DNA of 45,106 nucleotides, from contig JAILFJ010000030.1 in the NCBI GenBank assembly GCA_024697625.1, positions 1-45,106 of the forward strand, written 5' to 3'. The DNA is from Oscillospiraceae bacterium (GTDB taxonomy: Bacteria > Bacillota > Clostridia > Oscillospirales > Oscillospiraceae). Shown piece after piece: positions 1-45,106 of the stretch; the first letter of the stretch is position 1, and every line of letters begins with the position of its first letter. The translations under genes and the position numbers were made by a program. The notes under the pieces were generated by a model. The model searched no databases, had not been told where the DNA came from, and saw only the letters and a list, made by a program, of their open reading frames with translations.

Positions 1-129
1 TTCTTCAAATTGATGCCATGGAATAAGCTTTGCCAGCTTTACCCATTCATTATCCGGGTCTAAAACAATCCCGCCGAAATACTCCGGCTCATCCAACAGA
101 TTGATCTGATTCAGGTGACGCTTGTACAT
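1..129 (-). pseudogene. IS1182/IS5-like transposase, N-terminal part (runs off the window)
   Basis: Reading leftwards from an ATG at 129, 43 codons are open to the window edge. They begin MYKRHLNQINLLDEPEYFGG and continue with a DPDNEWVKLAKLIPW stretch. This is the typical N-terminus of IS1182-type DDE transposases of Clostridia, whose first domain opens with a 'W..L..LIPW..FE' segment. A small inverted repeat (GTGCAAG at 143-149, CTTGCAC at 176-182) lies just upstream. Whether the gene is intact cannot be seen, because the catalytic part would lie outside the window. It is typed as pseudogene only because it is partial here. Family assignment is from recognition of the N-terminus, not a search. 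Confidence 0.65.
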
Positions 130-467
130 CATTGGCCTCCACGTGCAAGGTTTTTAATGGATATTCGCTCTTTTGCTTGCACCTATTGTACCATGAATCA
201 GCGGAATTGTCCCGTAATTGTTGGCTTTTTAGCTCTTGAAGCAAACACTATTTACTTTTTTATCCCTTGAAGGGGTCTCCGCAGACTCTCTCTGAAACAA
301 TTCAACCCCGCTTTATGGAGACAGCCGGGTAAACAGATAAATATAAAGAAGAAAAACCCTTTGAAACCCTTGATTAGCACCAGAGAACATGTTATAATTC
401 AAATGATTCTGTTATAATTACAGCATAAACAGAACCGGAACGAATGATAACCAAAGGAGGCAATACC
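130..467. other. Intergenic region between transposase and nrfA
   Basis: No gene is visible in these 338 bases. The left part is the upstream region of the transposase, with the 7-bp inverted repeat at 143-149/176-182. A short palindrome CCCTTGAAGGG sits near 265-280. The right part (from about 365) carries the nrfA promoter elements. No clear IS terminal inverted repeat was found, so the right boundary of the insertion element is unknown. Confidence 0.6.
370..418 (+). promoter_or_regulatory. nrfA promoter, with tandem -10 elements
   Basis: TTGATT at 370-375 lies 17 bp before TATAAT at 393-398, which is preceded by TG (extended -10). A second TGTTATAAT, with its hexamer at 413-418, repeats the element 20 bp downstream. 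Two alternative start sites are therefore likely, giving leaders of about 40-60 nt before the nrfA ATG at 468. The pairing with nrfA is inferred from orientation and distance. Confidence 0.6.
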
Positions 468-1703
468 ATGAAGAAGACCCTTTCTGTGACGCTGTTCCTG
501 GTCATGGCGGTCGTTCTCCTTATGGCACTTGCTGTACCGGCCTATGCAGCAGAGCCTGCCAAAAAGGTCGAGACCAATTCCGGAGTCAAGGTCATGCATG
601 CCGCAGACTGGAAGGAAGAATTTCCCAATCAGTACCAGAGCTGGATGATGACCAGCGAGAACGACGGGCTTGACGACTATCTCGAGCAATACCCCATGCT
701 TGTCACCCTGTACGAGGGCTACGGTTTCGCCAAGGATTACAAGGGCGCCCGCGGCCACTTCTACGACATTGAGGACATCGAGGCCACCGGCAGGCCGCAT
801 CCCATGGCCAACTGCTGGACCTGCAAGACCCCCGACTTCACCAACATGGTGAACGAGGAGGGCATCGGGGCCTACATGAAGGACTGGACGGAGGTTCAGG
901 CCCAGATCACCGAGGGCATCAGCTGCTACAACTGCCATGCAAATACCCCGGGCGACATCACCATCACGCACACTTACTGGATTGACGCGGTGGGCGACGA
1001 CTTTGACAGCATCGCGCCGGCAAACCTCGCCTGCGGCCAGTGCCACAACGAGTACTACTTCGAGCCCGAGACGAAGGCGACTACCATCGCACACAGCAGC
1101 CTTGCAGGCATGGCACCCGAGACGATGCTGGCCTACTTTAACGACGGGGCGAACTTCTCCACCGACGAGCCCTTTGCCGACTGGACCAATCCCCGCACGG
1201 GGGTCCGGCAGATCAAGGTTCAGCACCCTGAGTTTGAGACCTTCCTGGGGGCAGGAAGCCCGCACGCGTCCACCTTTACCTGCGCGGACTGCCATATGCC
1301 GACTGTGACAGCCGAGGACGGCAGCACTTATCACAGCCACAACCTTGTGAGTCCGCTGGAGAATGAGGAGCTGCTTGCGAATACCTGCTCGCTCTGCCAC
1401 AAGGATCTTGTGAGTGAGGTACGCGGTGTCCAGGCGGAGATCGAAGACCGCACGAATGCCGTCGGTGCGCAGCTTGTGGATCTTACCGAGATGCTGGCTG
1501 CCGTTGTGGAGAGCGGCAAGTACACGGACGAGCAGCTTGCCGAAGTCCGTCAGCTCGCGCGCGATGCACAGTTCTACTGGGACTTCGTATTCGTTGAGAA
1601 TGCGGAGGGCGTGCATAACCCGAGTCTTACGAGAGACTGCCTGAACCGCGCGGAGAGCATCTGCACGGAAGCGATTACGGCGCTTGAAGCCGTAACGGCC
1701 TGA
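468..1703 (+). CDS. nrfA: Ammonia-forming cytochrome c nitrite reductase (pentaheme NrfA)
   Basis: This is the catalytic subunit that reduces nitrite to ammonium with six electrons outside the membrane. The 411-residue product starts at ATG 468, placed by AAAGGAGG at 453-460 (an upstream in-frame ATG at 444 lacks such a site). It has a signal peptide ending near AYA-AEP. Five heme sites are visible in order: CWTCK (Cys116, Cys119, Lys120; the catalytic heme with lysine ligand), then CYNCH, CGQCH, CADCH and CSLCH. Arg in KGARGHFY, Tyr in NEYYFEPE and His in VQHPEFETF match the known active-site Arg/Tyr/His set. resB and ccsA follow and would attach the hemes. The usual quinol-oxidising partner NrfH is absent beside it, so the electron donor is unclear. 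Length is slightly below the usual 430-480. Function is very secure. Confidence 0.96.
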   Translation: MKKTLSVTLFLVMAVVLLMALAVPAYAAEPAKKVETNSGVKVMHAADWKEEFPNQYQSWMMTSENDGLDDYLEQYPMLVTLYEGYGFAKDYKGARGHFYDIEDIEATGRPHPMANCWTCKTPDFTNMVNEEGIGAYMKDWTEVQAQITEGISCYNCHANTPGDITITHTYWIDAVGDDFDSIAPANLACGQCHNEYYFEPETKATTIAHSSLAGMAPETMLAYFNDGANFSTDEPFADWTNPRTGVRQIKVQHPEFETFLGAGSPHASTFTCADCHMPTVTAEDGSTYHSHNLVSPLENEELLANTCSLCHKDLVSEVRGVQAEIEDRTNAVGAQLVDLTEMLAAVVESGKYTDEQLAEVRQLARDAQFYWDFVFVENAEGVHNPSLTRDCLNRAESICTEAITALEAVTA

Positions 1704-1720
1704 TTTTCCGGATCAAACCG

Positions 1721-1754
1721 AGCTGTCTGCCTTTTCCGGGCAGGCAGCTTTTTT
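1721..1754 (+). terminator. Rho-independent terminator/attenuator after nrfA
   Basis: An 11-bp stem (AGCTGTCTGCC at 1721-1731, GGCAGGCAGCT at 1739-1749, one G-T pair) with a 7-nt loop is followed by TTTTTT. It lies between nrfA and resB. It would let abundant nrfA message accumulate while only part of the transcription continues into the maturation genes. Confidence 0.8.
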
Positions 1755-1772
1755 AACAAAGGGGATGCACGC

Positions 1773-3029
1773 ATGAAAAAACTGTTCCGAACCCTTCGCT
1801 CCATGCGTTTCGGTATTCTTCTGCTGGTTCTGATTGCCCTCTGCTCGGTTGTGGGTACGGTGATTCCGCAGGGGAGAGAAATCAGGTGGTATGCGCAGAA
1901 CTATCCTTCCTTTCACGGGACAATCCTGCTGCTCCGACTTCACCGCGTATTCGAGAGCTGGTACTTTATCACGCTGCTGGTGCTGCTGTGCCTCAACCTC
2001 AGCCTGTGTTCCCTGATCCGCATCCGGAACGTGGTACGCGCAGCTCACGGCGAAACGGAGCGCGCTGCCGGACTGCCGGACACCGTGTTCCTGAACCCGG
2101 AAGGAATGGAGAAACTCCGCGGATATCTGGAGGAGAAGCGATGTCGGAGCGAGAAGCTGGGAGAGATCACGGTCTATCGCAGGCACGGATTCGGGCGTTA
2201 CGGGAGCTTTATCACGCATCTGTCCATCCTGCTTACGGTGGTTTTCGGGGCACTGGCTCTCTACACACCTGTGGTGACGGATCAGAACTGCATGCCGGGC
2301 GAGTCGATCTTCATGTCGGACGGGACAGAAATTCATGTCCAGGACTTTCACATTACGGACGAGACCGGCAGACTGGACTACCAGAGCCATATACAGGTTA
2401 CCCTGCCCAACGGTAGGCGCAGCGAGATTGCGGAGCTCAGAGTCAACCATCCCTTCTCTTTCGGCCCTTATAAGGTTTTCCAGCAGAGTTTCGGCACGGC
2501 AGGTTCGGTCACGGTGACAAATATTGCCACCGGGGGCAAGGATGACTTTGTACTGACCGAGCAGTCGGCGCTGTCCGCGGACGGAATTACAGGCATCGTC
2601 TATGAGATGCTCTATCCTGACTATATCCGCGATCCGAGCGGTAATGTGACATTCATCACGGTGACAGAGGGCAGCTATCCGAATCCCATCTACCAGTTTG
2701 AGGTCATCTCGGACGGAACCTTTACCCCGACGCTGGCAGAACCGGGAGATGAACTGGAGCTTGCCGGGCTGCGATTCCGTTTCAACACGCCGGTGGAGTT
2801 TCCCGGACTGCGGATCAAACAGGTTTCCCAGCTCTTCAATGCTCTGCTGATCGCGTCCTTCACGCTTATGATCGCGGGTCTGTATATCACTTTCTTCTAT
2901 GAGCCTGTACTGGTCAAGACCGACGCAAAAGGCTATGCGGTGGGTGGTCCAAAGCCGGAGCATATGCGCATCGAACTGGGTGAAGCTTTCAGAGACTATG
3001 AACAAAACGCAGAGGAGGAAACAACATGA
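1773..3029 (+). CDS. resB: Cytochrome c biogenesis protein ResB (Ccs1)
   Basis: ResB (Ccs1) is the partner of CcsA in System II cytochrome c maturation, which moves heme across the membrane and joins it to CXXCH/K motifs. The 418-residue protein starts at ATG 1773 with AAAGGGG eight bases before it. It opens with the family-typical 'LFRTLRSMRFGILLLVLIA' membrane start. Further membrane segments lie near residues 65-85 and 150-170, then comes a large external domain and a last transmembrane helix near residues 355-378 before a short cytoplasmic tail. It overlaps ccsA by four bases (ATGA), indicating translational coupling. Position directly after nrfA says its main client is NrfA, whose first heme uses the unusual CXXCK site. 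I see no separate NrfI-type fused lyase. Confidence 0.92.
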   Translation: MKKLFRTLRSMRFGILLLVLIALCSVVGTVIPQGREIRWYAQNYPSFHGTILLLRLHRVFESWYFITLLVLLCLNLSLCSLIRIRNVVRAAHGETERAAGLPDTVFLNPEGMEKLRGYLEEKRCRSEKLGEITVYRRHGFGRYGSFITHLSILLTVVFGALALYTPVVTDQNCMPGESIFMSDGTEIHVQDFHITDETGRLDYQSHIQVTLPNGRRSEIAELRVNHPFSFGPYKVFQQSFGTAGSVTVTNIATGGKDDFVLTEQSALSADGITGIVYEMLYPDYIRDPSGNVTFITVTEGSYPNPIYQFEVISDGTFTPTLAEPGDELELAGLRFRFNTPVEFPGLRIKQVSQLFNALLIASFTLMIAGLYITFFYEPVLVKTDAKGYAVGGPKPEHMRIELGEAFRDYEQNAEEETT

Positions 3030-3814
3030 AAGCACTGTTTTTTGCGGCTTTTGCGATATACGGGGCCGCAGTGATTCTGGAGTTTACGGGTACGGCTTTC
3101 AAGAAAGACCGCCTGCTGAAGGCAGCCTGGTATGTCTTCCTCGCGGCCTTCGCGGTACATCTGGTCTTTATTGTGGCCCGAGGCATTGCGGCAAAACGGC
3201 TGCCGCTGTCAAACCAGTTTGAATTTGCCAATACCTTCGCCTGGGGCGTTGCACTGATGCTGATCGTGATGCGCCCGCGGCTCAGGACCGACTGGCTGTC
3301 TGTCGTGGCCATGCCGGCGACGCTTCTGGTGATGACTTATGCCGCACTTCAGCCAATGGAGATCAAAGATCTGATGCCGGCGCTGCGCAGTGCTTGGTTC
3401 GGTGTCCACATCGGCTCGGCAGTTCTGAGCTATGCCGCATTTGTCATCGCCGGCTGCATCGGACTGCGCTACCTGCTATCTGTGAAAAAGGGAAGCGCTG
3501 ACGAGCGTGCCCTGGCTCAGATGGATTATATCAGCTACCGCATGGTGGCTTTCGGCTTCCTGTTTCTGACCGTGGTCATCCTTTCCGGGGCGATCTGGGC
3601 GGAGCAGGCGTGGTCCGCGTTCTGGACCTGGGACCCGAAGGAAGTCTGGGCGCTCATCACCTGGATTATCTATGCGGTCTATCTGCATCTTCGCCTGCGC
3701 ATGAAGCGCAAGGGCAAGGTGATGGCATGGTTCCTGGTGATTGCGGTGCCGATCGTGTTCTTCACCTTTGCAGGGGTCAACACCCTTATGCACGGCATGC
3801 ACACCTACGGATAA
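3026..3814 (+). CDS. ccsA: Cytochrome c biogenesis protein CcsA (heme handling, WWD family)
   Basis: CcsA is the multi-spanning heme-handling half of the System II synthetase. The 262-residue, largely hydrophobic protein has about eight membrane segments and the tryptophan-rich WWD motif near residues 190-210 (WAEQAWSAFWTWDPKEVW). Conserved histidines include His in VHIGSAVLSYAAF before the motif and HGMHTYG at the very C-terminus. The start overlaps the resB stop. The product is of ordinary length for a stand-alone CcsA, so this is a split, not fused, CcsBA system. The unit nrfA-resB-ccsA ends at a strong hairpin. Confidence in the function is high; that it serves NrfA specifically is inferred from location. 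Confidence 0.93.
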   Translation: MKALFFAAFAIYGAAVILEFTGTAFKKDRLLKAAWYVFLAAFAVHLVFIVARGIAAKRLPLSNQFEFANTFAWGVALMLIVMRPRLRTDWLSVVAMPATLLVMTYAALQPMEIKDLMPALRSAWFGVHIGSAVLSYAAFVIAGCIGLRYLLSVKKGSADERALAQMDYISYRMVAFGFLFLTVVILSGAIWAEQAWSAFWTWDPKEVWALITWIIYAVYLHLRLRMKRKGKVMAWFLVIAVPIVFFTFAGVNTLMHGMHTYG

Positions 3815-3852
3815 TACCGATGATAAGCTGACGGAGAGGAACTGACATGATG

Positions 3853-3887
3853 AACTGCCGTATCAGATGCGCTCTGATACGGCAGTT
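3853..3887. terminator. Strong hairpin between converging ccsA and DUF624 units
   Basis: A perfect 15-bp stem (AACTGCCGTATCAGA at 3853-3867, mirrored at 3873-3887) with a 5-nt loop lies between two converging transcription units. Neither strand has a long T run after it, so it may act as a bidirectional terminator or a 3'-end stabiliser. Confidence 0.65.
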
Positions 3888-3935
3888 TGCTACAGGAACA
3901 GAACTGAGATCTGCCGAAGGGATACCGGACAGAAA

Positions 3936-4553
3936 TCAGTCCTCGCCCTCTTCGTACTTTTCAAAAACCGGTTCGATCAGAAAGGTAGAAAGCCAGGCGA
4001 TAAGGCCGGGAGTGAAGAAAACGGACAGAACATTCCTGAAAAACAGGAGAATCCCACAGCCGAGCAGCACAGCCATCACAGCGGTACGCAGGATGTTGCC
4101 GGGGGCCATCCGGAGCGCGGTCTGCTGGAGGCCGAGGAAACCGAAGCGAAAGCGCGACAGCAGAGGAAAAATCCAGCTCAGGATACCCAGAATACAGTAC
4201 AGAAGCAGAAGCATGAGCATGCTGAAGATACTGACCACCTGTCCGTCCGGCTGAGAGAGGCTCAGCCGGTGATAGAGAAAGACCGGGACAGCTGCGATGG
4301 CTCCCCAGAGCAGCATGGTCAGACCTGCGGTTTTCAGCTCTCGGCGAAAGGTGCCGAAGAAGCGGGAAAACATGCTCCCTTCTCCGCGCCGGATACAATG
4401 GGCAGCCGAATCATAGAGAGCCGTAGATGCAACTCCGGCCGTGAGAACAGGTACGGAACACAGTGCCCAGAGGAGACTCAGCACGACGATATCGCCGGCC
4501 TTGCCGAAGAAGCGCCAGATGCCGGTATCAGGATTGAAGAAGCGTCTGCCCAT
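3936..4553 (-). CDS. DUF624 (YesL-like) membrane protein
   Basis: This is a 205-residue integral membrane protein of the DUF624/YesL family, which often sits beside carbohydrate uptake and degradation genes in Firmicutes; the molecular role is unknown. It begins MGRRFFNPDTGIWRFFGKAGD, the family's typical start, with hydrophobic segments near residues 22-45, 80-95, 105-130, 150-168 and 175-195. The start codon overlaps the stop of the SGNH hydrolase gene, so it is the last gene of the ROK-SGNH-DUF624 operon. The context suggests a link to amino-sugar uptake or envelope adjustment during growth on it. I cannot assign a reaction. Confidence 0.8.
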   Translation of the reverse strand: MGRRFFNPDTGIWRFFGKAGDIVVLSLLWALCSVPVLTAGVASTALYDSAAHCIRRGEGSMFSRFFGTFRRELKTAGLTMLLWGAIAAVPVFLYHRLSLSQPDGQVVSIFSMLMLLLLYCILGILSWIFPLLSRFRFGFLGLQQTALRMAPGNILRTAVMAVLLGCGILLFFRNVLSVFFTPGLIAWLSTFLIEPVFEKYEEGED

Positions 4554-5212
4554 CAGGCGAGCAGCTCAGGGACAAGCTGAGAGAGCTTCTCGGCGAGCTG
4601 GCGATGGCCTTTCCGGCTGAGATGCATACAGTCGAGCTTGTTGAACTCCGCAATACCCTCGGCATCCAGAAAAGCGCAGCCCTGATTGCCGGCAACCTGT
4701 CTGTAATGCCGGGCGAGCTCCTTTGACTTCTGCGGGCAGCCCGCGCCCATGGCTTCGCCCTCCGGACGGAGATAGAGACCTTCTCCGATGTGAGGAGGTG
4801 CGATGATCAGGATATTCGGCCTGCCGTCCCGCCAGGCCATGACGGACTTCGCCTTCATGACGAGGCGCTCCATCCCGATGGAGATGCAGGCGGCGTTGGC
4901 GCCAAGACGCTCCTTGGTGTCGTTGGTGCCCAGCATGATGATCAGCAGATCGACCGGTTCATGGCTCATGAGGCAGGAGTAGATGACATCCAGGCCGGAC
5001 ATACACTCGTGTAGGGGATCCGGAAAAACCGTCGTACGGCCGGAGAGCCCCTCTTCCAGAACAAGATACTCCTCGCCGAGCAGCTTCTGCAGCAGACAGG
5101 TCCAGCGTTCGTCCTCATTGAAGCGGTCCGTTCCGTCTGCGCAGTCGGCGGGGTCTGCGCAGTAGCCATGCGTATTGGAATCGCCGAAGCATACAATATG
5201 TTTTTTCATCAT
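4553..5212 (-). CDS. SGNH/GDSL-family esterase, possible sialate O-acetylesterase
   Basis: A 219-residue cytoplasmic serine hydrolase. It has block I CFGDSNTHG (nucleophile Ser12), a block III-like MLGTNDTKE, and the catalytic Asp194/His197 pair in DCMHLSRKGH. The arylesterase-like GDSN variant and length match small SGNH acyl-esterases. No signal peptide is present. The gene starts nine bases after the ROK kinase gene and overlaps DUF624. In sialic acid loci of gut Firmicutes, such esterases remove O-acetyl groups from sialic acids, so that role is plausible here. The sequence alone supports only esterase activity on an unknown acyl ester. Confidence 0.82.
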   Translation of the reverse strand: MMKKHIVCFGDSNTHGYCADPADCADGTDRFNEDERWTCLLQKLLGEEYLVLEEGLSGRTTVFPDPLHECMSGLDVIYSCLMSHEPVDLLIIMLGTNDTKERLGANAACISIGMERLVMKAKSVMAWRDGRPNILIIAPPHIGEGLYLRPEGEAMGAGCPQKSKELARHYRQVAGNQGCAFLDAEGIAEFNKLDCMHLSRKGHRQLAEKLSQLVPELLA

Positions 5213-5221
5213 CAGCCTCCG

Positions 5222-6610
5222 TCAGTTCTCGGTTGGGAGTTCGGGCAGGGAGGCCGCAACAGCGGACTGACCAACCCTTCGGAATTTTTCGTCGGGGAGC
5301 GCAAGCCGGAGTATGCCGGCAAGCGAGGGGTACTCATCCGCCAGGACGGAACGACAGGTATCCAGAAGTATATCCCCGCCGCGACCGGACATGACGCGCC
5401 CGAGGAGGAGCACGTTCTCGCAGCCGTAGAGCGCGTGATAATACGCGAGTGTATGCGCCAGATAGCAGCCGATGCTCCGATAAACCCGGGCAGCCCGCTC
5501 ATCGCCGGCCTCCATCAGCTTCTGTACTGCCTTGAGCTTCTCGGCGGGCGAAAGCGCGCTGTCCAGCTCGATTCCGGCGAAGGGAGCCAGCTTGATGACG
5601 CTGTCCTGTGAGAAGTACTTGACACCGCAGCCGATGTCGCCGCTCCATTCGTCCACCATCGCGTCCGGATTGGCGTCGACAGGCACAAAGGCAAGCTCGT
5701 TCAGCCAGCCGGTGATGCAACCGTTCCGGTCTACAAATCCGGCGGCCTCGCTGGTCCCCATGGCAATTCCCAGGACATTGTCGGTCTCGAGGCTGATGGC
5801 GCCCGCCAGTGCTGTGACATCGCCGTCGTTGATGACGCTGTAGGGGACATCGCCGAAAGTATCCGTAATGGCACGGATGTAGATATCCTTGACCTTTCTG
5901 TCAAAGAGATCAGGCGGCACCTTCAGAAAAAGCGATGCGTTCATGGTTCGGTTGTCGATATAGATGCCGGCTGAAGAGACGCCGACGGCATCGACCCGCG
6001 GGAGATGCTCCGCGGCAGACTTCAGAGCCGCTGTGATCCCTTCATAGTGATAGTCAGGATCTGAGGCCGTCTTCGGGAACCACACGACCTCCTCCGAATA
6101 AACAGGCTCTCCATTGACGACAGCGGAAACCTTTCGGTCGCTGCCACCCGCGTCAAAACCGATCCGGCAGCCGTCCATATGGCCGCCGATTTTTTTCGGC
6201 TCATCCCGGCTCTCCGGCAGCTGCTCTGCCGGAAGGACCTCGAAGGGGTGTTCGTAGACCCTGGACATGAAATCTGCGTCAAAGGCCTGGCGCCCCTTCG
6301 GGCTGTATATTTCCTTCAGACAGTCACAGATTGCAGAGTCACCGGAGACATAGACCCGGAAACCGCCTTTCATCCACAGAAGAGTCTTAACCAGCCTCTC
6401 TGCATAGTACAGATCCGCCTCCCGCATCTCAGGGGTCCCGTGTATAAACGTATGAACCGAAGCCATCTGCCCTCCCGTGCGCTCCACGGCAATCCCGAGC
6501 GGCTTTTTCGCTCCGGCGAGAAAAGCTTCATTGAAGCGGTGCAGCGGTAAAAAAGCAGGGTCCAGTTCGGGTATGTTCTTCAGACTGACGTCGACTCCGA
6601 ACAGATTCAT
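5222..6610 (-). CDS. ROK-family sugar kinase-like protein with extra N-terminal domain (probable GlcNAc/ManNAc kinase)
   Basis: The 462-residue product has a ROK/ASKHA ATPase core starting near residue 150 with the phosphate loop FDAGGSDRK. It carries an NDGDVTALAG segment around residue 262, where ROK kinases hold the catalytic Asp, and a later MGTSEAAG nucleotide-binding stretch. The first 140 residues form an additional domain that itself begins like an ASKHA fold (FGVDVS). No helix-turn-helix is seen, so it is not a NagC-type repressor. The CXCGXXGCXE zinc motif of many ROK kinases is not visible. It leads the minus-strand operon and diverges from the epimerase gene across shared operators. 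The likely job is phosphorylating GlcNAc or ManNAc after epimerisation. Kinase activity is inferred. Confidence 0.75.
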   Translation of the reverse strand: MNLFGVDVSLKNIPELDPAFLPLHRFNEAFLAGAKKPLGIAVERTGGQMASVHTFIHGTPEMREADLYYAERLVKTLLWMKGGFRVYVSGDSAICDCLKEIYSPKGRQAFDADFMSRVYEHPFEVLPAEQLPESRDEPKKIGGHMDGCRIGFDAGGSDRKVSAVVNGEPVYSEEVVWFPKTASDPDYHYEGITAALKSAAEHLPRVDAVGVSSAGIYIDNRTMNASLFLKVPPDLFDRKVKDIYIRAITDTFGDVPYSVINDGDVTALAGAISLETDNVLGIAMGTSEAAGFVDRNGCITGWLNELAFVPVDANPDAMVDEWSGDIGCGVKYFSQDSVIKLAPFAGIELDSALSPAEKLKAVQKLMEAGDERAARVYRSIGCYLAHTLAYYHALYGCENVLLLGRVMSGRGGDILLDTCRSVLADEYPSLAGILRLALPDEKFRRVGQSAVAASLPELPTEN

Positions 6611-6646
6611 GGCGATGCGCCTCCCGTAGAGATAGTGATGCAGAAA

Positions 6647-6655
6647 TTATAGCAT
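6647..6655 (-). promoter_or_regulatory. Extended -10 promoter of the ROK operon
   Basis: On the minus strand the sequence reads TGCTATAAT, a consensus extended -10, about 40 bases before the ROK ATG at 6610. No good -35 is present, as is common for extended -10 promoters. GGGAGG at 6621-6626 serves as ribosome site. Confidence 0.6.
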
Positions 6656-6681
6656 GTGTTTTTACTCCTGTCATCCGGTTT

Positions 6682-6737
6682 TGAAAAAAATTTCTAAATA
6701 TTTTTGTATTGAAATTATCTTTCAATACTGGTACACT
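6682..6737 (+). promoter_or_regulatory. RpiR-type operators and AGE-rpiR promoter
   Basis: A near-perfect palindrome ATTGAAA-TTATC-TTTCAAT spans 6708-6726 (core TGAAA-N5-TTTCA). A weaker copy, TGAAA-AAAAT-TTCTA, lies at 6682-6696. The TTGAAA of the strong copy (6709-6714) doubles as a -35, 17 bp from TACACT at 6732-6737, about 50 bases before the epimerase ATG. A protein bound here would block the promoter. The same core recurs before the transporter operon. Confidence 0.7.
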
Positions 6738-6788
6738 GTCAGATACAGAAAATCAATAAAAAAGAAACAGGACAGGAGAGAAAGGGAA

Positions 6789-7994
6789 ATGGAGAGAGAA
6801 AAACTGTTGGAAAGCAGAGAATGGATCCGCAAGGAGCTGGACCGCTGTGTGGAGTTCTGGCTGAAGAACGGTATGGATCCTGTGAATGGCGGTGTCTATA
6901 CCTGCCTCGACAGGGAGGGAAAGGTCTTCTCGACGGATAAGAGCGTGTGGATGCAGGGCCGCTGCGGGTGGATCTTCTCGTGGCTGTGCCGGCTCTACGG
7001 TCCGAAGGACGAATGGCTGACAGCGGCGAAGAGCTGCCTGGACTTCATGGAGGCGCACTGTATCAACCGGGAGGCAGGCGACCGCATGTACTTCACGGTG
7101 ACTGCAGACGGAAAACCCCTCCGCCAGCGCAGGTACTGCTTCTCCGAAGCCTTTTACGCGATGGCGAACGCGGAATACTACGGCATCACCGGCGAACGGG
7201 AATGCCTGGAGCGCGCACGGAGGGCCTACGAGCTGTACTGGAACCTGAACCACGGCATGCCGGACCCGACCGGCCTTGGACCGAAGACCATTCCGGAGAC
7301 CCGCACCGGCAGGGCTTTCGGGATCCCGATGATCTATCTGAATGTGACCTCGGTCATGATGCGGGTGGACCCGGAGCACAGAGCGCTGTATGAAGAGCGG
7401 GCGGCATCCTGTGTGGAGGACATCTTCCGCTATCATGTGAAGGATGACCTGGAGTGCGTACTCGAGAACGTGGGACCTGACGGCGAGGCCCGCCTGGATG
7501 TGACCGAAGGCCGCATTGTGAACCCCGGACACGACATTGAAGGCGTGTGGTTCCTGCTGGAGCATGCGAAGCGAACCGGGGATGCGGAGCTCGTCGGGAA
7601 GGCGGAACTGATCTTCAACCGCGCGATCCGCGCAGGCTGGGACGAGGAGTACGGCGGACTGAAATACTTCATCGACTGCCTCGGCAGACCGCCCGAGGCC
7701 TACGAGCATGACATGAAGCTCTGGTGGCCGCATGACGAGATCCTGATCTCCTCGATGATGCTCTACCGTGACACAGGAAAGAAAGAATATCTCGACTGGT
7801 TCTTCAGAACACTGGACTACTGCAAAAAGTATTTCTCCGATCCGGAATACGGTGAGTGGTACGGCTACCTCCGGCGCGACGGGAAGCCGACGGAGCCTTC
7901 CTGCAAGGGCTCGACATTTAAGGGACCCTTCCATCTGCCGAGGATGCTTTCGATGGTGGATATGATGATGGGAGAGTTCCCGGAGCTGAAGTAA
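6789..7994 (+). CDS. N-acylglucosamine 2-epimerase (AGE family)
   Basis: This enzyme interconverts N-acetylmannosamine and N-acetylglucosamine. The 401-residue protein has the (alpha/alpha)6-barrel AGE family signature: an N-terminal ELDRCVEFWLKNGMDPVNGG segment, WMQGRCGWIFS, a NPGHDIEGVWFLLE segment with the conserved His, and KLWWPHDEILIS near the C-terminus. The start at 6789 fits the AGGAGAGAAAGGG purine stretch; the frame is open further upstream but without a site. It is followed 12 bases later by rpiR. An AGE enzyme rather than a small NanE (ManNAc-6-P epimerase) implies epimerisation before phosphorylation, as described for Bacteroides sialic acid use. Related AGE-fold enzymes act on cellobiose or mannose, but neighbours nanA and nagA favour ManNAc. 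Confidence 0.88.
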   Translation: MEREKLLESREWIRKELDRCVEFWLKNGMDPVNGGVYTCLDREGKVFSTDKSVWMQGRCGWIFSWLCRLYGPKDEWLTAAKSCLDFMEAHCINREAGDRMYFTVTADGKPLRQRRYCFSEAFYAMANAEYYGITGERECLERARRAYELYWNLNHGMPDPTGLGPKTIPETRTGRAFGIPMIYLNVTSVMMRVDPEHRALYEERAASCVEDIFRYHVKDDLECVLENVGPDGEARLDVTEGRIVNPGHDIEGVWFLLEHAKRTGDAELVGKAELIFNRAIRAGWDEEYGGLKYFIDCLGRPPEAYEHDMKLWWPHDEILISSMMLYRDTGKKEYLDWFFRTLDYCKKYFSDPEYGEWYGYLRRDGKPTEPSCKGSTFKGPFHLPRMLSMVDMMMGEFPELK

Positions 7995-8006
7995 GGGGGC
8001 GGGATT

Positions 8007-8870
8007 ATGCCTCTGAGCGGCCGGAATGTGATCGACCGGATACGGGAGGAGTACTACGGCCTGACGGCGGCGGAGAAAAAAACTGCCGACTACGTTCTTC
8101 GCAGCCCGCGGGAGAGCCAGTTCCTCTCCATCGCAGAGCTGGCGGACGAGAGCGGCGTAGCGGAGGCCACCGTGTCCCGCTTCTGCCGCAGGCTGGGCTA
8201 TCAGGGCTATCATGCCTTCAAGCTGGCCCTTGCCAACGCGACGGCGCGGCAGAGCAGCTCGACCGACGGACTGACCGGACAGATCCGGGAGGACGACAGT
8301 CTGGAAGACATGTGCCGAAAGCTGTATTCGGCGGACGTAACGGCGATCACGGAAACGCTGAACCTCATCAGACCTGAGCAGATCACCAGAGCGGTGCAGC
8401 TGCTCAGCGAGGCGGACAAGGTACTCTGCATGGGGCAGGGCGGCTCGATGGTTATGGCGCAGGAGACGGCACATCTCTTTTCCACCGTCAGCGGAAAATT
8501 CTTTGCTGTCAGCGACTCACATATGCAGACCATCGCGATCGCCAATATGACGGAACGGGACGTGCTGCTGTTTTTCTCCTATTCCGGGTCGACGAGAGAC
8601 CTGATCGAAGCGCTGACGGTTGCGCGGGAAAGGCACGCGAAGATCATCCTGGTTACGCGCTTTGCACGCTCTCCCGGCGGGGAGCTTGCCGACCTGGTGC
8701 TGAGCTGCGGTTCAGATGAGAGCCCTCTGCAGCTCAGTTCGGTCCCGGCCAAGATGGCACAGATGTTTCTGACGGATGTGCTGTTTTCGGAGTACTGCCG
8801 GAGAGATCTCGAAAACTGTCAGGCGGCCAGAGAGCGTGTTGCATCGGCGCTGATGGACAAGCATCTGTAG
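8007..8870 (+). CDS. MurR/RpiR-family transcriptional regulator (HTH + SIS)
   Basis: A 287-residue regulator. It has an N-terminal HTH_6 domain (residues about 1-77; LSIAELADESGVAEATVSRF is the helix-turn-helix) and a C-terminal SIS phosphosugar-binding domain (about 120-260, with MGQGGSMVMAQ and SYSGSTRDLIEA as sugar-phosphate loops). RpiR proteins commonly respond to phosphosugars such as GlcNAc-6-P or ManNAc-6-P. It lies 12 bases behind the epimerase gene, so it is autoregulated if it binds TGAAA-N5-TTTCA upstream. That palindrome also precedes the transporter operon, making this the probable local repressor of all three units. It ends with TAG, one of two TAG stops I noted among the window's genes. 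Family assignment is firm; ligand and operator are inferred. Confidence 0.9.
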   Translation: MPLSGRNVIDRIREEYYGLTAAEKKTADYVLRSPRESQFLSIAELADESGVAEATVSRFCRRLGYQGYHAFKLALANATARQSSSTDGLTGQIREDDSLEDMCRKLYSADVTAITETLNLIRPEQITRAVQLLSEADKVLCMGQGGSMVMAQETAHLFSTVSGKFFAVSDSHMQTIAIANMTERDVLLFFSYSGSTRDLIEALTVARERHAKIILVTRFARSPGGELADLVLSCGSDESPLQLSSVPAKMAQMFLTDVLFSEYCRRDLENCQAARERVASALMDKHL

Positions 8871-8930
8871 AGGAATGCCTCCGCCGTTGTGGCGATACGC
8901 TTCTCACAGGTTACTGATGTATGACTGCGG

Positions 8931-8977
8931 AAAAAGCAGAGCCTCTGTCGGAATGAAATCAACCGGCGAGGCTCTGC
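8931..8977 (-). terminator. Terminator of the CYTH-YczE unit
   Basis: On the minus strand a 10-bp stem GCAGAGCCTC...GAGGCTCTGC (8968-8977 with 8936-8945) is followed by TTTTT (8935-8931). It is placed just after the YczE stop and faces the converging rpiR end. Confidence 0.75.
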
Positions 8978-8981
8978 AGCT

Positions 8982-9641
8982 TTATGCTTTCAGGCGGCGA
9001 AGGACAGTGTTGACCAGTTTTTCGCTGATAGGGAGGAAGAACCCGGCAACAGGCCCGACGAGAAATGCACAGATCAGCGTACCTGCGCCGAAGGTCCCGC
9101 CGAGCAGCCAGCCGCCGACAACAAAACAGAGATCCACGATCATGCGCACGATACTGAACTTCTTATGGATTTTGTCGCTGATTACAATGGCGACAAGATC
9201 GTTGGGGCCTGTCCCGGCATCGGATTTGATCACCACCGTCATACCGAAGGCGAGGATCACACAGCCGAGAGCGAGAATCGGGATCCGGACAGGAAGCGGC
9301 AGAAGGGCCAGAGCCAGGGGAGACAGCAGCGCGGTGAAAAAATCGATGATCGGGCCGCCGCAGACCATGCAGATCACGGTTCCGATTTTGATATAGCTTC
9401 TGTCTGTCAGCAGAAGGACAAGAATAATCAGGAGACTGACGGCGATATGAATGCGGCCGTGCGTCAGAAAGCTCCAGCCTGAGAGCGAGGAAGAGGTGCG
9501 GAACAGCCCCTGAATCATGACATTGAAGGGATCGGAGCCGAGCTCAGTAAGCAGAAACAGAGTGACGCCCAGATGTGCAATGACAAGACCTGCAAAGAGG
9601 AGCAGTACTCTGATGGTCCATTCTTTGAGCGAGCGGTTCAT
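8982..9641 (-). CDS. YczE/YyaS/YitT-family membrane protein
   Basis: A 219-residue integral membrane protein with about five to six hydrophobic segments, starting MNRSLKEWTIRVLLLFAGL. It contains LGSDPFNVMIQGL and the repeat-like SDAGTGPNDLVAIVIS, features of the YczE/YyaS family. These are thought to be small transporters or membrane helpers of unknown substrate; B. subtilis YczE is linked to surfactin production. It overlaps the upstream CYTH gene by four bases, so the two are translated together. It sits within the sialic acid locus but on its own unit, and I see no operator-like palindrome immediately before it. Specific function unknown. Confidence 0.8.
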   Translation of the reverse strand: MNRSLKEWTIRVLLLFAGLVIAHLGVTLFLLTELGSDPFNVMIQGLFRTSSSLSGWSFLTHGRIHIAVSLLIILVLLLTDRSYIKIGTVICMVCGGPIIDFFTALLSPLALALLPLPVRIPILALGCVILAFGMTVVIKSDAGTGPNDLVAIVISDKIHKKFSIVRMIVDLCFVVGGWLLGGTFGAGTLICAFLVGPVAGFFLPISEKLVNTVLRRLKA

Positions 9642-10213
9642 ATCACACCTCCGGTTTTCGTCTCTGCTGCCCGGGAATTCTGCCGGGTTCTGCTGCCCTC
9701 CCGGGACTCCGCCTCTGACGGCGGGACAGAACGCGCGAGGGAAGAGTTGAGATAACGCCGATCTTCGGTGACTTCACGGATGACGGTGATCTCCGGAGGG
9801 ATCTCAAATACCTCGTCTTCGCTCTGAAGCTCACATTCCAGAGTGGCCTGGTCGGTCCAAAAGTCGTACAGATCGATCTCCAGCGTGTGGTCCGCAAAGG
9901 GGATACACCAGCGTGTCTTTCGGATTGGCAGACGTTCGGGGTCGGCCTGCTCCAGCAGCGCAGTGTACTCGCTTTCGCCGATCTCCTCTTCCAGCTCCAC
10001 ACGGGTCCGATCCGTGAGGGGCCGTTTGACCGATTTGAAGAAGACGGTCTGCCCTCCCTCGTACCATCTGCGAACACGGCGGGATTCCCCTTCTCCGGAC
10101 AGCAGATAGGTCTGTGTGATGTCAATCCGTCTGCTGCCGGGGAACTGAGCGAGCCAGTCCGTATCCGGGTAATATATCAGAAATTTCCTTTCGATTTCCA
10201 GAGGCATGTCCAT
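9638..10213 (-). CDS. CYTH-domain protein (triphosphate phosphohydrolase/adenylate cyclase fold)
   Basis: A 191-residue protein with the CYTH signature EIERKF at its N-terminus (ExExK) and alternating charged strands (RRVRRWYEGG, KSVKRPL, RVELEEEI) that line the triphosphate tunnel. The start at 10213 is chosen because AAAGGAG lies seven bases upstream; a longer frame to 10270 has no site. CYTH enzymes hydrolyse inorganic or thiamine triphosphate, or act as class IV cyclases. In Firmicutes, stand-alone CYTH proteins are mostly triphosphatases. The C-terminal 30 residues (VPPSEAESREGSRTRQN...) are low-complexity and unlike the domain. It overlaps the YczE gene. Substrate cannot be decided from sequence. 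Confidence 0.85.
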   Translation of the reverse strand: MDMPLEIERKFLIYYPDTDWLAQFPGSRRIDITQTYLLSGEGESRRVRRWYEGGQTVFFKSVKRPLTDRTRVELEEEIGESEYTALLEQADPERLPIRKTRWCIPFADHTLEIDLYDFWTDQATLECELQSEDEVFEIPPEITVIREVTEDRRYLNSSLARSVPPSEAESREGSRTRQNSRAAETKTGGVI

Positions 10214-10316
10214 TGTCCTGCTCCTTTCAGCGCTGCCCGGATGGAGACAATCCGGATCGATCTGAGCCATTATGAAGCCAATTCTACTAAAAAACCTGCC
10301 CGGATGTCAACAGAAA

Positions 10317-10366
10317 GCAAAATGACGGACTGACTGAAAATAATTTTCAGACACCCGTCATTTTGC
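10317..10366. repeat. Nested palindrome with RpiR-type operator core
   Basis: An outer 12-bp inverted repeat (GCAAAATGACGG at 10317-10328, CCGTCATTTTGC at 10355-10366) encloses a perfect palindrome CTGAAAATAATTTTCAG at 10334-10350. The inner one contains TGAAA-N5-TTTCA, the same core found at 6710-6724 and 10428-10442. It may act as an upstream operator for the transporter operon and for the divergent CYTH gene. Confidence 0.7.
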
Positions 10367-10398
10367 ATAGAACAGAAGGAGCGTTTTTGTTCATATCG

Positions 10399-10443
10399 TA
10401 AAATTTTCTTTCAGAAAGGATGGTTATTGAAATTTTCTTTCAA
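10399..10443 (+). promoter_or_regulatory. Tandem RpiR-type operators before the transporter operon
   Basis: TTGAAA-TTTTC-TTTCAA at 10427-10443 is a clean palindrome ending seven bases before the -35. A degenerate partner, TAAAA-TTTTC-TTTCA, lies at 10399-10413, 29 bp upstream (about three helical turns). The shared TTTTC spacers suggest the two arose by duplication. Confidence 0.7.
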
Positions 10444-10450
10444 ATACTTA

Positions 10451-10479
10451 TTGACAAGAGCTCATTTGTCGGGTAGAAT
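10451..10479 (+). promoter_or_regulatory. Promoter of the binding protein-permease-nanA operon
   Basis: TTGACA at 10451-10456, a 17-bp spacer and TAGAAT at 10474-10479 form a near-consensus promoter. Transcription would begin near 10486, giving a leader of about 125 nt. The leader holds a small hairpin around TTCACGCC/GGCGTG at 10551-10569 before the AAGGAGG ribosome site. Confidence 0.75.
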
Positions 10480-10612
10480 CGGAAGCAGGAGACCGGTGAA
10501 GGGAAGCCAGATTTCCAAAAGGACCGGTTGAGTGCTGTGGGGAGGGTTATTTCACGCCGTGAAGGCGTGTGATAATAAAGAATTCAACAAAAATCATCTA
10601 AGGAGGAACACC

Positions 10613-11917
10613 ATGAAAAAGAGACTCGCACTTCTGCTTGCGCTGGTCATGATCGTTGCGCTGGCTGTCCCCGTGACCGCATCCGCAGAGCCGGCCACAG
10701 AGATTACCCTTTGGACCTATCCGATCGGCAACTGGGGCGATGAAGCCACCGTCAAGGCGCTGACAGATGCATTCACTGCCGAGACCGGGATTGCCGTGAA
10801 GGTTGAGTACCTCACCTATGCAGACGGCGACGACAAGGTCAACACCGCCATTACCGCCAAGCAGGCTCCCGACCTGATCATGGAAGGACCGGAGCGTCTG
10901 GTCTCCAACTGGGGCGCCAATGGCTACATGGTCGACATCAGCGATCTGTTCGACGATACCGACAAGGCCGAGATCAACGCTGCTGCGCTGAAGGCCTGCT
11001 TTGCTCCCGACGGAGCTGCCTATGAGTATCCGCTGGTCATGACCGCACACTGCATGGCGGTCAATGTCAAGGCTCTTGAGGAAGCCGGCGTGAAGGATCT
11101 CGTCGATCTTGAGAACCACACCTGGACCACCGAGCAGTTCTTTGAAGTTGTCAAAGCTCTCAATGAGACCTACGGCCTTGTGGGCGCTGTCTACTGCAAC
11201 GGCCAGGGCGGCGACCAGGGCACCCGCGCTCTCGTGAACAACCTCTACGGAGGCACCTTCACCAACGAAGAGCACACAGCCTATACCTGGGACAATGACA
11301 AGAACATCGAAGCCCTCAAGGCCCTCTACGATGTGGAAGGCATTGACTTTGACCCCTCCATTGTCGGCGGCGATGAGATTGCAAACTTCTATAACGGCAT
11401 CTTCAAGATGGCCTTCTGCTGGAACATTGCTCAGCAGCTGAACCCAAATTCCGCCGGAACCGGCGCGGGACTCACGATGAGCGGCGACGAGATCGCCTTC
11501 ATGGCCTTCCCGTCCGAGGACGGTGTTGCCAGCCTCCAGGGCGGTATCTGGGGCTTCGGTGTGTTCAACAACGGCGATGATGCCCGGATCGAAGCGGCAA
11601 AGACCTTCATCAAGTACATGTGCGACAGCGAGCACACCGCAGACGCAGTCCGTGCTTCCAACTTCTTTGCAGCGCGTTCCGCCGCAGAGGGCGCTGACCT
11701 CTCCGGCGTCTGGGCGGACAACGAGATCATGAACGAATACACCAAACTGATGCCGATGCTGGGCGACTACTATCAGGTCACCAAGGGCTGGGCCTCTGCC
11801 CGTACCGCATGGTGGAACATGCTTCAGCAGGTCGGTGCCGGCGACGGCAGCGTGGAATCCATCTCTGCTGCTGTTGCGGAATTCTGCGGCCAGGCGAATG
11901 CCGCTGCCGCGGGCTGA
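10613..11917 (+). CDS. Carbohydrate ABC transporter substrate-binding protein (family 1), no lipobox
   Basis: The extracellular sugar-capturing subunit of an ABC importer, 434 residues. The start at 10613 is fixed by TAAGGAGG at 10599-10607. The signal peptide MKKRLALLLALVMIVALAVP ends near TASA-EPA. The mature protein starts with the family-1 strand ITLWTYPIGNWGD and has PDLIMEGPERLVSNW and C-terminal tryptophan-rich regions typical of oligosaccharide binders. Unlike most Gram-positive binding proteins, there is no cysteine at the cleavage site, so lipid anchoring is not evident. A GC-rich hairpin separates it from two permease genes. Together with nanA and nagA the likely cargo is sialic acid or a related amino sugar; that is inference. 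Confidence 0.9.
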   Translation: MKKRLALLLALVMIVALAVPVTASAEPATEITLWTYPIGNWGDEATVKALTDAFTAETGIAVKVEYLTYADGDDKVNTAITAKQAPDLIMEGPERLVSNWGANGYMVDISDLFDDTDKAEINAAALKACFAPDGAAYEYPLVMTAHCMAVNVKALEEAGVKDLVDLENHTWTTEQFFEVVKALNETYGLVGAVYCNGQGGDQGTRALVNNLYGGTFTNEEHTAYTWDNDKNIEALKALYDVEGIDFDPSIVGGDEIANFYNGIFKMAFCWNIAQQLNPNSAGTGAGLTMSGDEIAFMAFPSEDGVASLQGGIWGFGVFNNGDDARIEAAKTFIKYMCDSEHTADAVRASNFFAARSAAEGADLSGVWADNEIMNEYTKLMPMLGDYYQVTKGWASARTAWWNMLQQVGAGDGSVESISAAVAEFCGQANAAAAG

Positions 11918-11954
11918 ACTCCCTGAAAACTGAACCTGTCAGATAGCGGGTTGC

Positions 11955-11986
11955 GCACCCCCTGCCGCATGCGCGGCAGGGGGTGC
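11955..11986 (+). repeat. GC-rich stem-loop between binding-protein and permease genes
   Basis: A perfect 14-bp stem (GCACCCCCTGCCGC at 11955-11968, mirrored at 11973-11986) with loop ATGC and no T run follows. Hairpins in this position, as in malE-malF, protect the upstream message and keep the binding protein in excess over the permeases. That role is inferred. Confidence 0.75.
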
Positions 11987-12051
11987 TGTCTACAGCTGCC
12001 TGTGAGACCACGGAAAGGGCGGCATTTTTACTGACTGTGAGGTGCATGCGA

Positions 12052-12948
12052 ATGACCCAAACCATGAGCCCGGCGCTGCGGCGCAGAGAGACCGTCTCCG
12101 GTTACCTCTTTCTGCTGCCAAGCCTGGTCTTCTTCGTCGGATTTGTCGTCGTACCGATGGTGATGTGCGTGATCACCAGCTTCTTCGACGCAAACATGAA
12201 TGCGAATACGCCTGATGTGTTCGTCGGGCTTGCAAACTATAAAGAGCTCTGGCAGGACAAAGTGTTTCTTAAAGCACTCAGAAACACGTTTATTATTGTC
12301 ATTGTCAGTGTCCCGGTGGTGTGCATCTTCTCCCTCTGGGTTGCCTCGGCGATCTATCAGATGAAGGAAGCGGCGCTGAGCTTCTACCGTGTGGTTTTCT
12401 ATCTGCCGGTGGTAACCGGTTCGGTAGCGGTCACGGTGGTATGGAAGTGGATGTACAACAACTATTACGGCATCTTCAACTATCTGCTGAAGGGTGCCGG
12501 GCTGATCTCAAAGAACATCAACTGGCTCGGCGATCCCAAATATGCCCTAGGCTGTATCATTATCATCCTGCTCACGACTTCGGTCGGCCAGCCCATCGTC
12601 CTCTATGTCTCAGCGCTCTCCAACGTGGACACCACGCTGGTGGAGGCGGCGGAAGTGGACGGTGCGACAAACCTCCAGGTCTTCTGGAAAATCAAATGGC
12701 CTCAGATCATGCCGACCACGTTGTATATCCTGATCATCACCACCATCAACTCCTTCCAGTGCTTTGCGCTGATTCAGCTGCTGACCAGCGGCGGACCGAA
12801 TTATGCAACAGAGACGGTCATGTACTATATCTACTACACAGCGTTCAAGCTGTATCGCTTTGGTTACGGCAACGCGATGGGTGTGGTGCTGGCGATCTTT
12901 ATTGCAGTGCTGAGCGCTGTTCAGTTCCGGCTGGCGAAAGAAAGCTGA
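12052..12948 (+). CDS. Carbohydrate ABC transporter permease (MalF/UgpA type)
   Basis: The first membrane subunit of the importer, 298 residues with six transmembrane segments. The first, SGYLFLLPSLVFFVGFVVVP, is typical of UgpA-like permeases. The EAA loop that docks the ATPase reads EAAEVDGATNLQVFWKIKWP (about residues 200-219). I favour ATG 12052 because GAGG at 12039-12042 is nine bases upstream; ATG 12046 is too close to it, and the frame is open back to 11983. It is 11 bases from the next permease. No ATP-binding subunit gene is in the window, so a shared MsmK-like ATPase elsewhere is expected. Confidence 0.92.
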   Translation: MTQTMSPALRRRETVSGYLFLLPSLVFFVGFVVVPMVMCVITSFFDANMNANTPDVFVGLANYKELWQDKVFLKALRNTFIIVIVSVPVVCIFSLWVASAIYQMKEAALSFYRVVFYLPVVTGSVAVTVVWKWMYNNYYGIFNYLLKGAGLISKNINWLGDPKYALGCIIIILLTTSVGQPIVLYVSALSNVDTTLVEAAEVDGATNLQVFWKIKWPQIMPTTLYILIITTINSFQCFALIQLLTSGGPNYATETVMYYIYYTAFKLYRFGYGNAMGVVLAIFIAVLSAVQFRLAKES

Positions 12949-12959
12949 GGTGAGGGAAT

Positions 12960-13847
12960 ATGACAAGTAAAGACAACGGAAAGAGCATGGCCTACCGCGT
13001 GTTCTCCATCGTGGTACTGATCATCCTCGCATTTCTGTTTATCTTCCCGCTTTACTGGATTCTCACCGGCGCATTGAAGACCCCGGCTGCGATCAACTCG
13101 CCGAAGCCTGCCTGGTGGCCGCAGGAGTTCACTCTGCGCAACTTCCAGGTCCTGTTCTCCAAGCGCAGTGCGCCGCTGTTTCAGTTCGGCTCGGTGACCG
13201 GACCGACCGGTCCCGCGGCAATCCGCTGGATGATCAACACCGTGTTCATGGCCGTAATGGCGATGATCCTCACCTGCATCACCGCTGCGATGGCGGGTTA
13301 TGCACTGGCAAAAAAGCGCTTTATCGGCAGATACCTGATTTTCAGCCTGATTGTCGCTGCGATGGCACTGCCAAAGCAGGTCATCCTCATCCCGTTGATC
13401 CGGGAAATGAGTTCGCTGGGCCTCTATGACAATATCTGGGCCGTCATCCTCCCGACGGTAGGCTGGCCTTTCGGTGTCTTCCTGATGAAGCAGTTTTCGG
13501 AGGGAATCCCCGGCGAGATGCTGGAGGCGGCGCGAATCGACGGGGCGAGCGAGCTGGGAACCTTTACCAATATTGTGATTCCAATGATAAAGCCGGGTAT
13601 CGGCGCACTGGCAATCTTCACCTTCATTAACAGCTGGAACGACTATTTCATGCAGCTCATCATGCTGACCAGCAGCAGCAATCTGACCATCTCTCTCGGC
13701 ATTGCAACGATGCAGGCTGAGAACTCCACGGACTACGGCCTGATCATGGCCGGAGCTGCGCTGGCGGCGGTTCCCATTATCATCGTGTTTCTGATCTTCC
13801 AGAAGTATTTCACCAAGGGCATCACGATGGGTGCTGTCAAAGGTTAA
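12960..13847 (+). CDS. Carbohydrate ABC transporter permease (MalG/UgpE type)
   Basis: The second membrane subunit, 295 residues and six transmembrane segments. It starts with VFSIVVLIILAFLFIFPLYW followed by the LTGALKTPAAI periplasmic turn usual for UgpE/MalG proteins. Its EAA loop is EAARIDGASELGTFTNIVIP around residues 188-207. GAGGTGAGG precedes the start by a few bases, and nanA begins 15 bases after its stop, so transport and the first catabolic step are in one message. The substrate assignment rests on this linkage rather than on permease sequence. Confidence 0.92.
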   Translation: MTSKDNGKSMAYRVFSIVVLIILAFLFIFPLYWILTGALKTPAAINSPKPAWWPQEFTLRNFQVLFSKRSAPLFQFGSVTGPTGPAAIRWMINTVFMAVMAMILTCITAAMAGYALAKKRFIGRYLIFSLIVAAMALPKQVILIPLIREMSSLGLYDNIWAVILPTVGWPFGVFLMKQFSEGIPGEMLEAARIDGASELGTFTNIVIPMIKPGIGALAIFTFINSWNDYFMQLIMLTSSSNLTISLGIATMQAENSTDYGLIMAGAALAAVPIIIVFLIFQKYFTKGITMGAVKG

Positions 13848-13862
13848 GAAAGGGAAAAGAGA

Positions 13863-14774
13863 ATGAAACAGGAACTGAACAAATACCGGGGAATTTTCCC
13901 TGCGTTCTACGCGTGCTATGATGAAGCCGGGGCAGTTTCGCCGGAAAGTGTTCGGGCACTGACCGAATACCTGATCGGGAAAGGTGTCCAGGGACTTTAT
14001 GTCGGCGGCTCTTCCGGTGAGTGCATCTATCAGTCCGTTGCCGAGCGGAAGCTGGTGCTGGAAAACGTAATGGCAGTTGCGAGAGGGAAGCTTGTGATCA
14101 TCGCCCATGTCGCCTGCAACAATACTGCGGACAGCATGGAGCTTGCCGCCCACGCCGAGAGTCTGGGCGTGGATGCGATTGCGGCAATCCCGCCGATCTA
14201 TTTCCATCTTCCGGACCGTGCGATGGCACGGTACTGGAACGATATCTCCTCCGCGGCACCGAATACCGATTTCGTCATCTATAATATTCCTCAGCTCGCC
14301 GGCGTGGCGCTGAACAGCAGCCTGCTGCGTACGATGCTGAAGAATCCGAAGGTCATCGGAGTCAAGAATTCCTCCATGCCGGTACAGGATATCGAGATGT
14401 GGCGGGACGAGGGCGCCATCGTCTTCAACGGTCCGGACGAACAGCTGCTCTCCGGACTTGTGGCGGGTGCAATCGGCGGAATCGGTGGGACCTACGGCGC
14501 CATGCCGGAGCTCTATTTAAAAATATACGAGCTCGTACAGGCAGGAAAAATTGCCGAGGCACGGGAGATTCAGGATGCCTGCTGCCAGATCATCTACAAA
14601 ATGTGCTCCGGCCAGGGCAATATGTACGGTATAATCAAGGCGATTATCCGTGAGCTGGGCGGCCCGGATGCGGGCGGTGTCCGTGCTCCGCTCTATCCGC
14701 TGCAGGAAGAGGATTACCCGATCGCCCGCGAAACAGCAAAGGAAGTTGCAGGACTGATCGCGAAGTTCTGCTGA
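13863..14774 (+). CDS. nanA: N-acetylneuraminate lyase-like aldolase (DapA superfamily)
   Basis: NanA cleaves N-acetylneuraminate to pyruvate and N-acetylmannosamine through a lysine Schiff base. The 303-residue (beta/alpha)8 barrel shows the pyruvate-binding GGSSGE loop, catalytic Tyr140 in IYNIPQLAG and Schiff-base Lys168 in IGVKNSS, very near the positions in E. coli NanA (Tyr137, Lys165). The superfamily also contains dihydrodipicolinate synthase and other aldolases. The neighbours AGE epimerase, ROK kinase and nagA favour the sialic acid lyase. It follows the permease genes by 15 bases with an AAAGGGAAAAGAG site. A hairpin with T run separates it from nagA. Confidence 0.85.
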   Translation: MKQELNKYRGIFPAFYACYDEAGAVSPESVRALTEYLIGKGVQGLYVGGSSGECIYQSVAERKLVLENVMAVARGKLVIIAHVACNNTADSMELAAHAESLGVDAIAAIPPIYFHLPDRAMARYWNDISSAAPNTDFVIYNIPQLAGVALNSSLLRTMLKNPKVIGVKNSSMPVQDIEMWRDEGAIVFNGPDEQLLSGLVAGAIGGIGGTYGAMPELYLKIYELVQAGKIAEAREIQDACCQIIYKMCSGQGNMYGIIKAIIRELGGPDAGGVRAPLYPLQEEDYPIARETAKEVAGLIAKFC

Positions 14775-14835
14775 AACCGGGACCGCAGCGGCAGAGCCGG
14801 ATGAATCTGCCGCGAAACCCGGAACGCAGCGAAAT

Positions 14836-14868
14836 AAGAAATGGCCTGCATCCCAGGCCATTTCTTTT
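14836..14868 (+). terminator. Rho-independent terminator/attenuator between nanA and nagA
   Basis: A 13-bp stem (AAGAAATGGCCTG at 14836-14848, CAGGCCATTTCTT at 14854-14866) with a CATCC loop runs into TTTT. It lies only about 20 bases before the nagA start, so nagA is probably made at a lower level by read-through. Confidence 0.8.
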
Positions 14869-14884
14869 GACAGGGAGAATACGT

Positions 14885-16015
14885 ATGCGATTTTACAATG
14901 CGAATGTATTTCTTGGAGAGCATTTTATCAAAGGTTCTTTCTGTGTGGAGAACGGGCTGTTCACAGAGATTCTGCCGGGAAATCCATCTGCAGGAGAAGG
15001 AGTCGACGTCAACGGCCTTGACGTGATTCCCGGACTGATTGATATCCATACCCACGGTAATTCCGGAGCGGACTTCTCAGACGGCGATTACGAAGGGCTT
15101 GTGCGCATGGCCCGCTTCCTGGCACAAAACGGGATCACATCCTTTGCACCCGCTTCCATGACACTTCCCTACGAGGTGCTGGTAAAAGCCTTTCTCACGG
15201 CTGTGCGTCTGAACAGAGAGCGGCCGGCCGGCTGCGCAAACCTCCGGGGTATCAACATGGAGGGGCCTTTCTTCTCGGAAAAGAAGAAAGGAGCACAGAA
15301 CGCCGCCTATCTGCGCAATCCGGACTGGGAAGCTTTTGAGAAGCTGTATGAGGTCTCTGAAGGGCTGATCCGGATTGTCGACTTGGCACCGGAACTGGAG
15401 GGCGCGGTCGAGTTTACGGAGAAGGCAGCCAAGAAATGCACGGTATCGGTAGCGCACACAGATGCAGACTATGAGGAAGCGGGCGCAGCGTTCCGCGCGG
15501 GCGCGACCCATGTGACGCACCTGTTCAATGCGATGCCCCCCATCCATCACCGGAAGCCCGGCGTCATCGGGGCAGCAGCGGAGCAGGAGAACGTCTTTGC
15601 AGAGCTGATCTGTGACGGGCAGCATATCCATCCGAGTACCGTGCGCATGGCCTTCCGGCTCTTCCCGGGACGGATCTGTCTGATCTCGGATTCGCTGCGA
15701 TGCTGCGGAATGCCGGACGGAAAGTATATGCTCGGCGGACAGGAAGTCTTTCTGCGGGACGGAATTGCACGGTTGGAGGACGGAACCATTGCGGGCTCCG
15801 CGGCAACCCTGCTTCAGTGTCTGCAGCGCGCGGTCAGCTTCGGCATCCCGAAGGAAGAGGCGATTCTCTCCGCAACGTGCAACCCCGCAAAACAGATCGG
15901 ATGCGCAGACAGAGTGGGTTCCATTGCAGTCGGCAAAAAGGCGGATTTTCTGATCTGCGACAGAGAGCTCAACCTGAAAGCAGTTTTCATGAACGGGAGA
16001 CGGCTGGAGGGATAA
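14885..16015 (+). CDS. nagA: N-acetylglucosamine-6-phosphate deacetylase
   Basis: NagA removes acetate from GlcNAc-6-phosphate to give GlcN-6-phosphate, joining amino-sugar and glycolytic metabolism once NagB acts. The 376-residue amidohydrolase has metal site motif HTHGN (His55, His57), the metal ligand Glu126 in NMEGPFFSEKKKGAQN, VAHTDADYEEA, the substrate loop THLFNAMPP and the catalytic Asp in LISDSL. The start at 14885 follows an AGGGAG site; the open frame extends to 14801 but would overlap the terminator. It closes the transporter operon. NagB is not in this window. Family and function are firm. Confidence 0.93.
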   Translation: MRFYNANVFLGEHFIKGSFCVENGLFTEILPGNPSAGEGVDVNGLDVIPGLIDIHTHGNSGADFSDGDYEGLVRMARFLAQNGITSFAPASMTLPYEVLVKAFLTAVRLNRERPAGCANLRGINMEGPFFSEKKKGAQNAAYLRNPDWEAFEKLYEVSEGLIRIVDLAPELEGAVEFTEKAAKKCTVSVAHTDADYEEAGAAFRAGATHVTHLFNAMPPIHHRKPGVIGAAAEQENVFAELICDGQHIHPSTVRMAFRLFPGRICLISDSLRCCGMPDGKYMLGGQEVFLRDGIARLEDGTIAGSAATLLQCLQRAVSFGIPKEEAILSATCNPAKQIGCADRVGSIAVGKKADFLICDRELNLKAVFMNGRRLEG

Positions 16016-16075
16016 GCCCGATCCGCAGACAGAAGCCGGCAGAAACGCCGTACCGGTACAACAGACAAATGAGCG

Positions 16076-17005
16076 TCAAAGATCCAACCGCATCTGCGGG
16101 TCGATCCAGCTGACCTGCTTCGCAGGGTGGATCACATCCCCCGGCATGGTGTTTCCAATCAGAAACGGTGATTTCGGATCATGCATCCGCATGTTCCGCA
16201 GCACCGTTTCTTTTTCTGCATTCGCATAGCAGTAACGGCACAGATGGCCGCAGCTGTTGTATGCGCCGATATCTCCTGTAATATAGCAGGCGCACTCTTT
16301 CCTGTTCATGGGATTTGGCGGAGCGTTCAGGTTTTGTCCGAGTGCGGTCTCAAACGTCTTGACCGTCATACAGCCGGAGCAGTCCGCGCCCAGGGCTTCC
16401 AGCGCTTTGCTTTCTCCGCAGGGCTTGATGGTCATCCCGTATCGCCTCCCGATTTCCACAAGAGAGGCCGTGAGACGGACCTGGTCGTCCATACTGACGG
16501 TTCTTGCGGTCGGGAAGTTTCGCTTTACCTTCTCATACAGATCGATGAAGCTGATCACGGCTGTGTGGGTATAGCCGTGCAGTGTTTCCGCCATGGAACG
16601 GAATGCTTCAGTATGGCGCTCGACGGTCCAGGTTTCGTTGAGCAGGATCGGGTCATAGCGCCAGCCGATGGAATCGGCGCCCACGATCTCTGACAGGCGG
16701 CGGAAGGTATCCATGACAAAACACTTGTCTGGCACCCTCGGCTCGATATCCCTTCCATAAGGTGTGATGGTCACGAACCAATACTGACCGTAGGGCTTCA
16801 GCAGATCCATGTGGCGCAGCATGGGCGCCGGGTTCTTGGAGCAGAAGCCGATCAGATCCACCACGTCCGGATTCAGTTCATAGCGCGTGACGGACTGCGG
16901 GTTATAGGGATTGCGCACAAGAACAAAGCCTTCCTTCAGACGATTGGCGAACCAGTCGGAGTAGAAGGCCGGGATATCTGTGCGCTGCCCGGTCTGAATA
17001 ATCAT
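16076..17005 (-). CDS. DUF1848 protein with C-terminal cysteine cluster
   Basis: A 309-residue DUF1848 protein. The N-terminal TIM-barrel-like region includes the family-typical DIPAFYSDWFANRLKEGFV and WFVTITPYG. The C-terminal part has cysteines in CSGCMT and in the cluster ECACYITGDIGAYNSC followed by CRYCYAN, which likely binds an iron-sulfur cluster. The arrangement recalls radical-SAM or spore-photoproduct-lyase relatives, but no classical CxxxCxxC SAM motif at the N-terminus is seen. Function is unknown. The start at 17005 has AAAAGGAAC upstream. It converges on nagA. Upstream lies the palindrome bordering the DUF4143 ATPase gene, which may or may not affect it. Confidence 0.82.
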   Translation of the reverse strand: MIIQTGQRTDIPAFYSDWFANRLKEGFVLVRNPYNPQSVTRYELNPDVVDLIGFCSKNPAPMLRHMDLLKPYGQYWFVTITPYGRDIEPRVPDKCFVMDTFRRLSEIVGADSIGWRYDPILLNETWTVERHTEAFRSMAETLHGYTHTAVISFIDLYEKVKRNFPTARTVSMDDQVRLTASLVEIGRRYGMTIKPCGESKALEALGADCSGCMTVKTFETALGQNLNAPPNPMNRKECACYITGDIGAYNSCGHLCRYCYANAEKETVLRNMRMHDPKSPFLIGNTMPGDVIHPAKQVSWIDPQMRLDL

Positions 17006-17052
17006 AAATGTTCCTTTTATACGGTTTCGAGGGAACGCCTTTTTAACAGAGC

Positions 17053-17104
17053 CAGTTAAGGGGGCATCTTTTGCGTTTTTTGTAAGAAGTTGCCCCTTTA
17101 ACTG
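17053..17104. repeat. Palindromic repeat downstream of the first DUF4143 ATPase
   Basis: CAGTTAAGGGGGCA (17053-17066) pairs with TGCCCCTTTAACTG (17091-17104) across a 24-nt T-rich loop, with one G-T pair. The arms share the GTTAAGGGGG core with the palindrome upstream of the ATPase (18387-18439), so related palindromes bracket the gene. It could end ATPase transcription or be a relic of a second copy. Confidence 0.75.
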
Positions 17105-17110
17105 CGCTGT

Positions 17111-18343
17111 TCAGGTAAAACTTCCTTCTGTCTGAATGAACTCCGGCAGATTGACGTGCCGGATCCCATTTCGCTTTTGGATTATGTCGCTTCGGGTCAT
17201 GACAAATTTGGGATAGTTGTCTGCAATCTGTTCCAGCGGCCTGTATTCGCGGTCTTCGGTATCCCGGCTGTTCATGATCGTCATAGCTACCTGTACATAA
17301 GCATATTGCATTTGCTCATCGCGCAGGATGAAATCGCATTCCAGTTTGCCGATTCGGCCAATGCTTACCGCATAGTTCTTGGATCTTGCATAGGTATAAA
17401 CGATATTTTCCAGAACCGGACCGTAGTTGATGCGGTTATCCGTGTTCATGGCAAAGTAAAAAGCGCAGTCGGCCAGATAGTACTTCTGCTCCCCGGCCAG
17501 CGAACGGCGGGACTTCAGATCAAAGCGATTGCAGCGGTACAGGATCTTGGCGTTCTCCAGGATCCTGATATACCGGTTCAGCGTCTCCCGTTTGATATGG
17601 ATGCCCTGTTTTTCCAGATCTTTGAGAATGTTGTTCAGGCTTGTCGTCGCTCCGAAGTTGTTCAGCAGATATGTCTGTACGCTTTCAAAGACAGCCTTGT
17701 TGCGCACCTTGACTCTCTGTCGAATATCTTTTTCAAAGATCTCCGAGATGACGCTGCGCGTATATGTCCTCTTGTCTTCCATGCTGTCGTACTGGAGCGC
17801 TTTCGGGAGACCTCCCTCCAGAATGTAGGAATCGAATTCCGCGGTCAGATTATTCTGAATCGGCTTCCCCATAAAGGCTTTCATACCCAGATACTCATCA
17901 AAGCTCAGCGGATACATTTCGAGCTCAATATACCGTCCGGTAAGCTTTGTCGAGAGCTCCCCACTCAGAAGATATGAATTCGACCCGGTAATAAAGATCG
18001 AGTACCCGCCGTCCGTGCGGTAAGCGTTGATGACTACCTCAAACCCTTTTACGTTCTGGACCTCGTCAATAAAGACATAGATCGTCCCGTTTCCGGTCCC
18101 CGCACCTTCAATCAAGGCGTCAAGCTGATCCGGCGTTTTGACCTTGCGATACTTTTTAGAGTCCAGATCCAGGAAGAGGATCTGAGAGTCCGGAATGCCG
18201 GTTTCCCGCAGCTCGTCCGCAATAGATGCCATGAGGCAGGACTTCCCGCAGCGACGCACGCCGGTAATGACCTTGATCATTTCGGTGTCATGGAAAAAAC
18301 CGCGCAAGCGGCGAAGATAGTTTTCCCGTTTATAGATGTCCAT
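17111..18343 (-). CDS. AAA ATPase with DUF4143 C-terminal domain
   Basis: A 410-residue P-loop ATPase (AAA_14) with Walker A GVRRCGKS at residues 28-35, Walker B IYVFIDEVQN near 90-100 and a sensor-like FITGSNSYLLSGEL. The C-terminal DUF4143 region includes LECDFILRDEQMQ and YVQVAM, resembling the D-x(n)-x-x-K core of restriction-endonuclease folds with Gln in place of Glu. Such genes are widespread singletons in Clostridia and Bacteroidetes and have no established function. A palindrome overlapping its promoter suggests autoregulation or control by an unknown factor. It shares architecture with the ATPase at 26427-27746 but the two are clearly diverged. Not linked functionally to its neighbours. 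Confidence 0.88.
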   Translation of the reverse strand: MDIYKRENYLRRLRGFFHDTEMIKVITGVRRCGKSCLMASIADELRETGIPDSQILFLDLDSKKYRKVKTPDQLDALIEGAGTGNGTIYVFIDEVQNVKGFEVVINAYRTDGGYSIFITGSNSYLLSGELSTKLTGRYIELEMYPLSFDEYLGMKAFMGKPIQNNLTAEFDSYILEGGLPKALQYDSMEDKRTYTRSVISEIFEKDIRQRVKVRNKAVFESVQTYLLNNFGATTSLNNILKDLEKQGIHIKRETLNRYIRILENAKILYRCNRFDLKSRRSLAGEQKYYLADCAFYFAMNTDNRINYGPVLENIVYTYARSKNYAVSIGRIGKLECDFILRDEQMQYAYVQVAMTIMNSRDTEDREYRPLEQIADNYPKFVMTRSDIIQKRNGIRHVNLPEFIQTEGSFT

Positions 18344-18360
18344 GGAATCACCTCGCTGAC

Positions 18361-18439
18361 AGTATATCCGAATTCTCCGAAAATATCAAGTTAAGGGGGT
18401 AATTTTTTGCAATTCTTCTAAATTTACCCCCTTAACTTG
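18361..18439 (-). promoter_or_regulatory. Palindrome-promoter of the first DUF4143 ATPase
   Basis: A perfect 16-bp inverted repeat (CAAGTTAAGGGGGTAA at 18387-18402, mirror at 18424-18439) ends in the -35. On the minus strand TTGATA (18389-18384), 17 bp and TATACT (18366-18361) follow it directly. The ATG is at 18343 behind GAGGTG. The layout equals that before the second ATPase gene, including TATACT. Confidence 0.75.
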
Positions 18440-18840
18440 CACCTGTTCTTCAATGTTGGAAAAATAAGTTGACTTTCAATAGAATAGGAGCTGTGAGAAG
18501 TGTACTCTCTGTCGTTATCTCCTCATCATCCATAAGTCCTTGAACAGGCTTCTGAAGTTCGCCGATCTCAAAATCACACCGTTGGATCTCTTCATCATAA
18601 GCGGATATACGATCCTCAATTGAATAAAAGAACATGCACAATCAGAGCCTGTTTCTCCTCGTCGAAGCGGCAGGCTCTGTGAATTTTGCATCCATGTGTT
18701 ATAATAAGGAATGACTGCTGCTTTACGGCCATGATACGGAGCGGTAGTCATAGCTGAGGATTTCCGGAAACATCTGAAACCTTCTCCGCTTTTTTGCGTC
18801 TGAAGAGGTGAGAACGTTCTTACACAACGGAGGATCTTCA
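18440..18840. other. Intergenic region before the sigma factor gene
   Basis: No convincing gene. A minus-strand open stretch of 63 codons (18450-18641) encodes a charged peptide with ISAYDEEIQRCDFEIGELQ, vaguely like the helical middle of an IS110-type transposase. It could be a decayed fragment, but I cannot support it. A 9-bp hairpin CAGAGCCTG...CAGGCTCTG lies at 18643-18679. The right half carries the sigma gene promoter. Confidence 0.4.
18697..18705 (+). promoter_or_regulatory. Extended -10 promoter of the ECF sigma operon
   Basis: TGTTATAAT at 18697-18705 is a consensus extended -10 with no good -35 at 17 bp. It would give a leader of about 130 nt before the ATG at 18841. Confidence 0.5.
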
Positions 18841-19398
18841 ATGGAAGACGATGCGATTCTTTCGCTGTTTCGGGAGCGCAGTGAAAACGCACTGTCCGAA
18901 ACGGAGGCGAAATACGGCCGGCTGTGCTACTCGGTTGCCTACCGGATTCTTGAGGACAGCCAGGACTCTGAGGAGTGTGTCAACGACACGTGGATGCAGG
19001 CGTGGAACGCGATTCCACCCGAATGGCCAAGGAAGCTTTCCGCATGGCTTTCGCGGGTTACCCGTAACCTTGCAGTCAGCCGCTTCCGGGAAAAGCATGC
19101 CGAAAAGCGCGGAGGTTCTGAAATCCCGCTGATTCTGGACGAGCTGGCTGAATGCCTCGCGGGAGGCACTGAGCCTGAGCGGGAGCTGGAGCGGAAAGAG
19201 CTGGCGGCAGCGATCAACGGATTTCTTGCCGGACTGAAGCAGGAAGAGAGGGATCTGTTCACGGCACGCTACTTTTATGCCGCTTCCCATAAGGAGCTGG
19301 CCGAGCGAACGGGATTTTCCATTCCGAAGATCAAGACAGTGCTTCACCGCAACAGAGTGAAGCTGATGACGTACCTGAAGGAGGAAGGCTTATGCTGA
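18841..19398 (+). CDS. ECF-type RNA polymerase sigma factor
   Basis: A 185-residue sigma-70-family factor with region 2 (about residues 20-85, including ECVNDTWMQAWNAIPP and WLSRVTRNLAVSRFR) and region 4 (about 120-180, HKELAERTGFSIPKIKTVLH helix-turn-helix). There is no region 1 or 3, as in ECF factors. The start at 18841 is set by GGAGG seven bases upstream. Its 3' end overlaps the start of the next gene, a single-pass membrane protein that is probably its anti-sigma. It should direct transcription in response to a signal sensed by that partner. The target promoters are not known. Confidence 0.88.
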   Translation: MEDDAILSLFRERSENALSETEAKYGRLCYSVAYRILEDSQDSEECVNDTWMQAWNAIPPEWPRKLSAWLSRVTRNLAVSRFREKHAEKRGGSEIPLILDELAECLAGGTEPERELERKELAAAINGFLAGLKQEERDLFTARYFYAASHKELAERTGFSIPKIKTVLHRNRVKLMTYLKEEGLC

Positions 19399-20291
19399 AC
19401 CGCGATTCGCTCTTTGACGCGATCGGCGAGATCCGGGAGGAGTACATCTCGTCCGCCGGCCATCTCCTTGGGTACCAGGAGGAGGAAAATATGATGAATT
19501 TTGAAAACTACAGACGAAAAGCCGTCCTCAGAAAGGCAGGCAGAATCTTCCTGATTGCTGCAGTGCTCACCTGCCTGCTTACCGCCACAGCCTATGCGGC
19601 AGGTCTCTTCTCTTTTGCCGCCCGCATCCCCGATGCCGACGAGACCTTCCGCATCAACTGGACTGAAAATGAAGGCGGTTACCTTGAATGGAAGGATGCC
19701 AAGCTGGCGCTGACCTTCCCTGATACTCCCGAGAGCCGGGAGGTGGAATTCAGACTCGGCTGGCTGCCTTTCGATGTGATGGAGAGCATGCCGGGCTGTC
19801 ATCCCTGGGAAGCGCTCAGTATGGATACCTGGTTTACCCGTTTTGCTTCGGAGTCACTCTTCTGGCCGGAGAACCGGGACCGTCTGCCGGAGCGGTATCA
19901 CGATAAGCGCTATGAGAACATGGGGCAGGCGGTCCTGATCGAGACCTATGCGATGTCGATGTTCAACGACGGCGGGGCCATGCTGATGCTCTACCAGACA
20001 CCCGGTGAGATCACAGAAGAACACTGGGACAATCTGGACGTCCTGCGTTTCTCTGCCACGCAGCACCTCGATGCGGTGCCGGAATACAATGTTCCGGAGC
20101 GCGATTATGTCTTCAACTTCATCCTGCTCTCGAACCCGGAGGAGGGCTGGGTTGTGGAAATCTGCGGCCAGGACGACATGGAGATTCTGCAGAAGATCGC
20201 AGAAAACATGGAGTTCCGCACGACAGGAAAGATCCTGACTCAGAAAGATTTTCCAAATAAGTATCTCTTCATCGACGTCGGCCAGGGCTGA
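19392..20291 (+). CDS. Probable membrane anti-sigma factor
   Basis: A 299-residue protein whose start overlaps the sigma gene end by seven bases. Residues 1-45 are cytoplasmic and begin MLNRDSLFDAIGEIREEYI, a pattern seen in Clostridia proteins paired with ECF factors. A single transmembrane helix follows (FLIAAVLTCLLTATAYAAGL, about 53-72), then an external domain of about 220 residues rich in aromatic and acidic positions, without a fold I recognise (possibly DUF4367-like). The arrangement supports sequestration of the sigma factor until the external domain senses a signal. Anti-sigma role is inferred from pairing and topology. Confidence 0.7.
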   Translation: MLNRDSLFDAIGEIREEYISSAGHLLGYQEEENMMNFENYRRKAVLRKAGRIFLIAAVLTCLLTATAYAAGLFSFAARIPDADETFRINWTENEGGYLEWKDAKLALTFPDTPESREVEFRLGWLPFDVMESMPGCHPWEALSMDTWFTRFASESLFWPENRDRLPERYHDKRYENMGQAVLIETYAMSMFNDGGAMLMLYQTPGEITEEHWDNLDVLRFSATQHLDAVPEYNVPERDYVFNFILLSNPEEGWVVEICGQDDMEILQKIAENMEFRTTGKILTQKDFPNKYLFIDVGQG

Positions 20292-20315
20292 CGCGCCCAT
20301 ATCCAGACACAGAAG

Positions 20316-20370
20316 CCGTATCGGATCCCCGTTCTCTCAGTATTGGGTAATGGGGGTCCGATACGGTTTT
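20316..20370 (+). terminator. Terminator of the sigma/anti-sigma unit
   Basis: A 15-bp stem (CCGTATCGGATCCCC at 20316-20330, GGGGGTCCGATACGG at 20352-20366, one G-T pair) with a 21-nt loop is followed by TTTT. Confidence 0.8.
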
Positions 20371-20464
20371 ATGTGTGCACGGAGCAGAGCAGGGAATATC
20401 GGGACGGTGTTCGCCGGGGATTGAACAGAGAGTGCAGAACTCCTGCCTTTCCTGCATCAAAGAA

Positions 20465-20493
20465 TTGACTTCCCATGATTCGTGTGATACCAT
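20465..20493 (+). promoter_or_regulatory. Promoter of the split hybrid kinase gene
   Basis: TTGACT at 20465-20470, 17 bp, and TACCAT at 20488-20493 preceded by TGA (extended -10). The leader of about 55 nt ends with GAGGTAAGG before the ATG at 20553. Confidence 0.55.
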
Positions 20494-20552
20494 AAAAGCT
20501 TGGAAATCCAGGTGTCGGTACAGCGAATAGAGACGGGCTCTGAGGTAAGGAT

Positions 20553-23183
20553 ATGAAGAAGAACAACACAGCCGGATTTGTAATACTCTGCAGTCTGATC
20601 ATCGCATTACTCCTGGTTCTCGGGACGATCTGGACAGGTCAGGGCGCGAAAAGAGATACCGAGCGGGCAGTCCGATCGGTCAGTCTCCTGTATCTGGGCG
20701 AGCTGGCCGGACGCCGGGAGCAGGTGGTGGAGAACAATCTCCAGAACAACATCGACACCATCCTGGTTGCGATAGATCTTCTGACCGAAGATGATCTGAG
20801 TGACAAGGCGCATCTGTAGGCTTACCAGTCCCGCATGAAGAGGCTGTATCAGCTGGACAAATTCGCATTTGTCGACACAGAAGGCCTGATCTACACCTCG
20901 ATGGGAACCCAGACCAATATTGACGAATATGCCTTTGACTACAAGACCATCTCGGAGCCGGAGATCTCGATCTTCAATCTGGACACGCCGGAAAAGAAAG
21001 TGGTCATCGCTGTCCCGGTCAATCTTCCGTTTGAGGGGAAGACGCTGTCGGTCTGCTTTATGGAGATCGACATGAAGGTGATGCTTGCCGGTGCGTCAAT
21101 GGACTCCGGAAGCGACGGGGCGACCTTCTGCAACATCTATACAATGGACGGCATCGCGCTCAGCAATACGGTGCTGGGAGGTCTGTCATCGGATAAGAAC
21201 CTGCTGGATGCCATGAAGAACGCGGAGTATGAACAGGGATATTCCTTTGACTCATTTGTCCGTGATTTTCAGTCAGGGAAGCAGGGAGAAGTGTCATTTA
21301 CCTATGACGGGATCCACGAAACCCTGAGCTATGTCCCGGTAAGCGGGACGGACTGGCTGCTGACCTATCTGATCCGGGAGAGCGTCATCGGCGACGAGAT
21401 CAGTTATATCTCCGATGGCATTGTCAGCAGAAACATCATCCAGGCCGTGATCACGGTACTTGCGATGCTGGGCATGTTTGCCTTTATCATTGCACAGACG
21501 AGGCACAGCTCAATGCTTCTTTTGGAACGCGAGACCGCAGAGGCAGAGGCAGAGGTCCGGGGAAAGCAGGAGGAACTGGAGCAGCTGGAGGATCAGAGCA
21601 GGCTGCTCAGCGAAGCGCTGACAGAGGCGGAACAGGCAAACAAAGCAAAGACGGCGTTCCTTTCCAGTATGAGCCATGAAATCCGGACACCGATGAACGC
21701 AATCATTGGGCTTGACAATATTGCGCTCAACGATCCGGATACGCCGGCGAAAACAAGAGAGTACCTGGAGAAGATCGGCACCTTTGCAGACCACCTTCTG
21801 GAGCTGATCAACGACATCCTGGATATGTCCCGCATAGAATCCGGACGGATGATCATGAAAAACGAGGAATTCTCCTTCTCGGAGCTGCTGCAGGCGGTCA
21901 ACACCATGTTCAGCGGGCAGGCTGCCGAAAAAGGTCTGGACTACCAGTGCCGCCTGATCGGTGAAGTGGACGACTATTACATCGGAGACAATATGAAGCT
22001 CCGCCAGGTGCTCATCAATATCCTGGGCAACGCGGTGAAGTTTACTCCCACGGGAGGCCATGTCGAGCTCCAGGTGGAACGGACGGCGCAGTTCAGCGGG
22101 AAGTCCACACTCTGCTTCAGAATTGCAGACACAGGGATCGGGATGAGCAGGGAGTATCTCCCGCATGTCTTTGATACCTTCAGCCAGGAGGATTCGTCCT
22201 CCACAAACAGGTACGGCAGCTCCGGGCTTGGTATGGCGATCACAAAGAGAATCGTCGAAATGATGAACGGTGAGATCCGGGCAGAGAGCGAAAAAGGCAA
22301 GGGCACGGTCTTTACCGTAACGGTGACGCTCGACAGTTCTGATCGAAAGGAAGCAGGTCCGGAGGGAGAAATCCATCCGGGTGATATGGCGGTGCTGGTC
22401 ATCGATGACGACCCCATAGCCTGCGAACATGCCAGACTGGTCCTCGAGAAGGCGGGCATCGCGTCGGAGATCGCCCCTTCCGGACAGGAGGCCATCGAGA
22501 TGGTCAGGCTGCGTCACGCCAGAAGAGAGCCGTATAATCTGATTCTCGTGGACTGGAAAATGCCGGAGATGGACGGCGTGGAGACAGCCCGCAGGATCCG
22601 TTCGATCGTCGGAAACGAATCCGCGATCATCATCCTGACGGCATATCGCTGGGACGATGTCCTGGATGAGGCGGTCCAGGCCGGGGTGGACAGCTTCATT
22701 CCCAAGCCCCTTTTTGCGGCTGCGGTTCTGGAAGAGTTCCGGTCGACCCTGAAGCGAAAGAGCAATTCCACCGCACAGAATGAGCACAGAGCGGACCTGA
22801 CAGGCCGACGCATTCTGCTGGCGGAAGATATCGAGATCAACGCAGAGATCATGAAGATGCTGCTGGAGAGCCGCGATATGGAGGTCGACATTGCGGAAAA
22901 CGGCAGGATTGCCGTCGAGAAATTCCAGTCGAGCCCGAAGGACTGGTACTGCGCGATCCTGATGGATATGCGGATGCCGGAGATGGACGGGCTGGAGGCC
23001 ACCCGGAGGATCCGCGCCATGGACAGAGAGGATGCCGGAAACATACCGATCATCGCCATGACAGCCAACGCCTTTGACGAGGATGTGCAGCGCTCTCTGC
23101 AGGCCGGTCTCAACGCACACCTGTCGAAGCCGGTACAGCCGGAGGTCCTGTTTGATACGCTGGAAAGTCTGGTCCGGGCCTGA
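20553..23183 (+). pseudogene. Membrane hybrid histidine kinase interrupted by one in-frame TAG
   Basis: One reading frame of 876 sense-length codons is broken only by TAG at codon 89 (20817-20819). Before it are a transmembrane helix (residues 9-25) and the start of the sensor region. After it, with no frame change, come the rest of a dCache-like extracellular sensor, a second helix (about 290-315), a coiled coil, HisKA with His375 (SHEIRTPMNAIIG), HATPase (NILGNAVKFTP, DTGIGMS, GSSGLGM), REC1 (Asp667, VDWKMPEMDG) and REC2 (Asp805, MDMRMPEMDG). CAG to TAG is the simplest cause, as the flanks (KAHL-stop-AYQSRMK) read normally. ATG 20835 lies downstream but lacks a ribosome site. It is either a recent null allele, an amber read-through, or a sequencing error. 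A free HPt gene follows. Confidence 0.85.
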
Positions 23184-23241
23184 AGGAAACCAGACTCCCA
23201 TCATAGATCTGTATAACAAATAAACCAAATGAGGTGATTTT

Positions 23242-23586
23242 ATGTTGACAATTGATGCGCTTCAAAGCTTTGGTGTGGATACCAAAGACGGTCTGACCCG
23301 CTGCCTGAACAATGAATCCATGTACCTGCGCCTTGTCGCCATGGCACTGAAGGATGCAAATTTTGACAGGCTGAGCGCGGCGATCGAGGCTGACGACAGA
23401 AAAGCCGCATTTGAGGCTGTCCATGCGCTCAAGGGCGTGGCGGGCAACCTCGGACTGACGCCGATTTATGAAACATCCGCAGAGATGACAGAGCTGCTGC
23501 GGGCAGAGAAGGATGCGGACTATCCGGCCTATCTTCGGAAAATCCTCAACCTGCGCGAGACTCTCCGTGCGCTGAGTGACAGCTGA
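23242..23586 (+). CDS. Stand-alone HPt phosphotransfer protein
   Basis: A 114-residue histidine phosphotransfer protein. The four-helix HPt signature is HALKGVAGNLGL, with phospho-acceptor His61. GAGGTG lies six bases before ATG 23242. It lies between two hybrid kinases that lack their own HPt, so it may relay phosphate from either kinase's receiver to a final response regulator. Its candidate output regulator is the REC-HD-GYP protein at 38691-39710, although that one follows a kinase with an internal HPt. Size and motif make the family secure; partners are inferred. Confidence 0.9.
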   Translation: MLTIDALQSFGVDTKDGLTRCLNNESMYLRLVAMALKDANFDRLSAAIEADDRKAAFEAVHALKGVAGNLGLTPIYETSAEMTELLRAEKDADYPAYLRKILNLRETLRALSDS

Positions 23587-23637
23587 TTCCCGACTTCCGA
23601 TACCGATATTTGGAGTGTGATCCATACGGAGGGCGTT

Positions 23638-26136
23638 ATGGCAGGCAGAAAGTTTGAACTGACGGAGGATACTCTTTCGGTCATTGAGGAGATCGGCGGA
23701 CACATGCCGGGCGGTCTGTTTATCTATAAGGCCGAAGAGCCGGGAGAACTGATCTACGTCAATCAGGCGGTGTTCGACATCTACGGCTGCGCGGATTCGG
23801 AAGAATTCAGAGAGCTGACCGGCTTCACCTTCAGGGGGATGGTTCATCCGGAGGATTATGACAGGATTTCCGTGTCCATCGCTTCTCAGATCAGCAGCAG
23901 CGCAGATCAGATGGACTATGCGGAATACCGCATCACCCGCAGAGACGGAAAAATCCGCTGGGTAGATGATTACGGTCATTTCTGCGAGACGAAAATCTAC
24001 GGAGGCATCTATGTGGTGTTCGTCTCGGACATCACGGAAAAGCGGGAGCAGCGGGAGACGGACAAGGCAACCCGTGACGCGGTCATCTCGACCCTGACCA
24101 ATGCCTATAACACCGTGTGGCTGATCAGCGACGTGGTGACGGAAAAAAGCTCTCTGTACCATACGGACCTGGACGCGGTGCATGCGGAGGCCATCCGCAA
24201 CGCCCTGAGCCATGCCCGCTATACGGATACCAAAACAGAATACGTTGCCACCATGGTTGCGGAGGAAGATCAGGAACGGATGCAGGAGCAGATCGGGCTT
24301 CCGTATATTCTGAAGCAGTTTGAGACAAAAGATCAATTCTCAGTCGGCTTCCTCCGTGCCCTGTCCAACGGCGCGAGACACTATCGGATCGATTTCGGCA
24401 AGGTGTTCATGCCGGGCGGACGGATCGGCGTGATGATGGGCTTCAAGGATGTGGACGACGAGATTCAGCGGGACCGCGCCATACAGGAAGCCCTGGAGGA
24501 TGCCCGAAGAACCGGGGAGGAATACCGGCAGGCTGCAGAGGAGAGCATCACCTACGGAAAGGTGGCACAGGCCCTGGCCGGAGATTACTTCAGCATCTAT
24601 ATCGTCGATCCGGATACGGAGCGGTTTACGGAGTACAGCGCGACAAAGGAGTATGACCGTCTGGGCCTGGAGAAGAGGGGAGACAACTTCTTCAGCGTGA
24701 GCAGGAAGAACATGAACCGTCTGATCTTCAGCGACGACAGAGAACGGTTCCTGGGCACCTTCTATAAGGAAAAGGTCATGAGCATCCTGGAACGGGACGG
24801 CAGCTTCACCATGAAGTACCGCCTGATGACGGAGGGAGACCCGTTCTGGGTCAGCATGAAGGCAACGCTTCTGGAGGACAGAAACGGGCGCCACCTGATT
24901 ATCGGCACAAATAATATCGACGCCCAGATGAAACGTGAGCTGGAGTACCAAAAGCATGTGGCGGAGGCGAGGACCAGCGCGAGGAACGACTTCCTGGCCA
25001 ACATGTCTCACGATATCCGGACCCCGATGAACGCCATCGTAGGCTATACCAATATTGCCAAAAGTAGCAGGGACGACCCGGACAAGGTGACGGATGCCCT
25101 GGACAAGATCGGCTCGTCCAGCCATTTTCTGCTGTCTCTGATCAACGATATTCTGGATATCTCCAAGATCGAGAGCGGCAAGATGCAGCTGAACTGCGCC
25201 CCCTGCGACCTCAATGTGCTGTTCCGGCGGATCGAGGACATCACCGCCCTGCAGGCGCGGAACAAATCCCTGCTGATCAGCTACAGCCATGACAGCGTCC
25301 GCCACTGCAGGGTGCATGCCGACGAGCTGCGGATCGAGCAGATTCTGATCAATATCATCAGCAACGCCATCAAGTACACACCGGCCGGAAAAACGGTGGA
25401 CCTGATTGCGGAGGAGCTGCCGGCCGGAGAGGGAGGAGCTTCCTCTTCCGGGAATACACATACCTACCGCTTCATCATCCGCGACACCGGGATCGGGATC
25501 AGCGATGAATATCTCCCGTATATTTTCGAGAGCTTTACGCGTGAAGAAAAAACAACCGTCAACCGGATTCAGGGAACCGGGCTGGGCCTTGCCATCACAG
25601 CGAAGATTGTGGAGCTGATGGGCGGCAGGATCTCGGTCAGGAGTACCGTGAGGGAGGGCTCGGAGTTCACCGTGGAGCTTGAGCTGGAATCGCTGGAAGA
25701 GGAGGATGCCGAAGAGCACGCCGCAGACGACGGGTTCAGCCTCACCGGCTGCCGGGTTCTGCTGGTCGAGGATAACGACATCAACGCCGAGATTGCCGCC
25801 ATGGTTCTGGAACAATACGGAGTGGAGACAGACCGGGCCGAGAACGGACAGATCGGACTGGATCTGGTCCGGGAGCATGGAGAGGCTTACTACGACGCGG
25901 TACTGATGGACATCCAGATGCCGGTCATGAACGGATATGAAGCCACGAGGGCGATCCGGGCCCTGGACGGGGAATGCTTTAAATCCCTGCCCATCATTGC
26001 CATGAGTGCCAACGCCTACAACGAGGATGTGCGCAACTGCCTGGACGCAGGGATGAATGCCCACATCGCCAAACCCTTCAATCCGGAGCTTCTGATGAAG
26101 CAGCTGCAGGAACAGATCAGAAAAAAGCCTCTGTAA
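23638..26136 (+). CDS. Cytoplasmic PAS hybrid histidine kinase
   Basis: An 832-residue soluble hybrid kinase without membrane segments. A PAS domain occupies about residues 20-135 (ELIYVNQAVFDIYGCADSEE, FRGMVHPEDYDRI, YRITRRDGKIRWVDDYG). A less conserved PAS-like region follows, then a third at about 300-430. The kinase core has His458 in SHDIRTPMNAIVGY, NIISNAIKYTP, DTGIGIS and GTGLGLAIT. A single receiver has Asp758 in MDIQMPVMNG. ATG 23638 is preferred over an upstream GTG (23617) because GGAGGG lies four bases before it. It lacks an HPt domain and directly follows the free HPt gene. The ligand is unknown. Confidence 0.9.
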   Translation: MAGRKFELTEDTLSVIEEIGGHMPGGLFIYKAEEPGELIYVNQAVFDIYGCADSEEFRELTGFTFRGMVHPEDYDRISVSIASQISSSADQMDYAEYRITRRDGKIRWVDDYGHFCETKIYGGIYVVFVSDITEKREQRETDKATRDAVISTLTNAYNTVWLISDVVTEKSSLYHTDLDAVHAEAIRNALSHARYTDTKTEYVATMVAEEDQERMQEQIGLPYILKQFETKDQFSVGFLRALSNGARHYRIDFGKVFMPGGRIGVMMGFKDVDDEIQRDRAIQEALEDARRTGEEYRQAAEESITYGKVAQALAGDYFSIYIVDPDTERFTEYSATKEYDRLGLEKRGDNFFSVSRKNMNRLIFSDDRERFLGTFYKEKVMSILERDGSFTMKYRLMTEGDPFWVSMKATLLEDRNGRHLIIGTNNIDAQMKRELEYQKHVAEARTSARNDFLANMSHDIRTPMNAIVGYTNIAKSSRDDPDKVTDALDKIGSSSHFLLSLINDILDISKIESGKMQLNCAPCDLNVLFRRIEDITALQARNKSLLISYSHDSVRHCRVHADELRIEQILINIISNAIKYTPAGKTVDLIAEELPAGEGGASSSGNTHTYRFIIRDTGIGISDEYLPYIFESFTREEKTTVNRIQGTGLGLAITAKIVELMGGRISVRSTVREGSEFTVELELESLEEEDAEEHAADDGFSLTGCRVLLVEDNDINAEIAAMVLEQYGVETDRAENGQIGLDLVREHGEAYYDAVLMDIQMPVMNGYEATRAIRALDGECFKSLPIIAMSANAYNEDVRNCLDAGMNAHIAKPFNPELLMKQLQEQIRKKPL

Positions 26137-26221
26137 ACGATAAACAATGCCCCCGGACTGAAACGGCGGTGCTCATAAGACAGTTTTGAAGAAAACTGAT
26201 TTGGGTATCTGTCTGACAGGA

Positions 26222-26290
26222 TTGGGAACAATGGAAAAACGGTCTGCATTGTTGAAATGTGGGCCGTTTTTCCGTTTTTCCATTGCCCAA
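26222..26290. repeat. Long imperfect hairpin with duplicated CCGTTTTT
   Basis: TTGGGAACAATGGAAAAACGG (split here as 26222-26232 and 26233-26242) pairs with 26272-26290, which reads CCGTTTTTCCATTGCCCAA. CCGTTTTT occurs twice in tandem (26264-26271 and 26272-26279), so two alternative pairings are possible. Small hairpins CAGTTTT-GAAG-AAAACTG (26181-26198) and CTGTC-T-GACAG precede it. It probably ends the upstream kinase transcript. Confidence 0.6.
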
Positions 26291-26344
26291 TTGAGCCTTC
26301 TGTTGAGCCTTCTCGTGAGAAACACTGCAAAAAGTGTCGATCAA

Positions 26345-26403
26345 TGTCAAGTTTTTGCAATCGACTGCAAAAACTTGACATAGTGTTTTTCTTTTGCTAT
26401 ACT
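26345..26403 (+). promoter_or_regulatory. Palindrome-promoter of the second DUF4143 ATPase
   Basis: A perfect 15-bp inverted repeat (TGTCAAGTTTTTGCA at 26345-26359, mirror at 26366-26380, loop ATCGAC) contains the -35 TTGACA (26375-26380) in its right arm. A 17-bp spacer leads to TATACT (26398-26403). A bound protein or cruciform would occlude the promoter. AAAGGAG precedes the ATG at 26427. Confidence 0.8.
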
Positions 26404-26426
26404 GTGAGCACAAAGGAGTGGTCACA

Positions 26427-27746
26427 ATGTCTTCTTCTTGCGTCTATAAAAACAGAGATCTCTATTTGAATAAACTGATCGCCTTTCAAGACGCGGAACC
26501 CGTTAAGGTTGTTACGGGCATACGGCGCTGCGGAAAGTCCAGTCTGCTGAAGCTGATGATCCAACATCTGCTTGATACCGGCGTGCCCAAAGAACAGATC
26601 GTAGAGATGAATTTTGAATCTCACGATTACAGGGACATGACTTCGGATGGCCTGTATAATCATGTTAAGGCCATGGCTATCCCTGGGAAGCGCATGTATT
26701 TGTTCTTTGACGAGCTTCAGCGTATCTCTGCGTGGGAAGAGGCGGTCAATTCGTTCCGCGTTGATCTTGACTGTGATATCTACATTACAGGCTCCAACGC
26801 GTATCTGCTTTCATCGGAGTATGCAACCTATCTTTCGGGGCGCTGCGTCGAGATCAAAATGCTGCCGCTCTCCTTTTGGGAGTTCATGGATTTCTACGGC
26901 TTTCAATTGCGGGAAACGACAAGCTCTTTGGGCGGGACAAGGAAGCAGGCGGTTGATCAGAACGGTGAACGCTACGAACTCCGGGAAATCTTTGACGCCT
27001 ATCTGCGCTTTGGCGGCATGCCCGGAATTGCCGATGTCGGCTTAGAGCAGGAGCGTGCGTTGGCGCTTTTAGACGGCATATATTCTACAGTCGTGGTTCG
27101 TGATATTCTGGAGCGGGAAAAGCGCCGCGGGCAACGTCAGATCACCGATCCGGTTCTACTCCGTAAGATCATTCTGTTCCTTGCCGACAACATTGGGAGC
27201 ACAGTGTCCGCGTACTCGATCGGGAACACGCTGGTCAACGAAGGCCTTTTGGAAGGAGGGTCGCGGAAGAATGCCCCCAGTGCCCATACGGTCCAAGCTT
27301 ATGTAAGTGCTCTGTTGGAATCCTACATCTTTTATGAGGTCAAGCGTTTTGACATCAAGGGCAAGGAGTTCCTGCGGACGCTTGGGAAGTATTATATTGT
27401 CGACATTGGTCTGCGAAATTACCTGCTGGGCTTCCGGGACCGGGATTCTGGACATGTGCTGGAGAACATCGTTTATTTCGAGCTCCTGCGCCGCGGATAT
27501 GATGTGGCCATCGGAAAGATCGACAACGCCGAAATTGACTTCATTGCCTCGAATGCAGATGAGAAGATCTATATCCAGGTCACAGAGTCCATGACCAGTG
27601 AAGATGTTCGCAAACGTGAGTTGACTCCCTTGCAGAGAGTTCGAGACAACTATGAGAAGATCGTGCTGTCTCTGGATCCCGGGTTGGAAACCAGCTATGA
27701 GGGTATCAAGTCGAAAAATCTGATCGACTGGCTTCTTACAGAATAA
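26427..27746 (+). CDS. AAA ATPase with DUF4143 C-terminal domain (second copy)
   Basis: A 439-residue ATPase of the same AAA_14/DUF4143 architecture as the one at 17111-18343. Walker A is GIRRCGKS (residues 31-38), Walker B MYLFFDELQRI, followed by YITGSNAYLLSSEYATYLSG. The C-terminal domain has AEIDFIASNADEKIYIQV, the family's nuclease-fold-like core with Gln instead of the usual catalytic Glu. The start at 26427 is set by AAAGGAG eight bases upstream. Its promoter palindrome differs in sequence from that of the first copy but has the same geometry. An IS remnant starts 19 bases after the stop. No established function; defence, DNA handling or a stress role are all unproven possibilities. 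Confidence 0.9.
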   Translation: MSSSCVYKNRDLYLNKLIAFQDAEPVKVVTGIRRCGKSSLLKLMIQHLLDTGVPKEQIVEMNFESHDYRDMTSDGLYNHVKAMAIPGKRMYLFFDELQRISAWEEAVNSFRVDLDCDIYITGSNAYLLSSEYATYLSGRCVEIKMLPLSFWEFMDFYGFQLRETTSSLGGTRKQAVDQNGERYELREIFDAYLRFGGMPGIADVGLEQERALALLDGIYSTVVVRDILEREKRRGQRQITDPVLLRKIILFLADNIGSTVSAYSIGNTLVNEGLLEGGSRKNAPSAHTVQAYVSALLESYIFYEVKRFDIKGKEFLRTLGKYYIVDIGLRNYLLGFRDRDSGHVLENIVYFELLRRGYDVAIGKIDNAEIDFIASNADEKIYIQVTESMTSEDVRKRELTPLQRVRDNYEKIVLSLDPGLETSYEGIKSKNLIDWLLTE

Positions 27747-27843
27747 GACCAATCTGCAATCATTGGGGCTGTAAAAAAAACAGCCAATGACGGAGGGCTG
27801 AGATTCCGAAATAGAGGGATCTCATCAGTGTGCCGTCTTGGTT

Positions 27844-28296
27844 TCACTGAAAGTTTACTGCACGGTAAGGATCATCCCGGTATTTCTTGTCCTTTACCGT
27901 TTTCTCGTACATGGTGAACTTCATGTATTTTTCCATGCCATGTTCTTCACAGCAGAGATCGTTGCTGTAAGAACCGTATCCAGCATCGGCAACGGGATAC
28001 TTGGGATAATGTCCATATTGTTTGCAGAATTTCTCCATCAACGGAATAAAGCAATCCATATCTGATGCGTACTGCTCGGCTGTAATAGCGGCAATATACT
28101 CTTCACATACTGCAATCTGCATGTTGTAGACTGGGAGCAGTTGATCATTCCCCATATAATCCTTCTTCAGCCGCATGAATGTCGCATCCTGATCCGTTTT
28201 GGAGTAGCTGTTCCTGCTCTCCCCACAGACTTCAAGATGCTCAGCATATTTCTTCTCGAAGCCCAATCTCAAAGCCGTGGTAGAATAGCACTTCAC
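27844..28296 (-). pseudogene. IS1182-like transposase, central fragment
   Basis: 150 codons remain of a DDE transposase. They contain SYSKTDQDATFMRLKKDYMG, the QLLPVYNMQ stretch that precedes the conserved Asp region in IS1182 transposases, and PVADAGYGSYSN with the catalytic Asp. The N-terminal domain and the C-terminal catalytic Glu are missing, and the fragment ends in stop just inside the left IR. It is not expected to be functional. The first codons (MKCYSTTALRLGF) are probably not native sequence of the transposase. Confidence 0.85.
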
Positions 28297-28332
28297 GGTT
28301 CATCTTTTCGAGAAGACAGTTTTTCAAAAGAT

Positions 28333-28360
28333 TAGAACCAGGAGAAAACTCCTGGTTCTA
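28333..28360. repeat. Perfect hairpin inside the IS remnant
   Basis: TAGAACCAGGAG (28333-28344), loop AAAA, and its exact mirror (28349-28360). Such stem-loops near IS ends can block transcription from outside into the transposase gene. Confidence 0.75.
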
Positions 28361-28427
28361 ACTTTGGGCTGCATCTTTTTTTACAGCCCCTTGTTTACAT
28401 ACCGGCCGAGGATCAGCCGGGGGTTTT

Positions 28428-29363
28428 TCAGATGTTCAGAGCCTCGATGATGAGCGGGAGCTTCTCGTCCACCACATCGTTGTCCAGCTGGCAGGTACCG
28501 GCGTTCCGGTGTCCGCCGCCGCCGTAGGAAAGGCAGAGCGCTCCGATATCGGCCTGGGAGGCCTTGTTGACGATGGACTTGCCGATCATGACCGCGGTGT
28601 TCTGCTTCCGGAAGCCCCAGGCCACATGGACCGAAATCTCTGCCTCGGGATAGAGAGCGTAAACCATGAAGCGGTTGCCGGCATGGATGATCTCCTCGTT
28701 GCGCAGATCCAGCACGACGACCTTGCCGTGAAGCTTTGCGATGCGCTGGAGCTGTTCCTTGAAGAGATCCGCCTCCCTGAAGTAGAGATCCACGCGCTCC
28801 TTGACGTCGGGGAGGGCAAGGATGTCGTCGATGCTGTGGTTCATGCAGTAGCTGATCAGCTCCATCATCAGGTCATAGTTCGAGATACGGAAGTCGCGGA
28901 AACGCCCCAGACCGGTCCGGGGATCCATCAGGTAGTTCATCAGGACCCATCTGGTGGGGTGCAGAATCTCGTCCGCGGTGAAGTCCGCACTGTCTCCCTT
29001 GTCCACCGCGATCATCAGCTCGTCACTGATGCGGGTGAGCGTCTTGGCACCGCCGTAGTAATCATAGACCACACGGGCCGCGCTGCGGGCATCCGGGTCG
29101 ATGATCAGCTTTCCCTCGGTATCGGTCTCGGTCGCCTTCAGGCGGCTGAGCTCCGACTCGTGATGGTCGAACGCGAGTGCCACGCGGGGGTCAAAAGGAA
29201 GGTTGGTGGTGATGTCGTTCTCGCTGAGTTCTACTTTGCCGTCCTGCACATCCTTGGGATGGACAAACTTGATGTCGTCAATGATGTCCAGCTCCCGCAG
29301 AATCATGGCGCAGACAAGGCCGTCGAAGTCACTCCTGGTTACCAGTCTCATTTTATGTTCCAT
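28428..29363 (-). CDS. DHH-family phosphoesterase
   Basis: A 311-residue DHH/DHHA1 phosphoesterase. Motif I reads SDFDGLVCA (residues 12-20; the DxD pair becomes Asp-Phe-Asp), motif III is FDHHESE, and the DHHA1 part has GGGGHRNAGTCQ near the C-terminus. The family includes exopolyphosphatases, nanoRNases/pAp phosphatases and c-di-AMP phosphodiesterases; this sequence lacks membrane or GGDEF parts of GdpP. AGGAGG precedes ATG 29363. It lies downstream of the BMP protein gene in the same direction with a 208-base gap that has no clear terminator, so it may be a separate unit. Given that the neighbours process cyclic dinucleotides, degradation of pGpG-like products is conceivable, but that is speculation. 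Confidence 0.85.
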   Translation of the reverse strand: MEHKMRLVTRSDFDGLVCAMILRELDIIDDIKFVHPKDVQDGKVELSENDITTNLPFDPRVALAFDHHESELSRLKATETDTEGKLIIDPDARSAARVVYDYYGGAKTLTRISDELMIAVDKGDSADFTADEILHPTRWVLMNYLMDPRTGLGRFRDFRISNYDLMMELISYCMNHSIDDILALPDVKERVDLYFREADLFKEQLQRIAKLHGKVVVLDLRNEEIIHAGNRFMVYALYPEAEISVHVAWGFRKQNTAVMIGKSIVNKASQADIGALCLSYGGGGHRNAGTCQLDNDVVDEKLPLIIEALNI

Positions 29364-29571
29364 AGTCTCTCTCCTCCTGCTGTGTGTTTATATGACTGAA
29401 ATAAATCAAAATAACTACCGGCTATCTTAACATAAGCTAACCCAATGTGCAACGGAAAATTATTCTGCTCACGGCGAAAAACGAACAGGATATATCCCCG
29501 GGAGGGATTGCAGATATTCGGTCAGAAAGTCCTGTCTCTGCAGAGGGACTCTCTCCGGAGACCGGCTGGGA

Positions 29572-30774
29572 TCAGGCGGCGTCTTCCTCGTCGGTCTCCA
29601 CTTCCACAACACCGTCCAGGATATAGTGGAAGGTCGCCGCGGAGGAGGTCGCGTTCTCCTCATAGGGAGTATTCAGATCGATGATGTCGAGGGGATTGTC
29701 GGGATCGGTACCGGTATAGTTGCCCTCGAAGACCTCGAGGCTTCCTCTGCCAAAGGCGCGGATCAGCTCGTCTACCTTCTCCTGCGTGCCGGGAGCGGCA
29801 AGGGTAGTGCTGAGCTCGATCAGTTCCACCCAGCCTTTGTCGAAGCCGGCCATGACATCGTTGCCGCGGGCGGTTCCGTCAACGATCTTTTCGATGGGCT
29901 TTCCCTGACGCACGGCATCTACCGCGGCGGTTATATACGGGGTCCAGTTGGTACGGAGGCTGACGAGCGTGCTGTCCGGCGCCACATCCATCATACTCTG
30001 GTTGTACCCGACAAGAAAGACCTTATTTACAGACTGCTCACAGGCCACGGCAGGTCCGATCGTGTTTGTGTGTGCCGAGATCACAATACAGCCCTCACGT
30101 ATCAGCGTCTCGGTGCAGGCTTTCTCCTTTGAGTAGTCACACCAGCTCCCGGTGTAGCGCAGCTTCATGCGTGCCTCGGGGGCTTCGCTCCGCACACCGA
30201 GGAGAAAGGCGGTGGAGCCGGAGATGACCTCCGGGACGGGATTTGCGCCGACGAAGCCCACCAGCGCCTGGTCCGGTGTGATCTGCCGGGTGTCCAGCAG
30301 CTGGCGCAGCTTCTTACCGGCGATGACGCCGGTGACGTAGCGGCCCTGATAGATCTGGCTGTTAAAACTGTGGAAGTTTTTCACGTCGGGAAGATCATGG
30401 AGTGAGGCGGAGGAGACCATGCAGAACTCGGTCTCCGGATGTTCCGATGCCACATGGACGAAGACATCACTGTAGTCATTGGTGAAGATGATCCTGCAGC
30501 CCTGCCGCATCAGCTCATGCAGAGGTTCATCGCTCTCTGTGGCACGGACGTTGCTCAGCGTGATGATCTCAATATTGTCCTGATATTCCTTCATCAGTGC
30601 GTCCCGTGCCAGAACGAAGTTTGCCGTGTACGGTGTGCTCTCGTCGTTCTCGAAGATAAAACCGACCTTGAGCTTCTCGGAGGCGGCACCGGACTGCCGG
30701 TAGATGAATATGCCGTAATAGGCCAGAAGAACCATAATACAGGTAAGCCCTGCGGCAAGATAACGTCGCTTCAT
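29572..30774 (-). CDS. BMP-family (PnrA-like) binding protein, membrane-anchored
   Basis: A 400-residue protein with one N-terminal transmembrane helix (YLAAGLTCIMVLLAYYGIFI) and no lipobox, then a periplasmic-binding-protein fold of the BMP/PnrA/Med type: KVGFIFENDES, RQGCRIIFTNDYSD, QIYQGRYVTGVIAGKK, GFVGANPVPEVISG and VFLVGYNQSMMDVAP. Family members bind purine nucleosides. The C-terminus is acidic (VETDEEDAA). Its start overlaps the HD-GYP gene stop by four bases. There are no BMP transporter genes (permeases/ATPase) here, so it is more likely a ligand sensor feeding the HD-GYP protein than an import subunit. The ligand is unproven. Confidence 0.82.
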   Translation of the reverse strand: MKRRYLAAGLTCIMVLLAYYGIFIYRQSGAASEKLKVGFIFENDESTPYTANFVLARDALMKEYQDNIEIITLSNVRATESDEPLHELMRQGCRIIFTNDYSDVFVHVASEHPETEFCMVSSASLHDLPDVKNFHSFNSQIYQGRYVTGVIAGKKLRQLLDTRQITPDQALVGFVGANPVPEVISGSTAFLLGVRSEAPEARMKLRYTGSWCDYSKEKACTETLIREGCIVISAHTNTIGPAVACEQSVNKVFLVGYNQSMMDVAPDSTLVSLRTNWTPYITAAVDAVRQGKPIEKIVDGTARGNDVMAGFDKGWVELIELSTTLAAPGTQEKVDELIRAFGRGSLEVFEGNYTGTDPDNPLDIIDLNTPYEENATSSAATFHYILDGVVEVETDEEDAA

Positions 30775-33700
30775 TTCCCGGCCTCCTTCTCGGCTTCCGC
30801 CCGGGCTTTGGCTTCCAGATCCTCAGCGCTGCCTTCCGCGCTCTGCTTGATTGCCTCCTCGGGGCTGACGCCGTAAATCTTGTACAGATCGATGGTTCCG
30901 TTCTCAATGAGGCGCAGCAGGGTGTCGTCTGCTTCCGGATCAAACTGGGTGCCGCGGCCTTTGCGCATCTCGTTGACAACATAGCCGAAATCCATCTGCT
31001 TGCGGTAGACACGGTTGGCCGTCATGGCGTCAAAAGCGTCCGCGACGCCGATGATCCGTGCGTATTCCGGAATCTCATCTGCCGTCAGGCCGTATGGATA
31101 GCCGCGTCCGTCCGGACGCTCGTGATGATACAGCGCCCCGTCCACAACATGATCGATCAGGGTGATGTCCTTGAGGATTTCCGCTCCGTTGGTCGTGTGG
31201 GTCTTCATCTGAGCGTATTCTTCCTCTGTCAGACGCCCCGGTTTTTTCAGAACCTCGTCCGGAATCCCGATCTTTCCGATGTCGTGCATCATCGCCGCTT
31301 TCCGGATGTTCTCGCAGTCCCGCTCTTTCATGCCCATGGCGGTTGCGATCAGTTTGGAATACCTTGCAACACGCTCAGAGTGCTGACTGGTACGGGGATC
31401 CTTTGCGTCGACAGCGCGGGCAATCGCCATGATGGCCTGGTTGCCCATTTCGGCCTGCCGCTTGATCGACTCATAGCTGCTGGAGCCGATCAGACCTGCG
31501 GCAAACACAACCATCAGAAGAAGGACGCCGAAGAGATAGATGCGGAAGAGCAGGGTTTCGTGGAAACTCTCACTCTTGTTGAGCTGGAAGAGGCGCTCGG
31601 CTACGACCTCCTTGCCGTCGCTGTCAAACACCGCCAGATGCAGGCTGTAGTTCCCTGCCGGGAGATTCGTATATACGATCGTGTTCAGGGCAGTCTGAGG
31701 CATGACGGTCCACTCGCTGTCGAAGCCCTCGAGATAGTAGCCGATGTTGGGAACCTGAACAGAGTAGTTCAGTACCTCGGGCACCAGCTCGATACGGGTG
31801 ATACCCCTGCTGACTTCGATGGGAACATTCCGCTCGGTTTTATACTCCGTGCCGTTCAGGCGGATATAGGGGATGGTCATGCGATACGCAGGAAGCACGG
31901 TTGCATAATCGTCGGCGTCCATGGCAAAGACGCCCGTGTCGCAGGGGAGATACAGCGTCCCGTCGGTGTCGTAGTACGACCAGGAGTTGGCAGTCAGCGA
32001 GCTGTTCAGACCGGAGCGGACGTCGAGAAGCTGCCAGTGGAACTCGGTGTCTTCATCTGTGGCGAGCAATCCGTCGCGGTCTGCAATATAGAGGCCGGCA
32101 CTGCTCATCACAAAGAGGGTATCCTCGTTCTCGGCCCAGATATCGTAGTTGTTGAAGTACGGGAATCGGTCGAGCTGACGTATGCTGAAATCCTCCTCCA
32201 GGAAGCACAGCCCGTTGCTGGTCACCAGGAAGACGCCTTCGGATTTGGTATCGGCGACGGTGCGCAGAATGACGCCGGAACTCAGCCCGTCTCTCCGTGT
32301 CAGCATGCGGTCGACTTCGCCGTCCCGGATCACGGCGAGGCCGTCTCCGTCGGTTCCGGCAATGACCGTGCCGTCCGAGAGCTCCGTTACGGACAGAATC
32401 ATGGAGTTGATGAGCCCGTTCGCGTGACCGATGGTCTTTGTGACGGTATCATCCCGGATAAAGCTGAGCCCGGAGTCGCCTGCGGCAAGAATGGTGCCGT
32501 CCGAGAGTTCCTTTACCACACGCGCCCAGTCTCCGAAGCTGCCGTTTGCCTCGTTATAGTGTTTTTGGGTGCCGTCGGGATAGACCTCAACCAGGCCTTT
32601 TCCGTAGGTGCAGATCCAGAGACAGTTTCTGGAATCCGTCAGCAGGCAGCGGATGCGCACGCCGTCGAACTGCTCGGTCAGCGTATCGGTCTCCCGCAAT
32701 GCGGTTTCGGCGTCAACAGCGTCGAGCCCCTTGTCGGTACCGAAGTAGAACTTGCCCTGCCACTTCTCTACTGCGTTGACGACCCGGTTCGGCATGCCGG
32801 CCACACTGTAGATATCCCGGAAGGAGGAAGGGGCCAGGCGCAGCAGACCCAGGCGCGAGGAGGTAAACCAGAGGTTCCCCTGATAGTCCATCAGCATGCG
32901 GTCGATGGAGTTGTTGAATTCGTTGGTGTTGATGCTCCGGAAAACGCCGTCCGGGTCCACATAGCCGATGCCGTTGTCGGCCGAGACAAACATTTCACCG
33001 GCCGGCGTAAAGTACAGATCGTCGATGTTGTTGAAGCCTTCGCAGATCCTCTCATCCGTCTGCTCGAGAAAGCCGTCGGCGACCCGGAAGGTCAGGAGAC
33101 GGTTCGACGTCGTCCCGACAATCAGACTGCCGGTCGGGGTAAACCTGCAGCAGTTATACTGGTCGGCCTCCTCGACAAGCTGGAGAGAGCAGAGGATCTG
33201 ACCACCATTCAGCAGGAAGAGACGCCCGTTGGAGGAGACCCCCGCGACGTTGCCGCGGCTGTCGGAAGAGAGGCAGGAGATGTAGTTCATCTCACTCAGC
33301 GTGCCGAGTCTTCTGAGGCCGCCGTTCATCGTCAGGATCTGCAGGCTGGAGCTTGTCCCGACATAGTAGTAGCCGTCGCTTCCGCGGACGATGGAACGGA
33401 CTGAGTTGGAGGGAAGACCGCTGTCTTCATCAATCACATTGACGATCTTCTCGTTGATGGCGATGGCGAGGCCGTTGTCATTTGTACCGATCCAGAGCCG
33501 ACCCTCCTCGTCTACATAGAGGCAGTTGGCGTTACGGACAATGTTCATGCTGTCGAGCTGCCGGAATTCCTTTCCATTATACCGGTACAGACCGGCATAG
33601 GTGCCGACCCACAGGACGCCGTCGGTGGTCTGGGCGATATCGTTTGCCTCGCCGCAGGGCAGGCCGTTGCTGCTGCTGTAGATGGTCTGGATATAGTCGT

Positions 33701-34421
33701 TGTAGTTCTCTTTGCTCTCATAGGGGGCGGCCATGGCGCTGCTGTCAGAAAGGGTCAGGAGGAGGCTCCCCCCCACCAGCAGCATGACTGCCGTTTTGAC
33801 GCCTGAGCTGTTCTTATCCGCGGAGACTTTCGGATCCGGACCGGAAGAATCAGTCCAATGGCGGGAATGCTGCATACGGTACAGCAGACGATGCCCGAGG
33901 CGGATGCAGGCGAACAGAAACAGGATGGTCAGAAGCTTGTCCAGAAACTCAAGATAGAGCTGACCGACGGCTGCGCTCATACGGAAAGGCAGGCCGAGCT
34001 CGGTCAGGTATTCAATCACAGCGTCACCGAAACGGTTGCCAGTCCAGCCGTACTTCAGAAAGGCGTTGACGACAGAGGAGACGGCGAAAGAGGCCAGAAT
34101 CGTGATCAGGGAGAGCTGAAGCGCGCCCAGAAAGCTGTCAAATGCCTTGCGCCGTACACCGTAGCCTACGGCGACAGCCAGAATAATACTGGTGAGACCG
34201 TAAGCGAAGGAGGTCGGGGTGACAGCAGTGAGAATCAGGTTGCTGGTTATGCCGACAAAAGCCCCGCAGACGGGACCAAGGATCCAGGCACAGAGCACGG
34301 TTCCGAAAGAATCGAGCCACACCGGCAGCTGGAACAGCATGCTGAGGCTGTTTCCCGCAAAATTGAGCAGGAGGCAGAACAGAGTAAAGAGGCAGATCTG
34401 CCAGATTTTCCAGGTTTTCAT
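30771..34421 (-). CDS. Membrane beta-propeller sensor with HD-GYP phosphodiesterase output
   Basis: A 1216-residue fusion. Residues about 5-190 form a six-helix membrane domain resembling ECF-transporter S components (VWLDSFGTVLCAWILGPVCG, FVGITSNLI). A seventh helix (about 210-235) leads to an extracellular two-component-regulator propeller (about 245-870; repeats such as DGVLWVGTYAGLYRYNG, EGRLWIGTNDNGLAI) and a Y_Y_Y domain (about 887-935, IGYYLEGFDSEW). After the last helix (about 955-980) comes an HD-GYP domain with His1046-Asp1047 (MHDIGKIGIP), HHERPDGRGYP and GVADAFDAMT, all metal ligands present. HD-GYP domains hydrolyse c-di-GMP. ATG 34421 is favoured by GGGAGG eight bases upstream. 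It sits between two binding-protein genes, which may deliver the signal. The domain assignment of the N-terminus is less sure. Confidence 0.88.
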   Translation of the reverse strand: MKTWKIWQICLFTLFCLLLNFAGNSLSMLFQLPVWLDSFGTVLCAWILGPVCGAFVGITSNLILTAVTPTSFAYGLTSIILAVAVGYGVRRKAFDSFLGALQLSLITILASFAVSSVVNAFLKYGWTGNRFGDAVIEYLTELGLPFRMSAAVGQLYLEFLDKLLTILFLFACIRLGHRLLYRMQHSRHWTDSSGPDPKVSADKNSSGVKTAVMLLVGGSLLLTLSDSSAMAAPYESKENYNDYIQTIYSSSNGLPCGEANDIAQTTDGVLWVGTYAGLYRYNGKEFRQLDSMNIVRNANCLYVDEEGRLWIGTNDNGLAIAINEKIVNVIDEDSGLPSNSVRSIVRGSDGYYYVGTSSSLQILTMNGGLRRLGTLSEMNYISCLSSDSRGNVAGVSSNGRLFLLNGGQILCSLQLVEEADQYNCCRFTPTGSLIVGTTSNRLLTFRVADGFLEQTDERICEGFNNIDDLYFTPAGEMFVSADNGIGYVDPDGVFRSINTNEFNNSIDRMLMDYQGNLWFTSSRLGLLRLAPSSFRDIYSVAGMPNRVVNAVEKWQGKFYFGTDKGLDAVDAETALRETDTLTEQFDGVRIRCLLTDSRNCLWICTYGKGLVEVYPDGTQKHYNEANGSFGDWARVVKELSDGTILAAGDSGLSFIRDDTVTKTIGHANGLINSMILSVTELSDGTVIAGTDGDGLAVIRDGEVDRMLTRRDGLSSGVILRTVADTKSEGVFLVTSNGLCFLEEDFSIRQLDRFPYFNNYDIWAENEDTLFVMSSAGLYIADRDGLLATDEDTEFHWQLLDVRSGLNSSLTANSWSYYDTDGTLYLPCDTGVFAMDADDYATVLPAYRMTIPYIRLNGTEYKTERNVPIEVSRGITRIELVPEVLNYSVQVPNIGYYLEGFDSEWTVMPQTALNTIVYTNLPAGNYSLHLAVFDSDGKEVVAERLFQLNKSESFHETLLFRIYLFGVLLLMVVFAAGLIGSSSYESIKRQAEMGNQAIMAIARAVDAKDPRTSQHSERVARYSKLIATAMGMKERDCENIRKAAMMHDIGKIGIPDEVLKKPGRLTEEEYAQMKTHTTNGAEILKDITLIDHVVDGALYHHERPDGRGYPYGLTADEIPEYARIIGVADAFDAMTANRVYRKQMDFGYVVNEMRKGRGTQFDPEADDTLLRLIENGTIDLYKIYGVSPEEAIKQSAEGSAEDLEAKARAEAEKEAGK

Positions 34422-34434
34422 CGGCATCTCCTCC

Positions 34435-35358
34435 CTACGACTCGAGCCATTTGGCATACAGCGTATAATAATCAAACCATTGCTCGTACTGTCCGGATTC
34501 CAGAAGCTCGTCGATGATGCCGTTGACATAGTCAATGAGCTGGACCTCACCTTTTCGTGCGGCAATCCGGTCACCGCCGTAGTCTGAGTCCGGCATAAAG
34601 CTGAGTCCGGGGATCAGCATCAGTCCGCTGGTGGGATTCTCCGCCACATAGGTCTGCGCCGTCTCAATATCGACGGCGGCAGCGTCCGCCTGGCCGCTGC
34701 GCAGCAGGGTATAGAGATCGCGCACCGTAGGTAAACGCCGGAAGGAGCGGTAATTGAACACATGGTCCGCAAAGACCGACTCCTGAATGGAGCCGCGCTG
34801 GGCCGCAATCCGGCAGCCCTTCAGGTCATCCAGGGAGGCAAAACGCTCCTCATCCACCGTGCGGATCAGGATTCCGGTTCCGCTCTCATCAGCTGAAAAG
34901 TGATAGCCCTTGGAGAGCTCTGCCGTCTCGGCGCGGCCCGGCGTATAGGCGAGGGCCGAAATGGCAAGGTCACACTCACCGTCCGCCACGGCGGTCAGCA
35001 CTTTTGCAAACGCCATGGGGACGATCTCCAGCCGGACGCCCATGCGGTCGGCAATCAGACGCGCCATCTCCATGTCTGCGCCGACAAAGCGATCCTGTCC
35101 GAACTGCGAGCTGTCAATAAACTCCTGTGGTGCAAAATAGGGCTCTGTCGCGACACGCAGCACACCCTTGTCCCGGATCCAGCCGAGTCTGCCCTCCGCG
35201 TCTGCGGGAATGCCGCCGGCGGTGTTGACCGGGGCTGATGTCACTTCTTCCTCCTGTCCCGGACTCTCCGGCCCTGTACAGGCACAGAGGCCGCAGAGCA
35301 GCGCAGCGATCAACAGGAGGCAGAGCAGCCGGCAGACCGTTTGGTTATTCACAGGCAT
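34435..35358 (-). CDS. Lipoprotein amino-acid-binding-like protein (PBPb family)
   Basis: A 307-residue lipoprotein with lipobox LCAC (Cys27). The mature protein is a family-3 solute-binding fold: GVLRVATEPYFAPQEFID, FVGADMEMARLIADRMG, CDLAISALAYTPGRAE and GCRIAAQRGSIQE are the landmarks of polar amino-acid binders. No permease or ATPase gene is nearby; instead the propeller-HD-GYP gene follows after 13 bases and the BMP gene after that. The start at 35358 uses AAAGG; an upstream Met (35373) is possible. It is the first gene of the operon and its stop is TAG. A sensory role for extracellular ligand is inferred. Confidence 0.85.
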   Translation of the reverse strand: MPVNNQTVCRLLCLLLIAALLCGLCACTGPESPGQEEEVTSAPVNTAGGIPADAEGRLGWIRDKGVLRVATEPYFAPQEFIDSSQFGQDRFVGADMEMARLIADRMGVRLEIVPMAFAKVLTAVADGECDLAISALAYTPGRAETAELSKGYHFSADESGTGILIRTVDEERFASLDDLKGCRIAAQRGSIQESVFADHVFNYRSFRRLPTVRDLYTLLRSGQADAAAVDIETAQTYVAENPTSGLMLIPGLSFMPDSDYGGDRIAARKGEVQLIDYVNGIIDELLESGQYEQWFDYYTLYAKWLES

Positions 35359-35460
35359 CTCCGCCCTTTCCATGCAATCTGGTCCGCCCCGTGCCGCTTG
35401 TCGGCGGAGCGGAAATACTGGACCGCAGAGGTATGACGCCACGGCCAGTCAGGTTATCTC

Positions 35461-35489
35461 ATTATACTCTCTATCGGGCCTTTGCGCAA
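35461..35489 (-). promoter_or_regulatory. Promoter of the lipoprotein/HD-GYP/BMP operon
   Basis: On the minus strand TTGCGC (35489-35484), 17 bp and TATAAT (35466-35461) give a start near 35454, about 95 bases before the ATG at 35358. A hairpin CAAGCC-CTAAGA-GGCTTG (35487-35504) abuts the -35. Confidence 0.6.
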
Positions 35490-35625
35490 GCCCTAAGAGG
35501 CTTGTTTCGGGCGGGATCCGAAAGAGGAAGAGAAGGATCTGTATGCACGGTGCCGCTGGTTCCATCTTCCGATTTTGCAGAGTAACAGATTAAAGATATT
35601 TAATGAATGATTTAAATTTATCATG

Positions 35626-35678
35626 TGGACAGGAACTGAATCCCGTTGTATAATAATATATTATTGCAGATTATCTGC
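35626..35678 (+). promoter_or_regulatory. Promoter and palindrome before the divergent hybrid kinase
   Basis: TGGACA at 35626-35631, 17 bp and TATAAT at 35649-35654 form a good promoter. Just after the start point lie an AT-rich palindrome AATAATATATTATT (35652-35665) and GCAGAT-T-ATCTGC (35666-35678), which could be operators. The rest of the 35359-35742 interval holds no gene. Confidence 0.6.
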
Positions 35679-35742
35679 ACGATTATGATTATCTATATGC
35701 GTAATATGCATATTGTAACACCGTCATACAGGAGACGAATTC

Positions 35743-38694
35743 ATGGAACAGAATTACGGACGGGCAGGGACATTCACGGACGGGAACGGAGAGCAGACGC
35801 TTCTTCAGAATGCGGAAATGAGAGCCGCGGTTCTGGAAGAATTCTGCCGTTTTGTCGTGACAGGTCAATATGAGGAGACGGATCTTCTTGATCTTGGGAG
35901 CGGAAAGCTTCGGGCGCTGCCGGAGCGCAGAGAAGAGAGAACGGCTGTTTTTCTGACTGCGTGCGCCGAAAACTATGAAGACGGCATTCAGAAACTGATC
36001 GAAAACAACCGTGACTTTCCGGAGAGCGCAGAGCTTCTCCCCACCCTGCTGCCCGACAGCCTGACAGAGGCTCTTCACGCAAACCGCAGGCACCGGATCC
36101 GCTGCCGGATACGGAACGCAGAGGGAGAGGCACGCTGGAAGCTGGTGCAGTGCGGGTTCTTCGGCGAGGGAGAAGGGCATATCCTGCTGCTGGTTTCGGA
36201 TGTCCAGGAGGAAGAGGACGTCAAGGAGCAGCTGCGCGACGCCGCGGAAGCTGCGGAAGCCGCAAGCAAAGCAAAGAGCGCCTTCCTTGCGAACATGAGC
36301 CATGAGATCCGCACCCCGATGAATGCCATCGTCGGGATCAGCGAGGTGCTGCTCGGGAAGGACCTGCCGAAGGATATCCTCAGTTCCATCAGCACCATTC
36401 AGAATTCCGGCAGCAGCCTGCTGGGCATCATCAATGACATCCTCGACTTCTCCAAGATCGAGACCGGCAAGTTCGAGATCTCGGACGTCGAATACATGCT
36501 GCCCTCTCTGCTGATGGATATCAGCAACGTCATTTCGGTCCGCCTTGCGGGCAAGCCGGTTTACTTCGTGATGGACATCGATCCGAATCTCCCCAATCAC
36601 CTGGTCGGTGACGATATCCGCCTGAAGCAGATCCTCATGAATCTGATCGGAAATGCGGTCAAGTTTACGCATGAGGGCTACATCGATCTCTGTGTGAGAG
36701 GAAAATTCCTGGACGGAGACAGCTATGAGCTGGTCTTTGACGTGCGGGACAGCGGAATCGGCATCAAGGAGGAGGACCTCGGCAAGCTCTTTGCGACATT
36801 CTCGCAGGTGGATACGAAGAAAAACCGGGCGACCACAGGCTCCGGCCTTGGTCTCGCCATCAGCAGGAATCTCGCCCGGCTGATGGGCGGCGACCTGACC
36901 GTCACCAGCGTCTACGGGAAGGGGAGCACCTTCACCGTCCGCGTCGTCCAGCGGATTCCCCACTATGTGCCCCTGGGCGAAGTAAAGGATAAGAACATCC
37001 GGCTTCTGATCTGCGAGCAGAACGAAAGCCTGATCTTCAGCCTCTCCCGGGCAGCGGAAAATCTGGGCCTCAGCTATGAGGTCTGCCGCGAGGTCGACCG
37101 TATCCGCGACTTTCAGGGCATGACCCATGTTCTGATCCGGCGAAAGATATTCAACGGGCTGCGGGAAAAGATCGAGTTCATGTTCCCGCACAACAATATT
37201 CTTCTGATCCTGGACAATGACGAGCACGCCGAGGGCTCCTATATGGACTATAAGCAGCTCCAGCTCCCGCTGATCACGCTGCAGCTCATCAATGCCCTGA
37301 ACGGCGAAGAGATCGTCAGCAGCATCAAGAAGAAGAGCTTTGACCGCTCCCAGATCATCCCCCTGACCTATGCACACGTTCTGGTCGTCGATGACAACAC
37401 GACCAACCTGCAGGTGGCGCAGGGACTTATGCTTCCCTATCAGATGAAGATCGACCTCTGCACCAGCGGCTTCAAGGCCATCGAGATGATCAAGAAGAAC
37501 CGCTACGACGCCGTCTTCATGGATCACATGATGCCCGAGATGGATGGAATCGAGACGGCGAGATACATCCGGCGGCTGGAGGGAGAATACTACAGAAAGG
37601 TCCCGATCATCGCCCTGACCGCCAACGCCATGAGCGATGCGAAGGTACAGTTCCTGGAAGCCGGGATGGACGACTTTGTAGCCAAGCCCATCGAGATGCG
37701 CGAGCTGCACCGGGTCATCAAGAAGTATATCCAGTCCAAGGCGCCGAAGGGCTATCTGGAAAAGGCGGTCCGTCAGAATGCCGCCAACGAGAAGGGAAAG
37801 AAAGCCTCCGAAAAGCCGGCTGCGTCCCGGAATACAGCCGGAGAGGCCGTTTCGGCACCGGGCTTCGCCCCGATTCGGCTCTCTGCAAAACAGGACGGCG
37901 GAATGCTGGAGCAGCTGCTGGAACAGAATAATGCGCTGCTGTCACAGAACATGCTTCTGCTGAAGGCGCTGCTCGGCGAGGCCCCCGCGGACGGAGGAGA
38001 GACAGAAGCAGAGGAGGCCCCGCACGTCGAGACGGAGAAAGAGCCCCCGGCCGCGGCGATCCCTGATGATGACGATGCGGAAGAGCAGCCGAAGGAAGTC
38101 CGGGACTTCATCAACGGCATCGACATGCGCAGCAGCATCGAATCCTACGGCGGCTCCATCGAGATTTATCACAACATCCTGAAGACCTATTATGACGATA
38201 TCCTGGAGAAGGAAAACTTGCTCCCGACGCTGTATGAGCATCAGGATCTGGAGAACTTCACGATTCAGGTTCACGCCCTTAAGAGCGCGTCGAGAGGCGT
38301 CGGCGCAAACGACCTGGGCGAGGAGGCCTATCAGCTCGAGCTCGCCGGAAAAGCGGGGGACTGGGAGAAGATCCGTGCACAGTTCCCGCAGTTCACGGCA
38401 GATCTGAAGCAAATGGTGGAAAACGTCGGGAAATACGTCGACAAGTATCTCCGGCAGGCGGAGAGGACGGATGCGGAACACGCCGATGAAATGGATTCCG
38501 GCGTGATCGCGCAGATCAAGACGGCCTGTGAGCAGATGGATTATCTGCATGCGGAGGAACTGCTGGAGTCGCTTCGGGAAAAGAACTATCCGGAGGAACT
38601 GGAGCAAAAACTGGATAAAATGCTGGAGTGCTGCAGGAATTTTGACTATGACAGCCTGGAAGAGATGGTCAGACAGCTTGAGGTGAGAAAATGA
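35743..38694 (+). CDS. Hybrid histidine kinase with degenerate receiver, receiver and HPt
   Basis: A 983-residue cytoplasmic kinase with no membrane helix. A PAS-like region (about 100-165, RIRNAEGEARWKLVQCGFFG) leads to a coiled coil and HisKA His187 (SHEIRTPMNAIVG). Then come HATPase (NLIGNAVKFTH, DSGIGIK, GSGLGLAIS), a degenerate receiver (about 415-525, ICEQNES without the acidic pair) and a true receiver with Asp594 (MDHMMPEMDG). A charged linker (about 665-785, poor in order) precedes an HPt with His844 (QVHALKSASRGVG). AGGAGA precedes the ATG. It overlaps the REC-HD-GYP gene by four bases. All parts of a His-Asp-His-Asp relay ending in that regulator are thus present. Signal input is unknown. 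Confidence 0.92.
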   Translation: MEQNYGRAGTFTDGNGEQTLLQNAEMRAAVLEEFCRFVVTGQYEETDLLDLGSGKLRALPERREERTAVFLTACAENYEDGIQKLIENNRDFPESAELLPTLLPDSLTEALHANRRHRIRCRIRNAEGEARWKLVQCGFFGEGEGHILLLVSDVQEEEDVKEQLRDAAEAAEAASKAKSAFLANMSHEIRTPMNAIVGISEVLLGKDLPKDILSSISTIQNSGSSLLGIINDILDFSKIETGKFEISDVEYMLPSLLMDISNVISVRLAGKPVYFVMDIDPNLPNHLVGDDIRLKQILMNLIGNAVKFTHEGYIDLCVRGKFLDGDSYELVFDVRDSGIGIKEEDLGKLFATFSQVDTKKNRATTGSGLGLAISRNLARLMGGDLTVTSVYGKGSTFTVRVVQRIPHYVPLGEVKDKNIRLLICEQNESLIFSLSRAAENLGLSYEVCREVDRIRDFQGMTHVLIRRKIFNGLREKIEFMFPHNNILLILDNDEHAEGSYMDYKQLQLPLITLQLINALNGEEIVSSIKKKSFDRSQIIPLTYAHVLVVDDNTTNLQVAQGLMLPYQMKIDLCTSGFKAIEMIKKNRYDAVFMDHMMPEMDGIETARYIRRLEGEYYRKVPIIALTANAMSDAKVQFLEAGMDDFVAKPIEMRELHRVIKKYIQSKAPKGYLEKAVRQNAANEKGKKASEKPAASRNTAGEAVSAPGFAPIRLSAKQDGGMLEQLLEQNNALLSQNMLLLKALLGEAPADGGETEAEEAPHVETEKEPPAAAIPDDDDAEEQPKEVRDFINGIDMRSSIESYGGSIEIYHNILKTYYDDILEKENLLPTLYEHQDLENFTIQVHALKSASRGVGANDLGEEAYQLELAGKAGDWEKIRAQFPQFTADLKQMVENVGKYVDKYLRQAERTDAEHADEMDSGVIAQIKTACEQMDYLHAEELLESLREKNYPEELEQKLDKMLECCRNFDYDSLEEMVRQLEVRK

Positions 38695-39710
38695 AGAAAC
38701 ATACCATACTGGCGGTGGACGACGACCGTACCAACCTTCAGATCATCCGGAGCGTGCTGGAGAAGGACTATGCTCTGCAGCTTGCCATCAGCGGCGAAAT
38801 GGCGCTGAAGTTTATCGAAAGGAACCGGCCGGATCTGATCCTGCTCGATCTGATGATGCCCGGCATGGACGGCCGGGAGACAATGGCAAAGCTGCGGCAG
38901 ATTCCGGGCTGTGAGACGGTACCCGTGGTGTTCCTGACGGCGAACCAGGAGACGGCGGAGGAGATACAGTGCCTGAACATGGGCGCCAGCGATTTCATCA
39001 ACAAGCCGATCATCCCCGGGATTCTGGAACTGCGGCTCAGGAGAATTCTCGAGCTGGACGATCTGCAGCACCATCTGCAGACCGCCGTCGAGGAGAAGAC
39101 GAGGCAATACCAGGAACTCGCGCTGGAGTCGATCTTTGCTATCGTCAACATTATCGAGGCAAAGGACGAGATTACCGAAGGTCACTCCGTCCGCGTCGCC
39201 GGTTACAGCCGGGCGCTCGCGACGGCGATGGGCTATGACGAGAAGAGCGTGGACGAGGTTTACCGGGCAGGGCTGCTCCATGACGTCGGGAAGACCGGGA
39301 TCCCGGACCTGATCCTGAAGAAGGAAGGGAAGCTGACCCGGGAGGAGTACGGCGAGATCAAGGAGCACACCTCCATCGGCGGTCACATCCTCGCGGCGAT
39401 TGAAACGATGGACTATCTGGCCGAGGGCGCGAAGTACCATCATGAGCGCTATGACGGAACCGGCTATCCCAATGGTCTGGCCGGAGAGGATATCCCTGAG
39501 ATCGGGAGGATCATCGCCGTTGCGGACGTGTTTGACGCTCTGGTCAGCAAGCGGCATTATAAGGAAGCCATGGACGTCGAGACAGCGAAGGCCGAGCTGC
39601 TGAAGGGCGCCGGCAGTCAGTTCGACCCGGCGATCGTGAAGATCTTCATCGAGCTGATGGAGAACGGCACCATCGAAGAGATCCGGCAGGCCTCGGGAGC
39701 CGGACATTGA
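38691..39710 (+). CDS. Response regulator with HD-GYP output (REC-HD-GYP)
   Basis: A 339-residue response regulator. The receiver (about 5-120) has AVDDDRTN, Asp53 in LLDLMMPGMDG, and Lys in NKPI. The HD-GYP domain (about 145-330) has EGHSVRVAGYS, His197-Asp198 (LLHDVGKTGIP), HHERYDGTGYPNGL and VADVFDALVS, i.e. the complete metal-binding set. It probably lowers c-di-GMP when phosphorylated. It is translationally coupled to the hybrid kinase, from whose HPt domain it likely receives phosphate. The divergent operon encodes another HD-GYP protein, so two phosphodiesterases are controlled in one locus. No GGDEF cyclase is present in the window. Confidence 0.92.
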   Translation: MKKHTILAVDDDRTNLQIIRSVLEKDYALQLAISGEMALKFIERNRPDLILLDLMMPGMDGRETMAKLRQIPGCETVPVVFLTANQETAEEIQCLNMGASDFINKPIIPGILELRLRRILELDDLQHHLQTAVEEKTRQYQELALESIFAIVNIIEAKDEITEGHSVRVAGYSRALATAMGYDEKSVDEVYRAGLLHDVGKTGIPDLILKKEGKLTREEYGEIKEHTSIGGHILAAIETMDYLAEGAKYHHERYDGTGYPNGLAGEDIPEIGRIIAVADVFDALVSKRHYKEAMDVETAKAELLKGAGSQFDPAIVKIFIELMENGTIEEIRQASGAGH

Positions 39711-39734
39711 CAGGGCACAGAACCGTAACGATAA

Positions 39735-39782
39735 CAAAAAAGGACCGCATCCGCCGTTAACCCGGCAGACGCGGTCCGTTTC
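39735..39782. terminator. Bidirectional terminator between REC-HD-GYP and SDR genes
   Basis: GGACCGCATCCGCCG pairs with CGGCAGACGCGGTCC (39742-39777; two mismatches). AAAAAA on its left supplies a T run for the minus strand; TTTCTT after it is a weak one for the plus strand. Converging genes end on both sides. Confidence 0.75.
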
Positions 39783-40439
39783 TTACTGTTCAGGCCAGAT
39801 GAAGTTTGCTTTCCCGGCCTCCAACCCGTCGATCAGGATGTTCTGGCCGGTACAGAAACGGTTTTTCACCGCCATGAAGCAGACCCACTCGGCAGCCTCC
39901 TCCGCTGTCATCCAGCGTTTCAGGGGGACCTCCGCCATGACCTGCTCCCAGAGGACAGGGTCCTCCATCACGGGGCGGTTAAGCTCGGTCAGAACACCCC
40001 CGAAGTCCAGGCTGTTGCAGGTGGCTCCGTAAGCCGCAATCCGCAGCGCCACATTCTTCGTGTAGCTGAGCAGACCACCCTTGCTGGCTGCGTATTCCGG
40101 AAACTCCGAACCGGTATGTGCGCTGGCCGAACCGATCATCAGTACCGAAATAATCCCCGGATGGATCCCGTAATGCTCGGTCACGGCGATGGTCCCTTTC
40201 AGGTTCACATCGATATCTTCCGCGTTCTGTACACCGGCGTTGTTGATCAGAATCTCGGTCGGCTCCAGGTCCGGATACGATGCCCGGTCCCGGATATCCA
40301 GCACATAGTGCCGGTACTGCGGATGCCGGATTGCGGCGTCCTTCACATCGAAGCCGGTCACGCTGTGCCCCTCCGCGAGGAACTGCCGGACACAGGCCAG
40401 ACCGATGCCGGAGCTGCTCCCGGTAATCAGGATCCTCAT
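39783..40439 (-). CDS. Short-chain dehydrogenase/reductase
   Basis: A 218-residue classical-type SDR. The NAD(P) loop is TGSSSGIG (residues 6-13), NNAG lies near 65, and the catalytic Ser and YAASK (Tyr/Lys near 116-121) are present. Asp in GFDVKD after the second strand favours NAD over NADP. The product is shorter than the usual 240-260 because the loop between beta-3 and beta-4 is reduced. The start overlaps the stop of the queuosine-precursor transporter gene, so the two are expressed together. Substrate unknown; a role with queuosine salvage is not suggested by the sequence itself. Confidence 0.87.
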   Translation of the reverse strand: MRILITGSSSGIGLACVRQFLAEGHSVTGFDVKDAAIRHPQYRHYVLDIRDRASYPDLEPTEILINNAGVQNAEDIDVNLKGTIAVTEHYGIHPGIISVLMIGSASAHTGSEFPEYAASKGGLLSYTKNVALRIAAYGATCNSLDFGGVLTELNRPVMEDPVLWEQVMAEVPLKRWMTAEEAAEWVCFMAVKNRFCTGQNILIDGLEAGKANFIWPEQ

Positions 40440-41197
40440 GCCGCAATACCGGCGGGGCTGTAGCGCCGGAGATAGGCCTCGCCCACGCCGTCCTTCTGCC
40501 AGCTGCAGGCGATCCGATAGCCCATCGGCGAGAAGATCACTTCACAGAGCAGTTCCACCACCGCGCCGGTGACAGCGCAGGTGAAACACTGCAGCAAAGT
40601 CCAGCCGAAAAACCGGTGGCTGACGATCAGGGCAAAGGTGAGGTTGTCCACAAACTGGGCCGCAAAAGTAGAGATGTAGCTTCTGGCTGCAAAGGCGCCG
40701 AAGCTCCTGTGTCCCTGCCGCTCCACAGCCCGGCCGATCCGCCAGTTCAGGAAGTTGTTGACCAGCGCGGACACCAGGAAGGCGACAGAGCTGCCCAGAA
40801 GCACGTACCAGGTTCCGCCGAAGGTATGGTCCAGCGCGGTGTTGATGACAGCCTCAGAGCCTTCCACCCAGGACTCTCCCCACACGCCCGGGAGCCGGCT
40901 TCCGACAAAGAAAACCAGACACATCCCGAGATTCACCGCAATCGCCACGACGCTGAGCAGGTTGGCGGCCCGGGGACCGAACTGCCTGGTGGTGATGTCC
41001 ATCGTCAGAAATACGATCCAGGAAACAATAATTCCACAATCCAGCGCCAGCCAGGAAAAGGGCACATGGAGGCTCTTGTTCGCAAGCAGGTTCATGGTGA
41101 TTGTGGCAACGATAAATAACGCGACTGTCAGCGACGGGATGCTGCGCAGGAGCAGAGTAAGCTCCGCCATAATCCCGGATTTCTCAGGACGCTTCAT
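40436..41197 (-). CDS. Queuosine precursor transporter (VUT/YhhQ family)
   Basis: A 253-residue integral membrane protein of the VUT_1/YhhQ family that imports preQ0/preQ1 for tRNA queuosine synthesis. Landmarks are FIVATITMNLLANK, CGIIVSWIVFLTMDITTRQFG, ALVNNFLNWRIGRAVE and AQFVDNLTFALIV, with about six transmembrane helices. ATG 41197 is preferred because AAGGAG lies nine bases upstream. The frame is open much further (to 41497), but that part is non-coding and holds an RNA element. The leader folds as a probable preQ1 riboswitch, which agrees with the gene's function. Followed by an overlapping SDR gene. Confidence 0.9.
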   Translation of the reverse strand: MKRPEKSGIMAELTLLLRSIPSLTVALFIVATITMNLLANKSLHVPFSWLALDCGIIVSWIVFLTMDITTRQFGPRAANLLSVVAIAVNLGMCLVFFVGSRLPGVWGESWVEGSEAVINTALDHTFGGTWYVLLGSSVAFLVSALVNNFLNWRIGRAVERQGHRSFGAFAARSYISTFAAQFVDNLTFALIVSHRFFGWTLLQCFTCAVTGAVVELLCEVIFSPMGYRIACSWQKDGVGEAYLRRYSPAGIAA

Positions 41198-41206
41198 ATT
41201 CTTTTT

Positions 41207-41256
41207 CTCCTTGGTTTTGTTATTTAATGAGGAGGATTTAGAGCCCGAACTCCTCA
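41207..41256 (-). promoter_or_regulatory. Probable preQ1-I riboswitch
   Basis: On the minus strand TGAGGAG (41256-41250) pairs with CTCCTCA (41234-41228) around a loop UUCGGGCUCUAAAUC. An A-rich tail, UUAAAUAACAAAACCAAGG, then contains the ribosome site. This stem, UUC-starting loop and ACAAAACxAAGG tail match the small preQ1-I class, including the well-studied Thermoanaerobacter example. CUCU in the loop can pair with GGAG of the ribosome site, so ligand binding would turn translation off. The gene behind it imports preQ1-type compounds. Confidence 0.65.
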
Positions 41257-41333
41257 GTGCCGAAATTCGCACCCGCACACTATATATCAGCCGCCGGAAA
41301 AAAGCAAGAGAAAAACCACGGGAAAAGCAGAGA

Positions 41334-41374
41334 GATCCCGTGCGGGACCGGAAGAACCGGAACTGCACGGGATC
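41334..41374 (-). terminator. Hairpin after the amidase gene
   Basis: A perfect 10-bp outer stem GATCCCGTGC/GCACGGGATC (41334-41343, 41365-41374) with inner CCGG pairs lies between the amidase stop and the riboswitch. Only scattered T runs follow on the minus strand, so termination would be imperfect. Confidence 0.6.
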
Positions 41375-41423
41375 TGTTCTGTACTGCTGCTCTCGGACCG
41401 CCAATGACCGGAACGCGGACGGA

Positions 41424-43499
41424 TCACCTCGTCTCAAGCTCCTCCAACAGTCTGTCATAGGCTCTCGCCAGCGCCGCAGCCGCTTCATAAACGGCATAGG
41501 GATCGTTCATGTCCGCATCCGCCGCCTTTCTCAGCGCGGTTTCCATCATTCCCGCCTTACCCGCAAGAGCGCCGGAAAAGCCGGAAGTATCTATGGAATA
41601 GGCCGCTTCCATAAGCGCTTCAAGAAAACCGTTGAGCTTTTCATCCCTGAGCGCGGGTGTGCTTTCCGGCATGCGGCGGATCAGGCTTCCCGCCTGCTGC
41701 TGGTAAGCGAAGGCGATCTGCACCAGCGTGTCGTCCTTCCCGAAGCCCGCGAAGATCGAGAGCCCCATCGGGAACTCGGTGGGATATTCCTCCGTCGCTT
41801 CGGAAAAGCCCATGGGGATCATGATCTCGGGGAAGCCCATATAGATCGGGTACAGGACGGTATAGCCCGCGTAATTCATTGAGATATCTTCTTCCGCCGT
41901 CGCGTCGTCCGGAGGGACGTTGAAAAACTCAAGGTACATTACGGCGTCAACGTCGTTTTCCTCCAGGATCTTCTGAACCGTCTCCCTGGTGTCAAGGTAC
42001 GTCTCCCAGTATGGAGGCCGCGCGTATCCGTCTTCGGTGACATAGCTGTAAGGGCTTTCTGGCTCCTCTGCGTCCTCCTCCGCATCCTCTTCGCCGCTTT
42101 CGGCGCCCTGGGCGGTTTCTTCCTCCTCATCTGCCGGAAAGAAGGTATCCATGTAGGAATAAATGACGCTGTCCGAAGCTTCCGGATTTCCTGAATCTGC
42201 AAGCTCGCGGATGCTGGCGTAGGCCGCGTCCGGCCTTCCCGACAGGTAAGCGTCCATGTCATAGACGCTCGTGCTCGGTAACTCCATATCCTCATAGAGC
42301 GATTCTACCATTTCGTCGGAAAGCTCCTCCGATATATCGACGATCGTTGCTCCCGCCTTGATGAGGTTTTCCCTGGCCCGGTTCACCATATCCCGGACGT
42401 TCTCGCCGGGTGTATAGACGACCACTTCCTCCTCCGACAGTCCCGTTTGGTCCAGATACTCCTGAAGCTGCGTCTGAAACTCCTCATTGGGATGGTAGGT
42501 GAACGAATTTGTGAGTATGCCTATGCGCATGCCCTGCAGTCCGTCCGCCCTGCAGTTGTCCAGATATCCGTCCCCTTTCAGGGCGTCTGCGTCCACCTCC
42601 AGAGTATAATCGTCCTTCTCATCCGTCCCGGCGATGACCTCGAGCAGAACGGCAAGGTCCTCCGCGGTCCTGGTCATGGGGCCGACCGTGTCGTTGGTCG
42701 CCGTCAGTGGAAACACCCCGTCCGTGGAGGTCAGGCCCTTCGAGGGACGCAGGCCGTAAAGATTCGCAAAGGCAGAAGGATAACGGATCGAGCCGCCGGT
42801 GTCCGTCCCGAGGCCGGCCGCGGCGAAGCTGCAGGTGACTGCGACGGCCGTTCCTCCGGAGGAGCCGCCCGAAGTTTTTGCCGGATCATAGGCGTTGTGC
42901 ACGTTTCCGCCGAAGGTGGAGTGCGAATCAACGGTTCTCCTGGCAAATTCTGACATGTTGGCCTTCGCAAGGATCACCGCTCCCGCCTCCCGCAGACGTT
43001 TAATGACAAAGGCGTCCTCCTGGGCGATGTTTCCCGCAAAGGCCGCGGAGCCCGCCGTCGTGGCCATTCCCGCAACATCGATATTGTCCTTAACGATAAC
43101 GGGAATGCCGTGGAGCGGACCGCGGATATTTCTCGCCGCCCGTTCTCTGTCCAGCGCCGCCGCGTCTTCAAGAGCGTTCGGATTGATGTTCGTTATCGAG
43201 TTCAGGTTCAGCTCGTCGTCGTAGGCTGCAATGCGGTCAAGATACATCCGCGTGAGCTCCGCGGACGTGACGTGCCCGGCCTCCATCTCCGCCGTGAGCT
43301 CCGCGATCGTGGCGTCAAGCAGGTCGATGGTGGTAAACAGATCCTCAAGCTGCCGGGAAGCGCTCCCCTCACCCACATAGCGGAATTCCGGAAGCGCGGG
43401 CTCCGGTGCTGCGGCTTCTTCCGCCGGTCTGCCTGCGCAGGACGAGAGCGCCGGGACGATCAGCAGGATGGCCAGGATCAACGCAAGGTGTCTTTTCAT
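41424..43499 (-). CDS. Lipoprotein amidase of the amidase-signature family
   Basis: A 691-residue exported amidase with lipobox LSSC (Cys21). The amidase-signature triad is visible: Lys137 in IPVIVKDNID, the cis-Ser in TSGGSSGGT and the nucleophile Ser in GTDTGGSIRYPS. Such enzymes hydrolyse amide bonds of diverse small molecules or peptides. It is longer than typical (about 450-500). The excess includes an acidic, low-complexity insert (ADEEEETAQGAESGEEDAEE and following) in the middle of the C-terminal half, and a final helical tail. ATG 43499 has AGAGG upstream; the frame continues to 43568 without a better site. Substrate unknown; no operon partner. Confidence 0.9.
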   Translation of the reverse strand: MKRHLALILAILLIVPALSSCAGRPAEEAAAPEPALPEFRYVGEGSASRQLEDLFTTIDLLDATIAELTAEMEAGHVTSAELTRMYLDRIAAYDDELNLNSITNINPNALEDAAALDRERAARNIRGPLHGIPVIVKDNIDVAGMATTAGSAAFAGNIAQEDAFVIKRLREAGAVILAKANMSEFARRTVDSHSTFGGNVHNAYDPAKTSGGSSGGTAVAVTCSFAAAGLGTDTGGSIRYPSAFANLYGLRPSKGLTSTDGVFPLTATNDTVGPMTRTAEDLAVLLEVIAGTDEKDDYTLEVDADALKGDGYLDNCRADGLQGMRIGILTNSFTYHPNEEFQTQLQEYLDQTGLSEEEVVVYTPGENVRDMVNRARENLIKAGATIVDISEELSDEMVESLYEDMELPSTSVYDMDAYLSGRPDAAYASIRELADSGNPEASDSVIYSYMDTFFPADEEEETAQGAESGEEDAEEDAEEPESPYSYVTEDGYARPPYWETYLDTRETVQKILEENDVDAVMYLEFFNVPPDDATAEEDISMNYAGYTVLYPIYMGFPEIMIPMGFSEATEEYPTEFPMGLSIFAGFGKDDTLVQIAFAYQQQAGSLIRRMPESTPALRDEKLNGFLEALMEAAYSIDTSGFSGALAGKAGMMETALRKAADADMNDPYAVYEAAAALARAYDRLLEELETR

Positions 43500-43647
43500 A
43501 CAAAACCTCTTTTCCGCCGTCAGAAACAGCACTGTCGTTTGCCTCAAATAGTTCACCATAATCATCATTTATAGTTCTTAATACTGCACCGCAGCAAAAG
43601 AGTAATGCCAATCAGAATCATGTCTATCTTCTTCCGGAGGGGGATTT

Positions 43648-45048
43648 TTACTTGAGCTTTTCACAAAGTGGCAGGAGCTCTTCCAGCCGGGCAACGATGC
43701 GCTTCTGCTCGGCAAGGGGTGGAAGTGGAATAGCTATATTTCCAACTTGATTTGGGCTTATGTGAGGAACACTTATACCAGTTGTTTCTCCACCCAAAGG
43801 GTCTTTCAGTAACGAAGATTGAAGGAGCAGGGCAATAAATGGGCTTGTTAATCCACCGAGGCCCTTGATTCGTAATACTCGTTGTACCAAAAAGGTTTCC
43901 TTTTCTTCTTCGTCAAAGATTGCCACGCGTGTGCCATCAGATATCCACGGACGATCCAATCCTAATAAAACATCCCCAGATGCTAATCTATAATCATGTA
44001 CTCGGTCTGAAACGGTATCAACATATACAATTTCTTTCCAACGAATATCATTAACACCAAGGTTAATCCCTCTTAGAAGCCGATATTTACCTTCAGTCTT
44101 AAAATCTTCACTTTTGAAGGCGAACCCTGACAGCGTATCTGTGACCGTTGCCAGCCGTACCCACTTCCAGCTCTCCGGGATTTCAAAAGGAATCTGGTCC
44201 TCTGTGATCTCCGGCAGGGGCTTTTCTTTTTTGATCTTTCCGGTTTTGATGAGTGCCTGCTTTTCGGCTTGTATCTGGCGGTAGAGTTCTTCGCCGTTGC
44301 CCTCCTCAGGCCGTTGCTCCACCAGCTTGCCCTGAATGGCCATCTGCAGGATGGACTTCTGCATGTCCCCGGGGAAGCGCTTGTTGAAGTCCTCCAGACG
44401 GCTCCACGCCTTTTCATAGCGCTCGATCAGCGGAAGCAGCTCTTCGATTTTCGCCACGATGCGTTTCTGCTCGGCCAGCGGTGGGAGGGGAATACGCATT
44501 GAATTTAATAATTTTGCAGAAAGGTGTTTAACTGTTGAATAAGAAACAGATCCATTTATCTCTTCAAGAATAATCGGAAGATAAAAGAACAAATAGTTTT
44601 GGTTAAGCAAAAAGGAATCGGCTGTAATCTTGCATACCCGCTGATTTAGCCAAGCATCTTCACTGTTCCAAAAAGCAACTTGAAAATTCCCATCCATTCC
44701 GACGAGCATATCTCCGCGTTTAATACGGTAGCGTTCGTCACACTCTTCATCGGAAAAAGTCTTTGACTGGCCGCTAATGATATCTCGGATCCGAATAATT
44801 GGCATCCCTATCTGTGCTTCATTAAACTTCTCAGAATTAAACGGGAAGCCATATAAGATGTCGGCTACATCTGGTAATAGCGCCCAGCACCATCTTTCCG
44901 GTATGTCATAGGAATTATCAATAGGGGCTGGCTTTTTCCGGTTTTTGACTAAAAGTTCCTCAGCAGTCCCCTCCTCGGGGCGCTGTTCCACCAGTTTTCC
45001 CTGAATGGCAAGCTGCAGGATGCTGCTTTTCAGTTCCTGGGGCGTCAT
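43648..45048 (-). CDS. hsdS: Type I restriction-modification specificity subunit (HsdS)
   Basis: A 466-residue HsdS that sets the DNA target of a type I restriction-modification complex. It has two target-recognition domains (about residues 45-200 and 285-445). Each is followed by the conserved helix start PLPPLAEQKRIVAKIEELLP (about 190-210) or PLPPLAEQKRIVARLEELLP (near the C-terminus). The segment ILQLAIQGKLVEQRPEEG at the N-terminus recurs as ILQMAIQGKLVEQRPEEG after the first TRD. The first half seems full; the second ends at EKLK, slightly short, which is normal for one class. The start overlaps the upstream gene's stop (ATGA). hsdM and hsdR would lie to the right, outside the window. 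Confidence 0.92.
   Translation of the reverse strand: MTPQELKSSILQLAIQGKLVEQRPEEGTAEELLVKNRKKPAPIDNSYDIPERWCWALLPDVADILYGFPFNSEKFNEAQIGMPIIRIRDIISGQSKTFSDEECDERYRIKRGDMLVGMDGNFQVAFWNSEDAWLNQRVCKITADSFLLNQNYLFFYLPIILEEINGSVSYSTVKHLSAKLLNSMRIPLPPLAEQKRIVAKIEELLPLIERYEKAWSRLEDFNKRFPGDMQKSILQMAIQGKLVEQRPEEGNGEELYRQIQAEKQALIKTGKIKKEKPLPEITEDQIPFEIPESWKWVRLATVTDTLSGFAFKSEDFKTEGKYRLLRGINLGVNDIRWKEIVYVDTVSDRVHDYRLASGDVLLGLDRPWISDGTRVAIFDEEEKETFLVQRVLRIKGLGGLTSPFIALLLQSSLLKDPLGGETTGISVPHISPNQVGNIAIPLPPLAEQKRIVARLEELLPLCEKLK
43690..45030. repeat. Internal duplicated segments in hsdS
   Basis: Two pairs of similar DNA segments: about 44287-44364 with 44955-45030 (the AIQGKLVEQRPEEG helix), and about 43690-43731 with 44453-44494 (the AEQKRIVA helix). 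They flank the two TRD-coding parts and would allow recombination that exchanges recognition domains. Confidence 0.75.
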
Positions 45049-45106
45049 TTGGCACCGTCCTTGTCCGCTAAAGCCTTCACCATTCTGTCAAAATCAGACT
45101 CTATGG
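45045..45106 (-). CDS. C-terminal end of an upstream gene (possibly hsdM)
   Basis: The frame entering from the right edge ends ESDFDRMVKALADKDGAK then TGA, overlapping the hsdS ATG by four bases. In type I loci the gene just before hsdS is usually the methyltransferase hsdM, so that is the likely identity, but these 19 residues carry no diagnostic motif. Confidence 0.4.
   Translation of the reverse strand, partial: IESDFDRMVKALADKDGAK

Follow-up and report, generated by a model that had tools for sequence, protein, structure and literature searches.

A candidate HD-GYP receptor system of gut and rumen Clostridia joining an S-component-like membrane domain, a double propeller and neighbouring binding proteins

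Why should genes for extracellular binding proteins of two unlike families adjoin the gene of a membrane-bound HD-GYP protein, with no ABC transporter gene among them? The question was raised by a 45,106-nucleotide stretch of DNA, hereafter the window, from an Oscillospiraceae bacterium (GenBank assembly GCA_024697625.1, contig JAILFJ010000030.1). A first-pass annotation had described here a minus-strand operon encoding, in order, a PBPb lipoprotein (here the SBP_bac_3 binding protein, SBP), a 1216-residue receptor (which we named EPHD) and a BMP-family binding protein (BMP), with a 13-base gap followed by a 4-base overlap, and a divergent plus-strand unit encoding a hybrid kinase with its own HPt domain and a REC-HD-GYP protein. 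Both units were confirmed, as was the absence of an ABC permease or ATPase among these genes (Table 1). The two plus-strand genes overlap by 4 bases, and the intergenic region between the divergent units is 378 bases long. Six promoter-like consensus matches were observed in the region against 4.4 expected, and zero Rfam matches to a c-di-GMP riboswitch were found at gathering score within the window.

Table 1. Positions in the window of the genes, receptor domains and promoter-like site
Feature	Position	Strand	Details
SBP_bac_3 amino-acid-type binding protein	34435..35364	-	309 aa; putative accessory input; Pfam PF00497 4e-23
Receptor EPHD	30771..34421	-	1216 aa; S-component-fold membrane domain, signal-peptide-like TM, double propeller, Y_Y_Y, TM, HD-GYP
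EPHD: S-component-like membrane domain	33864..34421	-	residues 1-186
EPHD: linker + TM7 with signal-peptidase-like A-x-A	33705..33863	-	residues about 187-239
EPHD: double propeller + Y_Y_Y	31566..33707	-	residues 239-952; extracellular by inferred topology
EPHD: TM8 + HD-GYP domain	30885..31553	-	residues about 957-1179; Pfam HD_5 8.7e-40; PDB 4mcw 8.9e-43
BMP-family binding protein	29572..30774	-	400 aa; hydrophobic N-terminus; putative purine-type pocket; PF02608 6.7e-29
Hybrid histidine kinase (HisKA + HATPase + REC + HPt)	35743..38694	+	neighbour outside conserved module
REC-HD-GYP response regulator (HD_5)	38691..39710	+	neighbour outside conserved module
Promoter-like site, divergent intergenic region	35626..35654	+	11/12 consensus matches; faces kinase; match only

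Pfam recognized Reg_prop, Y_Y_Y and HD_5 in the receptor, in keeping with the membrane/propeller/HD-GYP architecture annotated before; the likeness of the membrane part to an S-component had been overlooked. This part matched NF045596 at E 2e-16, under that model's own cut-off, and a PDB sequence search gave no match at E < 0.4. Fold searches, which for this domain and for the ectodomain used AF2 models and not solved structures, recovered a six-helix S-component fold. The extra N-terminal helix H0 that characterizes 5TMR-LYT domains is absent, the model starting with a core helix (residues 6-30), and some receptor homologues carry a precomputed PF07694 label. Behind the membrane domain, residues 188-236 were modeled with pLDDT < 50, and 72 of the 114 receptor homologues showed an A.A[ED] pattern past the hydrophobic core, versus 20.7 expected from shuffles; a looser first A-x-A count was weak (96/114 versus 80.6 shuffled). 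The ectodomain contains two propellers and Y_Y_Y, as in BT4663-type sensors, and came out closest to BT4663, BT4673 and BT3049 in the fold search; the propeller may have a ligand of its own.

The HD, HH and GYP motif residues were invariant in 36/36 HD-GYP rows, and the output of the receptor domain is probably breakdown of c-di-GMP, set against cyclases encoded elsewhere. In the rest of the genome, 19 GGDEF matches, candidate cyclases, exceeded the cut-off, some of them falling two to one frame. Because of these matches, the proposal that the locus, having no cyclase, would be a dedicated lowering module is not supported.

Gene linkage was computed for close and distant relatives of the locus. 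The close loci were the best 80 of 531 confirmed loci, in genomes with titles and mostly from rumen and gut Clostridia, and this choice favours close relatives; the distant loci came from sets of 200, 391 and 394 genomes, with about 1.5 kb of flank beyond the gene. Four copies of the window operon (L001, L089, L101 and L109) were dropped from the counts, L001-L008 were omitted from one scan of related loci, and counts "with room" omit rows cut by contig ends. Among the best 80 of 531 loci, a BMP gene followed the receptor gene in all 77 loci with room, and an SBP gene preceded it in 39 of 78, indicating a genetic tie between one HD-GYP receptor and two unlike families of binding protein, as had been annotated.

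When the window, close and distant loci were combined, BMP adjoined the receptor in 84 of the 87 S-component-bearing loci with room versus none of the 29 without that domain, an association far above chance by a test that ignores shared ancestry (Fisher p 2.7e-24). The corresponding numbers for SBP were 40/87 and 1/31, the single case (L121) being weak. The conserved unit is the receptor and BMP with an optional SBP; of the five-gene order put forward earlier, the kinase/REC-HD-GYP pair does not belong to it. Three S-component receptors had no BMP neighbour (L091, L134 and L147). A BMP search of the L091 genome (80% complete) found nothing; in the L134 genome (G900) it returned a single 109-bit match, on a different contig, and the L147 genome (G864) has a second, normal operon with BMP. 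In L134 (1474-5994) and L147 (903-5385), a stand-alone S-component gene is followed by a signal-peptide/propeller/hybrid-kinase gene, so that the S-component and propeller, fused in the window, are there encoded by separate adjacent genes.

Two operons with both binding proteins were found in MAGs titled Chloroflexi and Flexilinea (L065 and L075), with like neighbours including a BPD_transp_1 permease; they reflect either horizontal transfer or a binning error. Another MAG (RGIG7947) contains two operon copies (L034 and L061).

Same-strand transporter genes were sought up to 3 kb away at 84 linked loci, only 41 of which had the full 3 kb available on both sides. No BMP-type permease was detected with four query proteins (0/84), an ABC-ATPase-like ORF was present at five loci, and Pfam identified a BPD_transp_1 permease at a minority of four (L012, L019, L065 and L075). 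A loose permease-motif regex, which can miss permeases, flagged nine of the 84 loci, with Pfam confirmation in four. Only in L019 did a permease lie directly upstream of the operon: two BPD_transp_1 ORFs (about 6900-8872) precede the SBP gene and end 237 bases before the operon. A P-loop ORF within 1.3 kb after BMP was found at 5 of the 62 linked loci with that room, versus 21 of 28 other BMP loci in the same test (22/32 over all available flanks). ABC permeases beside these binding proteins in homologous loci were named in the first-pass annotation as evidence against a common system; in the flanks available at the 84 linked loci, those identified were the four BPD_transp_1 cases, and the sister clade of the linked BMPs does adjoin ABC genes. 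In the window operon, from which BPD_transp_1 is absent, a binding-protein gene lies beside a receptor gene with no cognate permease, the arrangement known from NspS-MbaA.

The closest PDB entries to the window BMP were 3s99 (1.6e-31) and 6pi5 (8.3e-23), with AtzT and 3s99 as best relatives. In the available description of AtzT, guanine is sandwiched by Tyr45 and Trp194 and further held by Ser97, Glu165, Asn218 and Asn220 (PMC6834077). The residues aligned with Tyr45, Trp194, Ser97, Glu165, Asn218 and Asn220 in the window BMP are Tyr49, Trp211, Asp100, Glu182, His235 and Asn237. Linked BMPs are like AtzT and 3s99 in sequence and at the Tyr45, Glu165 and Trp194 sites, with His and Asp/Asn at 218/220 as in 3s99 (Tyr 77/83, Glu 78/83 with 2 gaps, Trp 72/83, His 72/83, Asp/Asn 70/83, 5 gaps each). 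They differ in not retaining Ser97 (a variable site, Ser in 14/83) or Asn169 (Gly in 75/83), in their putative hydrophobic anchor and in being linked to a receptor and not to ABC genes. At one pocket site the window protein carries N where 65 of 83 rows carry D. The genome's own ABC-linked BMP (L102; mislabelled EPHD_L102 in the tree and not among the 39 linked rows) was excluded from the pocket counts. The nucleoside-like ligand suggested earlier was replaced by a nucleobase-like one, since 3s99 and AtzT are the closest relatives in the PDB.

All 83 linked BMPs possess a hydrophobic N-terminal stretch without a family-wide lipobox, a feature missed when the family was first assigned. An AxA followed the stretch in only 5/83, versus 28/38 SBPs, and the BMP N-terminus looks like an uncleaved membrane anchor. 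A lipobox pattern was present in only 17/83 BMPs and 6/38 SBPs, so lipid anchoring is not general. In a quick tree, which took every second linked BMP and warns of long branches, the 39 linked rows grouped as a single clade (SH-aLRT 99) next to purine-type BMPs that are linked to ABC genes, as if BMP had been recruited to the receptor once. The nearest BMP paralogue in the genome (36% identity) is encoded alongside an ABC ATPase and a pair of BPD_transp_2 permeases.

Other BMP genes and neighbours of the locus were also recorded. The genome's purine-type BMP ABC transporter is divergent from a GGDEF protein (L148, 2166-8685). In a 648-residue protein (L149, 3205-5151), the C-terminal half contains a BMP domain and a signal peptide is not evident; 15 of 19 same-genus genomes, its own included, have this type of BMP match in open frames of 647-726 aa. 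Adjoining the island in the window (39783-41197, minus strand) are an SDR gene and a gene for a Vut_1 (PF02592) transporter, which we take to be of vitamin/queuosine-precursor type. The transporter was absent from related loci and was rejected as a module part; the position of a 7-deazapurine transporter beside a purine-type BMP receptor may be a coincidence. Further away (5222-16015), genes for a ROK protein, GlcNAc 2-epimerase, a sugar-type SBP with two permeases, a DHDPS-family enzyme and an amidohydrolase resemble a cluster for the use of amino sugars or sialic acid.

The window SBP has a signal peptide with a lipobox-like LCAC, and its PDB relatives are 4h5f and 4i62. Its ligand residues were well kept among linked SBPs: R144 in 38/40 rows (2 gaps), S136 and S192 in 38/40 each, and D232 in 35/40. 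The Arg and Asp expected of an amino-acid SBP_bac_3 are thus present, which we take to contact the carboxylate and the amino group of the ligand, respectively. An ENEWNYV-like stretch followed the signal peptide in 33 of 38 SBP rows and was absent from the window copy, which has the lipobox-like site. We considered relocation of the SBP gene to another place in genomes whose operon has none. Among 39 close loci without SBP, 14 genomes (completeness not given) were searched and no orthologue was found, the best match scoring 88 bits versus 465-674 bits in four positive controls, and relocation was rejected. These results point to SBP as an optional second input. The SBP search also returned two strong copies each in G949 and G948.

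On balance we lean towards reading the operon as a single receptor system for nutrients outside the cell, and not as a transporter. The membrane-anchored BMP would bind a purine nucleobase-like ligand, and the secreted or anchored amino-acid-binding SBP would also take part in about half of the loci. Both would dock from outside on the receptor, which combines an S-component-fold membrane domain with a BT4663-like double propeller. The membrane domain, with no transport module in the operon, would probably bind a small ligand or sense liganded BMP. Docking would alter TM7/TM8 and, through them, how active the cytoplasmic HD-GYP domain is; that domain would lower c-di-GMP produced by cyclases elsewhere in the genome. 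Of the two extracellular inputs envisaged before, one amino acid-like and one nucleoside-like, the linkage of two binding proteins stood; the second is now put as nucleobase-like, and the S-component domain adds a third ligand-binding fold. More speculatively, BMP might pass its purine-like ligand on to the outward-facing side of the S-component, with this relay, not transport, switching a c-di-GMP phosphodiesterase and with the internal helix possibly cut. Cutting of the signal-peptide-like helix may leave the S-component and propeller as separate subunits, comparable to the products of the split genes of L134 and L147. We know of no ECF S-component that uses binding proteins; if the relay is true, a binding-protein-fed S-component would be a first.

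The likeness of the ectodomain to BT4663, BT4673 and BT3049 and the rumen and gut hosts would also suit a receptor whose true sensor is the propeller (for glycan, as in BT4663), with the S-component as an anchor and the co-transcribed binding proteins scavenging nutrients for permeases elsewhere or, in a few genomes, nearby. The permease pair upstream of SBP in L019 fits such scavenging, as do the other BMP and SBP loci of the genome, where two BMPs lie with ABC genes. However, BMP tracks the S-component domain and not the propeller, and the linked BMPs form their own clade with few AxA cleavage patterns, so we consider this explanation unlikely. Less likely still is that the S-component domain transports, alone or with a shared EcfT/EcfA module, with BMP delivering substrate and HD-GYP as a side function. 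The fold itself and the one EcfT gene elsewhere in the genome speak for it, and the available part of PMC11109136 describes solitary S-components able to transport with no ECF module. Against it, the operon's genes include no ECF module gene, and AxxxA in helix 1, an EcfT contact, was found in only 8/49 rows anywhere in residues 4-28 (4/49 at 10/14, as judged from the sequence), although the possible transport relatives P0170, P0171 and P0177, read by eye, seem to be without it too.

That the shared intergenic region functionally couples the phosphorelay kinase and REC-HD-GYP protein to the operon, which would restore the phosphorelay branch of the first-pass annotation, appears very improbable. 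Apart from the divergent arrangement, it is favoured by L063 (14502-21288, Butyrivibrio sp. FCS014), in which genes for a similar hybrid kinase and a REC-HD-GYP-HPt protein are arranged tail-to-tail with that for BMP. L081 has a REC-HD-GYP gene near the operon, L077 has one ORF resembling both proteins, and L056 and L076 have divergent kinase-like ORFs with REC-level scores only; generic hybrid-kinase matches are common in receptor loci. The pair nevertheless does not recur regularly beside the operon in the best 80 of 531 loci, and the N-terminal 166 residues of the kinase match only the window and its copies among related loci. The five-gene island was therefore rejected as a conserved unit.

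The preferred reading, a nutrient receptor, has partial precedents. The available text on NspS-MbaA of Vibrio cholerae reports a binding-protein gene directly beside that of a membrane c-di-GMP enzyme, an extracellular metabolite acting independently of transport, and a proposal that ligand-bound NspS inhibits the phosphodiesterase (PMC8079147). As described there, MbaA is a GGDEF/EAL protein with one partner, whereas EPHD combines an S-component, a double propeller and HD-GYP with two unlike partners. The use of a transporter fold for the membrane domain of receptors, some of them with GGDEF/EAL outputs, is described for 5TMR sensor kinases in the part of PMC11109136 available, which names no propeller or binding-protein partner of S-component-fold receptors. 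EPHD differs from these kinases in having no N-terminal H0, an extracellular propeller before the output and a BMP gene alongside, and from BT4663-type hybrid two-component sensors in that HD-GYP replaces kinase and regulator, an extra membrane domain lies in front and binding proteins adjoin. As far as the available text of the two papers goes, the S-component fold in receptors (PMC11109136) and binding-protein/c-di-GMP pairs (PMC8079147) are already known. According to a review, SBP_bac_3 is the only member of the binding-protein clan studied in c-di-GMP networks, in RmcA, and its main text contains neither "ECF" nor "Reg_prop" (PMC8846402). In the open-licence literature, no paper was found that links HD-GYP to energy-coupling-factor S components or to two-component-regulator propellers, and a single one on c-di-GMP and HD-GYP in Butyrivibrio.

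These results join a transporter-derived membrane fold, two binding-protein families and probable c-di-GMP breakdown in one conserved unit of many gut and rumen Clostridia. They supply purine bases and amino acids as candidate ligands, and loci that naturally have or lack SBP or the S-component domain offer ready comparisons.
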